DNA from: Isoperla grammatica
Taxonomy: Eukaryota; Arthropoda; Insecta; Plecoptera; Perlodidae
Assembly: GCA_945910005.1 (NCBI GenBank)
Contig: OX246749.1
Span: 17,795,309 to 17,859,308 of the forward strand
Direction: 5' to 3'
DNA length: 64,000 nt
Shown here: positions 1 to 64,000 of the stretch, piece by piece
Layout of the letters: every line of letters begins with the position of its first letter
Position numbering within the stretch: the stretch's first letter is position 1
Notes under the pieces: generated by a model
Seen by the model: the letters and a program-made list of their open reading frames with translations, nothing else
Databases searched by the model: none
What the model was told of the DNA's origin: nothing
Made by a program: the position numbers and the translations under genes

Positions 1-344
1 GGCCCATCAAGCATAAAAGCATGTTACGAAAACGTGAAGAAAGTCAGCAGAAAAGTCGGCTACTGTCAGTAGATGGCATCCTGTTGCGTAGAAACGCAGT
101 CAACATTGGTCTGCAGTCGAGTGGGCCTGCAGTGGTAAACGTAGACTAGCTCGTTTGAAATGGATGAGTGATCCAATGAATGATGATTGGACCTCAATGT
201 TAGTCAATTGATTGATTGATTTTTGGATTTTGGGCGCTTTTAACGGCGAGGGTCATTCGCGCCTCCAAGATTTATGTAATAAGTAAATTATGGTTAAAAA
301 GGTATAGTTTGAAATGTAAATGTAATATAACGAAAACGAAAATC

Positions 345-560
345 GATGTCATCAGAACATTGCCCAAGTCATCATTAGAAAGGGTTAACACTGATAAGAT
401 TCTTTGTCAGTAGAATATTGCCTAGGTCATCATAAGAGGGAGGGCTTAGAGTCGTGGTCAGTGGAACATTGCCAAGGTCTTCATAATAGAGGATTAACAG
501 AGTCGTAATCATAATATCATTGCCACGGTCGACATAAAATGAGAGGTAATTGAATAAGAA
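345..560. repeat. Degenerate tandem repeat, about 60-bp unit, 4 copies
   Basis: Four diverged copies share the pattern 'ATTGCC..AGGTC.TCAT' followed by 'GGGTTAACA'. They lie just beyond the stop codon of the minus-strand LINE, so they may be its 3' untranslated region. The preceding 1-344 shows no gene, only a TTGATTGATTGATT motif near 205 that resembles the head of the SINE-like repeat found elsewhere in the window. Confidence 0.5.
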
Positions 561-649
561 ACAACAAGTTGTCTACATATACGAGGGTATTCAGCATGCT
601 GGGTGTATTTTTGAAGACACTCTACGGAAAGATAAGAAATGTTGAGCAC

Positions 650-2333
650 TTATAGTCGATTAATCAGATTAGCTTGTTCCAAAAAGTTAAGAAGTTTTCT
701 GCAGTTGTCATAGGACAGTAGCTCCTCATATGATTGGCTTAGACCCAATTGGAGTCTTAAGCCATCATATAAAGAACATTCGGCCAATAGATGTTGTACA
801 GTTAGTATGGCATCACATGTGGCACACTTTGGGGCAATCTTTTCTCGGTCAAATAGGTAGGCATGCGTCAAGTGCGTATGCCCTATCCGAACCCGGGTCA
901 TCACAACCTCCTCGCGACGAGAAAGCTGGGTCGATGGGGGTCGCACCTTGACTGAGAGTGAGGGCATCGCTCGACGTAATTTGTTGTTCTGTAATGCGTC
1001 CCAACAAACCTGACCTATTCTAACCATGTGGTTTTTATAACCACTGTTGACATCGGGAACAGGGACGAGGTCAAAGTCGATGTTCGCCAGTTCTGCCGCC
1101 GTCTTTGCTGCCAAGTCTGCCTGTTCGTTGCCTTTAATGCCTACATGGCCTGGGACCCAGCAGAATTTGATTTTAAAGCCTCGCGAGTGTAATTTCTCCA
1201 GATAGTACTGAATGTCAACAACAAGGTGGTGAGGTGAGAACATGACGTGGAGTGCCTGGAGTGCGCTTTTACTATCGGAGCATACCATATAGCTGCTGCA
1301 CCTGCATCGCAGGATATATCTGAGAGCTTCTCGAATGGCATATAGTTCGGCAGTAAACACGGAGCACATGTCGTGGAGGCGGAACCCTGCATGGCTATCG
1401 CCGCAGTAATATGCACACCCGACGTTTGTGCCGGTTTTAGAGCCGTCAGTGTATATGAAGCGAAATGGTTGGTGGTCATGACAAATAGCTCTGAATCTTG
1501 TTTGGAAAACTATATCTGATGTGGTGTTTTTATTACACTTGGAAAGGACAAACAGAATATCTGGTTCCGGAGTGAGCCACGGAGGGTTGTGGCTTAAAAC
1601 GAGGCTCAACATTTTAGGTACCTTAAAATCTAAAATGCGGAAGAGATGTCTACAAGTACAACGTACTCCAGTAGGTAGAGTTGCCAATGGTTTATTGTCA
1701 AATAGTCTGACAAATCTCCGGTCGAACGAAGCTGGGTGGGATGGGTGTGGGCGCCTGGCTTGGATCTTCAGGACATACCTGCCCAACAAGTAGCTCCGCC
1801 TTTCTGCCAGGGATGTCATTCCGGCCTCGGCATATAGGCTGAGGACGGGGCTCGTGCGGAATGCACCGAGGGCCAGACGGAGGCCACTGTGATGGACAGT
1901 GTCGAGGAGTTTCAAGATCGAATCGCGGGCTGATGAATACACAAAACATCCATAGTCCATCTTGGATCTAACCAGTGATCCGTATATCCGCAGCAAACAT
2001 GTCCTGTCTGCACCCCAAGATGTGTTACTAAGAACTTTCAAGATGTTCAGTTTTAACATACAGCTTTTTCGTAATTCTCGAACATGGTGACTCCAATTAA
2101 GCTTCGAATTAAAAACCAAGCCGAGGACACGAATGTGTGGTTTAAATTCTAGTTCTACATCGTTCAGGGTAAGACGGGGATTTGCGTGAGCCTTCCCACG
2201 CCGACAGAAGTGGATGCACTGAGTGCTCTCGGCTGAGAAGCGAGTGCCACGCGCTCGAGCCCACTCGCCGAGGCGGTTCAGTGCTAGCTGCAGGTGCCGT
2301 TGGGCAATGGAAACCTTGACTGACCTAAAGAAT
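650..2333 (-). mobile_element. 5'-truncated non-LTR retrotransposon (Jockey/I/R1 group), RT C-terminus plus RNase H
   Basis: The reading frame stays open from about 2333 down to the stop at 650, further upstream than its first methionine-like codon. The N-terminal part (QRHLQLALNRLGEWAR..., LGLVFNSKLNWSHHV) is the thumb region that follows the catalytic YxDD box of Jockey/R1-type reverse transcriptases. The middle part is an RNase H domain with FIYTDGSKTG, ELYAIREAL, SDSKSALQAL and WVPGHVGIKGNEQADLAAK, so the acidic residues and the late HxGxxGNE box are present. The C-terminus has a CCHC-like CATC...H...C motif. The RT palm is missing and the break falls where the SINE-like repeat starts, as expected for 5' truncation or later insertion. 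The retained part has no internal stop. It is a dead fragment, with the RT origin clear and the exact clade less so. Confidence 0.85.
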
Positions 2334-2650
2334 TGATGATTGATCGATTAATGGGGCTTTACGTCTCATAATTTTGCAACAATGTCTAATCGAGACGATG
2401 AGCGGGTGATGATGATGAGAAAGCTGATGATGAAGAATAAAGCCACATCCGAATCAGATCCACTGTACGTCGCGTGGGTCGTCATACGGGAGTTCAGCAA
2501 GGGAGGGCGGGGCCACGTGGGAGGAGAAATATTCAGTGGGACAGTGGGGGGAAAGGGACAGGGTCTCCTTTTGTGCCTCTTACGACTAGCAGAGTCACTC
2601 TGGGCCTATTCTAGCCCGGGCCGAGACAGGTCTCCTTTCGTCGCCAAGTA
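2334..2650 (+). repeat. SINE-like dispersed repeat, fullest copy
   Basis: It starts with GATTGATCGATTAATGGGGC, passes through 'AATCGAGACGATGAGCG' and a GGGGCCACGTGGGAGGAG block, and ends in a conserved tail containing CTCTTACGACTAGCAG and GGGCCTATTCT..CCCGGG. Partial copies lie at 9348-9545, 9889-9950, 10665-10862 and 12206-12300. The head resembles the TGATTGATTGATT..TGGGG starts of arthropod short repeats. I see no coding capacity and no obvious pol III A/B boxes, so SINE is a working label. Confidence 0.6.
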
Positions 2651-2832
2651 AAGAGAAAATCGATCATGAATTGGTTTTATATTGGTACTGGTATTTGTAC
2701 GTTAAACAAGCTATTTGGCGTCTAAAAAGTATGCAACTAATGACGTCCTTAATTTACGAGGCTACACTTGAGGTTCCCTTAAAGAAAGTATTGTGCTTGT
2801 TTTAATCTGCTATTTTATGTTTTGTTCTTCAG

Positions 2833-4520
2833 AAAACTGTCGGAAGAGTCCAAAACTTGATGAAACCTTCACATTCAGAACTACCGGTACAAAACGCCCA
2901 ATAGCAATAATTGAGGAAAATCGAGATGTCGATCAGGAGGATTCACAAGGTCATGGTCAAACAAGTCACGATTCTGACAATAAAGTTAATTATTTGTCTG
3001 AGAGCTCGGAAGAAGGTATGTGACACATCCCGTGCTAGTCTATTGGCAACTCTATAATTACCTAAAATGTAGTACCTATGTTCAAACTGTGCAAAAATAC
3101 ACACTTTGAAATGCAAAAATATGCCACTCAATATTCCCGTAAAGCCGTCTTGCTAATCCACATTGGAACTGAACCAAGAGCCCAAATTACAAGAACCGAA
3201 TGTGTCATGTCCTGTACTCAAACCCCACATACTATTTGCATATTTGCATTCAATGTCGTTAAAATGCATATTTTTTAGACAAAAACTGTACAAGGTACAG
3301 CACATCACAACATTGTCCCACATATTAAGTACAATGGAAGGTCCCAAATAAGATTTCAATTTAATATCAATTGTTGTAGCTGTAGTAAAATATTGTAATA
3401 CATATTTGTTAATATGTTCTTTACAGGATCGTTCATCTACTTGGGGGAGGTCAAAATATTCCTTATAATTGAAAGCAAATTGTTGCGCAGCCAGCATCTC
3501 TTTTAGATGGGTTTTTTATGGTGTTTGCTTCATACTACGTATTTGGATTTACTTATCCATCATCGTGCGCTGTGACACTGTAGTTCTTTCAAAGGATAGT
3601 TCAGAAATACAGCTTTCAGTCATCATCGTTATCTATTGCCACGTCCAACTCTGAGTTGGGTCGGCGTAAGATAAGCCTCTCCATCTCCTCCTATATTGCC
3701 ACCACTCTTCCCTTTCCACCACATTCCTCCACGTCCTTCCTTACGTTGTCTTGCCATCGTTGTCGTGGTGTGCCTCTTCTCCTCGTTCCTGGGATTTCCA
3801 ATTCCATCATTCTTCTCGGCAATCTTTCAGAAGCTCAGAATCCTTTATGCAAAGGGGATGATCATATACAGGCGAAACGATTATACAGAAAATGCCTGGA
3901 AGAATGTGGCTGAAACTATGAAACCTACTTGTATGTTCTGATTTTGAAATTATTCGCTTGGCTAGCGATCTCATGACGAGTATTTAGTAAGATGTGTCGA
4001 TGTTATTCACGAATAAGCGTAGGCCTAGGCCTATGTTATTTTTAATAATTGGTTGTGTTCTGGACCCTAGGACTCTTCCAATGTACATATTATACAGTCC
4101 TGGGCCTAGGCCCCTAGACTGAAATGATTTGGCCTTAATCCATATACATTCTTAGCATGTATTTAAAATCAGTTTACAACTTTTTAAATCTACATTAACA
4201 TTAAACATACAAGATGGCCGAAGTATATAACCGACAGTGTAAGGTTGGTCTTAACAAGTTTCAGTGCACTAATTAAATAACATCAAACATTTATTTTAGA
4301 TGATACTGATCTTGAATAAATACCTTCGCAACGAGGGAGGAAAGCAACGAAACGCCCTTGGTCAGTGGAGGAAAAGACAGCCGTACTTGAACACTTCAGG
4401 CAGAACATTTCCAGGCAGGAGGTTCCCGGCAAGCCTGAATGCGAGAAGTGCATTGAACATGATAACGCGTTGAAGTCCCGATGCTGGCGGAACGTAAAAT
4501 AGTGTTTAAAACCAAATAAA
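2833..4520 (+). pseudogene. Two-exon remnant of a transposon-type protein with a W..EE..AV C-terminal domain
   Basis: Exon 1 follows a plausible acceptor (TTCTTCAG at 2832), encodes a charged stretch ending YLSESSEE, and stops at a GGTATGTG donor at 3015/3016. Exon 2 starts at 4300 after TTATTTTAG and stays in phase (DDTDLE, then a TAA), then reads KRPWSVEEKTAVLEHF, VPGKPECEKCIEHD and RCWRNVK before a TAG. This 'RPW..EE..AV..HF...PGK..C..CI...L..R.W..VK' pattern is a domain I associate with lineage-expanded, transposon-like invertebrate proteins, but I cannot name the superfamily. Two in-frame stops make it a pseudogene. The 1.28-kb intervening segment holds a LINE 3' end (separate entry), a TAGGCC-rich stretch and nothing else I recognise. 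Confidence 0.4.
3625..3835 (-). mobile_element. LINE 3'-end fragment (DRRRWRGL-type C-terminus)
   Basis: On the minus strand this reads DNVRKDVEECGG...WWQYRRRWRGL, followed by an untranslated tail ending near a short ATC-rich microsatellite. The same 3' end, better preserved, sits at 57680-57870 and in its mirror copy at 61425-61615. Only about 200 bp remain, which is typical of a 5'-truncated non-LTR insertion. Confidence 0.6.
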
Positions 4521-4639
4521 AAGAATAAAGACCGCCAGCGCGAAGAAAACCGCAAAGAGGTATAAACTATAAACACATAATATTGTGTACATAATCAGAT
4601 AAAACGGACAAGGCCGCCAGCGCGAAGGAAACCCCATAA

Positions 4640-5590
4640 AAGTATAAACACATAATATTGTTAACAGTGAGCCCACAGGTCCCTCTACTTGCAGCTCTAG
4701 CGCTCGCAGCGCGGTTGAAAAACTTCGAAAGTCATATGTTATATGAATCAGAGCGCATTAGGCCTTATGCACTTTCCGAAGTAATTTCTATTTCTAGTGA
4801 ATCAGAATACTCAGTGTCGACGTCTGTGCGCTCCAAAAGGACGTCCGCGCGCGCGGACAGCGAGGACAGTTGGAACTCCACTCGAAATAGTTACTACGAA
4901 TTCATTCATTCGATACGTTTATTAGCTTCGACTCCGGTAACTCCGTGTAAGCCAAAAGCCTCCTTAACTTAAAATAAGTCAACGAGACCCGTCACATCTC
5001 CTGATATGTTTGCAAGCGCCGAAAGTTCTTTGAGTCTCGAGTGGGACGTATCTGTAATTGAGTCTCGCCTGGTTGCTAGCAACACTAACAACACCCTTGC
5101 ACACCAACACCCACTTCGTAGCAGGAACGAACAAACGGATACAGTAGACTCCGCTAGCAAGTCACATCACGAACCGACGTTACCCATGAATGCAACGGGA
5201 TCAGTTGGCATCACAGGTACACACTCTTCAAATGTGGGAAGTGATTTTCAATTATCCGTTAACTTAGACTCTCTATTTGATTCAAAAGACTTAATTCCAA
5301 CATATTTAGACGTAATTCTCGCCAAATTAAGACGCTTTCAACTACAATGTGATATACACTTCCGCAGCCGTAGACTGAACAAGAATCGTACAGCAGGTAT
5401 CTACGCTCAGTGTTGCTACAGACACTGCTAGCGCTACAAGTTAAACCTCGACTGCCGCACTGCAATCGGTAACGAGGTGTTCGTGTATGCGACCAGTAGT
5501 GGAGTCTTTAATAATGACAGCGAAAACCAAACCAGGCAATTGAAAGGAGAGGAAGGGAATTGCGAACGGTTGAAACTGCTTAATCAAAAG
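4640..5590 (+). pseudogene. Decayed ORF of unknown family
   Basis: Three consecutive open stretches in one frame are separated by single stops: 4658-4972, then 5006-5431, then on to about 5590. The translation is serine-rich and polar (EVISISSESEYSVSTSV...), then DSLFDSKDLIPTYLDVI, with no recognisable domain. The continuity of frame suggests one degraded transposon ORF. A relation to the P-element-like remnant just downstream is possible but not shown. Confidence 0.3.
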
Positions 5591-5879
5591 CCGTTTATGT
5601 ATGTCTGAAATGATAAGAAAAAGTAACGTAGATGCTCTAGTTTTAAAGAACTATAAAGTTATTCACTCAGACGAGGTTATTCGTAAGACACGGTCTGAGG
5701 CTCTTGCTGCACAAGGCCGCGACAAAGACGATGTTATTGATTTGATGTCACTAAAATGTACATTGAAAGCAAATCAACTGGTAATCAGTATCCTACATTC
5801 AGTCAGTTGGGTATCCGTTCTCTGCCCACTGCTTCAGTAGCAGTCAGTTGCAAGTAGCCAACGCTACCCGCAAACAGGA

Positions 5880-6535
5880 GGCGGCCGGGAGCCAGACCAG
5901 ACCGGTAACCCTTCAGAAGATTTGTATTTGTTCGAAGATGCTGAATTGGAGGTCGAGGTTCTGTCATCCAAGTACATCGTGAGTGAACCTTCTACACATA
6001 TTGATTCTTGCATACCTAGTGTTTCTTAAAGTCCTGTTGCATCTAGCACTCGAAAGGACCCCAAAAAGAACTCGAAGTTCTTGACTCAACTCCAAAACGA
6101 ATGTGTTAGTTTGCAGATCGGGGTTCTGAGAAAACAAACCTGATGTTCGCAACACCTATACATTTTGTGCCAAAGCCGCTTTCCCCGGGCAGGAAGTGCT
6201 CAAATAAGTTGTTGTTAAAATGTAAAAGTAAGCGGTGTTTTTAAAGGCAGCTGATGCAACTAAGTCTCGGACCGCAAGAAAATGATGCACGGCATGATTG
6301 TCAAAGCCAACAAACGTCTCAGAGTTTTGGAACGCAGATGTAAGGAGATGAAACTTGGCATTCGAGGTATGCGTAGTAACCTAACATCTACTTTTATCCG
6401 GCAGCTTGAAACTGACGTTTTACCAGCAGCAGCTCGACTGTTTCTAAGTCAGATCCGCTGTGGGAAGAAGTCTACAAAAGGACGTCGCTAACTATTGAGG
6501 ATAAAATACTTGCTATTTCACTGTATAAAAGAAGC
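5880..6535 (+). pseudogene. P-element/THAP9-like transposase fragment
   Basis: The best part, 6282-6535, reads KANKRLRVLERRCKEMKL, then ETDVLPAAARLFLSQI and, after a frame change, SLTIEDKILAISLYKRSP. The coiled-coil followed by 'ED..LAISLYkrSP(KAY)' is the junction between the coiled coil and the catalytic region in P-element/THAP9-type and related invertebrate transposases. Upstream, 5880-6240, acidic and serine/threonine-rich fragments appear in shifting frames. No catalytic domain follows; the sequence becomes AT-rich. It is a broken fragment, identified by motif resemblance only. The gap 5591-5879 shows no feature. Confidence 0.45.
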
Positions 6536-6540
6536 CCCTA

Positions 6541-7480
6541 AGCATAAAAGTTAATGCAAACATCATTCAATGAATGCTAAAAAAATATCATTTTACGACC
6601 ATGTGAATCGTGAAACATCAATACATAATTACTATATGAATATTGTTAGAATATAAAATGAACATTTACAGAATAATAAATAAATATTCTATAACTGGCA
6701 ATAAATATTCAAATTATATTCTTAGAACTTTAAATAAATGTTCAGATTACTAGGGCTAAATATTTAAAGAATGTTTTTGGGACATTCACAGGATGGATAT
6801 GGATATAGTATGCCCATATTCTAGGGCTGCCCAATGATTAAAAAAATCACGTCGACATTGTGGGAAGAAATATCAATTTTGCGTCGCGATATCGAACTTA
6901 TAAAGTGACATCGATATTAGCGATATTGAAAGTTCTCTTGTCTCTTTTTAGGATTTCCAGACCAGCCAGAGACAATTAATTCTAAACAATATTAGCGTAT
7001 CCACTGATGTAGCTGGCAACACCGCACCTGCTCCATGGGTCCAACAGTTGAGTCGGGATATGACTCCGATGCACGCGCACTTTAGGGTTCCTTTATCGGG
7101 CACGTCGATGGGTCCAGGTCGCCTCTCGCTTACTTTGGCCGTATTTTAGAACATGTTTTCATTCATAAAAGTGAGTTAAAAATGATTCGCATGATTTCGG
7201 TGGGAAAACAAGGCATGACGTCAACGTTGGGAACAACATTCACCCAATCACAAAGATGAATAAGATATCGTTTTTATGATGGACATCCAGAGTATTTTGA
7301 ATATGACACTCGCGAGATTATGTTTCAATTATAATTTGGTTGTAGTGCGAAACTTAATAAGTTTCAACTTAGTAACAAATTCTTAATTCATAAGTGAAAA
7401 AACGGAGTCAAATGAGGTTCTTTAGTTCAGTAGCAGGGTCAAGAGAAGTACTACTAAACAAATTCATAACCTACAAATAA
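6541..7480. other. AT-rich non-coding stretch with a possible hAT-type end
   Basis: Positions 6580-6800 are low-complexity A/T with repeated AATATTC-like words. At about 6825 the words CTAGGGCTGCCCAATGATTA begin a block with many CGATAT/GATATC motifs, resembling the subterminal part of hAT elements and of hAT-C in this window. I found no matching opposite end. No coding evidence was seen. Confidence 0.3.
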
Positions 7481-7482
7481 GA

Positions 7483-8975
7483 ATGGCGTTCAACATGGAT
7501 GGTACTCTGGTAGTTTTTCACGAAGATATTGTCGATGATGCCGACGTGGGTGATGAGGAGGAATCGAGGCCTGCGGATGAGATTCTAATTAACATTATGA
7601 AGCATTATCCAATAATGTATAGCAAACAATTGGCCGACTATAAGGACGAGGGAAAAACTAGATGAAAAAGACAGACCACGTTGCGAAGAGGGTCAAATCG
7701 GCCAAGAAAACAGTACCACTAACACACAAACTATTAGTTGATTGGAAGGATCACATGGATGCGATGACAGGCACATCCGAAGCAGCAAAACAGCAGCACT
7801 TGTAAGTAACACCAACTTATGTCAAACTGACAGTGCTTGCACAGCACATACCAAAGGATTGTACCTAACCTAACGCTTGTTTTGTCACAGGAACTCAATT
7901 GGCCGGTTCCTGTATGCCATGATGCCACCATTACGAAGCATAGATTGGCCTGCCAACATCAGTGAGTGGTTACCTTATCTACATAAGATGCAATCGATTG
8001 AAGACTACATGCAAACTACCTGCCAGGGAATTGTATTTATGGTTTCTATTTCTTTGAATTTCTTTAATTTTCTTTGTACCGATACTATTAGATGTCACTC
8101 GTGTTTCAGGTCAATGCAGCAAGCAAAGTTAACATATTAAAAACGGTAACCAGATACCTCAAGTTCATCAAACTCCATAAAACTGACCCTGGCAGCATCG
8201 TAGAGTGCTCTTGCTGCGGAATTGGGATCATCGAGATCAAATGCCCCTACTGTAACAGCGATAATAGCCTTCTCTCGAAGAGATAACAAAGAAGCGGTAA
8301 ATGACATCTACCGCAGAACGGCAGGATGGTGAAACGCAACCTAATCTTAGCCAAAGTCATCTGGGCACATTTTTCTATACACTGGTGTAATAAGGCTACC
8401 AGGTGAGCATGAAGGCCAAATCCCTGTCGTTCAAATGCTCTCGGAACGCCACAACGCCAATGCGTTAACATTCTGGCTATGCGAATGAATCCCCTCTGGT
8501 GGGAAAATACCAGACGTCGTTGTGTAAGATTACTCTGTGGCGCTTTTGAATTCAATTTCCAGGGCTTTTGCTCTGAAGCCAAGTATTTGTGCCTACTGTG
8601 ACATGTGCTTCAAAATTCTAACTTGCGATCCAGGAGTTCATGAACTGCCGAAGAGTTTCATTAGAGTTGATGTTGCACATTTCGTGAAAAACATAACACA
8701 GTGGAAGTGCCTTCGCAACAAAGATCGTAGAATACGTGAATTTTATATATGAGGAGTTGCACGTTAAGTTCTCAGCACGACACTGAAAGAAGCAAAAAGC
8801 ATTATTTTAGCTCTATTGGTAGTGTGCCAAACATCGACCGAAGGCACATCTCTGTCAACAGGCCATCGAGTGCCTTGTAAAAAGTACAAGACAAAAATGA
8901 AGGAGCTTTATTCGACGGCGGACGTAAACCATCTTCTTACTGAAGTTGGTGATAAGAAAGTCTTGAAACAATAAT
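7483..8975 (+). pseudogene. Fragmented multi-exon transposon protein with a YqaJ-like motif
   Basis: Several pieces line up. At 7483-7665 there is an acidic N-terminus and DEILINIMKHYPIMYSKQL (MADF-like). At 7662-7802, VKSAKKTVPLTHKLLVDWKD is followed by a GTAAGT donor. At 7891 (after TTTGTCACAG) comes SIGRFLYAMMPPLRSIDW. At 8112 (after TGTTTCAG) comes VNAASKVNIL, then VECSCCGIGIIEIKCPYC, which resembles the catalytic EIK box of YqaJ/lambda-exonuclease-like recombinases carried by some animal mobile elements. At 8660-8975, RVDVAHFVKNITQWKC and a helical segment appear, typical of DDE-type transposon proteins. The pieces may come from two elements. Frames are broken and no intact product is possible. 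Confidence 0.35.
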
Positions 8976-9347
8976 TTTCAATTATTATTATTTTCTGTTA
9001 ACTTTAACAAGTAAGGTATGCACTGTTGCAAGTGTAAGAACCTTCTTGTAACCTGGATGGCACCACTGTTCGTCATACGAACCTAACAATAAGCATCCAA
9101 TGAGAAAACCTGGATCTCGGCCTTTTATTTCATGTAGGATATTTATTTCATGTCCATCCAATTCAGATTCGAGGTGGTTTGTTATATTTATTTATTTAAT
9201 GTCTATCCTATTCAGTTATCAAACTAATATAAAAGGGTCATCAAGTGTGATACTATCGTACTGACACACCATCCCATTAAAAGTGAACTAATCCATCTCA
9301 CAAATAAGTAATGAAATATTTTATTCATGACGTACTTGACAGCTTAG
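8976..9347. other. No recognisable feature
   Basis: The sequence is AT-rich with a weak direct repeat of 'TATTTATTTCATGTC.ATCC.ATTCAG' (about 9126 and 9188). No ORF, RNA gene or element end was recognised. Confidence 0.4.
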
Positions 9348-9606
9348 GTCATACGACGACTTCCGAATCATTTCCACCTACATCATGGGGTCGTCAGAAG
9401 GGGAGTCCAGCAAGGGAGGGCAGGGCCAAGTGGGAGGAGAATTATCAGTGGGACAGCGGGGGGCAAAGGGACAGGGTCTCATTTCGTCGCCTCTTACGAC
9501 CAGCAGTCAGTCTGGGCCTATTCTACCCCGGGGCGAGACGGGTCGAAGCACTCGGGCTGAGCACTCGGGCTGAAGCACTCGGGCTGAAGCACTCAGGCTG
9601 AAGCAC
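9348..9606 (+). repeat. SINE-like repeat copy followed by a 14-bp tandem repeat
   Basis: Positions 9348-9545 match the middle and tail of the repeat at 2334-2650 (TCATACGACGAC..., GGGCCAAGTGGGAGGAG, CGCCTCTTACGACCAGCAG, GGGCCTATTCTACCCCGGG). From 9546, GCACTCGGGCTGA(A) is repeated about five times, possibly by slippage at the repeat's 3' end. 9607-9888 shows nothing further. Confidence 0.6.
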
Positions 9607-9888
9607 TTAGAAGAATACTCGTTTCAAGAAAATGAAGTGGTGCAGTTGAAAGTTAAATATCCACTATGGATAGCAACTGAAAGGTGTGACCTAATAACTT
9701 TTGTTGACCGTTGTGCAGATTTTGTTACCAAATTTGCGAGCAAGCTGATACTGAAAATTAACGCACAATGTGATACCTTCCATTAAAATGCTTACTTGGA
9801 GGAAGATTTTCTAGGTTATGAACATATTATTTCAGGAGAATTTGTCGTTGTTTTTGTTCATAACGAGCCGTTCGCACTTGTTTAGTTG

Positions 9889-10135
9889 ATTGATTAATGG
9901 GGCTTAAAATCTACTGGCCGACTAACGGCAAACGTCGAGTCCACAGTACTAAGTGATGCTAAAAATTTTCGTGGTTTCAACGTGTCGTGGTATGAAAAGT
10001 GTTTGCGGCCGACATGTAGTGCTGTCAAGCAGCGACTATATTGTCTGGTTTGCGTTCTCGTCTCGGGAGACAAACGACGAGCAGCGACTAAATTGTTGGG
10101 TTTGCGTTCTCATCTTGAGAGACAAACGATGAGGT
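9889..10135. repeat. SINE-like head plus a duplicated hairpin-forming segment
   Basis: TTGATTGATTAATGGGGCTT at 9889 matches the head of the SINE-like repeat but soon diverges. From about 10028, two copies of a roughly 54-bp unit follow, each with GTTTGCGTTCTC near GAGACAAACGA, so each can fold through GTTTG/CAAAC and TCTC/GAGA pairing. 10136-10487 is unique-looking, with no ORF. Confidence 0.45.
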
Positions 10136-10487
10136 AGACCCAGAAACAGTTGCATGGTGAAGTGAGGGAGGTTAATAGAGCTATTCAAATGCCAGAACAC
10201 TGCCAACATCGCCACACGGGGTGCGCGTACTAGTGGACCAAACGAGGGACGAGGCCGGTTACCAGCCCAGAGCTAGGGCTGAGCCATTCAGCTTCCAGGG
10301 AAACCTACTATAGATAGGCTGATAACCTGGTCCCGCCCATTGCGTGGCCCCAACACGGACACCAATGGAAAGAGTGCTCCAGTGACGACAGAAAGCGGAT
10401 AAAACGAGCAGTGAAAGCAGCCTTTAAACAACAAATAATTACCAAGAACTGGCGCAAACGGGTGATACTGATAGATACTGAGTAACT

Positions 10488-10664
10488 ATTCTACGCAGCT
10501 TGAAGCCTCGCACAAAAAAAGTTGTGGTTTTATGAAGAAATTTGGTATTTTCTCCAGCCAAACGATTGTACGCAGCTTGAAGCCTTGCACAAATTTATGC
10601 TAGAAGTTGCGTTTTCATGTAGTATCTGGTATTTTCTTCAGCCAAACGATTGTACGCAGCTTGA
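10488..10664. repeat. Short tandem duplication around CGCAGCTTGAA
   Basis: TACGCAGCTTGAA occurs at about 10493, 10570 and 10653. The last two are preceded by TCAGCCAAACGATTG-like words and GGTATTTTC. The units are roughly 80 bp, imperfect and non-coding, and directly abut the next SINE-like copy. Confidence 0.5.
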
Positions 10665-10862
10665 ATTGATTGATAAATGGAGCTTGACTTCTCAAATTTG
10701 TGCAACAATGGCTAATCGAGACGATGAGTGGGTGATGATGAATATGAGGAAGATGATAATGAAGAAAAAAGCCACATCCAAATCAGAGCCCTCGTACGTC
10801 ACGGGAGTTATCATACGGGGAGTCCAGGAAGAGAGGGCAGGGCCATGTGGGAGGAGGAATCA
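10665..10862 (+). repeat. SINE-like repeat copy, 3'-truncated
   Basis: It has the head TTGATTGATAAATGGAGCTT, then AATCGAGACGATGAG, AAGCCACATCCAAATCAGA and GGGCCATGTGGGAGGAG, matching 2334-2540. The conserved tail is missing after about 10862. Confidence 0.6.
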
Positions 10863-11609
10863 TCAAAGCGCACAAACCAGCCAACCACGATAAGGTACAG
10901 TCCCTGGGCAGGTTAGTCAGAACCAAACCGTAAGCGACTTTGTGAAGTGAGTTGGGTATGGTTACGTGGTTGTTTGAAAATAGTGTTCGTAGGGCTACTT
11001 TTGTGCGCTGCACATGGTTACGGCGGTCAACGGGGGATCATGAGGAGTGAGGGGCTCTTTCTGACCAGCCCAGCCAATTAGGATACTTTCTTGAGCAGAT
11101 GTTTTTCTCACAAAACTGTGTTGTCGCATCTCCCTTGTCAATATGGGGGAGGGGGGCGATGCACCATAATGCGCGCGTCTCTTCAAGGAAGGTAGGGTGG
11201 ATCGAGCAACACTAAAGACAGTTTTCAAGTCACGCGTCCAGCGCGACCAGCTGCGGTCATGTACCATGACCACAAAGAATCAGGTAGGGTTGGTCACGAT
11301 TTCACTTAATAGTACTATACCTCGATGTTTTCGATCTGAAGCTACTACATTCAGCCATATCGTAATGCTTAATCGATAACAAGTGAACACTACTCTATTT
11401 ATTGACGCAAAGGTAACGAAATAATAAATGCAACAAAGATATACTTAAGTTATGTAGAAATGTTTTAATGAGAATGATTGAACTATATTATAACATACAT
11501 GTACGAAAGTCACACGACCTTATTTGCTTCTCTTCCGTTCTTCGGTTCTGGGGCGACCGGCTTTCTTTGGGCCCCCTGCCTGTTGCTTGCTCAGCAGCGG
11601 ATGCAGCTC
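10863..11609. other. No recognisable feature
   Basis: The open stretches here are short and unconvincing. An AT-rich part (11300-11520) is followed by a GC-rich part (11540-11610). No TE motif, RNA gene or splice structure was seen. Confidence 0.35.
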
Positions 11610-11613
11610 TGAG

Positions 11614-11880
11614 GGCAGGCAATACAGACACCATCAGTAACCGTGCCCTTTATGCCCACCCTTACGTAGGCAGGCAATACAGACACCATCAGTAACCGTG
11701 CCCTTTATGCCCACCCTTACGTAGGCAGGCAATACAGACACCATCAGTAACCGTGCCCTTTATGCCCACCCTTACGTTGGCAGGCAATACACACACCATT
11801 AGTAACCGTGCCCATTTAACCTAGCCCCTTTATGCCCAACCTGATGTAGGCAAGCAATACAGACACCATAAGTAACTGTG
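11614..11880. repeat. Minisatellite, 55-bp unit, about 5 copies
   Basis: The unit begins GGCAGGCAATACAGACACC and ends CCCACCCTTACGTA. Copies 1-3 are nearly identical; the last two are diverged. The spacing is 55 bp, measured between 11615 and 11670. Confidence 0.85.
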
Positions 11881-11898
11881 CCCCCTTTCTGAACAAGC

Positions 11899-12205
11899 AT
11901 GTAATTAATTAAGTGCCCATTGACAATATACCAAGGACAGTCCGAATTCGTGGAAGATGTGCTTTGTGCAATTTAAAGCACAAGGCATCTGTCTAATTCT
12001 CATTGTTCTATTGGTAATAAAGTGGCCATTGATAATACACCAAGGACAGTCCGAATTCGTGGAAGACGTGCTTTGTGCAATTAAAGCACAAGGCATCTGC
12101 CTAATTTTTTATTGGTTTATTGGTAATGAAGTGTCCATTGGCAATATACCAAGGATAGTCCGGATAAGTGGAAGATGTGCTTTGTTCAATTAAAGCACAA
12201 GGCAT
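11899..12205 (+). repeat. 122-bp tandem repeat family, locus 1
   Basis: About two and a half monomers each contain CATTGACAATATACCAAGGA, a GTGGAAGACGTGC box, then the hairpin TGTGCTTT-loop-AAAGCACA, and CATCTGCCTAATTCTC. The same family occurs at 18172-18325, 21376-21535, 35112-35443 and 38545-38900, always in plus orientation. Confidence 0.8.
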
Positions 12206-12300
12206 CTGCCCGGGCCCAGACGGGTCTTTTTTTGTCGCCTCTTACAACTGGCTGAGTCACCCGTGGCTTATTTTTTCCCGGGCCCAGACGGGGCATCCAG
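12206..12300 (+). repeat. Tail of the SINE-like repeat
   Basis: CGGGCCCAGACGGG brackets TTTGTCGCCTCTTACAACTG and GGCTTATT...CCCGGGCCC, matching the conserved tail at 2560-2650. It joins the 122-bp array directly. Confidence 0.5.
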
Positions 12301-14160
12301 CTGTTCAAGGCCCAGCCCTAAACCAAGATCCTGAACCTATTTCTAGGCCTAGCACTTCATCTGACAATATAAACGTTACACCTACATCTGCAACATTATC
12401 TAAGTTTAATATGACATGTAGGTCTAGTCCTACTACACCAGACATGAATTCAGGGTCTACGCCGCAGCCAAGAATACAAGAACAAGAGTCGGGTGCCGAG
12501 TTCTTTTTCGTACAACGTAATTCTTTGTACAACTTGATCAAAGAATTCCCATGCAAAGGATGCTTTCCAATGGAACTTGGAGCTGAAGTAGCAGAGAGAA
12601 CAGGTATATCATGTAAGTTTAACTGTATAACTGTAAACTGCTACAATCGGAAAGCTATTCCCGTGAGAGAGATTTGGGAAATAATGACACAAACATATCC
12701 GGGTCATCTAGGCCCGGTTTTCTTGTGAACAGTTTATTTGCGAAAGCATTTTTAAACTTTGGAAAAGGCCATGCAGCAATAAAAGGATTTTCAATTGAAA
12801 TGAATATGCATATGATAAGTTCGTCCTGTTATTATGAAACTATCGAAACAATTCATAAAGAAACAAATAAGTATTGCACACGTCTCATTGCAAACTGCTC
12901 GGGCGGATATTCGCAAAGCATACAACGATGCTGACATTTCTCTCAAGGGTCAGAAGGTTATTGAGATAGTAGTAACGTACGATTGTTCATGGCACAAGCT
13001 TGGCCATACTTCAACATATGGCATTGCTTGTGTCATTGACATATCAACAGGCCTGGTTGTTGATTTCCATGTACTGAGCAAATATTGCCACAGCTGTGCC
13101 GTAAACTCTAAACGATGTGGACACAACAGTGACGAGTGTAATACATGGTATGAGACGCACAAAGATGATTGTGACAAAAACTATTCTGGGTCATCGGGTG
13201 CAATGGAGGACATTGCGGAGATTCTGTCGCGCCGCTCGGAGAAAGAGTGCGGCATGCGCTACACTACCATGCTCTTCGATGGAGATGCCAAGACATCCAG
13301 CACCTCAATACCTATGGAGATAGGCTTAACTCATTGAAAAAGAAGAGTGTTTGAATCACGTGGAGAAAATGATGTTTAGGATGTTTAGTCCACAAAACCA
13401 AGTCAAAGAATGGCAGAGTAAAGGCATGACACTTGGAGGTAAAAAACCAGGTAGTCTGACTGAAGAGAAAATGGTAAAACTTTAGAATTACTACAGGTGC
13501 GCAATAAAGGAAAATGTCCCGGATGTGAAGAAGATGAAAGACTGCCATAATCGCTACGTTGCTGCATGAAATGTCCAGACAGTGAACCACGACATGAAAA
13601 GTGTCCTGAGGGCAGTGACTCGTGGTGTTTTTACCAAAGATCTGTTTCGAACAACGAAGAACTACCACCTCACAAGCAACACCTTGGAGCAGCTCTGTCA
13701 AAGGAGGGGGTTACAAGAATCATGCCCGTCCACCACAATTCCCCAGCGACGAACTGTTAAAACGCTGCCTTCGAGGAAAAACGCAAAATGCCGAGTCGTT
13801 ACACAGTGTCATTTGGCGAAAGTGCGGCAAAGACACATTTGTAATCAAACCAAAAGTGTTTAGTGCAGTGGCAGCAGGAGTGCTAGAAGGGGTGCATGAA
13901 AACAGCCAGGGTCCAATAGTCATTGTTTGGGGTATCTCCTGGTGTAAATCCCAGCAACATCTGTAAAAGAGAGACACGCGTTGCATAAACCAAAGTACGC
14001 GGAGGCTACAAAATGCGTTTAGAAACGCTAGGAAACTAAAGAAATGGACAAAAACAAAAAACCAGAAGACAACCCAGCCAGAAGGGCTAGCCTATGGAGC
14101 AGGGCAGTTCTAAACTGCCAGGCAAAGGGTATGCACACTTTTCTGCAAGAAAATCTTAAA
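12300..14160 (+). pseudogene. Mutator-like transposase, frameshifted
   Basis: Pieces in alternating frames follow the order of the animal 'Mutator-like transposase domain' family. First is an N-terminal segment with SLYNLIKEFPCKGC and later FNCITVNCYN (12500-12660). Then KAFLNFGKGHAAIKGFSIEM appears in another frame (12735-12800). Back in the first frame comes the catalytic core: VTYDCSWHKLGHTSTYG, TGLVVDFHVLSKYCHSC, SGSSGAMEDIAEIL and MRYTTMLFDGDAKT (12970-13300), in which the two aspartates and the glutamate are plausible DDE residues. Further on, CPEGSDSWCFYQ (13600) and ELLKRCLRGKTQNAESLHSV (13750-13810) match the family's C-terminal half. At least four frame changes and several stops occur. 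It cannot encode a working enzyme. It is flanked on both sides by the 122/64-bp repeat family and interrupted downstream by hAT-A. Confidence 0.75.
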
Positions 14161-14165
14161 AAATT

Positions 14166-17100
14166 TAGAGGTGGACCGATACCGATACCGATATCTAGAA
14201 TCGGCCGATACCTATGGTATCGGTTGAATCGGTATCGGATGAATTTGCCGATACCTAATCCGATACCATCTCTTCAATTTATTACGTGTTCAAGTACGTA
14301 GTGTTGAATTCTACCGTTAGAATGAGTTACTTGCGCGAGCGCGGTGCGCCGAGTCTAGGATAGAGTGCGTTGCTATTTTATCGACTATCGACCTGCGCTT
14401 TCGACTTCGAGTTCGACCCATCAAAGATGGCGGTTCCGCGATCGCATCATCGCATCACGTGACTGTTGAGTGTTTACTTCTTTGGTGTGTGGATCAATAA
14501 CCGTCACGAGAAACTAGAAAGTAAGAGTAATGTCTGGGAAAAAGCGGAGCGAAGTTTGGAAGTACTTTAAAGAAGATTCGAGTAACCCGCAACGTGCTTT
14601 GTGTACTTTGTGCAAACAATATGTCTCGCGAGGAGGCAATACAATAAAAAGCTTCACCACTAGCAACATGCAAAAGCATATTGCTAGACATCATTCAGCT
14701 CTTTTAAGTTTACCAGAGTCCAGGACTGAGCCCACGCTTGGTCCAGCTGGGAAGAAACCACGTATGGCTATTCCTGACTCGGATAACGAAAATGAGAAGG
14801 AAGACGATTGTTTGCCTCTAGATTTACTTGGGCTACACACGCCAAGGCGTTCTCCAAGCCCTAGGCCTTCAAGTTCTGCTTCTGGATTTACAGGTAGGCC
14901 TTAGCACTAAGCATTATGCTCATAGGGAACGTAAAATATTCAATTACAGATTTAATAATGATTTGGAGTTATGGACCTAGGCCTAGGCTAAAACTTTGCT
15001 TTCCTAGGCTAGGCCTAGGCCTAGGTAAGCCTAGGCCTAGGCTAATACTAGATCCTAGGCCTAAGCCTAGCCTAACCTAGGCTTACGTCTAGGACTCAAA
15101 TAAAGTAGTTCTATTAAATAATGCATTATGCTATTGTTCATCATTAAGGCTAAGCCCTAGGCTAGCTTAGGTTTAGTTTTTGGACTTGCAGCTGTTTATG
15201 TAATCCTAAATAAAAACTGTTTGGAATTTTCATTTTTCAGACTGCGATGGGCAAAATACACCACGGGCAAAGCAATCTAACTTGCTCACCAGCTACCTGA
15301 GCAGAGATTCTGCTTCTAGTCAGTCTACGTCTTCCCTTCGAAGCCAGTCAGCCTGCTCCTCTAACAGAAGTCCAGATATGCCTACTGTTAATCTTATCCA
15401 GCCTACTGTGACTCAGCTATTCAATAAGAACAAACCATTTCATGCCCATCATCCCAGAGCTATAGCTACAACACAACTGCTAGCAGAAATGATTGCACTG
15501 GATAACCAGCCATTTTCAACAGTTGAAGATAAAGGTTTCCAGCGTGTCATCAACTTCCTAGAACCTCGATATAAAATACCTGGACGCAAATTTTTTTCAT
15601 CTGTAGCCATACCGAAACTGTATGAAACAACAAAAAATACAGTTCGTGGAATATTGCGTACTGTTGAACCAAAGTCTTTAAGCATAACTACAGACATGTG
15701 GTCGTCAACAGCAAATGACGACTACTTAAGCCTAACAGCTCATTTTATAACGCCAGACTGTGAGCTAAAACATATATCTCTGGATGTTATACCATTCAAT
15801 GCTGGGACTCATACAGGAGATAACATCAGTCAATTCCTTCATGACACTTTTGCAGAATGGGATCTAACTGAAAAAGTGAACGTCATTGTTCGCGATAATG
15901 CTAGAAATTTTGTTTCCGCAATGGAGAAAGGCAAGTTCCAACATATTCCGTGCCTTGCACATTCACTTCAGCTGATAATAAAAGACGGCATATTCAACAA
16001 TAAAGATATCAATGATTTGTTAAAAACATGCAGGCGTTTAGTTGGACACTACAAACACTCAGTTCAGTCGTCTAAAATCTTGAAAAAGGCTCAAAAAATC
16101 CTAGGAGTTGCCCAGCACAAGCTTATCCAAGATGAGCCTACCCGCTGGAACAGCACACTGGACATGGTCACCAGGCTATTAGAACAACGCAGGGCCATCA
16201 CCTATTCCTCCCAAGAATTGAACGTTCCAGTGGAACTCACCAGTAACCAGTGGTCATGCTTGCAACAGATTGTAAACATGCTACAGATCTTCAATGTAGC
16301 TACCAAGGCTGTGAGTTTGCAAACGGCAAGTGCTTCTGAAGTGATACCAATTATAAATGGGATACGTCAAAGCCTTAAGAAAAAAAGCGGCATGTATGAT
16401 GGGATCAAAAATGACATGTTGGCATCTCTGAATCTGCGTTATGGTTCATGCGAAAAGAACAAGCTGTATGCCATCAGTACGGTTCTAAACCCGAAGTTTA
16501 AAAAAGACATCTTCATCGATAAGAACTTAGCCGATGAGGCAAGTGATGCCATTGAAAGAATGTTGCTACGAAATCTGCTGCAAGAAGATGAAGAAACGAT
16601 GCCCAAGGATGGACCGCAAGAGAACGAGAAAACACAACATTCAGACGCTTTGTGGACATTGTTTGAAGAGGTGATGGAAGCAAACAAGATAGAAGAGCCA
16701 CAAAGTGCTGCAAGTGAAATCGTTGCGTACTTACAGGAACCCCGCTTAAACTCGTCCAATGACATTCTAGAGTATTGGAAAGAATCGCGATACCATAACC
16801 TCAAAAAAATTGCTCGCAAGTATTTGGCTATCCCCCCTGCTACTGTTAGCTCGGAGCGACTATTCAGCACCTCAGGGCTAATTTGCGACAAGAAACGTAG
16901 TCGTTTAGACCCTGAGAAGGTTCAAATGCTGGTTTTTCTCAACAAAAACTTGCCAAGATAGATTGAGAAGTGACATCAGTGAAATGTTCAGTGAAAAATC
17001 AGTGAAAAATGATAATCAGTGAAAAGTGATAGTAGGAAGACAATTTAATGAAGTTATTTTATTCAGGTTACTTATTACTCTCTTTTACTTTTGTAAGTTG

Positions 17101-17667
17101 TGTGTGGGTGGTGTACGTAGGGCCTAGGTACCGATTTCTGACAGCATTCTTATCGATGTGCCTAAAGTAAGCTAATCATTCTTTTTAGTTTTTAGACTGA
17201 CAACATTCTTTTTGATATGCCTAAAGTAAAATAATAATTCTTTTTAGTTTTGAGACTGTAAATTGCTCAACTATTGACTCCATGCATTTCCTGGTTTTCC
17301 AATTTAGAGATTGAATTGTTTATGAAACTGTGTGTGTTGTAAATGTTTGCTATAATATTTTTATTTTTTACTGAAATCTCTGTTTTAAAGAAATTGCTAC
17401 GTATTTGTCATATATGTGGACTGACAAAGTGTAGGCCTAAGTCTAAATAAAATAAAACGTGAAAATGATAACAATTTAAATCTTTGTTCACTTTTATTTA
17501 TTCTTAGTTGTGTGTGTGTTTGTTGTAGTTTGTAGAAAGAAGGCTAGGCCTAGTCAAATAGGCTCTACTTTAAAAATAAAGTGGTATCGGTATCGGTATC
17601 GTTTAGGAAAAAAATGGTATCGGTATCGGTATCGGTATCGGCAAACTATGGTATCGGTCCACCTCTA
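14166..17667 (+). mobile_element. hAT-A DNA transposon, potentially autonomous
   Basis: The ends are inverted copies of TAGAGGTGGACCGATACC (left from 14166; right end at 17667). Just inside both ends are tandem (GATACC)n/(GGTATC)n hexamers: left 14174-14240, right 17580-17660. These are likely transposase-binding sites. One two-exon transposase gene lies between. The flanks (AAAAAATT on the left, TTAAAAAT on the right) are A/T-rich and do not give a clean 8-bp duplication. Total length is about 3.5 kb, usual for hAT. Positions 16962-17579 are the 3' untranslated part. Confidence 0.85.
14530..16961 (+). CDS. hAT-A transposase (ZBED-like), two exons
   Basis: Predicted join is 14530-14893 plus 15241-16961, giving 694 residues with no stop or frameshift. 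Exon 1 starts MSGKKRSEVWKYF and has a BED zinc finger (CTLCKQYV...HIARHH). The intron has a CAG/GTAGGC donor and TTTTTCAG acceptor and is rich in CCTAGG palindromes. Exon 2 carries the RNase H-like catalytic region: TTDMWSS with the first aspartate, VRDNARNF with the second, PCLAHSLQLIIKDG, and DEPTRWNSTLDMV. The C-terminus is the hAT dimerisation domain (YLAIPPATVSSERLFSTSG, LNKNLP). Such enzymes act in the nucleus as multimers to cut and paste the element. The phase across the intron is exact (G|AC), which supports the splice call. Activity is an inference from intactness only. Confidence 0.85.
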
Positions 17668-18171
17668 TTAAAAATGCATTCTTCCGAGTATACTTCAAGC
17701 ACCAATAAGACCTTTAAGAGTGCACTTCCATTGCAAAAATTATCCGATTATGCCAATTTTTTTGTGTGTTCCTTAAACATGTAGGCATAAAGTGGTGTTT
17801 CATTTTTAGCATATCTTTAAAACAAAGAGCAGAAAAAATATTGCACTTCATTGGGAGTAACAATAAAATTTAATTTAAGTTCAATATACATAAAACATGA
17901 GCAAATATTTAAAAAAAATCAATGCACAGTTATCTTAACACATGCTTGAGGAACAGTAATATAAATTTTAAAAAAATTGTGCTCATAGTAAAAAAAGTGT
18001 TAGTTTCTTCAACTAAATAGCAAAATTTCACAATAAAAACATTTAAAGGGGGGGGGGGGGGTCGAATTATGAGTGCTATTTTTTTCATGTTGAATATTAT
18101 TTAATAAGAACACGATTTAAAAAAAAGGGTTTTTTCTAAGTTAAAAACTGTAGTTTTAATTTCACAGGACT
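17668..18171. other. AT-rich stretch between hAT-A and the satellite
   Basis: A/T-rich, with an 11-12-base G run at about 18050. It may be the far end of the Mutator-like element interrupted by hAT-A. No gene was seen. Confidence 0.35.
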
Positions 18172-21100
18172 ATTCCCCTGGAAGACGTGCTATGTGCAGT
18201 TAAACCACAAGAAATATGCCTAATTCTCGATTGTTCTATTGATACAAGCATGTAATTAATTAAGTGTCATTGACAATTTAGCAGGGACAGTCCGGATAAG
18301 CTAAAGATGTGCTTTGTGCAACTAAAACACAGGGAATCAATATACCAAGGACAGTCCCCAGGTGTGGAAGACGTGCTTTGTGCAACTAAAACACAGGGAA
18401 TCAATATACCAAGGACAGTCCCCAGGTGTGGAAGATGTGCTTTGTGCAACTAAAACACAAAGAATCAATATACCAAGGACAGTCCAGATATGTGGAAGAT
18501 GAGCTTTGTACAACTAAAACACAAGGAATCAATATACCAAGGACAGTCCCCAGGTGTGGAAGATGTGCTTTGTACAACTAAAACACAAGGAATCAATATA
18601 CCAATGACAGTTTAGATATGTGGAAGATGAGCTTTGTACAACTAAAACACAAGGAATCAATATACCAAGGACAGTCCAGATATGTGGAAGATGTGCTTTG
18701 TACAACTAAAACACAAGGAATCAATATACCAAGGACAGTCCAGATATGTGGAAGATGTGCTTTGTACAACTAAAACACAAGGAATCAATACACCAAGGAC
18801 AGTCCCAAGGTGTGGAAGATGTGCTTGGTACAACTAAAACACAAGGAATCAATATACCAAAGACAGTTCCCAGGTGTGGAAGATGTGCTTTGTACAACTA
18901 AAACACAAGGAATCAATATACCAAGGACAGTCCCCAGGTGTGGAAGATGTGCTTTGTACAACTAAAACACAAGGAATCAATATACCAAAGACAGTCCCCA
19001 GGTGTGGAAGATGTGCTTTGTACAACTAAAACACAAGGAATCAATATACCAAGGACAGTCCCCAGGTGTGGAAGATGTGCTTTGTACAACTAAAACACAA
19101 GGAATCAATATACCAAGGACAGTCCCCAGGTGTGGAAGATGTGCTTGGTACAACTAAAACACAAGGAATCAATATACCAAGGACAGTCCAGATATGTGGA
19201 AGATGTGCTTTGTACAACTAAAACACAAGGAATCAATACACCAAGGACAGTCCCCAGGTGTGGAAGATGTGCTTGGTACAACTAAAACACAAGGAATCAA
19301 TATACCAAAGACAGTCCCCAGGTGTGGAAGATGTGCTTTGTACAACTAAAACACAAGGAATCAATATACCAAGGACAGTCCCCAGGTGTGGAAGATGTGC
19401 TTTGTACAACTAAAACACAAGGAATCAATATACCAAAGACAGTCCACAGGTGTGGAAGATGTGCTTTGTACAACTAAAACACAAGGAATCAATATACCAA
19501 GGACAGTCCCCAGGTGTGGAAGATGTGCTTTGTACAACTAAAACACAAGGAATCAATATACCAAGGACAGTCCCCAGGTGTGGAAGATGTGCTTGGTACA
19601 ACTAAAACACAAGGAATCAATATACCAAGGACAGTCCACATATGTGGAAGATGTGCTTTGTACAACTAAAACACAAGGAATCAATACACCAAGGACAGTC
19701 CCCAGGTGTGGAAGATGTGCTTGGTACAACTAAAACACAAGGAATCAATATACCAAAGACAGTCCCCAGGTGTGGAAGATGTGCTTTGTACAACTAAAAC
19801 ACAAGGAATCAATATACCAAGGACAGTCCCCAGGTGTGGAAGATGTGCTTTGTACAACTAAAACACAAGGAATCAATATACCAAAGACAGTCCCCAGGTG
19901 TGGAAGATGTGCTTTGTACAACTAAAACACAAGGAATCAATATACCAAGGACAGTCCAGATATGTGGAAGATGTGCTTTGTACAACTAAAACACAAGGAA
20001 TCAATACACCAAGGACAGTCCCCAGGTGTGGAAGATGTGCTTGGTACAACTAAAACACAAGGAATCAATATACCAAAGACAGTCCCCAGGTGTGGAAGAT
20101 GTGCTTTGTACAACTAAAACACAAGGAATCAATATACCAAGGACAGTCCCCAGGTGTGGAAGATGTGCTTTGTACAACTAAAACACAAGGAATCAATATA
20201 CCAAGGACAGTCCCCAGGTGTGGAAGATGTGCTTTGTACAACTAAAACACAAGGAATCAATATACCAAGGACAGTCCCCAGGTGTGGAAGATGTGCTTGG
20301 TACAACTAAAACACAAGGAATCAATATACCAAAGACAGTCCCCAGGTGTGGAAGATGTGCTTTGTACAACTAAAACACAAGGAATCAATATACCAAGGAC
20401 AGTCCCCAGGTGTGGAAGATGTGCTTTGTACAACTAAAACACAAGGAATCAATATACCAAAGACAGTCCCCAGGTGTGGAAGATGTGCTTTGTACAACTA
20501 AAACACAAGGAATCAATATACCAAGGACAGTCCCCAGGTGTGGAAGATGTGCTTTGTACAACTAAAACACAAGGAATCAATATACCAAGGACAGTCCCCA
20601 GGTGTGGAAGATGTGCTTGGTACAACTAAAACACAAGGAATCAATATACCAAGGACAGTCCCCAGGTGTGGAAGATGTGCTTTGTACAACTAAAACACAA
20701 GGAATCAATATACCAAGGACAGTCCAGAGGTGTGGAAGATGTGCTTTGTACAACTAAAACACAAGGAATCAATATACCAAGGACAGTCCCCAGGTGTGGA
20801 AGATGTGCTTTGTGCAACTAAAACACAAGGAATCAATATACCAAGGACAGTCCCCAGGTGTGGAAGATGTGCTTGGTACAACTAAAACACAAGGAATCAA
20901 TATACCAAGGACAGTCCCCAGGTGTGGAAGATGTGCTTTGTACAACTAAAACACAAGGAATCAATATACCAAGGACAGTCCCCAGGTGTGGAAGATGTGC
21001 TTTGTACAACTAATACACAAGGAATCAATATACCAAGGACAGTCCCCAGGTGTGGAAGATGTGGTTTGTACAACTAAAACACAAGGAATCAATATACCAA

Positions 21101-21535
21101 GGACAGCCCCCAGGTGTGGAAGATGTGCTTTGTACAACTAAAACACAAGGAATCAATATACCAAGGACAGTCCCCAGGTGTGGACGATGTGCTTTGTACA
21201 ACTAAAACACAAGGAATCAATATACCAAGGACAGTCCCCAGGTGTGGAAGATGTGCTTTGTACAACTAAAACACAAGGAATCAATATACCAAGGACAGTC
21301 CCCAGGTGTGGAAGATGTGCTTTGTACAACTAAAACACAAGGAATCAATATACCAAGGACAGTCCAGATATGTGGAAGACGTGCTTTGTGCAACTAATAC
21401 ACAATGAATCTGCCTATTCTCAATTGTTCTATTGGTAATGGAATATCCATTGACAATTTACCAAGGACAGTCCGAATGGTGGAAGATGTGCTTTGTACAA
21501 TTAAAGCACAAGGAATCTGCCTTATTCTCAATTGA
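18172..21535 (+). repeat. 64-bp satellite array with 122-bp-type units at both edges
   Basis: Roughly 48 copies of a 64-bp unit (GGAATCAATATACCAAGGAC, then AGGTGTGGAAGATGTGC, TTTGTACAACTAAAACACAA) run from about 18326 to 21375. Diverged units of the 122-bp family bound it on both sides. The 64-bp unit equals the 122-bp unit with an internal segment of about 58 bp removed (between the CTGCC box and AATATACC). Variant units recur at fixed distances: CAGATATG variants at 18741, 19189, 19637 and 19957 (448, 448 and 320 bp apart), and AATACACC variants at 18788, 19236, 19684 and 20004 with the same spacing. This shows higher-order repeats of 7 and 5 units. Confidence 0.9.
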
Positions 21536-21649
21536 GGAGCAAACTTTTAAAACGCAACATGTCTACCTAGTTCACATTTCAGTAAGGCCAGAGGAAGCAC
21601 AGGTGCACTCGGAAGTAGTAGAGGGGATGAGCGACCCATAGGGTCCCCA

Positions 21650-22395
21650 TAATTGAGTTAGACATTGGTAGTGGGTGGGAGGGATAGCATGAAAGTTATC
21701 ATGGAAGTAGGGATACAGAAATCTGGAGATAAGATAGAGCTGATGTTTAGGGTTTTCAAAGGGAGTTATAGGTAATGTATGAAGAGTGGTCTCGTTAGGA
21801 AGAGGGAGTTAATGAAACGTGGAAAAGTTTTCTTTAGATATATCCTGACCTGTTGGAAAGGTTTGTGCCGCATATGTCCAAGGGTAGTTGGGCCGATCCA
21901 GTGTATTATAATCAAATAATTTGGTGGTTGAAGAGGAAGGGCAGGGGGTTGTTTAAGAAGTATAGGAATACCAGTTAATGTAAGGAGAAACTTAAGAAGT
22001 GGGAGAGAGTTCTTAATAGGGCAAAGGTCGATGCAAATAATGCGTTTAATGGAGGATGAGGGGTTTTTACGGTAAGGGGACAAGGTTGTATCAACCTCTA
22101 AGGCACCAAAAAAGAGGTAGGGAAATACCCACACTTAGAGGCAATGGGGAGGAGATATTTACTAGTGACAAGGATAAAGCAGAGGCATTGAACTCACACT
22201 ATGGGGAGGTATTCCAAAGGAGGGAGGGGTAACAAGTCTCTCAGTATAACTCATTTTGATATTAGAATGGTTTTAGGGGAAATGGGAGGAGTAAAGGCCT
22301 CTGGACAATATGGGGTGATGTGTAGGTTTTTGAAAATTGGAGGGGATGGGGTGATTAGGTTTGTAGGGGACATTGGCAGGAAATCATTAAGGGGA
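21650..22395 (+). mobile_element. LINE remnant up to the start of the RT domain
   Basis: Across frameshifts the translation gives SWADPVYYNQIIWWLKRKGR, then GNGEEIFTSDKDKAEALNSH plus YGEVFQRR, and ITHFDIRMVLGEMGGVKASG...RFLKIGGDGVI. This is the linker and first motifs of a non-LTR reverse transcriptase ('DKAEALNSHYGEVF' and 'V...L.EMGG.KA.G..GV..RFLK'). It ends abruptly at about 22395 before the catalytic palm. Many stops show it is long dead. 22396-22754 shows no feature. Confidence 0.6.
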
Positions 22396-22754
22396 ATGTG
22401 TCTGAAAATATCGGGATTTTTCGACGTTTTACGTTTTTATTGTTTTAGAGAATGTTGTCTTAGAATCAGTCTATCACTAGAAACTTAATTGATTTTAGTA
22501 GTTTATCTCTTTTACTAGAAAAATGTTTTATGCAACGGAGTGAGTGGATCAACCACGTTCTAGCCAGCAGATCTCAGTAATCTGCGCGCTGAAAAGTATA
22601 GAAAATTGTATCTCGCTTTTAGTTTGAAATTGGCGCTATTTCCAGTCGTACTTATTGAGTTTATGTATCATCCGATAGATGGCAGTGGTCATTTGAAAAG
22701 CAGAGTCTGGGGGCATGGTTTGCGCCTAATCTACGTCGAGAGTTAAGAGACCAC

Positions 22755-23320
22755 ATGGCATCGGGCGGGATCAACTACGAGGGAAACGAGAAGGCGCAAG
22801 CCATGTACTATTATTGGTACACCCTTCAAGGGGACTACAGGGGTGCACCTGCAATTGCACCTGCAACAACACCAGCTCCTGCCTCCATTTCCCCCCAGTG
22901 GGCGGATGTCCGACTGAAAGTGTTCATGGACGACACCGTACACGCGGATCAACTGGCGGACGGCTCTAGATACGATGTCGAGATCTACGACGCAACGACC
23001 AACTATGATGTCGAGATCATCACCGACACAACGCCGAGCGGCATCAGCATCACAGAAGATGGCACGTTACTTGCGATCGCCCAAGACCCCGTCAGGCCTG
23101 CCTGTTCATCTGCTCGACCAATGGAGCAGGTGACAGACGTATCACCGTGTCCGTAGAAGTTTCAGACGCTGCCGAAAAGGGCCCAGCCGTCGGAGGCCGC
23201 CGTTACCCGCAAACGTCGGAGAATGGTGTACGTGGTTTCTTCGTCAAGCTCGTGGCCGACGCACTAGTTCCAGCCGTGCCAAAAGCCAAGAAAGTCACCA
23301 AGAAAGCTGCGACGAAGTAA
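22755..23320 (+). pseudogene. Unidentified ORF, frameshifted, with an Ig-like beta-rich segment
   Basis: ATG at 22755 opens a 133-codon frame: MASGGINYEGNEKAQAMYYY, a proline/alanine linker, then a beta-rich part (WADVRLKVFMDDTV, YDVEIITDTTPSGISI, EDGTLLAIAQDP). A one-base shift near 23095 moves the sequence on to ACLFICSTNGAGDRRITVSV, then a basic C-terminus (VPKAKKVTKKAATK) with a stop at about 23320. 'GISI.EDGTLL......STNGAGD..ITVSV' resembles bacterial-type or cadherin-like Ig repeats. I do not recognise the family. The segments downstream of it are repeated at 24.7-26.1 kb, so it probably belongs to a dispersed element. Confidence 0.45.
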
Positions 23321-23879
23321 CCTGCAAGGAAGAAACCCGCTTCTAAGGGACGTGCAGATGACGACTGGATCTGCATCCACTCAATGTTGCTTAACGTAGC
23401 TTCATCCATACACGACATTTTTGATGATAGAACGAGTAAACATTCTGCCACTACGCGTGCTTGTGTCGAGCCAGGCATTGCTAACAATCGTGAAAGCAGA
23501 CTGTCCACGTAACGTACTCAAGTTTTAGGTGCAATGTTTGAGGACAATAAGGATTATATACTTGAGATAGTGAACGATTTGGTTATCACAACACAAATGG
23601 GCCAAACGCCAAGGCACCTTTAAAAATGTACACCCGGTTTACGATCCCATGTAAGAATATGCAAGAAAAAGCCAGAGACGATATCTTACCGAACGTTTCG
23701 CTCGCCGAAACCGATGTAAAATTGGACCTCGCCTTTTTTGGTGTTTGTATGCATACATTGCTTTATTTTAATTTTATAAATTACATACAATAAAATATAC
23801 TACACTAATTGTAATACAAACAAATACAGATTATCTGTCATCTAACAACAAGTAAGTACCAGTAGTAGTACCAGTAGTA

Positions 23880-24700
23880 GTACCGGTACACGTAACGTAC
23901 ACGTGGTCGTAATAACGGTAACAGCAGGCAGAGGATTGTGAATTGGTGGAAACGAGATACAGGGGGCCTACAGAACGAGTTTCTGAACCAAACTAAAGTC
24001 AAAGCAATAGGCTAGGCTTAGGTATGGCCATAATAACAGTGTTGGCCATAATAACCGTAACAGCAGGCAGAGGATTGTTAATTGGTGGAATCGAGATACA
24101 GGGGGCTTACTGAAATGATTTCTGAACCCAACTAAAGTCGAAGCAATAGGCTATGCCTAGGTATGGCCATAGTTACAGTTTTGGCCATAATAACCGTAAC
24201 AGCAGGCAGAGGATTGTGAATTGGTGGAAACGAGATACAGGGGGCTTACTGAAAGGATTTCTGAACCCAACTAATGTCAAAGCAAGGCTATGCCTAGGTA
24301 TGGCCATAGTTACAGTTTTGGCCATAATAACCGTAACAGCGGGCAGAGGATTGTTAATTGGTGAAATCGAGATACAGGGGGCTTACTGAAAGGATTTCTG
24401 AACCCAACTAAAGTCAAAGCAATAGGCTATGCCTAGGTATGGCCATAGTAACAGTTTTGGCCATAATAACCGTAACAGCAGGCAGAGGAATGTTAATTGG
24501 TGGAATCGAGATACAGGGGGCTTACTGAAGGGGTTTCTGAACCCAACTAAAGTCAAAGCAATAGGCTATGCCTAGGTATGGCCATAGTTACAGTTTTGGC
24601 CATAATAACCGTAACAGCAGGCAGAGGATTGTGAATTGGTGGAAACGAGATACAGGGGGCTTACTGAAGGGGTTTCTGAACCCAACTAAAGTCAAAGGGA
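23880..24700. repeat. Minisatellite, about 139-bp unit, 6 copies
   Basis: Units contain GTAACAGCAGGCAGAGGATT, GAGATACAGGGGGCTTACTG, TTTCTGAACCCAACTAAAGT and ATGCCTAGGTATGGCCATAG. Copies of ACAGCAGGCAG begin at 23921, 24060, 24199, 24335, about 24475 and about 24613. One further half copy is at 26640-26720. No coding sense. Confidence 0.85.
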
Positions 24701-25094
24701 CGGGGAAGAACCTCAGACTCAATAATTGCCCAACCAAAATACGATAAGAGTCGTAATGAAAGCGTGTTGAACGATGCCACTGGTATAGAGACGGCATTGA
24801 TTAAAGTAGTTTCATCCGTAGACGTAATTTTTGCTGATAAAACGAGAAAAACCTTCTGCCATCGGACGTGCTTGTGTCGACCTAGGCATTGCAAACAATC
24901 ACGAAAACAGACTGTCCATGTACATCACGATTAAAAGAAGTTACAAAAATGTGCGCAACCTATTCTTATGCGAATAAATTGCGTAACTTCCCAGCTAAGT
25001 GAAGATTTGCGCTGCATAGAAAATAACGTAATGCTAAATAGTTTCCTGGTATATCACAGTGTTGGGCCTACCCGTGGTCAGGATGCTACTGACG

Positions 25095-25965
25095 ATTCAG
25101 TGAATGTCCGAACACCTTCTCTATATTCCTAGAGTAGTTTGTAACCAATAACTCACATTAGCACTCAAGTTTCAAGTGCAATGTTTGAGAACAATAAGGA
25201 TTAGATTCTTGAGATAGTGAACAGTGAATGTCCCAACACCTTCTCTATATTCCTAGAGTAGTTTGTAACCAATAACTCACATTAGCACTCAAGATTCAAG
25301 TGCAATGTTTGAGAACAATAAGGATTAGATTCTTGAGATAGTGAACAGTGAATGTCCGAACAATTTCTCTATATTCCTAGAGTAGTTTGTAACCAATAAC
25401 TCACATTAGCACTCAAGTTTCAAGTGCAATGTTTGAGAACAATAAGGATTATATTCTTGAGATAGTGAACAGTGAATGTCCAAACACCTTCTCTATATTC
25501 CTAGAGTAGTTTGTAACCAATAACTCACATTAGCACTCAAGTTTCAAGTGCAATGTTTGAGAACAATAAGGATTATATTCTTGAGATAGTGAACAGTGAA
25601 TGTCCGAACAATTTCTCTATATTCGAGTAGTTTGTAGCCAATAACTCACATTAGCACTCAAGTTTCAAGTGCAATGTTTGAGAACAATAAGGATTATATT
25701 CTTGAGATAGTGAACAGTGAATGTCCGAACACCTTTTCTATATTCCTAGAGTAGTTTGTAACCAATAACTCACATTAGCACTCAAGTTTCAAGTGCAATG
25801 TTTGAGAACAATAAGGATTATATTCTTGAGATAGTGAACAGTGAATGTCCGAACACCTTCTCTATATTCCTAGAGTAGTTTGTAGCCAATAACTCACATT
25901 AGCACTCAAGTTTCAAGTGCAATGTTTGAGAACAATAAGGATTATATCCTTGAGATAGTGCCTAC
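25095..25965. repeat. Minisatellite, 124-bp unit, about 7 copies
   Basis: Units run from CAGTGAATGTCCGAACACCT through TCCTAGAGTAGTTTGTAACC and CTCAAGTTTCAAGTGCAATG to TTCTTGAGATAGTGAA. CAGTGAATGTCC begins at 25098, 25222, 25346, 25470, 25594 and 25715 onwards. Copies are very similar, so expansion was recent. Confidence 0.9.
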
Positions 25966-25979
25966 GATTCGGTTATCAC

Positions 25980-26960
25980 AACAGAAATGGGACAAACATC
26001 AAGGCAACAAAAAAAATGTACACCTGGTTTACGATCCCACGTAAGATTTGGCAACAAAAAGCCCAGAGATGATATCTTAACGAAAGTTTTGCTCACCGTA
26101 CCAGACTTTCCATCCCGACAATATCATTATTTTCATTGTAAGACAAACAAACAAAGAATGGAGACGTCGCAAGAACGCGAGGCTATAGTAACTGGCGCTG
26201 GTTGGTGCGTTTGTTAAACACAAGACACAGTGCAGAGAGTTACCGTCGGGTAAATGCACAAGCAACACTTGACCCGTCTGCGATGAATGTTAGTTAAGTG
26301 AAAGCTAACATTTCCGCCACGTACAGAAGTAAAACAGAAATGCCCCTCCAGCCAAACTCTCGATACCGAGTTCTATTCACAATGCTATAACTTCACTCAG
26401 TCTAAGAAGAGCTGATGAAAGAGATGTAGATTGATCTCTCTGGATCGCGAGAGCGAGAGAGAGATCTGGATCGCGCAGAGCGATGTAAAATTGGACATCG
26501 CCTTTTTGGTATGTATGTATGTATACATTGTTTTGATTTTCAACTTTATATATTACATACAATTAAATTTACTACATTAATTGTAATACAAACAAATACA
26601 GATTACCCATCATCGACCAACAAGTAAGTACCAGTAGTAGTACCAGTAGTAGTACCGGTACACGTAACGCACACGTGGTCGTAATAACCGGAACAGCTGG
26701 CAGAGGATTGTGAGTTTAAAAACAGCCAAACTCTTGATACAAAGTTCTATTCACAATGCTAAAACTTCACTCTCTATACACCTTGTAAGAAGTGCTGATG
26801 AAAGAGATTTAGACTGATAGCTCCAGATATTGGTCGGGTGGCAGAGCGAGTACAGGTTGGGTTGGCCCGGGTGAAACTCCCCTGGTCCAAGCCCGTGTAG
26901 ATTAGTACAGGCTCCGTTTCCCGTCCTACGATATCCACAAGGCGCTCCGATAATGGACGG
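25980..26960. other. Element-end sequences, no gene
   Basis: Holds the tail of the repeated module, a GAGA-rich patch at about 26430-26480, the shared 3' end at 26515-26610, a half unit of the 139-bp repeat, and a duplicated word (CTGATGAAAGAGAT.TAGA.TGAT at 26412 and 26795). No convincing ORF. Confidence 0.5.
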
Positions 26961-26966
26961 CACCCC

Positions 26967-27152
26967 CATTATCAGCCTTGTTTGCACTTAGCAGTAGGTC
27001 ACAAGTCACGCCACCACAGACAGACGCCATCTTGGAAACCGCCCACCGAGACGACCAATCAGAGACCAGTTCTTGTATGGAACTCCAACCAGAAGCCCCG
27101 TTCGTTACGGTTAAGCGCCGCAAACGAACCATCGAAAATCAACATCATCAGG
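26967..27152 (+). pseudogene. Possible ORF1-like fragment of a LINE
   Basis: An open stretch reads SRSQVTPPQTDAI, ETSSCMELQPEAPFVTVKRR and KRTIENQHHQ, then meets GGTATGTATG, which could be a donor site. 'PFVTV(K)RRKR' near the N-terminus recalls arthropod LINE ORF1 proteins. The match is short and weak. Confidence 0.3.
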
Positions 27153-27295
27153 GTATGTATGTTTATATTGTTTGTATGCTTGTTTTTATTTTCAGGATAT
27201 ATAAATTACATAATATAATACAATAACTGTGCAACAAACAAAGAGTATCTATCTTATCACCCGTTAAGGTTGCTTCAGGACGCGTAATATATCAT

Positions 27296-27440
27296 ACATG
27301 GCCGACAACCGACAAGATGGCAGAGGACCGACAAGATGGCAGAGGATCCACAAGATGGCAGACAACCGACAAGATGGCAGAGGACCGACAAGATGGCAGA
27401 CGACCGACAAGATGGCAGACAACCAACAAGATGGCAGGCA
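27296..27440. repeat. 19-bp tandem repeat, about 7 copies
   Basis: CAAGATGGCAGAGGACCGA and its variant CAAGATGGCAGACAACCGA repeat every 19 bp from 27313. A 14-base G run lies at about 27599. 27441-27950 otherwise holds nothing recognised. Confidence 0.9.
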
Positions 27441-27954
27441 ATTAAAAATTAAACTTGGACCAGGTCAAATAAAACACAAATATTGGATCTCTTTTTTCAA
27501 TGTGACTTGATTTTTCGTTTTTTTTTTTTACACGTGTTTTATGAGGAATGGCGAGTGGGGGGGTGCAGGGAATTAATTTTGTTGTGACATCATTAAAGGG
27601 GGGGGGGGGGGGGTCACACTTTTTGTGATTAGCTGTTTGACAACTGTGATAAAGGGGAAGAGTACCCCCCGGGTATAATTTGGTCCAATATTGTGACATT
27701 AATGAGAGCTACTGAACTTGAAGAGCGAGAAACAAGTGGAGCAACGAAGCGTCAATGCCTTCTTCTTGATTTCAAAACAAACTTGAGAAATGTCTTGTGT
27801 AGGGCCTAGAGTGGATGTGTGAGCAGGTCCCGACGTCTGCGCGGTCCATCTTCAGAGCTACTGAACTTGAAGAGCGCGCACACACAGAACAAACCTACTC
27901 GATCCAGCTCGTCTGTGCGTGTCGCCCAAGCAAGTCGTGCCCATAGTTTCGTCA

Positions 27955-28290
27955 GTCCTCTCTTCGCGCCCGTTTCACCATGCTTGCGTTTCTCTTCGTG
28001 CCCGTTTCACCATGCTTGCGCCTCTCTTCGCGCCAGTTTCACCACGCTTGCGCCTCTCTTTGCGCCAGTTTCACCACCCATGCGCCTCTCTTCGTGCCAG
28101 TTTCACCACGCTTGCGCCTCTCTTCGTGCCAGTTTCACCATGCTTGCGCCTCTCTTCGCGCCAGTTTCACCACGCTTGCGCCTCTCTTTGCGCCAGTTTC
28201 ACCACCCATGCGCCTCTCTTCGTGCCAGTTTCACCACGCTTGCGCCTCTCTTCGTGCCAGTTTCACCACGCTTGCTCCTCTCTTCGCGCC
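27955..28290. repeat. 32-bp minisatellite, about 10 copies
   Basis: The unit is TTTCACCACGCTTGCGCCTC followed by TCTTCGCGCCAG (for example 28036 to 28068, 32 bp). Variants alternate CGCTTG/CCCATG and CGCG/CGTG, hinting at a small higher-order pattern of about 160 bp. All three forward frames happen to be open, which explains the apparent long ORFs here. 28291-28572 is non-coding. Confidence 0.9.
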
Positions 28291-28572
28291 CGGCCACCGA
28301 TGTCGCGCTGCCGCCACCTCGTTTGAGATTCAATCGGTTGTAGCCAATCTTTGCGGTAACACATTTTCCGGGTGCTTTTCAATTTGCACCGCCTCACGGA
28401 CATTTACGAGGCCTGTAATTCTGGCCTCTTTTAAAATGGCGTTTCTTCATAGTTGATGCGATGCCACCTGTAGACGCCATGTTCTGCAAACGCTGACTTG
28501 TCCGTATGTCCCAATCCGGTGTGACTTTTGATGTTCTTGAAGCCGAGTGGATATTCTTCTGCCCGTTTGTTG

Positions 28573-29190
28573 TACGAGGGTTGTCCGTGAAATAAGGTTC
28601 CCAAGGCGCTGCAGTCGCGAGGACCGATGTTACGCGGGACCTGGCAACACTGGCATGTAGCTTGGTTCCCCCCCTCCCAATCCCCACCCCGGCGAACTGT
28701 CTGCGACGCTCAGTCGTGGCTGAGCAGCCGTAAGAGATGGAGCTCCCACTCGCTTCGCTTGCTCTGTGATTCGTTGTTTGTGTGCAAAAACACTGCGTCG
28801 GTGGATATTCATTCCCAATTGAGTGAAGTCTACGGAGAGAAGTGTACAAGCATACAACACGTGCGCAAATGGTGCAGAGAATTCAAAGACGGAAGTACAG
28901 ATGTCCACGACGAACGGCGTTCCGGACGAAACGGTTGCAACAGGGGAAGAAGAAATGCTGAACGATCGAAAGGCGACGGTTCGGGAGCTCTGCGAGATGA
29001 TCCCTGGTATCAGCAAGACCAGCATTAACAACATTTTGACAGACCATTTAGGGTATGCCAAGGCAACCACACCAGTGACGAGTATGTTGCTCTGAAGGAA
29101 GACATTTTCACAACTATTCGAAGGAGGCGGCAGGAAGAATTTACACCGACCACTGACGGCCATCTTCACGTATCTCCACTAATGGCTTGA
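28573..29190 (+). mobile_element. mariner-like element, 5' half, frameshifted
   Basis: The left end is TA followed by CGAGGGTTGTCCGTGAAATA at 28573, the usual style of arthropod mariner termini. The transposase N-terminus covers about 28745-29080: KNTASVDIHSQLSEVYGEKC, WCREFKDGSTDVHDERRSGR, then after a frameshift near 28925 VATGEEEMLNDRKATVRELC and IPGISKTSINNILTDHLGYA. These are the two helix-turn-helix DNA-binding modules of mariner enzymes. The catalytic D,D34D region and the right terminus are absent. 29191-29489 has no feature. Confidence 0.75.
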
Positions 29191-29489
29191 TTAAGTGGTT
29201 GATTGGGCGTTGCGTGATCACTAAGTAGCGACCTCACTAAACACAAGAGAACATATACGAGAGAGACGCTCGTGTGAAATGTCCCAAGTCCGTCCCTAAC
29301 AGGGAAGACTCGCACACACATTTTCCTTCTTTGCTTACCGGTTACTTAGACCTCAAGTTAAAATGAACATGAACCAATTGGTTTCGGCTCAGTGCATTAA
29401 TATAGCTATAGCAGCAAGTAAAAAATAGAGCCGTCAAAAACGGACCCGCGCCGTCTCGCTCGTGATCAAAAGGTTCCGACGTCACACCT

Positions 29490-30266
29490 GGCCTTATCGT
29501 GGTGGGCAGGTTTGTGTGCTCTGCTGATCCCGAGCGTATGCTTCTGGCAGGGCCGCCCTAGCCGGACAGTTCCAGGTGGAGAAGCCAGGGGCAACGCAGT
29601 CCACGTCGTGGTGGGCAGGTGTGTGTGCTCTGCTGATCCCGAGCGTATGCTTCTGGTAGGGCCGCCCTAGCCGGACAGGTCCAGGTGGAGAAGCCAGGGG
29701 CAACGCAGTCCACGTCGTGGTGGGCAGGTTTGTGTGCTCTGCTGATCCCGAGCGTATGCTTCTGGTAGGGCCGCCCTAGCCGGACAGGTCCAGGTGGAGA
29801 AGCCAGGGGCAACGCAGGCCACGTCGTGGTGGGCAGGTTTGTGTGCTCTGCTGATCCCGAGCGTATGCTTCTGGTAGGGCCGCCCTAGCCGGACAGGTCC
29901 AGGTGGAGAAGCCAGGGGCAACGCAGTCCACGTCGTGGTGGGCAGGTTTGTGTGCTCTGCTGATCCCGAGCGTATGCTTCTGGCAGGGCCGCCCTAGCCG
30001 GACAGGTCCAGGTGGAGAAGCCAGGGGCAACGCAGTCCACGTCGTGGTGGGCAGGTGTGTGTGCTCTGCTGATCCCGAGCGTATGCTTCTGGTAGGGCCG
30101 CCCTAGCCGGACAGGTCCAGGTGGAGAAGCCAGGGGCAACGCAGTCCACGTCGTGGTGGGCAGGTTTGTGTGCTCTGCTGATCCCGAGCGTATGCTTCTG
30201 GTAGGGCCGCCCTAGCCGGACAGGTCCAGGTGGAGAAGCCAGGGGCAACGCAGTCCACGTCCTCCC
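29490..30266. repeat. 109-bp minisatellite, 7 copies
   Basis: The unit contains GTGGTGGGCAGGTTTGTGTG, TGATCCCGAGCGTATGCTTC, AGCCGGACAGGTCCAGGTGG and GCCAGGGGCAACGCAGTCCA. Copies differ by only a few bases (GTTTG/GTGTG, GGTAGG/GGCAGG). The unit length is not a multiple of three, so the serial 84-codon ORFs on the minus strand are by-products. Confidence 0.95.
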
Positions 30267-30289
30267 CTTGGGAAGGAAAGCGCGTACCA

Positions 30290-30520
30290 AATGCTGCCAT
30301 TGGAGGGTTTTAACAAGGCAGCACGTGGTGAGATCTTACATCCATCAACAAATACAGAGGATGAACTAAGAAGCCGGGCGACACAGAGACCAGTGGGTGC
30401 TGGCGTGGGGGGGGGCAGTCGATACCAGAGGGTGCTGGCGTGGAGGGGGGGGGGGGGGGGGGAGTCAAGACCAGATGGTGCTGGCGTGGGGAGAAAAAAA
30501 AAAAAGAAAAATACACCCCA
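30290..30520. repeat. Short GGTGCTGGCGTGGGG tandem motif with long G run
   Basis: Three units of 'AGANGGTGCTGGCGTGG(G)n' at 30400-30490 contain G runs up to about 18 bases and end in an A run. Low complexity and probably unstable in assembly. Confidence 0.6.
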
Positions 30521-30609
30521 TCCTGGGCCTACTGTTGAATCGATTTCAACCCTACAATCTACTACTGCAAGAGAATATACAGGGCAAACAGCAGGTCCAA
30601 CAGGAAAAA

Positions 30610-30840
30610 CTTGCCAGACTTTCAAAATCACAAAACTTTAAACGTGGGGAATTTCACTAACGTAGCCTACCTGGCCGCAAACAACGTATCTGCCACAAAA
30701 TGGCGCAATAAAGAAGCCGTGTTCATGACATGCTGTCAATGTCATCCCCAGATATTGTGGATGCAAGTCAAAAAAGAAAAACCAGCCAAGAACCAAAGTA
30801 CAGGTCAGGCCCCACTGGAAACACTTTTACCAAAAATATG
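30610..30840 (+). pseudogene. Transposase-like fragment, possibly piggyBac
   Basis: An open stretch reads NFTNVAYLAANNVSATKWRN, KEAVFMTCCQCHP and a basic tail ending LLPKI. '(V)xATKWRNKEAVFMTC' resembles the 'v...W.D...V.mlsT' strand of piggyBac enzymes. Only this piece is present and the assignment is weak. Confidence 0.25.
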
Positions 30841-31039
30841 AAGAGATCTTTTCAAAATACCAAAGCTTTAATACCCGATAGTAATGAGTAATGACCAATA
30901 CAGAGCAAATATATCAATATTGTTATTGTTTTTTTGTTTTTTTTATATTTCTTGTGTTTTGTTTGCGATTGTTTGTTGTAGTACATTTCACTAAATAAAG
31001 ATATCTGGAAGTAGATTGAAATATTAACATAAGTTTATT

Positions 31040-32420
31040 TTTTTGAAAGAACAGTCTAGTCCAATTATTTATATAGATATTAATGTCAAACTTGTCAGCA
31101 CGTTTGTAAACCTGTCAAACACGACAACGAACAAAATACACAGCTCTGCTCCGGATGTGAGGAAAGGCAGTGCTACGGTATTGGTGTGTAGTTCACGATT
31201 TGCGATCTCTTCCTACAGTCCAAGATGGTGGAATAACAGACACGTCGAGAGAATCAAGGCACACATGTATTCTCAAAGTAGTTAGAATGTTTCTTCTTTG
31301 AAAGTAAATTTTATAGCGATTAGAACACCAATAACAAGTTGAGGGGCATAAACCTAGGAGAAGGTAACAAACAATACAGTTGCCAAATCAAAAACTGGCC
31401 TCAACAAGCTGCGTTTCATCACTACCGTCACCAGCGAGTTTTGCCCCCCCCCCCCCCTCGACCCATCCACAAGAACACCGAGTCATGTGTCGTTTTCAAC
31501 GACGACTATGACATCACCCCTAAAACCCTCATTGAGGCAATCACCAAACCCTCATCAAGGCAATCACGAAGTCCACCCTGCGTCTAATCTCCATCCCCGC
31601 TGTCCGCAATCGGTTTGCTATTTGTTAGATCACAAATTTTATGAGGCTTAATTTTTACCACAAAAGCAATGAAAATAAGCTCAGAAATAGAATGCAATTA
31701 CCCACAGGAACCTTTTACGACTTACTTCTATGACAACATGAGCTGTGTAGCTCGGTAAACCCTCACATGTCTGATTTAGACATCAAAGACCAAGTGATTC
31801 GGGCCATGCTGCCAACTAACAATGAAAGAATGGGCATGCTTGACCTTAAAACTGCAGACCAAGCGTTGGCACGAATGCAACAGTTGCGAGGGGCTCGAAC
31901 ACTTGTGGGGAATACAAGTGACAATGGAGACAGTCAATAGCGAAACTGAAAATAGTTGTGGTTACCAGGCTACTCCTCATCGGAACATACAAGACCAACA
32001 GACGAAATTATTGTGAACAATGAAAAGACTGGTTAGAATGCAGAAAAGCAGTCGGGTAACATGTGTTAAAACCGGTTTTGTAACTAATAGGATCGACATT
32101 GATCGATTCAGCTTATCGTTCCGTTCCTGCTCGAGTCGAAGGTCGTTCGCGAGCCGAAGCCTTTGAAAATTGGAAAGTGTCGGATGCCTCATTGTTTCGA
32201 AAATGTCAAAACCCTACCCAAAAATACTTTGCAACAAACAGAGATGCGCGACGGTTGCAAAATATTTCGCGGAACGGCCTACAACTTGCTTTGAATCGTA
32301 CAAAGAGAGAAATCCATGGCGCGGATACCATGTTGAAGAAATGTCGCTCTATAGTGGGGCATAACCCTACAACCACAGTGGTCCTGCAAAGGCAAGACTG
32401 CAAAAATGACAAACTTTAAT
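31040..32420 (+). other. Unidentified coding-like fragments
   Basis: Three fragments look like decayed ORFs without a family I recognise. They are 31455-31600 (ESCVVFNDDYDITPKTLIEA), 31760-31940 (SDLDIKDQVIRAMLPTNNER and DLKTADQALARMQQLRGART, gag-like in feel only), and 32099-32419 (ARVEGRSRAEAFENWKVSDA, FATNRDARRLQNISRNGLQL). A run of about 14 C is at 31444. The rest is AT-rich. Confidence 0.3.
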
Positions 32421-32794
32421 ACTCTTAAACCAAGATCTGTTTGTTCCTACTTCCCTTTTTTTTCACAAATCATTCTTACTTGGTTTCATTTTAGTCCTAT
32501 TCCCATTCATATATATATTTTATTTATCAATGTGCATCGTACAACTAACCATTTTTCCAACGTACCGGGGAAAAAACGAGTTTTTTTCAAAAATTTCCGG
32601 AAAAATTGGTACCTCTCATATCCATAGTACAAGTGTCAAAAAATTCAGACAAAGACTGCATTACTGTCATATTCACAGTTAGTGCGAATTGAGACACGGC
32701 ACCACCACTAACTAGCTCTCTTTCTCTACGAAAGAATTCCCGACTCAAGTCGTGAGAAACTGCTTAACTTATTGGGGACTGGGGAGATCTGAAA

Positions 32795-33060
32795 ACGGAT
32801 GGAACCGGTGAAAGTTTTTACGAATTCATTGCAAACTTTTTTACCGTATATCACAGAAAAAAATGTTATTCGAACTAAAATTCTCTACCTCAACGGCCAT
32901 AAATCACGTATCACAAAATACTCGAACGACAGGTGTGCAACGACGAAGGAATTACTTTCATTGCACTTTCTTTTGAACGCAATTCGGCAATATTGCAACC
33001 CTTAGACGTTGAGGTATTTACGCACCTGAAATTGCAGTTGCCATTCTGCCACCTGCTATT
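32795..33060 (+). pseudogene. pogo/Tigger-type DDE_1 transposase fragment
   Basis: VIRTKILYLNGHKSRITKYS, LHFLLNAIRQYCNP and then, after a one-base shift, LDVEVFTHLKLQLP. This matches the order 'LLLDGHxSH.t...(LPPNAT)...QPLDVgVFgpLK' in the DDE_1 superfamily, with the second catalytic aspartate position occupied by N (LNGHKS). 32421-32794 and 33061-34268 show no further recognisable part of it. The latter span has AT-rich sequence and a GGGTTGAGAAAAACCT.../...GGTTTTTTCAGGGTTTTT segment near 33470-33530. Confidence 0.55.
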
Positions 33061-34268
33061 GCAGTATTTAAAGCAACATTCTCAACTATCCAAATATAAT
33101 TAGATACGTAATTCTTTGATAGTAAATAAGACATCATCAGATCCGACTAAGCAATCAATAATATGCCATGTCATAATCATCAAACCTCACCACAGTATAG
33201 GCCTGCATACATTTTAAAACTGAACTATATATGTATGTGGTCCGAACACATTTGTATTTTAACCTGTTGTTACAGACACCAGTACTAAAACCATTTTCCC
33301 GGCAACTCGATTCAGCAGAGTGCGGTGCTGAATGTCAACAAGTATTTTACCAAGGAGTATTTAAATAATGGACCGCCGGTATCCCTTGCGGCCACACGAC
33401 AACGTACTTCTGATGCTCTGGGTATGAAGGACCATAATAGACCCACCGTGTTTTCCATTGTAGGCAGGGTTGAGAAAAACCTATTTTTTTGTTTTTTTAA
33501 ACCCAACCCGGGCAGGTTTTTTCAGGGTTTTTGGAATGTGTACTATTTTTCCCTTTTGCCCTTGGTAATGTGTTTGGCAATTAATTCATTTTTATCATTA
33601 TTATTTATTTACAATAGTTTACATACTTATTTCGTCCTTAAAAATGTATTATTGCTTTTTATTTCTGTTGGGTTTCTTCTTTCTTGTACTGTACTCAATC
33701 AGCTGCTTTGAACTTGAGTTTCATTAAAGATAAGGAATTTTTCCCAAAATCTATGTGTCAGGGATGTTGACATAAGTAATGTTTCAATTCAAGATGGGAG
33801 AATAAATAAAAATCAAATTCAACACACGGAAATATATATAATGAATACAAAGTACACCAACTAGACAATGTAACTGTAGATATTAATCAGTACTACTGAG
33901 TGAATAGGTAAGCTTCTTAGAGCACAAACGACTGTTTAGTAACGAGTCCACAACGCAAGTCCGAGTCGTGCTAATCTCCAACCGTCACCCGCCGGCTAGG
34001 CCGCCAGGCACAAGGCGCATGCGTCGAAGTTTCAAAGCTCGCCGCGGAGCAGCACGGAACGTAGGGCGCGCGCAGGAGGCGCGCACAATACAAAATAATA
34101 TAAATGCACAAAAGAGTAAACACTATGTTTTCAGAATCAGTAGTTTCCCAATTTTCCCCATTGAAATGGTGGAAAATCATAAAAAAACAAGTCCTCTAAA
34201 GCTAAGAAGGATATAATTCCGACGTCAGACTTCTGTCAATTTAGGAAAGGTCTGCACTAATGTCCTCC

Positions 34269-34385
34269 CAGCTCAGCAGCAATTGAGTGTGTTTTTAGTA
34301 CACTTGGATTTGTGGGGTCTAAAATTAGGAATCGTTTAGGATCAGAGAAAGGGAAAAAGCTTGTTAACCGCTTCACTGTTACGGA
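34269..34385 (+). pseudogene. hAT dimerisation-domain fragment
   Basis: SSAAIECVFSTLGFVGSKIR followed by NRLGSEKGKKLV is the C-terminal hATC signature (S.a..Er.FS..g.v.sk.RNRLg.eK...Lv). It is open for about 33 codons but has no other transposase parts nearby. 34386-34899 has no feature. Confidence 0.65.
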
Positions 34386-34899
34386 CGCATCTCATACGTC
34401 CGCCACGCGCCGCCCTGTGTGTGTTACGGACGTATTAGATGCATCGGCAAGTCTTTCAATTCTCCCGCCTAAACTATTGCCTCAAAATCAATACGAAATG
34501 GCTTCCTGTATTCGTCGTTCGATAGTCCTACTGGCCGTATGCGCGCACAATCTCGTGGCCGCAAGAAACCAAGCGAGGGGAAGAAGATGCGACGAATGCG
34601 ACGTGGTTTTAGCTTTTGCTTGCATTGCATTTGAATAACAACAATGCTAAACACTGTTCAATGGATAAATGTTAAAGAACAAATTAAGCTTAATGCAATG
34701 TTATTCATTTTTAAGATCCATCATAACTTATTGCCGAATTACTTAGGATTGAAATTAAAATTGATCTTACCTTGCATGTTTAATTCAGTGATAAAGTATG
34801 TAATGATAGTTGCCAATGTGTAATGTAATGTGAGTTACCATTATTGACAATAGTGTTGTTACATCCAGGTTTACATTGCCAAGGGTCTAAAAATTAAAA

Positions 34900-35217
34900 A
34901 TGCCCCTAACCTCAGCTAAAAAAATGAAGAGATATCGAGAGAGGCTGAAAGAGAAGGGCAAGTATGATGACTATAAGAAGAAACACTTAGAATCCGTCAA
35001 CAATAGCCGGAAGAAGAAAAAGGAAGAATTTGAAAAACTCACAACACGAAAAAAGAAAATTATAGTTGACAATGCTCGTGCAGCCAACCGTGCTCGAGTG
35101 GCCAAGTGCAGAGCCTTTAAAGCACAAGGGATCGGCCTAATTCCGAATAGTTATATTGATACAAGCGTGTTATTAATGAAGTGCACATTGTTAATATACC
35201 AAGGACAGTTCGAATAA
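34900..35217 (+). pseudogene. Basic coiled-coil ORF running into the 122-bp repeat
   Basis: MPLTSAKKMKRYRERLKEKG starts a very lysine-rich, helical segment (YDDYKKKHLESVNNSRKKKK, ANRARVAKCRAFKAQG). Such K/R/E-rich N-termini precede DDE or Helitron-type proteins in many invertebrate elements. At about 35110 the frame crosses into the 122-bp tandem repeat, so the 3' end of the gene is lost or replaced. No function is assigned. Confidence 0.35.
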
Positions 35218-35443
35218 GTGGAAGACGTGCTTTGTCCAATTCAGCACAAGGAATCTACCTAATTCCAAATTATTCTATTGATACAAGCATGTAATTGATG
35301 AAGTGTCCATTGTTAATATACCAAGGGCAGTCCGAATAAGTGGAAGACGTGCTTCATTCAATTAAAGCACATGGCATCTGCCTTACTCTCGGTTGTTGTA
35401 TTGGTACAAGCATGTTATTAATGAAGTGCCCATTGCTAATATA
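35112..35443 (+). repeat. 122-bp tandem repeat family, locus 3, left part
   Basis: About two and two-thirds monomers (TACCAAGGACAG, GTGGAAGACGTGCTT, AAAGCACA, ACAAGCATG.AATTAATGAAG). The array is cut at 35443 by hAT-B and resumes at 38545 with the next base of the monomer. Confidence 0.85.
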
Positions 35444-38400
35444 TAGAGATGTGTAAATTTCGTAGGCCGCGATATCGCGAAATGACAGTTAATGTCATTT
35501 TAGAGGTGTGGTTTTGCAATTTGTTAGTTAAGGAACACTTAGGCTATCATATTTCAAAAAACACAAAACGCGAAATTCACGAAATTTGCCAGATATCGCG
35601 AAATATCACATATTTCACAGAAACACCACGAAATTCCTCTATTTTCCGATGATTTATCCCCTTTTAAAGCTGCAAAGTTGAAAAACATAAACAATTCAAA
35701 AAATGTACATTTACGTGTTAATAAATGGGCGTGTCTTGCATGGGCGTGGTCTATGATCGTCTAGTTCCACTGCCTGCTAAATGTCAGGTATTGTAGAACT
35801 TCGACTTCGACTATCGACTAGTTCCGTTTCCGGACTTCCGGTAAGCCTAGTCTGTGTTTCTCTCGCTCTCGATTGACATATTGTACTGGGACGCAAAAAT
35901 AATGCCAAAAGTGAGTGTTTCCGCGGAAAAACGAGCTCTAGAGTTCCGAAGTGATGGGCTCTATGCTTCGGCAAAAACTTTGTTTTGTAAGTAGTGCAAC
36001 TGCCGACTAGACCACGAGCGCCGAGACACGTTACTCAAACATTGCGACAGTGCGAAGCACAAAAGGATAGTGCATCTCAAGCCTCAACTTCTTGGCAAAT
36101 TTCACTCGAAGAAATTTTGTCTGTTGTGAAAAAACTTAAACTTGACAAAGAAGCATTCATTCTAGAAACAACCGAAGCATTCTTGAGTGCCAACATCCCG
36201 CCCGAGAAATTGGATAACCCCAAAATTCGGGCGTGGATGGCCAAACACGTGCCTGGTGCCGGCGACTTCCCTTCAGCGAACAGTATACGGAGGACGATAG
36301 TGCCAATGCTCGGAGCAAAAAAAGAAGCCGAGATGAAAGCAGACATTAAAAGCAAGAACATAATAATATTGACTGATGAAACCATGGATAAGGGTGGTAG
36401 GTGTGTGTATAACATTTTGTGTAAAACACTTGATCCTGGGGCTAACCAGATAATTCATTTGTTGGCATCTGTTGTGCTTGATTCGGCGGATTCGGCCTCT
36501 TGTGCCAAAGCTGTGATTGACACACTAGCTCGGTACGAAATAGACTATGAAAATGTAATCGCGTTTGTGTCTGACGCAGCCCGATATATGACCAAGTGCT
36601 ACACCATTTTAAACGGGCTCATTGAGCACTTGGTCCACATTCAGTGCTGGGCCCATAAGGCCCATTTAGTCGGGGTAATATGGCAAGACTCCCTAGACGA
36701 ACTGAACAACGCTGTTGTCAAGATTAAGAATGCCTTCAATAACACAAGGAAGCGAAAAATTCACTACGCAAAATATTTAACGGAGAAAAGAGTGGAATGG
36801 TAAGGAAGGATATTTTTCATCTCTGCTTTGCCTAGGCCCAATAGAAGCATCCTAGGCTTAGCCTAGGCTACACTAAGCATGTTACCATGAATTCAATGCT
36901 TAGCCTTGGCATTGGGTTTATACTACCTAGCATAAACCCAATTGCCTAGGCCTATTCAAATTATATTTTCTAAAAGAAACCTACCTAGGCCTAGCCAAAT
37001 TATATTTTCTAAAAGAAACCTACCAAGGCCTAGCCAAATTATATTTTCTAAAAGAAACCTACCTAGGCCTAGGCCCTGACCTACATTGTTTAGTAAGCTG
37101 TGTGCCCTATAAAAGCATTTCTACACCTAAGTTTACCCAGTATGGCATATTCATTGAATTTAGGACATAATAAAGCTCAATGTGGAATATTTAGGCCTAC
37201 AACATTTACTATTTCTTTTTTTTTAGGTCAAACAGTTTCCAATACCCGTCCTGACAAGATGGAATTCTTGGTTTCTATCAGTAGACTACATCAGTACCTA
37301 TTTGCGAGACATAACCTCGTTTTTCAAAGACACAGACGTAACTGGCTCTGACGGTAATGCAGGAATCAAGTTTTTTAAGGCTATTTCTGCCAAAGAAATA
37401 CAAGTAATTGAGATCCAAGCACTTCATGTGAAACTAGCATGCAAAAACTTGGTTGAGTTGATCACGTTTCTAGAAGGCACACAGTACCCAACAGGACACC
37501 TTGTGTATGGCAAAGTTGACGATTTGTGTTCTGAATTCACAATCATGGGTAAGTCTTTTGTGTCAGTTAGACAAATATTAAGGTTAAAATGTACTAGGCC
37601 TATCTACTGGTTACGCAACCATGAGTTGTAAATAAATTTGTAATTACGGAATAGGATTAAATCGAATTCAAATTCACAACTAACAAAAACACAATCGGTT
37701 TTTAGGAAATGGCCACTTCTCACCAGAAGTAAACGGGTTACTCAAAAAACTGACGCCACTGCAACAAGCACAGATTGGAGAACAGCTTAAAACAACTGGC
37801 AACCAAGCCGCAGTGAAACTCAAGGACCTTAAAATGAACAATCCTGGGAGGAAGTTGTGGAGCAGCCTTAGTAAGGTGTTCAGCCCACAAAACCTAGGGA
37901 GGTCAAACTTGCCAATACAAGACCTGATGTCCCACCTTGCCCACATACCATTCATGTCCAAATTGGATGAAATTCAATTTCGTAAAGGTTACGACGAATT
38001 GCGATGTGTCGTACAAGACGAGCTTAAAGAACCAACATGCAACCACGTAGATTTGGTGAACATACTATGTTCCTTGCGACTAAATCATTCTGATTTTGCA
38101 ACTTCTTCATTGAAGGCAATCTGGCTGATACCATCCAATGTTGATTGTGAGCGCTCTTTCATTCTGATTTTGCAACTTCTTCATTGAAGGCAATCTGGCT
38201 GATACCATCCAATGTTGATTGTGAGCGCTCTTTTTCAAAATATTCACTCGTGGTCAATGATCGACGAAGGCGATTATTACCACAGAATGCAGAGACACTG
38301 ACAATGCTTGCCTTCAAGGCTTAAAACAATTGTCATGTCACAATGTCACAACTGTATGAATATGCAAAAATTAATTAAATAATATTTCTTTTTCAATATT

Positions 38401-38536
38401 TTTGTAAAAAAAAATGTATGCTTATAATGGCTCTGATTGACGTGTAACCATCTTACAAAATAAAAACATAAACACCGAAATTTGCTTTTTTAAGACCGAA
38501 ATTCTCCAAAAAATAAAACCATTTTTGCAATCTCTA
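35444..38536 (+). mobile_element. hAT-B DNA transposon with 8-bp target duplication CTAATATA
   Basis: CTAATATA flanks both sides (35436-35443 and 38537-38544). The ends are TAGAGATGTG on the left and the complement TAGAGATTGC on the right. Excising 3,093 bp plus one duplication rebuilds an uninterrupted 122-bp monomer, which proves the insertion. Subterminal regions carry CGCGATATCGCG and GCGAAAT-type repeats. The gene inside is broken. Confidence 0.92.
35902..38323 (+). pseudogene. hAT-B transposase (CGGBP1-like zinc finger), disrupted
   Basis: Start ATG at 35902 (MPKVSVSAEKRALEFRSDGL, ASAKTLFCK). A TAG then falls inside the zinc finger, which continues CNCRLDHERRDTLLKHCDSA, and a frameshift follows near 36060. 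The main exon (to about 36800) has the DUF659-like catalytic start IIILTDETMDKGGRCVYNIL, IAFVSDAARYMTKC and VHIQCWAHKAHLV. Further exons are 37227-37548 (VLTRWNSWFLSVDYI) and from 37706, with good GTAAG donors and TTTTAG acceptors in matching phase. In the last exon a 74-bp tandem duplication (38086-38159 and 38160-38233) destroys the dimerisation domain (SLKAIWLIPSNVDCERSF). The first intron also contains three 39-bp repeats (36961, 37000, 37039). Confidence 0.8.
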
Positions 38537-38544
38537 CTAATATA

Positions 38545-38900
38545 CCAAGGACAGACCGAAATAAGTGGAAGACGTGCTTTGTGCAATTAAAGCACAAGGC
38601 ATCTGCCTAACTCCGAATTGTTCTATAGGTACAAGCAGTAATTAATGAAGTGCCCATTGCTAATATACCAAGGACAGTCCCGATAAGTGGAAGACGTGCT
38701 TTATTCAATTAAAGCACAAGGCATCTGCCTAATTCTCAGTTGTTATATTGGAACAAGTAGTAATTAATGAAGTGCCCATTGCTAATATACCAAGGACAAT
38801 CCGAATAAGTGGAAGACGTGCTTTATTCAATTAAAGCACAAGGCATCTGCCTTACTCTCAGTTGTCATACTGGTACAAGCATGTAATTAATGAAGTAATC
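38545..38900 (+). repeat. 122-bp tandem repeat family, locus 3, right part
   Basis: CCAAGGACAG begins at 38545, 38668 and 38790, spacings of 123 and 122 bp. Each unit contains the hairpin GTGCTTT-loop-AAAGCAC. It ends within a unit where the piggyBac-like remnant begins. Confidence 0.85.
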
Positions 38901-39130
38901 TTGATGAGGCAAAACGAGTCGATAAAGCGAAGGGGCACATACTCGTACCAAGGCCAGAAGTTACCAAGAAGTACAATGAATCAATGGGGGGAGTAGACCT
39001 TGACATGCTCATTTTTGTTACCGAATTTTTGTGCGGTCAAGAAAGTGGACACTCCGTATGATTTACCACGCTATAGACTTAGCAATAGTCAATAGTTGGT
39101 TAGAGTACCCTACCGTCAAGATTGTTCAAC
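38897..39130 (+). pseudogene. piggyBac-like transposase fragment
   Basis: Across two frames it reads [30 protein letters not shown] and then [15 protein letters not shown]. 'V..YNesMGGVDl.D.LI......[10 protein letters not shown]' is the conserved C-terminal half of the piggyBac (DDE_Tnp_1_7) catalytic domain, including the third aspartate in MGGVD. It is short and frameshifted, hence dead. 39131-39637 downstream shows GT/AG-like edges (GCACTGGTGAGTG at 39293) but no identifiable coding sequence. Confidence 0.65.
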
Positions 39131-39645
39131 AACCGCCAGGTTCAATTTTTTTAAGTATGTTTCCTGCTATGTCTGATGAAAGCAGACCATGAACTTTTTG
39201 CATCAGCTTCCCTGAAGTGCATTTGGATGCCAACCAACAATATGGATGCAGAGAGATATATGATAGTATAGCGGACGCTGTCGAAAATTTACGCACTGGT
39301 GAGTGTTTTATTTTTTGACCGTGGTTATTGTTCGTGTGTTTATTTGTGTTTTAAGAGAGATATATATCGCGGTACTCCCTGTCCCTCGTCGTAAATGATC
39401 GCAGGCAAATATTGAAAGCAGAGAACGCGGAAATGATTACTATGATTGCGTTCCGCTAAATGTAGGTATGTCCTTTTCATTGACTTAACTTAAATGTTGG
39501 CATAACTAAATTGGAACAAAACATTAAATTGTATATATATTTTTTTTTTTCAAAATAAAGGCCCTAGAGCCTACGAAGATTATGGGGTAGTACCCTCAAG
39601 TTCAAGTTTAACGGAACATCTCGACTTTCCCAGATGCATAGAAAT

Positions 39646-42600
39646 TAGGGATGTCAACGATAATCGTATATCGATAAATATCGATAATATCGATTATCGA
39701 TAATATCGCGATATGGCTGGTCATATCGCGATAATCGTACGATATGTAATTCTGTGCGATATGCCGATAATCGGCAATGACTTGATATTATATTTGAATT
39801 TGTGTGCCCGTCGAGCGCCCTCATAGCTTTAGCTTTACCTTTCAGTAAATAATATACTTCGGGCGGTCCGCCATCAAAGGGCTTACACAGCCGCGCAAGA
39901 TCGCTTTACGACACTACCCTAACCTTCCCCCCCCCCCGCCCCTTCAACCCATCAACCCGCCGACCGTGCCAGCGCCCGCCCGTCTGCCCGGGCCCATTAT
40001 CCCTAGCACGTGCGTATTGTGTCGGCAATTCGCGCACACAGGTTCATTTTGGGTTCATTCATGTTACTAAGAGCTGGCCGGCTTTACTTTCTGTAACCCT
40101 GCTTGCTAGAAGATTGAGTGAATACATTGTGCTTGAAATTTGGTTTTGTGTGTTTTGACTTTCTTATTAAATTCGTACGTGTGTTCTTTAATTTTTAATA
40201 AATATGTCAAAGAGGGCGTTGCATACTCCGGACAAATATCGTGCAGCCGTGTGGAAAGAGTATGGTTTTCCTGTCGATGACAATGGAAAAATAAAGGACG
40301 AAAAAACAGTGTTTTGCAGGCATTGTGATGGGAGGATCGCATATTCTGGCAATACGACGAACTTGAGTGTTCATTTAAAGAAGTGTAAGGCGTACCTAAA
40401 TGTAAATAGCAGTCAGCAACAAAAGTTGACTTTGATGCAAACGCCTGTTGTTACAAAGTGGAAAGACAATCATCCGCAGGCAACGAGAATCTCGAAGGCT
40501 ATTGTAGAGTCAGTGGCGAAATATTTATGGCCGATTTCAATAAGTGAACAATTAACCGACATTTTGAAAGAGGCTTGCCCTAGTTATAATGTGTTATCGC
40601 GTAACACAATAACGACGCGCATAGAGGAATTGGCCGAAACTAAAAAGGCCATACTTTGGGAGACTCTGGCAGGGGTAAAACACGTCTCAATCACCACAGA
40701 TTTCTGGACTTCGATTGCTGTGCAAGCATTCATGGGGGTCACAATTCATTACGTAGATAGTAACTGGGAGCTGAAGATGGCAGGATTAGAAGTTCACCCT
40801 TCAAGTGACACCCACACTGCAGACAACATTGCGTCTATGTTGGGCAAGATGCAGGTGAGAAATAATTTATTATTTATTATAGGACTAAGTTATTAATTAT
40901 TATTATTTATTTGATTATTGTTTAATTAATAATATATGTATGTATTTATTTTGAGTTTTGATTTTATTATTAGGCCTATTGTAATTATGTATTTGTTATT
41001 TAATTCAATCATAGTTTTTAATTACAAATGATTGTTACCTGTATTATTAAAACTTCGGTCTAAGCCTGAATTAATTATAATTTACTGCCAGTGTAGATTT
41101 ATGGACTATTGTTCTAACAAAAGGTTTGTACTAGATCTACTTCGCTTTTTTGATAAATAATGGTTATGAATTATGTTTTAGGATCGATGGGACATAAATG
41201 GAAAAGTCGTCAGTTACACAACTGATAACGCGAGGAACATGGTCAACGCAATCAAGGGCGAAATGAAACTAGAACACGTCCGTTGTGCCGCGCATACTAT
41301 CCAACTCAGTGTCAATAAAGGGTTGAAAGTAGGACACGTTGCCGACCTGCTCGCAAAGAGTCGCCGGATTGTAGGCCACTTTAGACATTCTTCGACGAAA
41401 ATGAGCCTACTACATGACGCACAAGTAGCTGAGGGACTTCCAAAAAAAAAACTTGTCCAAGATGTTATCACGCGATGAAATTCGTCTTGCAAATGCTCCA
41501 AAGTCTAATTGATAATAGGGTGGCCATAAATAAAGTTTTAATGGCCAATCAAGCTACTGAACACCACATGGTAACTGCCGTGGAAAAGGCAAAAATGAAA
41601 GTAGTTGTGGATGTACTTCTGCCCTTTAAAATCGCCACTGAACGGTTGGGGGGAGAAAAGTACGTGACTGGGGCCATTGTGGGCACAGTTTTTAAAAACC
41701 TCTTGAAAGGGCTGGACGCTGGGAGAGCAGATAGCCATTACGATAAATCTTTCAAGAGTGCCATCGCAGGTGACTTGGAAACTCGTTTTTCTGAGCTAAG
41801 CCCAATCCTAAACTTGGTCGCAGCGCTACACCCTCGCTACAAGGCCCTAAGGTATTTAGAGGCAGACGAACAATCGCGCGTCTGGGCGACCCTGCGAAGG
41901 GAAGCCGCTGGTCTTGAAAACCCCCAGCCTGCTCGGGTGAATGACCCCACTGACTCGGACTACGAAGACGTGTGTCATCCAAAAGATCGCGGTTCGGCGG
42001 TATAGAGGACGAAAGTGACTCTGAGGAGGACGAACCAGCGGGAGACGCACTTGACCGAGAAATCGTATCCTACAGAGAGCACTCGAAACCACCGGAGGGT
42101 ACTGACCCCTTCCAGTGGTGGAAGTTAAACCAAAAACTGTATCCCCACCTGGCCCAACTGGCAAAGAAATACTTGTGTGTAGTAGGCACAAGTGTGCCAT
42201 GCGAACGCATGTTCAGCAAGGCTGGCAGGATTGCTACAAAGAGCAGGAGCAGACTCACCGGGCAACACATCAGTGATTTAATGTTCTTGAACAGCTGTTT
42301 AAACCAGTGTCAAGACAAACCAAGCGAGTGAAGTGAAGGAAAGTGCGTTACATGCGGTATCATTTGTAAATATTATTTGAATTTAAATCGTAAGAAAGTG
42401 CTAATTTTGCCAATTAATGTTGGGTTATTAACTTCATATATTACTTATTAATTCGCATTTCTTAGTTATTATTACAGCCTGTATAAATACTTATATCTTT
42501 AAATTAGAATATAAAGTGTGGTTCATTACTTTTCCATAATCACAGTGAAGTGCATTGAATAAATAATTCTATAATAATATTGACAACATTTGAGAACGAT

Positions 42601-43399
42601 ATTATGAACCTTGGATAGACGTCTCACATTTCAACTAGCCTAGGTAAGACTTTGTTGGTATCATATTTCAAGGCTTCTTTGTTTTTCCACAATTAGTAAT
42701 TGCTGATAAATACTTGTATCTTTAAATTAGAATATAAAGTGGTGATCATTACTTTTGATTGAATAAATATTAAATAATTATATTCACAACGTTTGAGAAC
42801 GATATTATGAACCTTGGATAGACGTCTCACATTTCAACTAGCCTAGGTAAGACTTTGTTGGTATCATGTTTCATGGCTTCTTTGTTCTTCCACAATTAGT
42901 AATTGCCGCACAGTGTGTTTGACAGGCACGTCTGTGCCGCCGTCGGTTCTCAGTTGCCGAGCGATGTGTTTTGACAGGCCCTGCTGTAGAAGCTTCGTTG
43001 GCCGCGACGCGTGATCGCAGTGAGGCCGGTCGGCCGCTAGACCAACCGGCTCAGACGAATTGAACCCCCCCCCCCCCCCCCCCCCCTCCCCTTCCACTCA
43101 TCAGCCAGCGCCAACAACGCTCGGAGCGCACAAGCCACTCTTGCGCTTCATTACGCTCGAAAATAAGTCGATGACGATAAGACAAACTTTAAAAAGGTAA
43201 TGAATACTCAATGTACCCATACCTATTGACTATATAGGCCCATAATAGGCCTATTATCGTGACGATATTCCCGATATTAATTTAAATAGGCAATATCGAC
43301 GCGATATTTTTTGATGGCGATATTATCACGATATATCGCGATTTTTTACATTTTTTTTGCGATTATCGATATGGAATTTCATATCGTTTGACATCCCTA
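39646..43399 (+). mobile_element. hAT-C DNA transposon with 8-bp target duplication ATAGAAAT
   Basis: ATAGAAAT lies at 39638-39645 and 43400-43407. The termini are TAGGGATGTCAACGATA (left) and the inverted TAGGGATGTCAAACGATA (right), differing by one base. Both subterminal zones are packed with CGATAT, ATCGAT and CGCGATA words. The 3' region contains a 222-bp tandem duplication (about 42485-42700 and 42707-42905) and a GC-rich block ending in 22 C (43065-43086). It encodes a ZBED1/DREF-like transposase that is disrupted. Confidence 0.92.
40204..42331 (+). pseudogene. hAT-C transposase (ZBED1/DREF-like), disrupted
   Basis: Exon 1, 40204-40854 (217 codons), has a BED finger (VFCRHCDGRI...HLKKC) and the catalytic start SITTDFWTSIAVQAFMGVTI. 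The intron runs GTGAGA to TTTTAG. Exon 2 begins at 41182 in phase (DRWDINGKVVSYTTDNARN) and includes VRCAAHTIQLSVNKGL. The conserved TRWNS box reads TR-stop-NS (TGA at 41476-41478), and the frame then changes. KFVLQMLQSLIDNRVAINKV follows to about 42000, then a third frame with DPFQWWKLNQKLYPHLAQLA and SVPCERMFSKAG (dimerisation domain). One nonsense codon and two shifts make it non-functional. Confidence 0.85.
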
Positions 43400-43535
43400 A
43401 TAGAAATGGATTAGGCTTAGGGCTTGAAACATTTTGGGTCATTCCATGAAAAATCAACCAATTTGGAATTAATTTGTTGCTGACATGTTTGGGATATTTT
43501 TCAAATTAAGCTTATTGATAACTACTTACTTGTAG

Positions 43536-44002
43536 TGTCGCAGACGACTGGTGTCAAAGACAGTAAGGTAGTGGGTAGCTGGAGAGGGGTGGGGGAGGAA
43601 CGGAGAGCGGTCGGCTGATGGCCATGTGGTCAGGCGAGTTCTCGAGTAGAGTGTCTTGGGGTAAGACACGGGGCTCGTACTCGGCAGCAACAGCGGTTCG
43701 GGGGTTGATCCGCGCGGGCTACCGGCATCGTGTGTTGTACTGAGTGGTGCGTTGGCTAAATCATATACTTAGTGTTAATAGTATTATCCCTTCAGGACTA
43801 TATGTGACAGTGTGAGTAACCCCTTCAGGACTATATGTGACTGTGTGAATAATCCCTTCAGGGCTATATGTGACTGTGTGAAGCATCCCTTCTGGATTAT
43901 ATGTGTAACGTGTAAGTTGAGTTGTCACTAATAAATACATTTACATATGTTGACGGATATAATATTGTTGTGTCTCAACCCAGCTTCCCTACACACGTGT
44001 CA
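43536..44002 (+). repeat. 5' LTR
   Basis: Begins TGTCGCAGACG and ends ACACGTGTCA (TG...CA). It contains four tandem 33-34-bp units of CCCTTCAGGACTATATGTGA type (43789-43915) and an AATAAA signal at 43930. The four-unit block sits just upstream of the polyadenylation signal and may be an enhancer. Confidence 0.95.
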
Positions 44003-44003
44003 A

Positions 44004-44020
44004 TTGGGGGCTCGTCCAAA
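44004..44020 (+). promoter_or_regulatory. tRNA primer-binding site (tRNA-Pro-like)
   Basis: TTGGGGGCTCGTCC directly follows the LTR by one base. TGGGGGCTCGTCC is the start of the standard proline-tRNA primer-binding site; the match fades after 13 bases. Confidence 0.75.
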
Positions 44021-44084
44021 CGGCTTATGGACACCTCGTAATTGTGAGGGTTGGCTAACACGAGTGCGTGAGTGAACAAGTGAC

Positions 44085-45998
44085 ATGGCAAGTGCTAACG
44101 TGGACATGGAAACTTTCCCGCTTGACATCGTGCAGGCCATCATGCGTCTGCGGGCAGAAGACCAAGACGGCCTGTATCAGTCCTTGCGTTCGGCACTGTC
44201 GGCCGGTCAGCCACCTGTAAGTGGGTCAAGCGCGGGACAGAATGGCGCCCCTACTCCGTTGAATGCTTGCACCCCAACAGCTGCCAGTTTGGCTACGGGG
44301 TCTGTTTTACACCAGGATACATTCCGCGGTCCAGTGGCGGACCCACCCGTGCAAAGCAGTGTTACGGCGTCGGCCGAACCGGTACGTGACTTCCGCGGTA
44401 CAGTGGCGGACCTACCAGTGCAAAGCAGTGTTACGGCGTCGGCCGAATCGGTACGTGACTTCCGCGGTACAGTGGCGGACCTACCCGTGCAAAGCAGTGT
44501 TACAGCGTCGACCGAACCGGTACGTGACTTCCGCGGTACAGTGGCGGACCTACCCGTGCAAAGCAGTGTTACGGCGTCGACCGAACCGGTACGTGACTTC
44601 CGCGGTACAGTGACGGACCTACCCGTGCAAAGTAGTGTTACGGCGTTGGCCGAACCGGTACGTGACTTCCGCGGTACAGTGACGGACCTACCCGTGCAAA
44701 GTAGTGTTACGGCGTTGGCCGAACCGGTACGTGACTTCCGCGGTACAGTGGCGGACCTATCCGTGCAAAGCAGTGTTACGGCGTCAGCCGAACCGGTACG
44801 TGACTTCCGCGGTACAGTGGCGGACCTACCCGTGCAAAGCAGTGGTACGGCGTCGGCTGAACCGGTACGTGACTTCAGCCGTCCAGTGGCGGACCTACCC
44901 GTGCAAAGCAGTGTTGCAGCGTCGGCCGAACCGGTACGTGACTTCCGCCGTCCAGTGGCGGACCTCCCCGTGCAAAGCAGTGTGGCAGCCTCAACCGAGC
45001 CGGTACGTGACTTCCGCCGTCCAGTGGCGGACCTCTCCGCTCCACGCAGCATCCACGCGGCGACAGACATGAGCCGAGACTTACGACCTACAGCAGATGA
45101 GGCCTTGCCGTCACGTGGCGCCCTGGCGGGTTCAGGTATATCAGCCGCGGAATTGAAACATGTAGCGGCCAATATCGCAGCAGCGGGAGGCGGTGGGGCT
45201 TCCCAATCGTTTTGTGCAGGGGCGGCACACCGGCCACTAGTGGCACATTCAACCCCACTATCAGCGCCACGACAGTTCGTGTCACACATGGAGTTGCCTT
45301 CATTTTGGGGCTATGGGGACCAATGTCCGCCCCAGGAATTCATTGGCAAGCTTGAATGTTACGGAAGAGCCCATGGTCTGTCGCAGAATGTAATGGTGAC
45401 TCAAGTTTTGCCAGTGTCACTGATTGGGGATGCTTTCCGGTGGTGGAGTTTTGTGGGGGGATTTCCTACGTGGGAGGCATTTTGTACAGCGTTTCAAGCG
45501 GAGTTTGGAAGTCCGGATTACCGCGCCGGCTTGCAAGCAGAGCTCGAAGCCAGGACACAGCACCCGGAAGAGCCATTATCTGCTTACATACGAACGATCG
45601 CCAGTTATTATGACAGGTTAGGGACCCATATATCTGAGCAAGAGAAGGTGCAACGTGTTTTCCGCCAGATGCACCCCAAATTTTACCCATTTGTGCAGGG
45701 CCGCTCATTCTCTTCCCTCCAGCACATGGCTCAGGCGGCACCAGACATCCAAGCCATAATATGGCGGCAGTCGACTTATAAGCCTCCTCCACAACCTGCC
45801 AGTTGCATAGCAAAAGACCTAGCATTTTTTGGCATGGCCAATACAATGCCATCTCAAGCAAGCCTTCCTCTCCATACGTCAGCTGGTGACACAAAGGTTG
45901 GGCAAGCGAATAACTCTTGTTGGAAGTGTGGGTCTCCCCGTCACTTCAAACGAAATTGCCCTCTTCGGGCGGGAAACGAACCGGCGCAGTTACAGTAA
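44085..45998 (+). CDS. gag: Gypsy Gag polyprotein, 637 aa
   Basis: Starts at ATG 44085, 83 bases after the LTR. Residues 1-80 are a short helical N-terminus. Residues 80 to about 332 are eleven tandem 23-residue units (FRGTVADLPVQSSVTASAEP-VRD; 69-bp DNA units), the last degenerate. Next come an alanine-rich linker and the retrotransposon gag (capsid-like) domain (about 405-580: MELPSFWGYGDQCPPQEFIG, FRWWSFVGGFPTWEAFCTAF, YYDRLGTHISEQEKVQRVFR). It ends in one CCHC knuckle, CWKCGSPRHFKRNC. Gag forms the particle and binds the RNA. The repeat expansion is unusual: the 69-bp units keep frame and all are open. Frameshifting before the stop at 45996 leads into pol. Confidence 0.95.
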   Translation: MASANVDMETFPLDIVQAIMRLRAEDQDGLYQSLRSALSAGQPPVSGSSAGQNGAPTPLNACTPTAASLATGSVLHQDTFRGPVADPPVQSSVTASAEPVRDFRGTVADLPVQSSVTASAESVRDFRGTVADLPVQSSVTASTEPVRDFRGTVADLPVQSSVTASTEPVRDFRGTVTDLPVQSSVTALAEPVRDFRGTVTDLPVQSSVTALAEPVRDFRGTVADLSVQSSVTASAEPVRDFRGTVADLPVQSSGTASAEPVRDFSRPVADLPVQSSVAASAEPVRDFRRPVADLPVQSSVAASTEPVRDFRRPVADLSAPRSIHAATDMSRDLRPTADEALPSRGALAGSGISAAELKHVAANIAAAGGGGASQSFCAGAAHRPLVAHSTPLSAPRQFVSHMELPSFWGYGDQCPPQEFIGKLECYGRAHGLSQNVMVTQVLPVSLIGDAFRWWSFVGGFPTWEAFCTAFQAEFGSPDYRAGLQAELEARTQHPEEPLSAYIRTIASYYDRLGTHISEQEKVQRVFRQMHPKFYPFVQGRSFSSLQHMAQAAPDIQAIIWRQSTYKPPPQPASCIAKDLAFFGMANTMPSQASLPLHTSAGDTKVGQANNSCWKCGSPRHFKRNCPLRAGNEPAQLQ

Positions 45999-48900
45999 TG
46001 CCACCTGCACAGCACTGCGCATATCAAACAGCAAAGGTGGTACCAAACCCAGGCATAAGTCAGGAGGGCACTCGGGAAAACTACTCTGCTCCAGGAGAGC
46101 CTACGATGTCATCATTGCACGGAGTGGGTGAAACCCCAAGTACGGACCTCAATTTTGTGGACGATGAACCTACTCTTTTTATCGACGTCGCGGGACGCAA
46201 GTTCAGAGCATTGTTGGATACAGGTTCTAGTTGTTCTCTGCTAGGCCCGGAGGTGTTTTCGGCATTGCAGAATATGGGTTTCACGGCGGATAGCGGCAGC
46301 TGTGCATTGTTGATGGCGTCAGGCAGCACGAGCTGTCACGCTCGAATGCAGGTGCCAATTCAAAAGGGAGAGGTTATCCACAATCAAACCTTCCTATTCC
46401 TACCAGACCTACGACGGGATATCATACTGGGCCGTGATTTTCTTCGTGCATTCAAGGTCGTTCTCGCACTAGGGAGTGTACAGTGGTCCCTGGGGAGGAG
46501 AGAGGTTAGGCCTGCTACCTCACTTCATACATTGCCACCCCAACAGGATCTTAGCCATGATGTGTCTGTTTCTAATATGGTGACCACGGACATAACTGAT
46601 TGTACGTCCTCTTGCCCACCCACGCATCGGAAACGACTAGCTAGCCTAATCACCACATATCGACCGCTTTTCTCAAAATTTCCGGGAGTCACCAATCTGG
46701 TCTCCCACACAATCAAGACTACCTCGGGACCACCAGTTAAATGTCGGTTGCGTCCGGTGAACCACACAAAGCGAGCGGTAATGGATGTGCTACTTGATGA
46801 GTTGATAGATCAGAAGCTAATCCGCCCCTCTGAAAGCTCTTGGGCTAGTGCGCCGGTTTTGGTGCCCAAAAAATCGGGGGGCTACAGATTGGCCGTTGAC
46901 TACCGACGTTTAAACAGCATCACTGAGGTGGCAAAGTGGCCGATGCCGCGGACTGACTGGGTCTTGGCGCAACTGGGATCTGCCCGGTGGTTTTCAACCA
47001 TTGATTTATCACAGGGTTTCTTCCAGATCACCATGGCACCGCAGGATGCGCACAAGACAGCATTCGTATGCCACCGCGGCACATATGAATTCATCAGAAT
47101 GCCATTCGGGCTTGCCGGCGGTCCGGCGACCTTTCAACGGCTCATGGACACAGTGTTAAAGGGTATATCGCACCGTTTCTGCATGGCTTTCATGGATGAT
47201 ATTATCATATTTTCAGCAACCTTGGAAGAACATCTCGCACATTTAGAGGAGATTTTTCGCAGGCTCCGAGACGCAGGTCTAACAATTAATCCAGACAAGC
47301 TGCAGCTATTCAGGACGTCCCTCGACTTTCTAGGACACATTATCCACCGTGGGGGGGTTAGCCCCAACCCACAGAAGGTGGATGCCATTCAACACTTTCC
47401 TGCACCGTCATCAATTAAGGAGTTGCAAGCTTTCCTAGGACTGGTAGGATTTTATAGGGCATTTATCCCGCAGTTTTCGTCTGTTGCAAAAAATCTTACC
47501 ATTCTGTTACAAAAAAACACTCCTTGGATGTGGTCCCATCTGCAAATTGAAGCTTTCCAAAACTTGAAGAAATCCCTAATTAATGTCACAACTCTGGCTT
47601 TGCCAGATTTAAACAAGCCCTTTGTCATCGAAACCGATGCGAGTGGAGTGGGACTGGGCGCCGTATTACTGCAAGAGCACATCCATCCTACCACTGGTGT
47701 CGCTCAGCTGTTACCGGTATCATTCATCAGCAGAACATTGAATAAACACGAACAGCGGTATACGGTTCAGGAATGGGAATGCCTGGCGGTAGTATGGGCC
47801 GTCGAAAAATTTAGGCCGTATGTCGACATGTCCCATTTCGACATCGTTTGTGACCATGCATCTCTCTCTTGGATGTTTAGCACGGACCTCGCATCCAGCC
47901 GTGTTCACAGATGGGTCCTCCGCCTTCAGGGCTTAGATTGCACAATAAAATACAGGAGAGGTACGTCAAACATACCTGCAGACGCCCTCAGTCGATCGCC
48001 CGTTATGGATCGATCAAACTCAATGACACCGCCACGTTTGCCGGAAGTCCTCTTTCCACTAGAGGTGGAGGAAGCCAAGGGTAGGGTCAAGTTTGAACTG
48101 CCGGTGCATCAGGTACAAGTTGTAGACTTAGATGTTTCTCCATTGGCGGATTTACTACGGATGGGTGACGAGCAGCGTTCAGATGACGAGCTTCGCGCCG
48201 TCAGAGCAGCAATCACGGGCGAACCACCGCCTTCTGGGGAACCTTTCTCGAGGCGTGTCCTCGATATGGCGGCCGAGAGCGAAATCGATATCAACGGGGT
48301 CATATGGCGAGTCAGGGCGTCTGCTGCTCCAACTGTATGGTTACCCACATCGCTACGAGCGCTGGTACTCCAGGCGGTTCACGCGCATCCCTTGAGCAGC
48401 CATTTCGGTTTTTATAAAACGTTGCGTCGAGTACAGGAGAAGTACTCGTGGATCGGTATGCGGCAGGACGTTTTGCTTTTTGTACGTTCCTGTCAAACAT
48501 GCCAACGGGTGAAGCAGCGAAACAAAAAACCCTATGGATTGATGCACAGTACCCCCTCATTAAAACCATTTTCCGAAATAAGCATAGACCTAATAGGGCC
48601 GCTACCACGATCATCCCAGGGATTTTCCTACATTCTGGTGGTGGTTGACAAGTTCACCCGGTACCCGGAGATTTTCCCCATTAGGACACCTACCTCAAAA
48701 GTGATTCTCGAGAAGGTCATGGAACTTTTCTGCAGGCATGGCTTTCCTGAAGCCGTGTCTAGTGACAATGGAAAGCAGTTTGTCTCCAAGATATGGAAGT
48801 CCGTAATGGCCAAGCTTTGTATCTCTGACAGACACACTGTGCCTTATCGCCCTTGTGGGCAACAAGTCGAGCGCCACAATGGCATACTCAAAACTGCCAT

Positions 48901-49441
48901 TCGATGTTATTGTGAGAACCACAAACGTTGGGACGACCACCTCCATTCCCTGGCATTTGCCTTACGAACCGCTGAGAGTGAGGTCACAGGATACTCTCCA
49001 GCGTATCTCACATACGGCCGAGAGCTTCGAACGCCATGGGACCATGATACACCATCAGGGGCACCACCCACTCCAGTCGATATCCATGATTATGCAACCG
49101 ATCTGCAATCCAAGCTTATAGAGGCCATGCGCTGGGCTAAGTCCCACATCGCGGCTACACAGGTATCGCGTAAAGCAAGCTATGATGCAGCTCGCCGTCA
49201 CCACGGGTTTGACGTGGGTGATTTGGTGCTGAAGGACTTACACACCTTAAGCAGTGCCACGCAAGGAATCGCATCAGGGCTAGCGGCACGACGTTCGGGT
49301 CCATTCCGCATTGTTAAGCGTCTGGCACCAAATTCATTCGAGCTGGTGGAGGTAGCTACGAAGAAAAAGGCAGGCCGTGCCAACGCCGACCAGCTGCACC
49401 CATGGCTAGCTACGCCACAATGGGCGCAAATGGGTTCATAG
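45917..49441 (+). CDS. pol: Gypsy Pol polyprotein (protease, RT, RNase H, integrase)
   Basis: The open frame is 45917-49441; translation is expected to enter at 45977 by -1 frameshifting. Using residue numbers from 45917: protease DTGSS at 101-105; reverse transcriptase with YRLAVDYRRLN, PFGLAGGPATFQRLMD and the active site FMDD (425-428); RNase H from ETDASG (572) with DHASLSWMF; integrase zinc finger H..H..C..C (HPLSSHFGFYKTLRR, SCQTCQR, about 820-862); integrase core D891, D950, E985; and a GPF-type C-terminal module (RRSGPFRIVKRLAPNSFELV). No stops or shifts. One oddity is that D950 and E985 are separated by 34 residues instead of the usual 35, and the common YHPQ.N.Q.E reads YRPCGQQVE. 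No chromodomain was seen. Confidence 0.95.
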   Translation: MLEVWVSPSLQTKLPSSGGKRTGAVTVMPPAQHCAYQTAKVVPNPGISQEGTRENYSAPGEPTMSSLHGVGETPSTDLNFVDDEPTLFIDVAGRKFRALLDTGSSCSLLGPEVFSALQNMGFTADSGSCALLMASGSTSCHARMQVPIQKGEVIHNQTFLFLPDLRRDIILGRDFLRAFKVVLALGSVQWSLGRREVRPATSLHTLPPQQDLSHDVSVSNMVTTDITDCTSSCPPTHRKRLASLITTYRPLFSKFPGVTNLVSHTIKTTSGPPVKCRLRPVNHTKRAVMDVLLDELIDQKLIRPSESSWASAPVLVPKKSGGYRLAVDYRRLNSITEVAKWPMPRTDWVLAQLGSARWFSTIDLSQGFFQITMAPQDAHKTAFVCHRGTYEFIRMPFGLAGGPATFQRLMDTVLKGISHRFCMAFMDDIIIFSATLEEHLAHLEEIFRRLRDAGLTINPDKLQLFRTSLDFLGHIIHRGGVSPNPQKVDAIQHFPAPSSIKELQAFLGLVGFYRAFIPQFSSVAKNLTILLQKNTPWMWSHLQIEAFQNLKKSLINVTTLALPDLNKPFVIETDASGVGLGAVLLQEHIHPTTGVAQLLPVSFISRTLNKHEQRYTVQEWECLAVVWAVEKFRPYVDMSHFDIVCDHASLSWMFSTDLASSRVHRWVLRLQGLDCTIKYRRGTSNIPADALSRSPVMDRSNSMTPPRLPEVLFPLEVEEAKGRVKFELPVHQVQVVDLDVSPLADLLRMGDEQRSDDELRAVRAAITGEPPPSGEPFSRRVLDMAAESEIDINGVIWRVRASAAPTVWLPTSLRALVLQAVHAHPLSSHFGFYKTLRRVQEKYSWIGMRQDVLLFVRSCQTCQRVKQRNKKPYGLMHSTPSLKPFSEISIDLIGPLPRSSQGFSYILVVVDKFTRYPEIFPIRTPTSKVILEKVMELFCRHGFPEAVSSDNGKQFVSKIWKSVMAKLCISDRHTVPYRPCGQQVERHNGILKTAIRCYCENHKRWDDHLHSLAFALRTAESEVTGYSPAYLTYGRELRTPWDHDTPSGAPPTPVDIHDYATDLQSKLIEAMRWAKSHIAATQVSRKASYDAARRHHGFDVGDLVLKDLHTLSSATQGIASGLAARRSGPFRIVKRLAPNSFELVEVATKKKAGRANADQLHPWLATPQWAQMGS
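45971..46042 (+). promoter_or_regulatory. -1 ribosomal frameshift signal with predicted pseudoknot
   Basis: Slippery heptamer G GGA AAC at 45971-45977, exactly in the gag phase and 18 bases before the gag stop codon. After a 6-base spacer comes stem 1, GCGCAGT (45984-45990) with ACTGCGC (46014-46020), seven perfect pairs. Its loop pairs downstream: TGCCACCT (45999-46006) with AGGTGGTA (46035-46042), eight pairs including one G-U. The -1 frame from this point gives the pol product directly. Confidence 0.85.
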
Positions 49442-49446
49442 TTCAC

Positions 49447-49461
49447 GCGGGGGGGGGGTAA
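49447..49461 (+). promoter_or_regulatory. Polypurine tract
   Basis: GCG followed by ten or more G and TAA, immediately before the 3' LTR. A nearly pure G run is unusual compared with mixed A/G tracts but is in the correct place for plus-strand priming. Confidence 0.8.
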
Positions 49462-49928
49462 TGTCGCAGACGACTGGTGTCAAAGACAGTAAGGTAGTGG
49501 GTAGCTGGAGAGGGGTGGGGGAGGAACGGAGAGCGGTCGGCTGATGGCCATGTGGTCAGGCGAGTTCTCGAGTAGAGTGTCTTGGGGTAAGACACGGGGC
49601 TCGTACTCGGCAGCAACAGCGGTTCGGGGGTTGATCCGCGCGGGCTACCGGCATCGTGTGTTGTACTGAGTGGTGCGTTGGCTAAATCATATACTTAGTG
49701 TTAATAGTATTATCCCTTCAGGACTATATGTGACAGTGTGAGTAACCCCTTCAGGACTATATGTGACTGTGTGAATAATCCCTTCAGGACTATATGTGAC
49801 TGTGTGAAGCATCCCTTCTGGATTATATGTGTAACGTGTAAGTTGAGTTGTCACTAATAAATACATTTACATATGTTGACGGATATAATATTGTTGTGTC
49901 TCAACCCAGCTTCCCTACACACGTGTCA
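49462..49928 (+). repeat. 3' LTR
   Basis: 467 bp and identical to the 5' LTR apart from one A/G difference at 49789. AATAAA at 49856. Confidence 0.95.
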
Positions 49929-52624
49929 GTAGATAACAACGCATTTTTTTTTATTTTTTTTCGGATGAACGGTTTAGAAGTTACGGGCCTTGAAAGTTCA
50001 GTCCGTGTCGTGAAAATGGCAAATTTAAGGGTTTGCGTTTAATAGTGCCATTCCTTAAGGTGTGAAGCTTTTGGTTTGATTTTTCCTTTCTAGGACCATA
50101 ATTGAATAGTTCTACTAGAATATGTTTTCAGAAATTTGATACTTAACATGCAAGTAGTCCAAACTGAAGGTCAAAGTCATCATATTAATTTGTCGTTATT
50201 GCACAATTTGGGGTGTAATAACTCTGAGGGGGTTGAAGATAACCATCCAATTCTTTTTGCATAATATACTCTTTAGCCTTGTGTAATAGGAAAAAAATAA
50301 AAATTTTTGTTTTTCTGTACCCTTCATACCCAAAAATATTCCCAAAATGTAGCAAAAGTCAAATTTTGACATTTTCAAGGTCAAGTTATAGAAAAGGGGT
50401 AACTTCAAAAAAATTGAAAATTTGGTGTTTTGTTAAACTATCTGCAAAGAACAAAACTGCTTAATATTTATGTGTTACTCAATCTGGTTTAGGAGTTACA
50501 GCCCCTCTAAAAAGGCAGTAATTCGCCCACTTTACCAGTAGGCGTACAATGTGATTCTCAAATATAAATCACTATTTAGGCCAATATTTTACCAAATAAC
50601 CTTTAAAAATAAATAAACATGTCTTTACCATGTCCCGAAAATCCAGTTTACGGGGGTGGAAAAAGGGGGTGATTTTTTGTGAGGACACCAATATCTAAAA
50701 AACCGAAGATGTTACAGATGTGAAAGTTGGTATTTAGATTATCCTTCAAAAATAAAGGAATAGTACATGTTTTATCACTTTCCTAAAACCCTGTTAAGAA
50801 GGATGAAAAAGGGTGGTGCAGTGTAGGGGGTGAATTTTTTTGATGTGAAAATTGGTACACAGATTCTTCTGCATAAACAAACACGTATTTTACCATATTT
50901 CAAAAATCTAGTAAATGGTGGTCAAAAAGGGGGTAGTTTTTTAAAATGAGGATACCTGTACCGGTATCTAACAAACTGACACTGTGAAAGTCGTAAAAAA
51001 TTGATATTTAGATTAACCTTAAAAAACAAAGTAGTACACGTGTGATACCATTTTCTGAAAATCCCGTTAATGGGGGTGAAAAGTGGGGGTGGATTTTTTT
51101 TTTAAGATTCCTATACCTCCAAAATCGTTAACGGTAACCGTAAATGCTACAGGCTTGAAAATTTGTACAAATATTTCTTGAAACATAAAGAAACAAGTAT
51201 TTGAATATTTTTTGCAAATCAAGTTAAGGGGGTGAAAACACGGGGTGATTTTTTAAAACTAAAAAACGGAACATGTTAGTCGTGAAATTTGGTATTACTA
51301 TTTACATACTCATTTAAAAATATGTAAACAATTGATTTACAATTTTTTGAAAATCCAGTTAGGGGGGCGGGGGTTACAAGAGGGGGTGAATTATTTTTTG
51401 AACATAAGTATATTTCTAAAACGGATGATGTTGCAGATGTGAAAATTGGTATTTAGATTCTTCTTTAAGATTAAATAAACACATGTTTTACAATTTTTCT
51501 GAAATCAATTTAAGACAAGTGAAAACGGGGTTAAAAAGGAGGGAGTGAATATTTTATTTCAAAAACTGAAAATGTTTTAGACGAGAAACTCAGCATTTAG
51601 TTTAGATTAGATAATTAAAGATGGTTGGATAATTCAGTTTAGAATTAAAAGACACTAGTTTTACCATTTCCTGAAATCCAGTTGAGAAGGAAAGAAAACG
51701 TGGGGATGAATTTTAGTATGAGCACCACCCCTTTTCATCCTTCTTAACAGAATGTTAGGAAAATGGTAAAACATGTACTATTCCAATATTTTTTAAGAAC
51801 AATCTAACCACAAATTTTCATGTCTGTAACATCTTCGGTTTTTGAGATATTGGTGTCCTCACAAAAAATCACCCACTTTTTCCACCCCCGTAAACTGGAT
51901 TTTCGGGACATGGTAAAGACATGTTTATTTATTTTTAAAGGTTATTTGGTAAAATATTGACCTAAATAGTGTTTTATATTTGAGAATCACACTGTATGCC
52001 TACTGGTAAAGTGGGCGAATTACTGCCTTTTTAGAGGGGCTGTAACTCCTAAACCAGATTGAGTAACACATAAATATTTGGCAGTTTTGTTCTTTGCTGA
52101 TAGTTAAACAAAACACCAAATTTTCAATTTTTTTGAAGTTACCCCTTTTCTATAACATGCCCTTGAAAATGTCAAAATTTGACTTTCGCTACATTTTGGG
52201 AATATTTTTGGGTATGAAGGGTACAGAAAAACAAAATTTTTTATTTTTTTCCTATTACACAAGGCTAAATAGTATATTATACAAAAAGAATTGGATGGTT
52301 ATCTTCAACCCCCTCAGAGGTATTACACCCCAAAATCTGCAAAAACGACAAATTAATATGATGACTTTGACCTTCAGTTTGGACTACTTGCATGTTAAGT
52401 ATCAAATTTCTGAAAACATATTCTAGTAGAACTATTCAATTATGGTCCTAGAAAGGAAAAATCAAACTAAAAGCTTCACTCCTTTAGAAATGGCACTATT
52501 AAACGCAAACCCTTAAATTTGCCATTTTCACGACGCGGACTGAACTTTCAAGGCCCGTAACTTCTAAACCGTTCATCCGAAAAAAATAAAAAAAATTGTG
52601 TTACTATCTGCAAGTAAGTAGTTA

Positions 52625-54178
52625 CAGTAGAACCTCTGTAACACGTTTCACCTTACCACGTTTTTTACTATTACACGTTTTTTCTCTCTGGTCCCAGCAT
52701 TTCCTTATGGTATTTAATGTTAAAAAGTTTCTTTAACACGTTTTCCTATAACCCGTTTTTCACGTTAACACGTCCTGAAAATATGGTCCTGAAAGTGATA
52801 TAATTCACGATAACACGTTTTTGCGCGATGCCGCTGCGCAAAAAAATAAAGAAAAACCAAATTTCGTAAATATTGTAGTTCAAGGTATCTTTTTGCATTG
52901 AGCGATCCTGCAGTATGCATTCAATACCGCTCGGGAATGCCGGGCGGAGTGGGGGTAGCCCGCCCACAAAGATACGCGAGTTGTCGGTGTCAGGGTAGTT
53001 CGCGTCTGTGCATTGTTGGCCTCTCAGCTCCTCGTGTTATTTACCGCTACTTGTTGTTTTGTGTTGTCTCGCGATGGCAACGAAGAGGAAGCAGCAGTCG
53101 CTAACTTTAGCGGAAAAGTTAAAAATTTTGAAAGAAGTCGAAGATAGTGTAGGTATGACACGTGTTGCTTTAGAAAAATAATTAGGGCTCGCTCCGTCAA
53201 CGTTAAACACCATCGTGTGCGTCGAAATGTGGAGTCTCTACTAGGCCTACCAAGAAAGCTCGTGTGGTGCGCCCATGACCATTCGAAGACTTATAAACCG
53301 TTCTGGTGCAATGGTTTAAAACCAAAACCGGGCAGCCAATATATGATTTAATTATTATTAATTTTTCGCATGGTTCTATTATAATTAATTGTCCACCTTT
53401 GTAAATCAGTTTTAATAAGTGAATAGGAATAATACGAGGGCGAGCGGTCGCACGTATTTACGAAGTAATGCTGCAGTAGAAAGTCACCGACCGCCGACGG
53501 GCGATCGACACCGGTCGGCCGAGGTGGGCTAGCCGCCAAGGCTGCCGCCGGCCGGCCGGTCCATCTCGCTACTCATTGTTCGCGTGGGGGGGGGGGGGGG
53601 GGGGGTGACGCTGGTACATCGTAGAAAGCGCTAGAACTAACAATACAATTATCATTGTAGGTTGATACTTGGGCTGCCAAAGCTTGGGTTTACATATCAA
53701 AACTAAGTTTCCATGTACAGACTATACATCACATGGTTATCTTCTTTGAATCATTAGTGAGTGAATTTTTATTTCTATTACATGTCACTGTGCCGCATCT
53801 CGGCGATTCTGCAGTCATCGAGGCGGATTTCTGGCCGGAAGCCAAATCTACCATCTGTGTATTGTCACGGGCCCTTAGGTAGGCTAGGCGCGCGGGTAAT
53901 CTGGCGGTCAAGGGGAGGGAAGGGAAAGACCTTTTTTTGTCGTAAGTTCCTTGTCTCCTGCCTGTCACTTGATGCATTCGTGCTGAATTACACTACATAG
54001 TAAAAGCTGTTTTAGGGCTTTAAAGCAAGATTTGTTTGTACATTATGGTATCCATAGTGTATTGTATAGGATACTAATAAATTTGGTTTTTTGAACTTTT
54101 GTTTCTGTAACCCGTTTTTTACGTTAACCCGTTTTTCCAACCCATCCCCCTGAAAAACGTGTTAAAGAGGTTCTACTG
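52625..54178 (+). mobile_element. pogo/Tigger-like element with TA duplication
   Basis: The ends are CAGTAGAACCTCTGTAACACG and, inverted, CAGTAGAACCTCTTTAACACG, flanked by TA (52623-52624 and 54179-54180). CAGTNNAACCTC is the hallmark of pogo/Tigger termini, and repeated AACACGTTTT words fill both subterminal zones. Removing 1,554 bp plus TA restores the foldback right arm (GTAAGTAGT-TA-TCAAT). The internal GC-rich part (53430-53620) contains a 21-base G run. The coding region is reduced to a DNA-binding fragment. Confidence 0.92.
53074..53335 (+). pseudogene. CENP-B-type N-terminal DNA-binding fragment
   Basis: ATG at 53074 gives MATKRKQQSLTLAEKLKILK and EVEDSVGMTRVALEK, then TAA, and continues LGLAPSTLNTIV. 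This is the first CENP-B/pogo helix-turn-helix. In other frames, ARVVRP and VLVQWFKTKTGQPIYD follow (second helix-turn-helix). The DDE catalytic domain is missing, so the copy depended on an enzyme supplied elsewhere. Confidence 0.75.
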
Positions 54179-54258
54179 TATCAATGATCCAACTTGGAAA
54201 AATATCAGAAATAAGTCGGCAACCTACATTGGTTGAACTTCCATGGAATGACCCTTTT

Positions 54259-54981
54259 CTGTTTCTATTTTCTGTAATAGTTAGCACTATTCAACAGTGT
54301 GTTTTATAACATTTCATCATTTATCTTCAAGCAATATTAAAGTTGCTGTTTGTTATTTAAATATTTAGATTTGTATTTAGGCTTAATTTTGAACTTTTAA
54401 ATAATTTAAAAGTCAATGTAATTATGGGCTTGCATAATTTCTGCATAGCTACATTGAGAAATAAACAAACATTGTAGCCTATTGCGAGTTCATTGTATTA
54501 TTTTTGATTTTTTGCCGCTAAAAATCATAACACCTCCAAAAACCGAAATCTTTGATTTTTAAAACGAAATTTGGAAAAAAATAAACCCACTTTCATGGCG
54601 CTCTACTAATTACTCTTGAAACTAGTAGTAGGATTATCATAAATTTTTACCCACTTGTAGAGGGATGTCATATCTATGCATGGTATTTAGTACATTTGCC
54701 ACCAACCTATTCAAAAACAATGTACCAATTTTTAAACAGATTTTCCGTATTATTTCGCCAAACATTTTCGACGAAAGTAATTTATTTGCATACTTCTAAC
54801 GTGAGTTTATTATTTTTGAGCAGGCTTGTCACAAATGTACTTAATACCGTGCATAGATATGACATCCCTCTGCAATATTGGTAAATTTTTATAAAAATCC
54901 CATTATTTGTTTAAGAGAAATTAGTCGACTAAAAACGTCAAAACTACTTCCGAACGCTCTCAAGAGAACGTGTCCACTCAC
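54259..54981. other. Intronic AT-rich stretch with a hAT-like end
   Basis: At 54515-54606, CACCTCCAAAAACCGAAATC...AAACGAAATTTGG...GCGCTCTA closely resembles the right end of hAT-B (ACCGAAATTTGC...ACCGAAATTCTCC...AATCTCTA). It is probably the end of a related element, but I find no left end. From about 54620 a 'AGGGATGTCATATCTATGCA' word is mirrored at 54851-54874 (TGCATAGATATGACATCCCT), suggesting a small inverted-repeat element of about 255 bp. Confidence 0.45.
54620..54875. mobile_element. Short inverted-repeat (MITE-like) element
   Basis: AGAGGGATGTCATATCTATG (from about 54659) is inverted at CATAGATATGACATCCCTCT (ending about 54872). Nearby words CCAATTTTTAAAC/... inside are AT-rich. The 'AGGGATGTCA' start is like hAT termini (hAT-C begins TAGGGATGTCA). 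Target duplication not resolved. Confidence 0.5.
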
Positions 54982-55213
54982 CGTCGGTGGGAGCGTCCCG
55001 CAGGTCAATGTCGAACACTCTGTACTTGCGGCGCTTGGACGCGGGCGGGCTGTCGTTCTCCTTCTCAGCGGGCGGAGGGGGGGGCGGGGGCAGGTTCCCC
55101 TCCTCGCCCCCCTCCACCTCGGGCGCGATGGGCAGGAACTGGAGGCCCTCGCTGTCGCCCTCCTCGTCCGACGAGCAGAACGCGGCCACCGGCTCTATGG
55201 TCGACACGTCCAC
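54982..55213 (-). CDS. RBBP5: RBBP5 exon C (WDR5-binding motif end and acidic region)
   Basis: The exon is bounded by acceptor TTGCCGCAG (55216-55214) and donor GTGAGT (54981). It encodes VDVSTIEPVAAFCSSDEEGD, LQFLPIAPEVEGGEEGN, a proline run, KRRKYRVFDIDLRDAPTD. It matches the RBBP5 segment 'EEVDVTSVDPIAAFCSSDEE...YLPIAPEVE'. In the known protein, the EEVDVT segment docks to WDR5, and here that motif straddles the junction with exon B (..DDLE | VDVST). The exon starts in phase 0 and ends one base into a codon. The next (3') exon was not found in the window; the nested transposons to the left may lie in its intron. Confidence 0.9.
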
Positions 55214-56634
55214 CTGCGGCAAGTAGTAGCTTTTATTAGTAGTACATTTCATTACATAGCTGGAACAATATTGACCCATCCAATCAGAGAGGTCTACGTG
55301 ATAAGGGTATTTGGAAATTTGGCTCCCATGTCAGTAAGACAAGTTGTTAGTACAATGTAGCTTACGACGAAGAATAGAACAATATAATAAATATAACATG
55401 ATAGTATATCATTCCCAGGTCAGTTAGACTTGATGATAGTCAACGTCTACGATATCGGGTGTATTCGCGTAATGATGCGCACGGCGGCCATACTGGAGGC
55501 CACAATGGCGTCACGTGATTGGTAGTTCATTGTTATAGTTCTTCCAGTATGAGAAGACGGGTTGTTGCCGACATCGGCCTGAGCGGTAGGTTGTAAACTT
55601 AAAAGCCACCCTAACTGACCACTTGCGACCGCTTCCTGCGTTGCCAAGATGTGAATTTGGCGAAGAATGCGTATCTCTCTCTATCTGACTCTCTCCGTAA
55701 TATCTCTGTAGCCCTAAATAGGAAGCAATAATATCTTGTGAATAATACTTGAATGCTTGAATAATGCGTTGTGAATGAAAATAATTTACGATGTTACCAG
55801 TGAAAAGAACCCTTCGAACTTGCACTGACAACCTTGCAGCCAATTATTGTGCCCAGGCAGCTATTAGGCGGTAGGCGGTATTGGGAGTACAATAAGATTA
55901 TCTGCATTGAAAATGTGAACAAACAAGGTCCATTGTCCCTTTGAGGGAAACGAAACACGTCAAATGTTACTGGATACACTATACAATAGCTTTGTTTCTT
56001 TGTCCTACACTCTCTGCACGTATGCAAGGAGTGTAGCACTCTCGCGTTTCTTTGTCCCAATGCAGCTACACCGCTAGTCGTTTCTTTGTCCGGTGTAGCT
56101 GCATCGATGCAGGATATGCAGCTCAGCACCAGCTCCCGAGCAGATGGAGCATTGAAATGCAAGGAAGTTACTGCCAAGTTTAAATATTGTCACATAATTA
56201 CGATGCAAGAAGCTTTCACTGTTGATTTGTTATTATAAAAAAGACATTAAATGTGATTTAGAATGGTTCTCAACAATATACACTAAGCCTACTACATGTT
56301 TTTGTTTTTTAAAACACGTATGAATCTGAAAGTGTTGCACTGCTTGCAAAAATGTGTTTCTTTGTATCTACAGCAGTGTAGCTCGCACAGCCTGCATTGT
56401 CGCGTAGTTCCTGTCCAGACCGCCAACCTACACCACGATTATATGCAGGACAAAGAAACAAACCTAATGTTTCAGCTGGCATTTAGTTGGAGTTCTACTG
56501 TTCTCCAACTTTGGTTTACTATCATCACTGAAAAGCAACTTAAATAAATTCTCTCATATTTCCGCCACTCTTTTTATTACATTTACGACAGCAAACGTAA
56601 TCATTTCCTTAAACTTTACCAGGGGATATAGGTA
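55214..56634 (-). other. RBBP5 intron between exons B and C
   Basis: About 1.4 kb running from the GTATGTG/GTACCTA donors to TTGCCGCAG. It contains a diverged repeat of the words TTTCTTTGTCC...TGCAGCTACA (55985-56120) and no recognisable mobile element or ORF. Confidence 0.6.
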
Positions 56635-56635
56635 C

Positions 56636-56812
56636 CTCAAGGTTGTCCTCCTGCTTCTCGGACCTGGCTTCTATATTTAGGCCCGTACCGACCTCTACGT
56701 CACATACCTCAAGGTCGTCCTCCTGCTTCTCGGACCTGGCTTCTATATTTAGGCCCGTGCCCACCTCTACGTCACATACCTCAAGGTCGTCCTCCTGCTT
56801 CTCGGGCCCGAG
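56636..56812 (-). repeat. 72-bp tandem repeat spanning the exon B splice donor (3 donors)
   Basis: The unit is 24 nt of exon end (GAGAAGCAGGAGGACGACCT-TGAG) plus 48 nt starting GTATGTGACGTAGAGGT. Donors are at 56779, 56707 and 56635. 72 is divisible by three and the intronic part has no stop in the RBBP5 frame. Use of the second or third donor would add 24 or 48 residues (VCDVEVGTGLNIEARSEKQE-DDLE each), keeping frame with exon C. Confidence 0.9.
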
Positions 56813-57016
56813 CTGGACAGACTTGTCGTCGTCCGAGAGGTCGAACTCGGACTCTCTCTCCTCGTACTCGACGTTCTCGTCGAGCTCCTTGAAGTCGGGG
56901 GCGAACGCCGACCAGTTCTCCACCTGGTTCTGAGCCCAGACGGAGACGACGCCGCTCGATATCGACGCTATGATCGGCCTCACGGGATGCCACACCACGT
57001 CCAGGAGAAGCTCGCC
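56780..57016 (-). CDS. RBBP5: RBBP5 exon B (last WD blade and Ash2L-binding segment)
   Basis: 237 bp, 79 codons, phase 0 at both ends. It reads GELLLDVVWHPVRPIIASIS, SGVVSVWAQNQVENWSAFAP, DFKELDENVEYEERESEFDL, then SDDDKSVQLGPEKQEDDLE. The WD40 end is followed by the activation segment and Ash2L-binding motif (FAPDFKELDENVEYEERESEFD), nearly identical to vertebrate RBBP5. The chosen acceptor is the copy at 57018-57017 nearest the exon body; seven more copies lie upstream. The chosen donor is GAG|GTATGTG at 56779; two more lie 72 and 144 bp downstream, both in frame. RBBP5 with WDR5, ASH2L and DPY30 stimulates H3K4 methylation by MLL/SET1 enzymes in the nucleus. Confidence 0.92.
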
Positions 57017-57648
57017 CTACGTTGGTGCACACACAAAGAAATAGATATCGACGCTATGATCGGCCTCACGGGATGCCACACCACGTCCAGGAGAAGCTCG
57101 CCCTACGTTGGTGCACACACAAAGAAATAGATATCGACGCTATGATCGGCCTCACGGGATGCCACACCACGTCCAGGAGAAGCTCGCCCTACGTTGGTGC
57201 ACACACAAAGAAATAGATATCGACGCTATGATCGGCCTCACGGGATGCCACACCACGTCCAGGAGAAGCTCGCCCTACGTTGGTGCACACACAAAGAAAT
57301 AGATATCGACGCTATGATCGGCCTCACGGGATGCCACACCACGTCCAGGAGAAGCTCGCCCTACGTCGGTGCACACACAAAGAAATAGATATCGACGCTA
57401 TGATCGGCCTCACGGGATGCCACACCACGTCCAGGAGAAGCTCGCCCTACGTTGGTGCACACACAAAGAAATAGATATCGACGCTATGATCGGCCTCACG
57501 GGATGCCACACCACGTCCAGGAGAAGCTCGCCCTACGTTGGTGCACACACAAAGAAATAGATATCGACGCTATGATCGGCCTCACGGAATGCCACACCAC
57601 GTCCAGGAGAAGCTCGCCCTACGTTGGTGCACACACAAAGAAATAAAT
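57003..57648 (-). repeat. 86-bp tandem array of the exon B splice acceptor (8 acceptors)
   Basis: Each unit (minus strand) is TATTTCTTTGTGTGTGCACC-AACGTAG, the intron end, followed by 59 nt of exon B (GGCGAGCTTCTCCTGG... to GTCGATATC). Acceptor AGs fall at 57017, 57103, 57189, 57275, 57361, 57447, 57533 and 57619. Copies are nearly identical. 86 is not a multiple of three: splicing to any upstream copy reads into a TGA in the next unit, so only the copy next to the exon body gives RBBP5. Confidence 0.95.
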
Positions 57649-57679
57649 CGGGGTGCTTGATTTTTTTAAATAATATTTA

Positions 57680-58200
57680 TTTAAAAGTGACAAAGTGAGG
57701 AAGGATGTGGAAATGCGAGGAGGGGACTGGAATGTAGTTGAGGGGGAAGAGTGGTGGCAGGATAGAAGAAGATGGAGAGGCTTATCTTCAATGCCGACCC
57801 AACGCAGAGTTGGACGTGGCAACAGATGATGATGATGATGAATGATGATGATGATGATGATGAATATTTATTAAGAAAAGGAGCACAAAGATAAGGAAGG
57901 AACTTGGGAGAGTCTAAACTTTAAGCTGGGGAAAGAAAGATTGCGGTGGTTTGGCCACATGTGAAGAATGCAGGAAGACAGGATCCTGAAAACTGAGTTT
58001 AAGATAGAAGCAGGGAAAAGGAAAAGAAAGAGGGGAAAACTAAGACTGAGGTGGGAAGAAGTGATAGAAATGGATGTAGAAAGAGGCAATGCAACTTGGG
58101 AAGAGGTCAATCAGGAACGATCATGGGAAGATAGAAAATTATGGACAGAATTTGTACGAGCGGAGGAAGAAGAAAGTTAAGAGGAGGAGCCAGAGGAAGT
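57680..58200 (+). mobile_element. Two LINE C-terminal fragments in the RBBP5 intron
   Basis: 57680-57870: DKVRKDVEMRGGDWNVVEGE, WWQDRRRWRGLSSMPTQRR, then a (GAT)n-rich tail (57825-57868). 57940-58190: RLRWFGHM, a stop, then RMQEDRILKTEFKIEAGKRK and LRLRWEEVIEMDVERGNATW. Both are the last coding part of non-LTR retrotransposons ('RW.GH..RM...R......RGR...RW...', 'DRRRWRGL'). They lie antisense to RBBP5 and are copied in the mirror arm at 61094-61614. 58201-58442 shows no feature. Confidence 0.7.
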
Positions 58201-58444
58201 TAACATGAGGGAAGCGTCAGGCATGGCCAGCCGGCTTCGATGTACCTAGGGGCCGAAATATGATCCGATTATTTTCCTATCCCCTAACCGACTTCACTGT
58301 TGGACACAGGGAGCAGATATAAAAAATGTAAATTAATTTATTTTGGATTTGTGTGAACTTTTTCGAATTCTCGACTTTCACTGGCTACACAATAACGATT
58401 TAACGTTGGCGACCAAAGTTACGCGATTGCCGTGCTGGGCCTAC

Positions 58445-58694
58445 CTTGGTGCCGTGCAGGATCTTGACCAGGTTGCCGACGCTCTTCTCCCACACGTACA
58501 GGGCGTGCTGACGTGCCGACCCGGCGCAGATGTACTCGCCGTCGCCGGAGAAGCAGCACTTCTTCCACATCGTTTTGTTGACGAGGTCCTGCAGCTTCTG
58601 CAGCGGCTCGGGCTCTCCGTCGGCCCCACACGTCAGCACCTCGGCGCTGTCGTAGACGCGGATCACTCGGTCTGCCGTGTTGACCAGGAGACAG
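58445..58694 (-). CDS. RBBP5: RBBP5 exon A (WD40 blade)
   Basis: 250 bp. The acceptor is GTGTCCCCCAG (58696-58695) and the donor AAG|GTAGGCC (58444). It reads (S)CLLVNTADRVIRVYDSAEV, LTCGADGEPEPLQKLQDLVN, KTMWKKCCFSGDGEYICAGS, ARQHALYVWEKSVGNLVKIL, HGTK and joins exon B in phase (HGTK|GELLLD). It is very close to vertebrate RBBP5 at about residues 205-288. The first base completes a serine codon from the missing upstream exon. Exons for roughly the first 200 residues must lie beyond 64000. The acceptor is the last of a long array of acceptor copies. Confidence 0.95.
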
Positions 58695-60573
58695 CTGGGG
58701 GACACACATGGGACACATGAGACACACGTCAGCGCTGTCTAGACGCGCATCACTCGGTCTGCCGTGTTGACCAGGAGACAGCTGGGGGACACACATGAGA
58801 CACATGAGACACACGTCAGCGCTGTCTAGACGCGCATCACTCGGTCTGCCATGTTGACCAGGAGACAGCTGGGGGACACACATGAGACACATGGGACACA
58901 CGTCAGCGCTGTCTAGACGCGGATCACTCGGTCTGCCGTGTTGACCAGGAGACAGCTGGGGGACACACATGGGACACATGTGACACACGTCAGCGCTGTC
59001 TAGACGCCCATCACTCGGTCTGCCGTGTTGACCAGGAGACAGCTGGGGGACACACATGGGACACATGAGACACACGTCAGCGCTGTCTAGACGCGCATCA
59101 CTCGGTCTGCCGTGTTGACCAGGAGACAGCTGGGGGACACACATGGGACACATGAGACACACGTCAGCGCTGTCTAGACGCGGATCACTCGGTCTGCCGT
59201 GTTGACCAGGAGACAGCTGGGGGACACACATGGGACACATGAGACACACGTCAGCGCTGTCTAGACGCGCATCACTCGGTCTGCCGTGTTGACCAGGAGA
59301 CAGCTGGGGGACACACATGGGACACATGAGACACACGTCAGCGCTGTCTAGACGCGCATCACTCGGTCTGCCGTGTTGACCAGGAGACAGCTGGGGGACA
59401 CACATGGGACACATGAGACACACGTCAGCGCTGTCTAGACGCGCATCACTCGGTCTGCCGTGTTGACCAGGAGACAGCTGGGGGACACACATGGGACACA
59501 TGAGACACACGTCAGCGCTGTAGAGACGCGCATCACTCGGTCTGCCGTGTTGACCAGGAGACAGCTGGGGGACACACATGGGACACATGAGACACACGTC
59601 AGCGCTGTCTAGACGCGCATCACTCGGTCTGCCGTGTTGACCAGGAGACAGCTGGGGGACACACATGAGACTCATGAGACACACGTCAGCGCTGTCTAGA
59701 CGCGCATCACTCGGTCTGCCGTGTTGACCAGGAGACAGCTGGGGGACACACATGGGACACACATCAGCGCTGTCTAGACGTGCATCACTCGGTCTGCCGT
59801 GTTGACCAGGAGACAGCTGGGGGACACACATGGGACACACATCAGCGCTGTCTAGACGCGCATCACTCGGTCTGCCGTGTTGACCAGGAGACAGCTGGGG
59901 GACACACATGGGACACACATCAGCGCTGTCTAGACGCGCATCACTCGGTCTGCCGTGTTGACCAGGAGACAGCTGGGGGACACACATGGGACACATGAGA
60001 CACACGTCAGCGCTGTCTAGACGCGCATCACTCGGTCTGCCGTGTTGACCAGGAGACAGCTGGGGGACACATGAGACACACGTCAGCCCTGTCTAGACGC
60101 GCATCACTCGGTCTGCCGTGTTGACCAGGAGACAGCTGGGGGACACACATGGGACACACATCAGCGCTGTCTAGACGCGCATCACTCGGTCTGCCGTGTT
60201 GACCAGGAGACAGCTGGGGGACACACATGGGACACATGAGACACACGTCAGCGCTGTGTAGACGCGCATCACTCGGTCTGCCGTGTTGACCAGGAGACAG
60301 CTTGGACACACATGGGACACATTAGACACACGTCAGCGCTGTGTAGACGCGCATCACTCGGTCTGCCGTGTTGACCAGGAGACAGCTTGGACACACATGG
60401 GACACATTAGACACACGTCAGCCCTGTCTAGACGCGCATCACTCGGTCTGCCGTGTTGACCAGGAGACAGCTGGGGGACACACATGGGACACACATCAGC
60501 GCTGTCTAGACGCGCATCACTCGGTCTGCCGTGTTGACCAGGAGACAGCTGGGGGACACACATGGGACACACA
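58695..60573 (-). repeat. 87-bp tandem array of the exon A splice acceptor, about 21 copies
   Basis: The minus-strand unit is 28 nt of intron end (TCTCATGTGTCCCATGTG-TGTCCCCCAG) plus 59 nt derived from the start of exon A (CTGTCTCCTGGTCAACACGG, CAGACCGAGTGATGCGCGTC, TAGACAGCGCTGACGTGTG). Compared with the true exon, the unit has a net 9-bp deletion (CGTCTACGACAGCGCCGAGGTGC to CGTCTAGACAGCGC), creating TAG in the RBBP5 frame after 13 codons. Most units are 87 bp; a few lack 9 bp. The period of 29 codons leaves other frames open, hence an artefactual 528-codon frame. Confidence 0.95.
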
Positions 60574-60599
60574 TCATGTGTCCCATGTGTGTCCCCCAG

Positions 60600-60849
60600 C
60601 TGTCTCCTGGTCAACACGGCAGACCGAGTGATCCGCGTCTACGACAGCGCCGAGGTGCTGACGTGTGGGGCCGACGGAGAGCCCGAGCCGCTGCAGAAGC
60701 TGCAGGACCTCGTCAACAAAACGATGTGGAAGAAGTGCTGCTTCTCCGGCGACGGCGAGTACATCTGCGCCGGGTCGGCACGTCAGCACGCCCTGTACGT
60801 GTGGGAGAAGAGCGTCGGCAACCTGGTCAAGATCCTGCACGGCACCAAG
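60600..60849 (+). pseudogene. Inverted copy of RBBP5 exon A
   Basis: Same sequence as 58445-58694, on the plus strand, with acceptor and GTAGGCC donor intact. It is antisense to the gene, so it cannot contribute to RBBP5 mRNA. It could pair with the sense exon in the transcript to form a hairpin about 1.7 kb long. Confidence 0.85.
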
Positions 60850-61646
60850 GTAGGCCCAGCACGGCAATCGCGTAACTTTGGTCGCCAACGTTAAATCGTT
60901 ATTGTGTAGCCAGTGAAAGTCGAGAATTCGAAAAAGTTCACACAAATCCAAAATAAATTAATTTACATTTTTTATATCTGCTCCCTGTGTCCAACAGTGA
61001 AGTCGGTTAGGGGATAGGAAAATAATCGGATCATATTTCGGCCCCTAGGTACATCGAAGCCGGCTGGCCATGCCTGACGCTTCCCTCATGTTAACTTCCT
61101 CTGGCTCCTCCTCTTAACTTTCTTCTTCCTCCGCTCGTACAAATTCTGTCCATAATTTTCTATCTTCCCATGATCGTTCCTGATTGACCTCTTCCCAAGT
61201 TGCATTGCCTCTTTCTACATCCATTTCTATCACTTCTTCCCACCTCAGTCTTAGTTTTCCCCTCTTTCTTTTCCTTTTCCCTGCTTCTATCTTAAACTCA
61301 GTTTTCAGGATCCTGTCTTCCTGCATTCTTCACATGTGGCCAAACCACCGCAATCTTTCTTTCCCCAGCTTAAAGTTTAGACTCTCCCAAGTTCCTTCCT
61401 TATCTTTGTGCTCCTTTTCTTAATAAATATTCATCATCATCATCATCATCATTCATCATCATCATCATCTGTTGCCACGTCCAACTCTGCGTTGGGTCGG
61501 CATTGAAGATAAGCCTCTCCATCTTCTTCTATCCTGCCACCACTCTTCCCCCTCAACTACATTCCAGTCCCCTCCTCGCATTTCCACATCCTTCCTCACT
61601 TTGTCACTTTTAAATAAATATTATTTAAAAAAATCAAGCACCCCGA

Positions 61647-62277
61647 TTTATTTCTTTGTGTGTGCACCAACGTAGGGCGAGCTTCTCCTGGACGTGGTGT
61701 GGCATTCCGTGAGGCCGATCATAGCGTCGATATCTATTTCTTTGTGTGTGCACCAACGTAGGGCGAGCTTCTCCTGGACGTGGTGTGGCATCCCGTGAGG
61801 CCGATCATAGCGTCGATATCTATTTCTTTGTGTGTGCACCAACGTAGGGCGAGCTTCTCCTGGACGTGGTGTGGCATCCCGTGAGGCCGATCATAGCGTC
61901 GATATCTATTTCTTTGTGTGTGCACCGACGTAGGGCGAGCTTCTCCTGGACGTGGTGTGGCATCCCGTGAGGCCGATCATAGCGTCGATATCTATTTCTT
62001 TGTGTGTGCACCAACGTAGGGCGAGCTTCTCCTGGACGTGGTGTGGCATCCCGTGAGGCCGATCATAGCGTCGATATCTATTTCTTTGTGTGTGCACCAA
62101 CGTAGGGCGAGCTTCTCCTGGACGTGGTGTGGCATCCCGTGAGGCCGATCATAGCGTCGATATCTATTTCTTTGTGTGTGCACCAACGTAGGGCGAGCTT
62201 CTCCTGGACGTGGTGTGGCATCCCGTGAGGCCGATCATAGCGTCGATATCTATTTCTTTGTGTGTGCACCAACGTAG
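61647..62277 (+). repeat. 86-bp array, mirror copy
   Basis: Inverted equivalent of 57017-57647, including the same single-base variants (a CCGACG variant in the unit at about 61925 mirrors CGTCGG at about 57366, and GCATTCCGTG at 61702 mirrors CACGGAATGC at 57583). Shared private variants show that the copy is recent or artificial. Confidence 0.9.
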
Positions 62278-64000
62278 TTGCCGTGTTGACCAGGAGACAG
62301 CTGGGGGACACACATGGGACACATGAGACACACGTCAGCGCTGTCTAGACGCGCATCACTCGGTCTGCCGTGTTGACCAGGAGACAGCTGGGGGACACAC
62401 ATGGGACACATGAGACACACGTCAGCGCTGTCTAGACGCGCATCACTCGGTCTGCCGTGTTGACCAGGAGACAGCTGGGGGACACACATGGGACACATGA
62501 GACACACGTCAGCACTGTCTAGACGCGCATCACTGGGTCTGCCGTGTTGACCAGGAGACAGCTGGGGGACACACATGGGACACATGAGACACACGTCAGC
62601 GCTGTCTAGACGCGCATCACTCGATCTGCCGTGTTGACCAGGAGACAGCTGGGGGACACACATGGGACACATGAGACACACGTCAGCGCTGTCTAGACGC
62701 GCATCACTCGGTCTGCCGTGTTGACCAGGAGACAGCTGGGGGACACACATGGGACACATGAGAAACACGTCAGCGCTGTCTAGATGCGCATCACTCGGTC
62801 TGCCGTGTTGACCAGGAGACAGCTGGGGGACACACATGGGACACATGAGACACACGTCAGCGCTGTCTAGACGCGCATCACTCGGTCTGCCGTGTTGACC
62901 AGGAGACAGCTGGGGGACACACATGAGACACATGAGACACACGTCAGCGCTGTCTAGACGCGCATCACTCGGTCTGCCGTGTTGACCAGGAGACAGCTGG
63001 GGGACACACATGGAACACATGAGACACACGTCAGCGCTGTCTAGACGCGCATCACTCTGTGTGCCGTGTTGACCAGGAGACAGCTGGGGGACACACATGG
63101 AACACATGAGACACACGTCAGCGCTGTCTAGACGCGCATCACTCGGTCTGCCGTGTTGACCAGGAGACAGCTGGGGGACACACATGGGACACATGAGACA
63201 CACGTCAGCGCTGTCTAGACGCGCATCACTCTGTGTGCCGTGTTGACCAGGAGACAGCTGGGGGACACACATGGAACACATGAGACACACGTCAGCGCTG
63301 TCTAGACGCGCATCACTCGGTCTGCCGTGTTGACCAGGAGACAGCTGGGGGACACACATGGGACACATGAGACACACGTCAGCGCTGTCTAGACGCGCAT
63401 CACTCGGTCTGCCGTGTTGACCAGGAGACAGCTGGGGGACACACATGGGACACATGAGACACACGTCAGCGCTGTCTAGACGCCCATCACTAGGTCTGCT
63501 GTGTTGACCAGGAGACAGCTGGGGGAGACACATGGGACACATGAGACACACGTCAGCGCTGTCTAGACGCGCATCACTCGGTCTGCCGTGTTGACCAGGA
63601 GACAGCTGGGGGACACACATGAGACACACGTCAGCGCTGTCTAGACGCGCAACACTTGGTCTGCCGTGTTGACCAGGAGACAGCTGGGGGACACACATGG
63701 GACACATGAGACACACGTCAGCGCTGTCTAGACGCGCATCACTCGGTCTGCCGTGTTGACCAGGAGACAGCTGGGGGACACACATGGGACACATGAGACA
63801 CACGTCAGCGCTGTCTAGACGCGCATCACTCGGTCTGCCGTGTACCAGGAGACAGCTGGGGGACACACATGGGACACACGTCAGCGCTGTCTAGACGCGC
63901 ATCACTCGGTCTGCCGTGTTGACCTGGAGACAGCTGGGGGACACACATGGGACACATGACACACGTCAGCGCTGTCTAGATGCGCATCACTCGGTCTGCC
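62278..64000 (-). repeat. 87-bp acceptor array, continuation, about 20 copies
   Basis: Same unit and orientation as 58695-60573, running to the window end. Variants include CTGTGTGCCG for CGGTCTGCCG (63057 and 63231) and GGAACACATG, repeated at spacings that suggest block duplication of about two units. The full array therefore extends beyond this window. Confidence 0.95.

Follow-up and report, generated by a model that had tools for sequence, protein, structure and literature searches.

The window, by which we mean the whole 64-kb stretch of DNA that was analysed, carries on its minus strand a copy of RBBP5, whose exons W to D were open as read. The nearest named match to this RBBP5 was that of Gryllus longicercus. 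Exon A (58445..58694, minus strand, 250 bp in its native copy) was identified by its splice ends, its open frame and its match to human RBBP5, and exon B (56780..57016, minus strand, 237 bp), which ends at the native donor, by a homologue alignment and its splice ends. Neither end of exon C (54982..55213, minus strand) carries an array. The last exon, D (11520..11608, minus strand), extends to the stop codon, and a 55-bp array of 3.7 copies (11614..11818, minus strand) ends 5 bp before its acceptor. Unlike the junction-spanning arrays of this gene, the latter is purely intronic and contains no exonic sequence. As to a hAT transposase, the nearest named match was from Bacillus rossius (48%), another match being higher (74%).

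A first-pass annotation of the window had described three tandem arrays over splice junctions of RBBP5. All three were recovered at their place, far above chance by their TRF scores and with units composed of exonic and intronic sequence. For the acceptor of exon A, about 41 copies in 87-bp units had been reported; the array proved to be real, while the count was 43 in the window (minus strand), one native acceptor and 42 decoys, 31 of the 43 having kept the native 23-nt site. The array comes in two parts (TRF scores 3,273 and 3,143), the first at 58637..60571 (minus strand) with 22 decoys at 58781-60548 and the second at 62279..64000 (minus strand) with 20 decoys at 62300-63933. It extends approximately 1.9 kb past the end of the window, which raises the total of this gene copy to 61 acceptors. 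At the acceptor of exon B, an 86-bp array (56958..57645, minus strand) contains, as had been reported, eight acceptors on the gene strand; seven are decoys, and the native 23-nt site is present in seven of the eight. Outside the window, we detected a fourth junction-spanning array with a 75-bp unit and 26 acceptors at the upstream exon X.

The array over the exon B donor (56633..56805, minus strand; 72-bp unit, TRF score 325) was likewise confirmed, with three donors, each in frame. An alignment of 12 homologues identified the first donor copy as the native one. Since the array is open in frame, an ordinary coding repeat was considered, but the insert is absent from all 12 aligned homologues. 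Each of nine further copies of the gene found in the genome has the donor motif once, and the 72-bp array was found in the window copy only. Two spurious loose matches in the 17.46 Mb copy were discarded for these counts; in the window copy one of three matches was false, and the third donor (gtacct), missed by the motif, was counted separately. The intron following the donor was inspected directly except in the 14.35 Mb copy, whose single donor is given by the motif count alone. The donor unit starts at a short direct repeat, GGCCCGAG, which still flanks the exon B donor on both sides in six of the nine gene copies that could be checked (the tenth gave no data). In those six copies the two sites are spaced by 62 and not 72, so that none of them shows precisely the sequence from which the donor unit arose.

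The window copy also harbors a perfect inverted duplication of 1,704 bp, whose left arm (57017..58720, minus strand) recurs as a right arm (60574..62277, plus strand) inserted into the 87-bp array. The right arm comprises an antisense copy of exon A (60600-60849) and seven antisense exon B acceptor units, which form a second 86-bp array (61649-62277); the TRF scores of the two 86-bp arrays are 1,362 and 1,244.

From the fact that three consecutive boundaries are affected, the first-pass annotation had argued against chance and for a shared mechanism or selection. We found that the count of boundaries is insufficient for this purpose. TRF arrays make up 16% of positions 1-54500 of the window, and at least three of seven splice boundaries fell inside arrays in 16,539 of 63,999 circular shifts; four of seven lay within 6 bp of arrays in 8,756 of 63,999. 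With a background of 16%, a binomial calculation for seven boundaries gave 0.087 for at least three and 0.015 for at least four, the D boundary having been placed 4 bp off in this calculation and scored as within 5 bp. Slippage (or unequal exchange) as such is a fair candidate for the origin of the arrays, as the direct repeat at the donor illustrates. Sampling of further DNA disclosed arrays in three of ten samples of contig C17 (3,511 of 18,000 bp) and in one of 13 from five other contigs (99 of 33,000 bp). This is suggestive of a higher array content of C17, the samples being few, unequal in size and taken at round positions.

The locus had been regarded as one RBBP5 gene. Exons of RBBP5 were, however, found at ten places, all within one 40.6-Mb contig. 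The arrays over exons A and B are present in all ten copies and that over exon X in all nine copies possessing this exon; an RBBP5 copy free of arrays was found nowhere in the genome. The antisense exon A was found in the window copy only. Unit numbers vary among the ten copies, with 9-68 acceptors for exon A, 3-63 for exon B and 7-30 for exon X, and the arrays bear private variants. Even the closest pair, as judged by the X-Y intron (0.67%), already differs at all three acceptor arrays.

The coding sequences are much more uniform. Exons W, X, Y, A and B are uniform in length, retain their splice ends and lack stop codons in every fetched copy in which they occur, and the authentic site adjoining the exon body is intact in nine copies for X and in ten for A and B. 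Exons differ between copies by 0.52%, compared to medians of 2.7-9.8% in three introns, whose maxima (23-36%) are inflated by copy-specific insertions. These maxima were left out of the comparison, as was the stretch of 700 bp that follows exon A (median distance 43%), in which the copies carry different insertions. Among 18 variable coding sites, 12 are synonymous, the share expected being 0.26 (P 3e-4; the binomial test takes no account of shared descent and treats a double change within a codon as two). Gene conversion could account for a part of this conservation. If used for splicing, 592 of the 594 decoys counted would lead to an in-frame stop codon.

Arrays of this class are already in print. 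In amphioxus, so-called mirages have been described in Adh3, troponin C and the globin genes BflGb6 and BflGb9, with a similar case in PGBD5, and the available parts of these reports state on the basis of RT-PCR that normal splicing is undisturbed (PMC3087553, PMC3902484). As far as the mirages are portrayed there, they share with RBBP5 the minisatellite-like repeats over an acceptor or donor, the authentic copy beside the exon body and a variable unit number, which differs between haplotypes in the mirages and between gene copies in RBBP5. In RBBP5, too, the units contain both sides of the boundary, at the acceptors of X, A and B as well as at the donor of B. On the same textual basis, the RBBP5 arrays differ in that they occur in an insect, at several junctions of one gene and in ten amplified copies, and in their size of up to 68 acceptors versus the six and three given for BflGb6. 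Splicing is reported to be unharmed in the case of the mirages, whereas the RBBP5 arrays are known from genomic DNA. Human CBS provides a further parallel in the portion of the report at hand: a 31-bp VNTR at a donor, c.1444_1467+7(16_21), whose notation implies 24 exonic and seven intronic bases, as well as a 68-bp duplication of the intron 7/exon 8 junction, the distal site of which is used or preferred (PMC2630376). Judged by that portion, CBS and RBBP5 both combine a junction-spanning donor VNTR and a duplicated intron/exon junction in one gene, though the acceptor junction of CBS exists in two copies as opposed to up to 68. The minisatellite of the human gene 6-16 (G1P3/IFI6) reportedly contains multiple splice donor sites, according to a paper from 1995. 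It would thus also supply repeated splice sites, in this case donors. Intron gain by tandem genomic duplication, discussed in one of the amphioxus papers (PMC3087553), resembles the RBBP5 case, as far as that discussion is at hand, in that a tandem duplication brings splice signals; in RBBP5, however, an existing intron has been lengthened and no new intron is shown. The exon boundaries require none, and a duplicated AG/GT proto-splice site is absent from the acceptors of exons A (ag/CT), B (ag/GG) and X (ag/CT). The first-pass annotation had known of no precedent at this scale in this gene. While this does not hold for the class, as mirages and the CBS 31-bp VNTR demonstrate, a literature search conducted without RBBP5 by name yielded no report on RBBP5 junction arrays, in line with the narrower wording.

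Our preferred explanation, to which we assign a probability of about 0.7, is that the arrays are mirage-type minisatellites, i.e. junction duplications that grew and leave with the intron as the exon-proximal site is chosen. Short tandem duplications would have spanned splice junctions by accident and then expanded and contracted like ordinary minisatellites, probably driven by slippage or unequal exchange. When an acceptor is duplicated, one intact copy would stay joined to the exon body and the extra ones fall on the intron side; a donor would behave as the mirror image. Splicing may select the copy nearest to the exon body, which gives the shortest exon (exon definition). Extra units would then be nearly neutral because they are removed with the intron, and junction arrays would therefore survive where arrays within an exon would be purged. 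The acceptor arrays probably predate the amplification that gave RBBP5 about ten copies on a single chromosome, and changed in length copy by copy thereafter. The array at the donor and the inverted duplication of 1.7 kb, found solely in the window copy, are probably later events. This scheme is supported by the fact that nearly all decoys would bring in stop codons if used, yet exons W, X, Y, A and B have remained open in the fetched copies that possess them. The CBS duplication, spliced at its distal site, and the undisturbed splicing reported for amphioxus mirages serve as precedents. On the other hand, the acceptors are identical and arranged in series, so that an upstream one could compete with the exon-proximal site.

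It is unlikely that the majority of the copies, possibly that of the window among them, are pseudogenes whose arrays merely mark that splicing no longer matters. Some copies are indeed damaged: exon C shows a frameshifting deletion of 28 bp in one of them and large gaps in two more, exons W, X and Y are absent from the fetched DNA of the 15.29 Mb copy, and the last exon is not in place in the copies at 17.46 and 12.21 Mb. The open exons W, X, Y, A and B with their intact splice ends and mostly synonymous differences speak against this explanation. Moreover, as no array-free copy was found anywhere in the genome, the arrays must be compatible with function in one copy or more. The first-pass annotation had anticipated, as a counter-argument, that this locus could be a pseudogene and an intact RBBP5 lie elsewhere. 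This applies by half: other copies do exist, but they too bear these acceptor arrays, and exons W to D of the window copy are open as read.

Rather improbable is also a scenario in which decoys divert some transcripts to stop-containing products and lower the yield of each copy, ten copies being retained as the RBBP5 dose was thereby restored. The stop codons arising from almost all decoys, the native 23-nt acceptor in most exon A decoys of the window and the finding of RBBP5 only as a ten-copy family agree with it. If it were true, junction minisatellites and gene copies would constitute a self-reinforcing cycle. However, multi-unit mirages of amphioxus are, in the parts of the reports at hand, free of splicing disturbance, and arrays are common in the window away from genes, too; therefore, no link to the amplification is needed.

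We regard an assembly artefact, by which repeats were collapsed or invented, fold-back reads incorporated or one locus scaffolded repeatedly, as very improbable. The inverted arms are perfect and long arrays are difficult to assemble, but from copy to copy the introns diverge at the percent level and contain different insertions, and the arrays possess their private variants. Furthermore, the inverted piece exits and re-enters one and the same array unit and thus has two junctions, while a fold-back read would give one. That the pre-mRNA of the window copy folds into a 1.7-kb hairpin giving rise to small RNAs against exons A and B is hardly to be expected, since even though its perfect arms lie 1.85 kb apart in a single transcription unit and Drosophila hairpin-RNA loci reportedly yield siRNAs that silence genes, the antisense exon A was found in just one of the ten copies, whose coding exons are open.

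How splicing selects one acceptor when many identical sites are present has long been asked and is usually tested with constructs of few copies. RBBP5, a conserved chromatin gene, offers ten natural versions with three to 68 acceptors at three junctions, by which the number of decoys can be related to splicing accuracy within one animal. The data suggest that mirages are not a speciality of lancelets and can occur in a gene that is itself amplified.

On its minus strand, the window (C17:17795309-17859308 in the assembly G000; 874 Mb, 603 contigs) carries the 3′ half of RBBP5. The best solved-structure matches to this gene were RBBP5 chains (E 6e-108) and the best protein matches insect RBBP5, headed by Gryllus longicercus (E 1e-118). 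Exons A (58445-58694), B (56780-57016), C (54982-55213) and D (11520-11608) exhibit ag/gt ends, and D, the last exon, contains the stop codon (11520-11522). Joined together, exons A to D give a single open frame up to this stop. A distance of 43 kb separates exon D from exon C and places it beyond the region of the original finding; an intronic 55-bp array ends 5 bp ahead of exon D.

The tandem arrays which the first-pass annotation had described at the exon A acceptor, the exon B acceptor and the exon B donor were confirmed by TRF, with units of 87, 86 and 72 bp, respectively, and could be extended. On the gene strand, the window contains 43 exon A acceptors (31 with the native 23-nt site), eight exon B acceptors (seven with the native 23-nt site) and three exon B donors. 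The native acceptors are the ones adjoining the exon bodies, and the native donor was identified by comparison with homologues; the other acceptors are termed decoys. Using a decoy acceptor of the window and retaining all sequence to the exon end would lead to a stop in 42 of 42 cases for exon A and seven of seven for exon B. The three donors are all in frame and open, with 24 residues per unit. The exon A array extends approximately 1.9 kb past the window, giving 61 acceptors in this copy. Furthermore, a 75-bp array of 25.7 copies spans the acceptor of the upstream exon X (approximately residues 74-149 of the RBBP5 query P0002), with 26 acceptors by motif count. Every 75-bp unit at exon X (L009:7678-9601) contains a donor-like CTG|GTGAGC about 25 bases past the acceptor, so that splicing of single units as very small exons is conceivable.

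When exon A DNA was used as the query, full-length matches were obtained at 11 sites, every one on C17, corresponding to ten gene copies and an inverted piece within the window. In the P0002 protein search, in which 86 of 290 candidates were scored so that counts are lower bounds, at least nine matches were obtained for each of the exons W, X and Y, at least ten for each of B and C, and at least ten plus the inverted piece for A. Among those scored, matches of W, X, Y, A, B and C were confined to C17; other contigs gave 26-36% identity. The copies lie on both strands between 7.19 and 17.87 Mb. A family of ten is dispersed across about 10.7 Mb of the 40.6-Mb contig, and among the matches scored none was found elsewhere in the genome. 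Exon D had ten matches on C17; by position and strand, eight of them follow a gene copy at 41-58 kb on its downstream side. The other two (99%), at 26.81 Mb (+) and 14.18 Mb (-), have no gene copy where expected, and two gene copies (17.46 and 12.21 Mb) have no exon D in place among the C17 matches. Judging by the match lists, W through D are all present in seven copies.

Copies were compared using fetched stretches of all ten rather than entire copies. Acceptor motif counts for exons X/A/B, including the native site and allowing up to three differences per motif, were 26/61/8 in the window copy, 15/68/7 at 13.85 Mb, 10/31/6 at 17.46 Mb, 7/21/6 at 15.52 Mb, 0/16/15 at 15.29 Mb (whose fetched stretch lacks exon X), 26/14/36 at 14.35 Mb, 16/15/3 at 12.51 Mb, 11/56/10 at 12.11 Mb, 11/9/12 at 12.21 Mb and 30/18/63 at 7.20 Mb. 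By substitution-only matching, 592 of 594 decoys would lead to a stop (X, 141/142; A, 295/296; B, 156/156). For A and B, the most frequent array unit is present in ten gene copies, for X in eight; most of the distinct units were confined to a single copy (X, 38/45; A, 111/128; B, 20/24). This argues that the acceptor arrays predate the amplification and have since changed in each copy separately. The copies at 15.52 and 12.51 Mb, the most similar in the X-Y intron (0.67%), differ in all three arrays. Among the fetched stretches, only those of the window copy contained the donor array and the inverted duplication.

Exon length was constant, splice ends were intact and stops were absent for W, X, Y, A and B in every fetched copy having the exon in question (7, 9, 9, 10 and 10 copies, respectively). 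Out of 18 variable coding sites, 12 were synonymous and six nonsynonymous, two of the latter falling in a single codon of the window copy. Against an expected synonymous share of 0.26, this gives a binomial P of 3e-4 in a test ignoring shared descent. Mean exon distance was 0.52% (36 pairs), and median intron distances were 6.4% between X and Y, 9.8% downstream of Y and 2.7% downstream of B. Gene conversion may also be a source of this coding conservation. Exon C, read in six copies, is less well kept: a frameshifting 28-bp deletion occurs at 12.51 Mb, 39 bp are missing at 17.46 Mb, and the 7.20 Mb copy has 54 gap columns. The family reads as one with several probably working copies and some decay.

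How might the arrays have arisen? GGCCCGAG flanks the exon B donor on both sides, 62 bp apart, in six of nine checkable copies, and in the window copy it recurs (once as GGTCCGAG) every 72 bp at the ends of the donor units, which fits an origin of the donor array by duplication between short direct repeats. The difference of ten bases corresponds to a stretch past the donor; the window and 7.20 Mb copies have this stretch, while those at 13.85 and 17.46 Mb lack it. The parent state of the donor array is likely still visible. The founding step of the acceptor arrays is not, since their units already exist in every copy. Duplications including exon sequence could be neutral at splice boundaries, because extra copies land on the intron side. 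Such neutrality would require exon-proximal splicing, which was shown for a two-copy junction of human CBS (PMC2630376) and reported for amphioxus arrays (PMC3087553, PMC3902484).

That three array-bearing boundaries argue against chance, as originally proposed, was weakened: arrays cover 16% of positions 1-54500, and 16,539 of 63,999 circular shifts placed three or more boundaries inside arrays, so the count alone says little. Arrays seem plentiful on C17 in small samples, and it may be an array-rich or special chromosome. Large arrays were seen in C17 samples far from RBBP5 (L038, 117 bp x 13; L044, 82 bp x 12). Within the window, arrays at 11906-12210, 18304-21410, 35117-35443 and 38537-38896 (TRF units of 109, 64, 122 and 122 bp) have ATATACCAAGGACAGTCC and AAAGCACAAGG or close forms in common and, by these motifs, appear to belong to one dispersed family whose members are internally repeated in tandem. 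Two long ORFs resembling gag and pol (44076-49441), the first with an in-frame 69-bp repeat, are flanked by the same 33-bp array (43786-43905 and 49712-49831); we take this element to be gypsy-type. A 583-aa ORF (15210-16961) resembles BED zinc-finger transposases (best match 74% identical) and is presumably of hAT type. An imperfect inverted repeat resides at 50074-52467 (exact stretches of 124, 84 and 81 bp).

The inverted piece of the window copy forms perfect reverse-complement arms of 1,704 bp (57017-58720 and 60574-62277) and is located within a single unit of the 87-bp array. At the left junction the unit reaches CACACA, the next three bases, TCA, being common to unit and arm; at the right junction, after one extra T, the unit picks up at TGCCGTG. 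Depending on the assignment of shared bases, 28-31 bp of the unit are missing. A fold-back read artefact, for which one junction is expected, appears unlikely. Exit from and re-entry into one unit would fit a templated insertion in break repair or template switching.

The first-pass annotation knew of no precedent at this scale in this gene. The class itself is known: boundary-spanning arrays in amphioxus have been published as "mirages" (PMC3087553, PMC3902484). In the literature covered, with few subscription journals and a search directed little at insects and not at RBBP5, arrays so named were encountered in lancelets only. What stands is an unusual variant, an insect gene family of about ten members in each of which two or three junctions carry long arrays that vary freely. 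The arrays are most likely functionless, and a link between decoys and gene amplification appears improbable. The ten copies constitute a natural experiment on acceptor choice.
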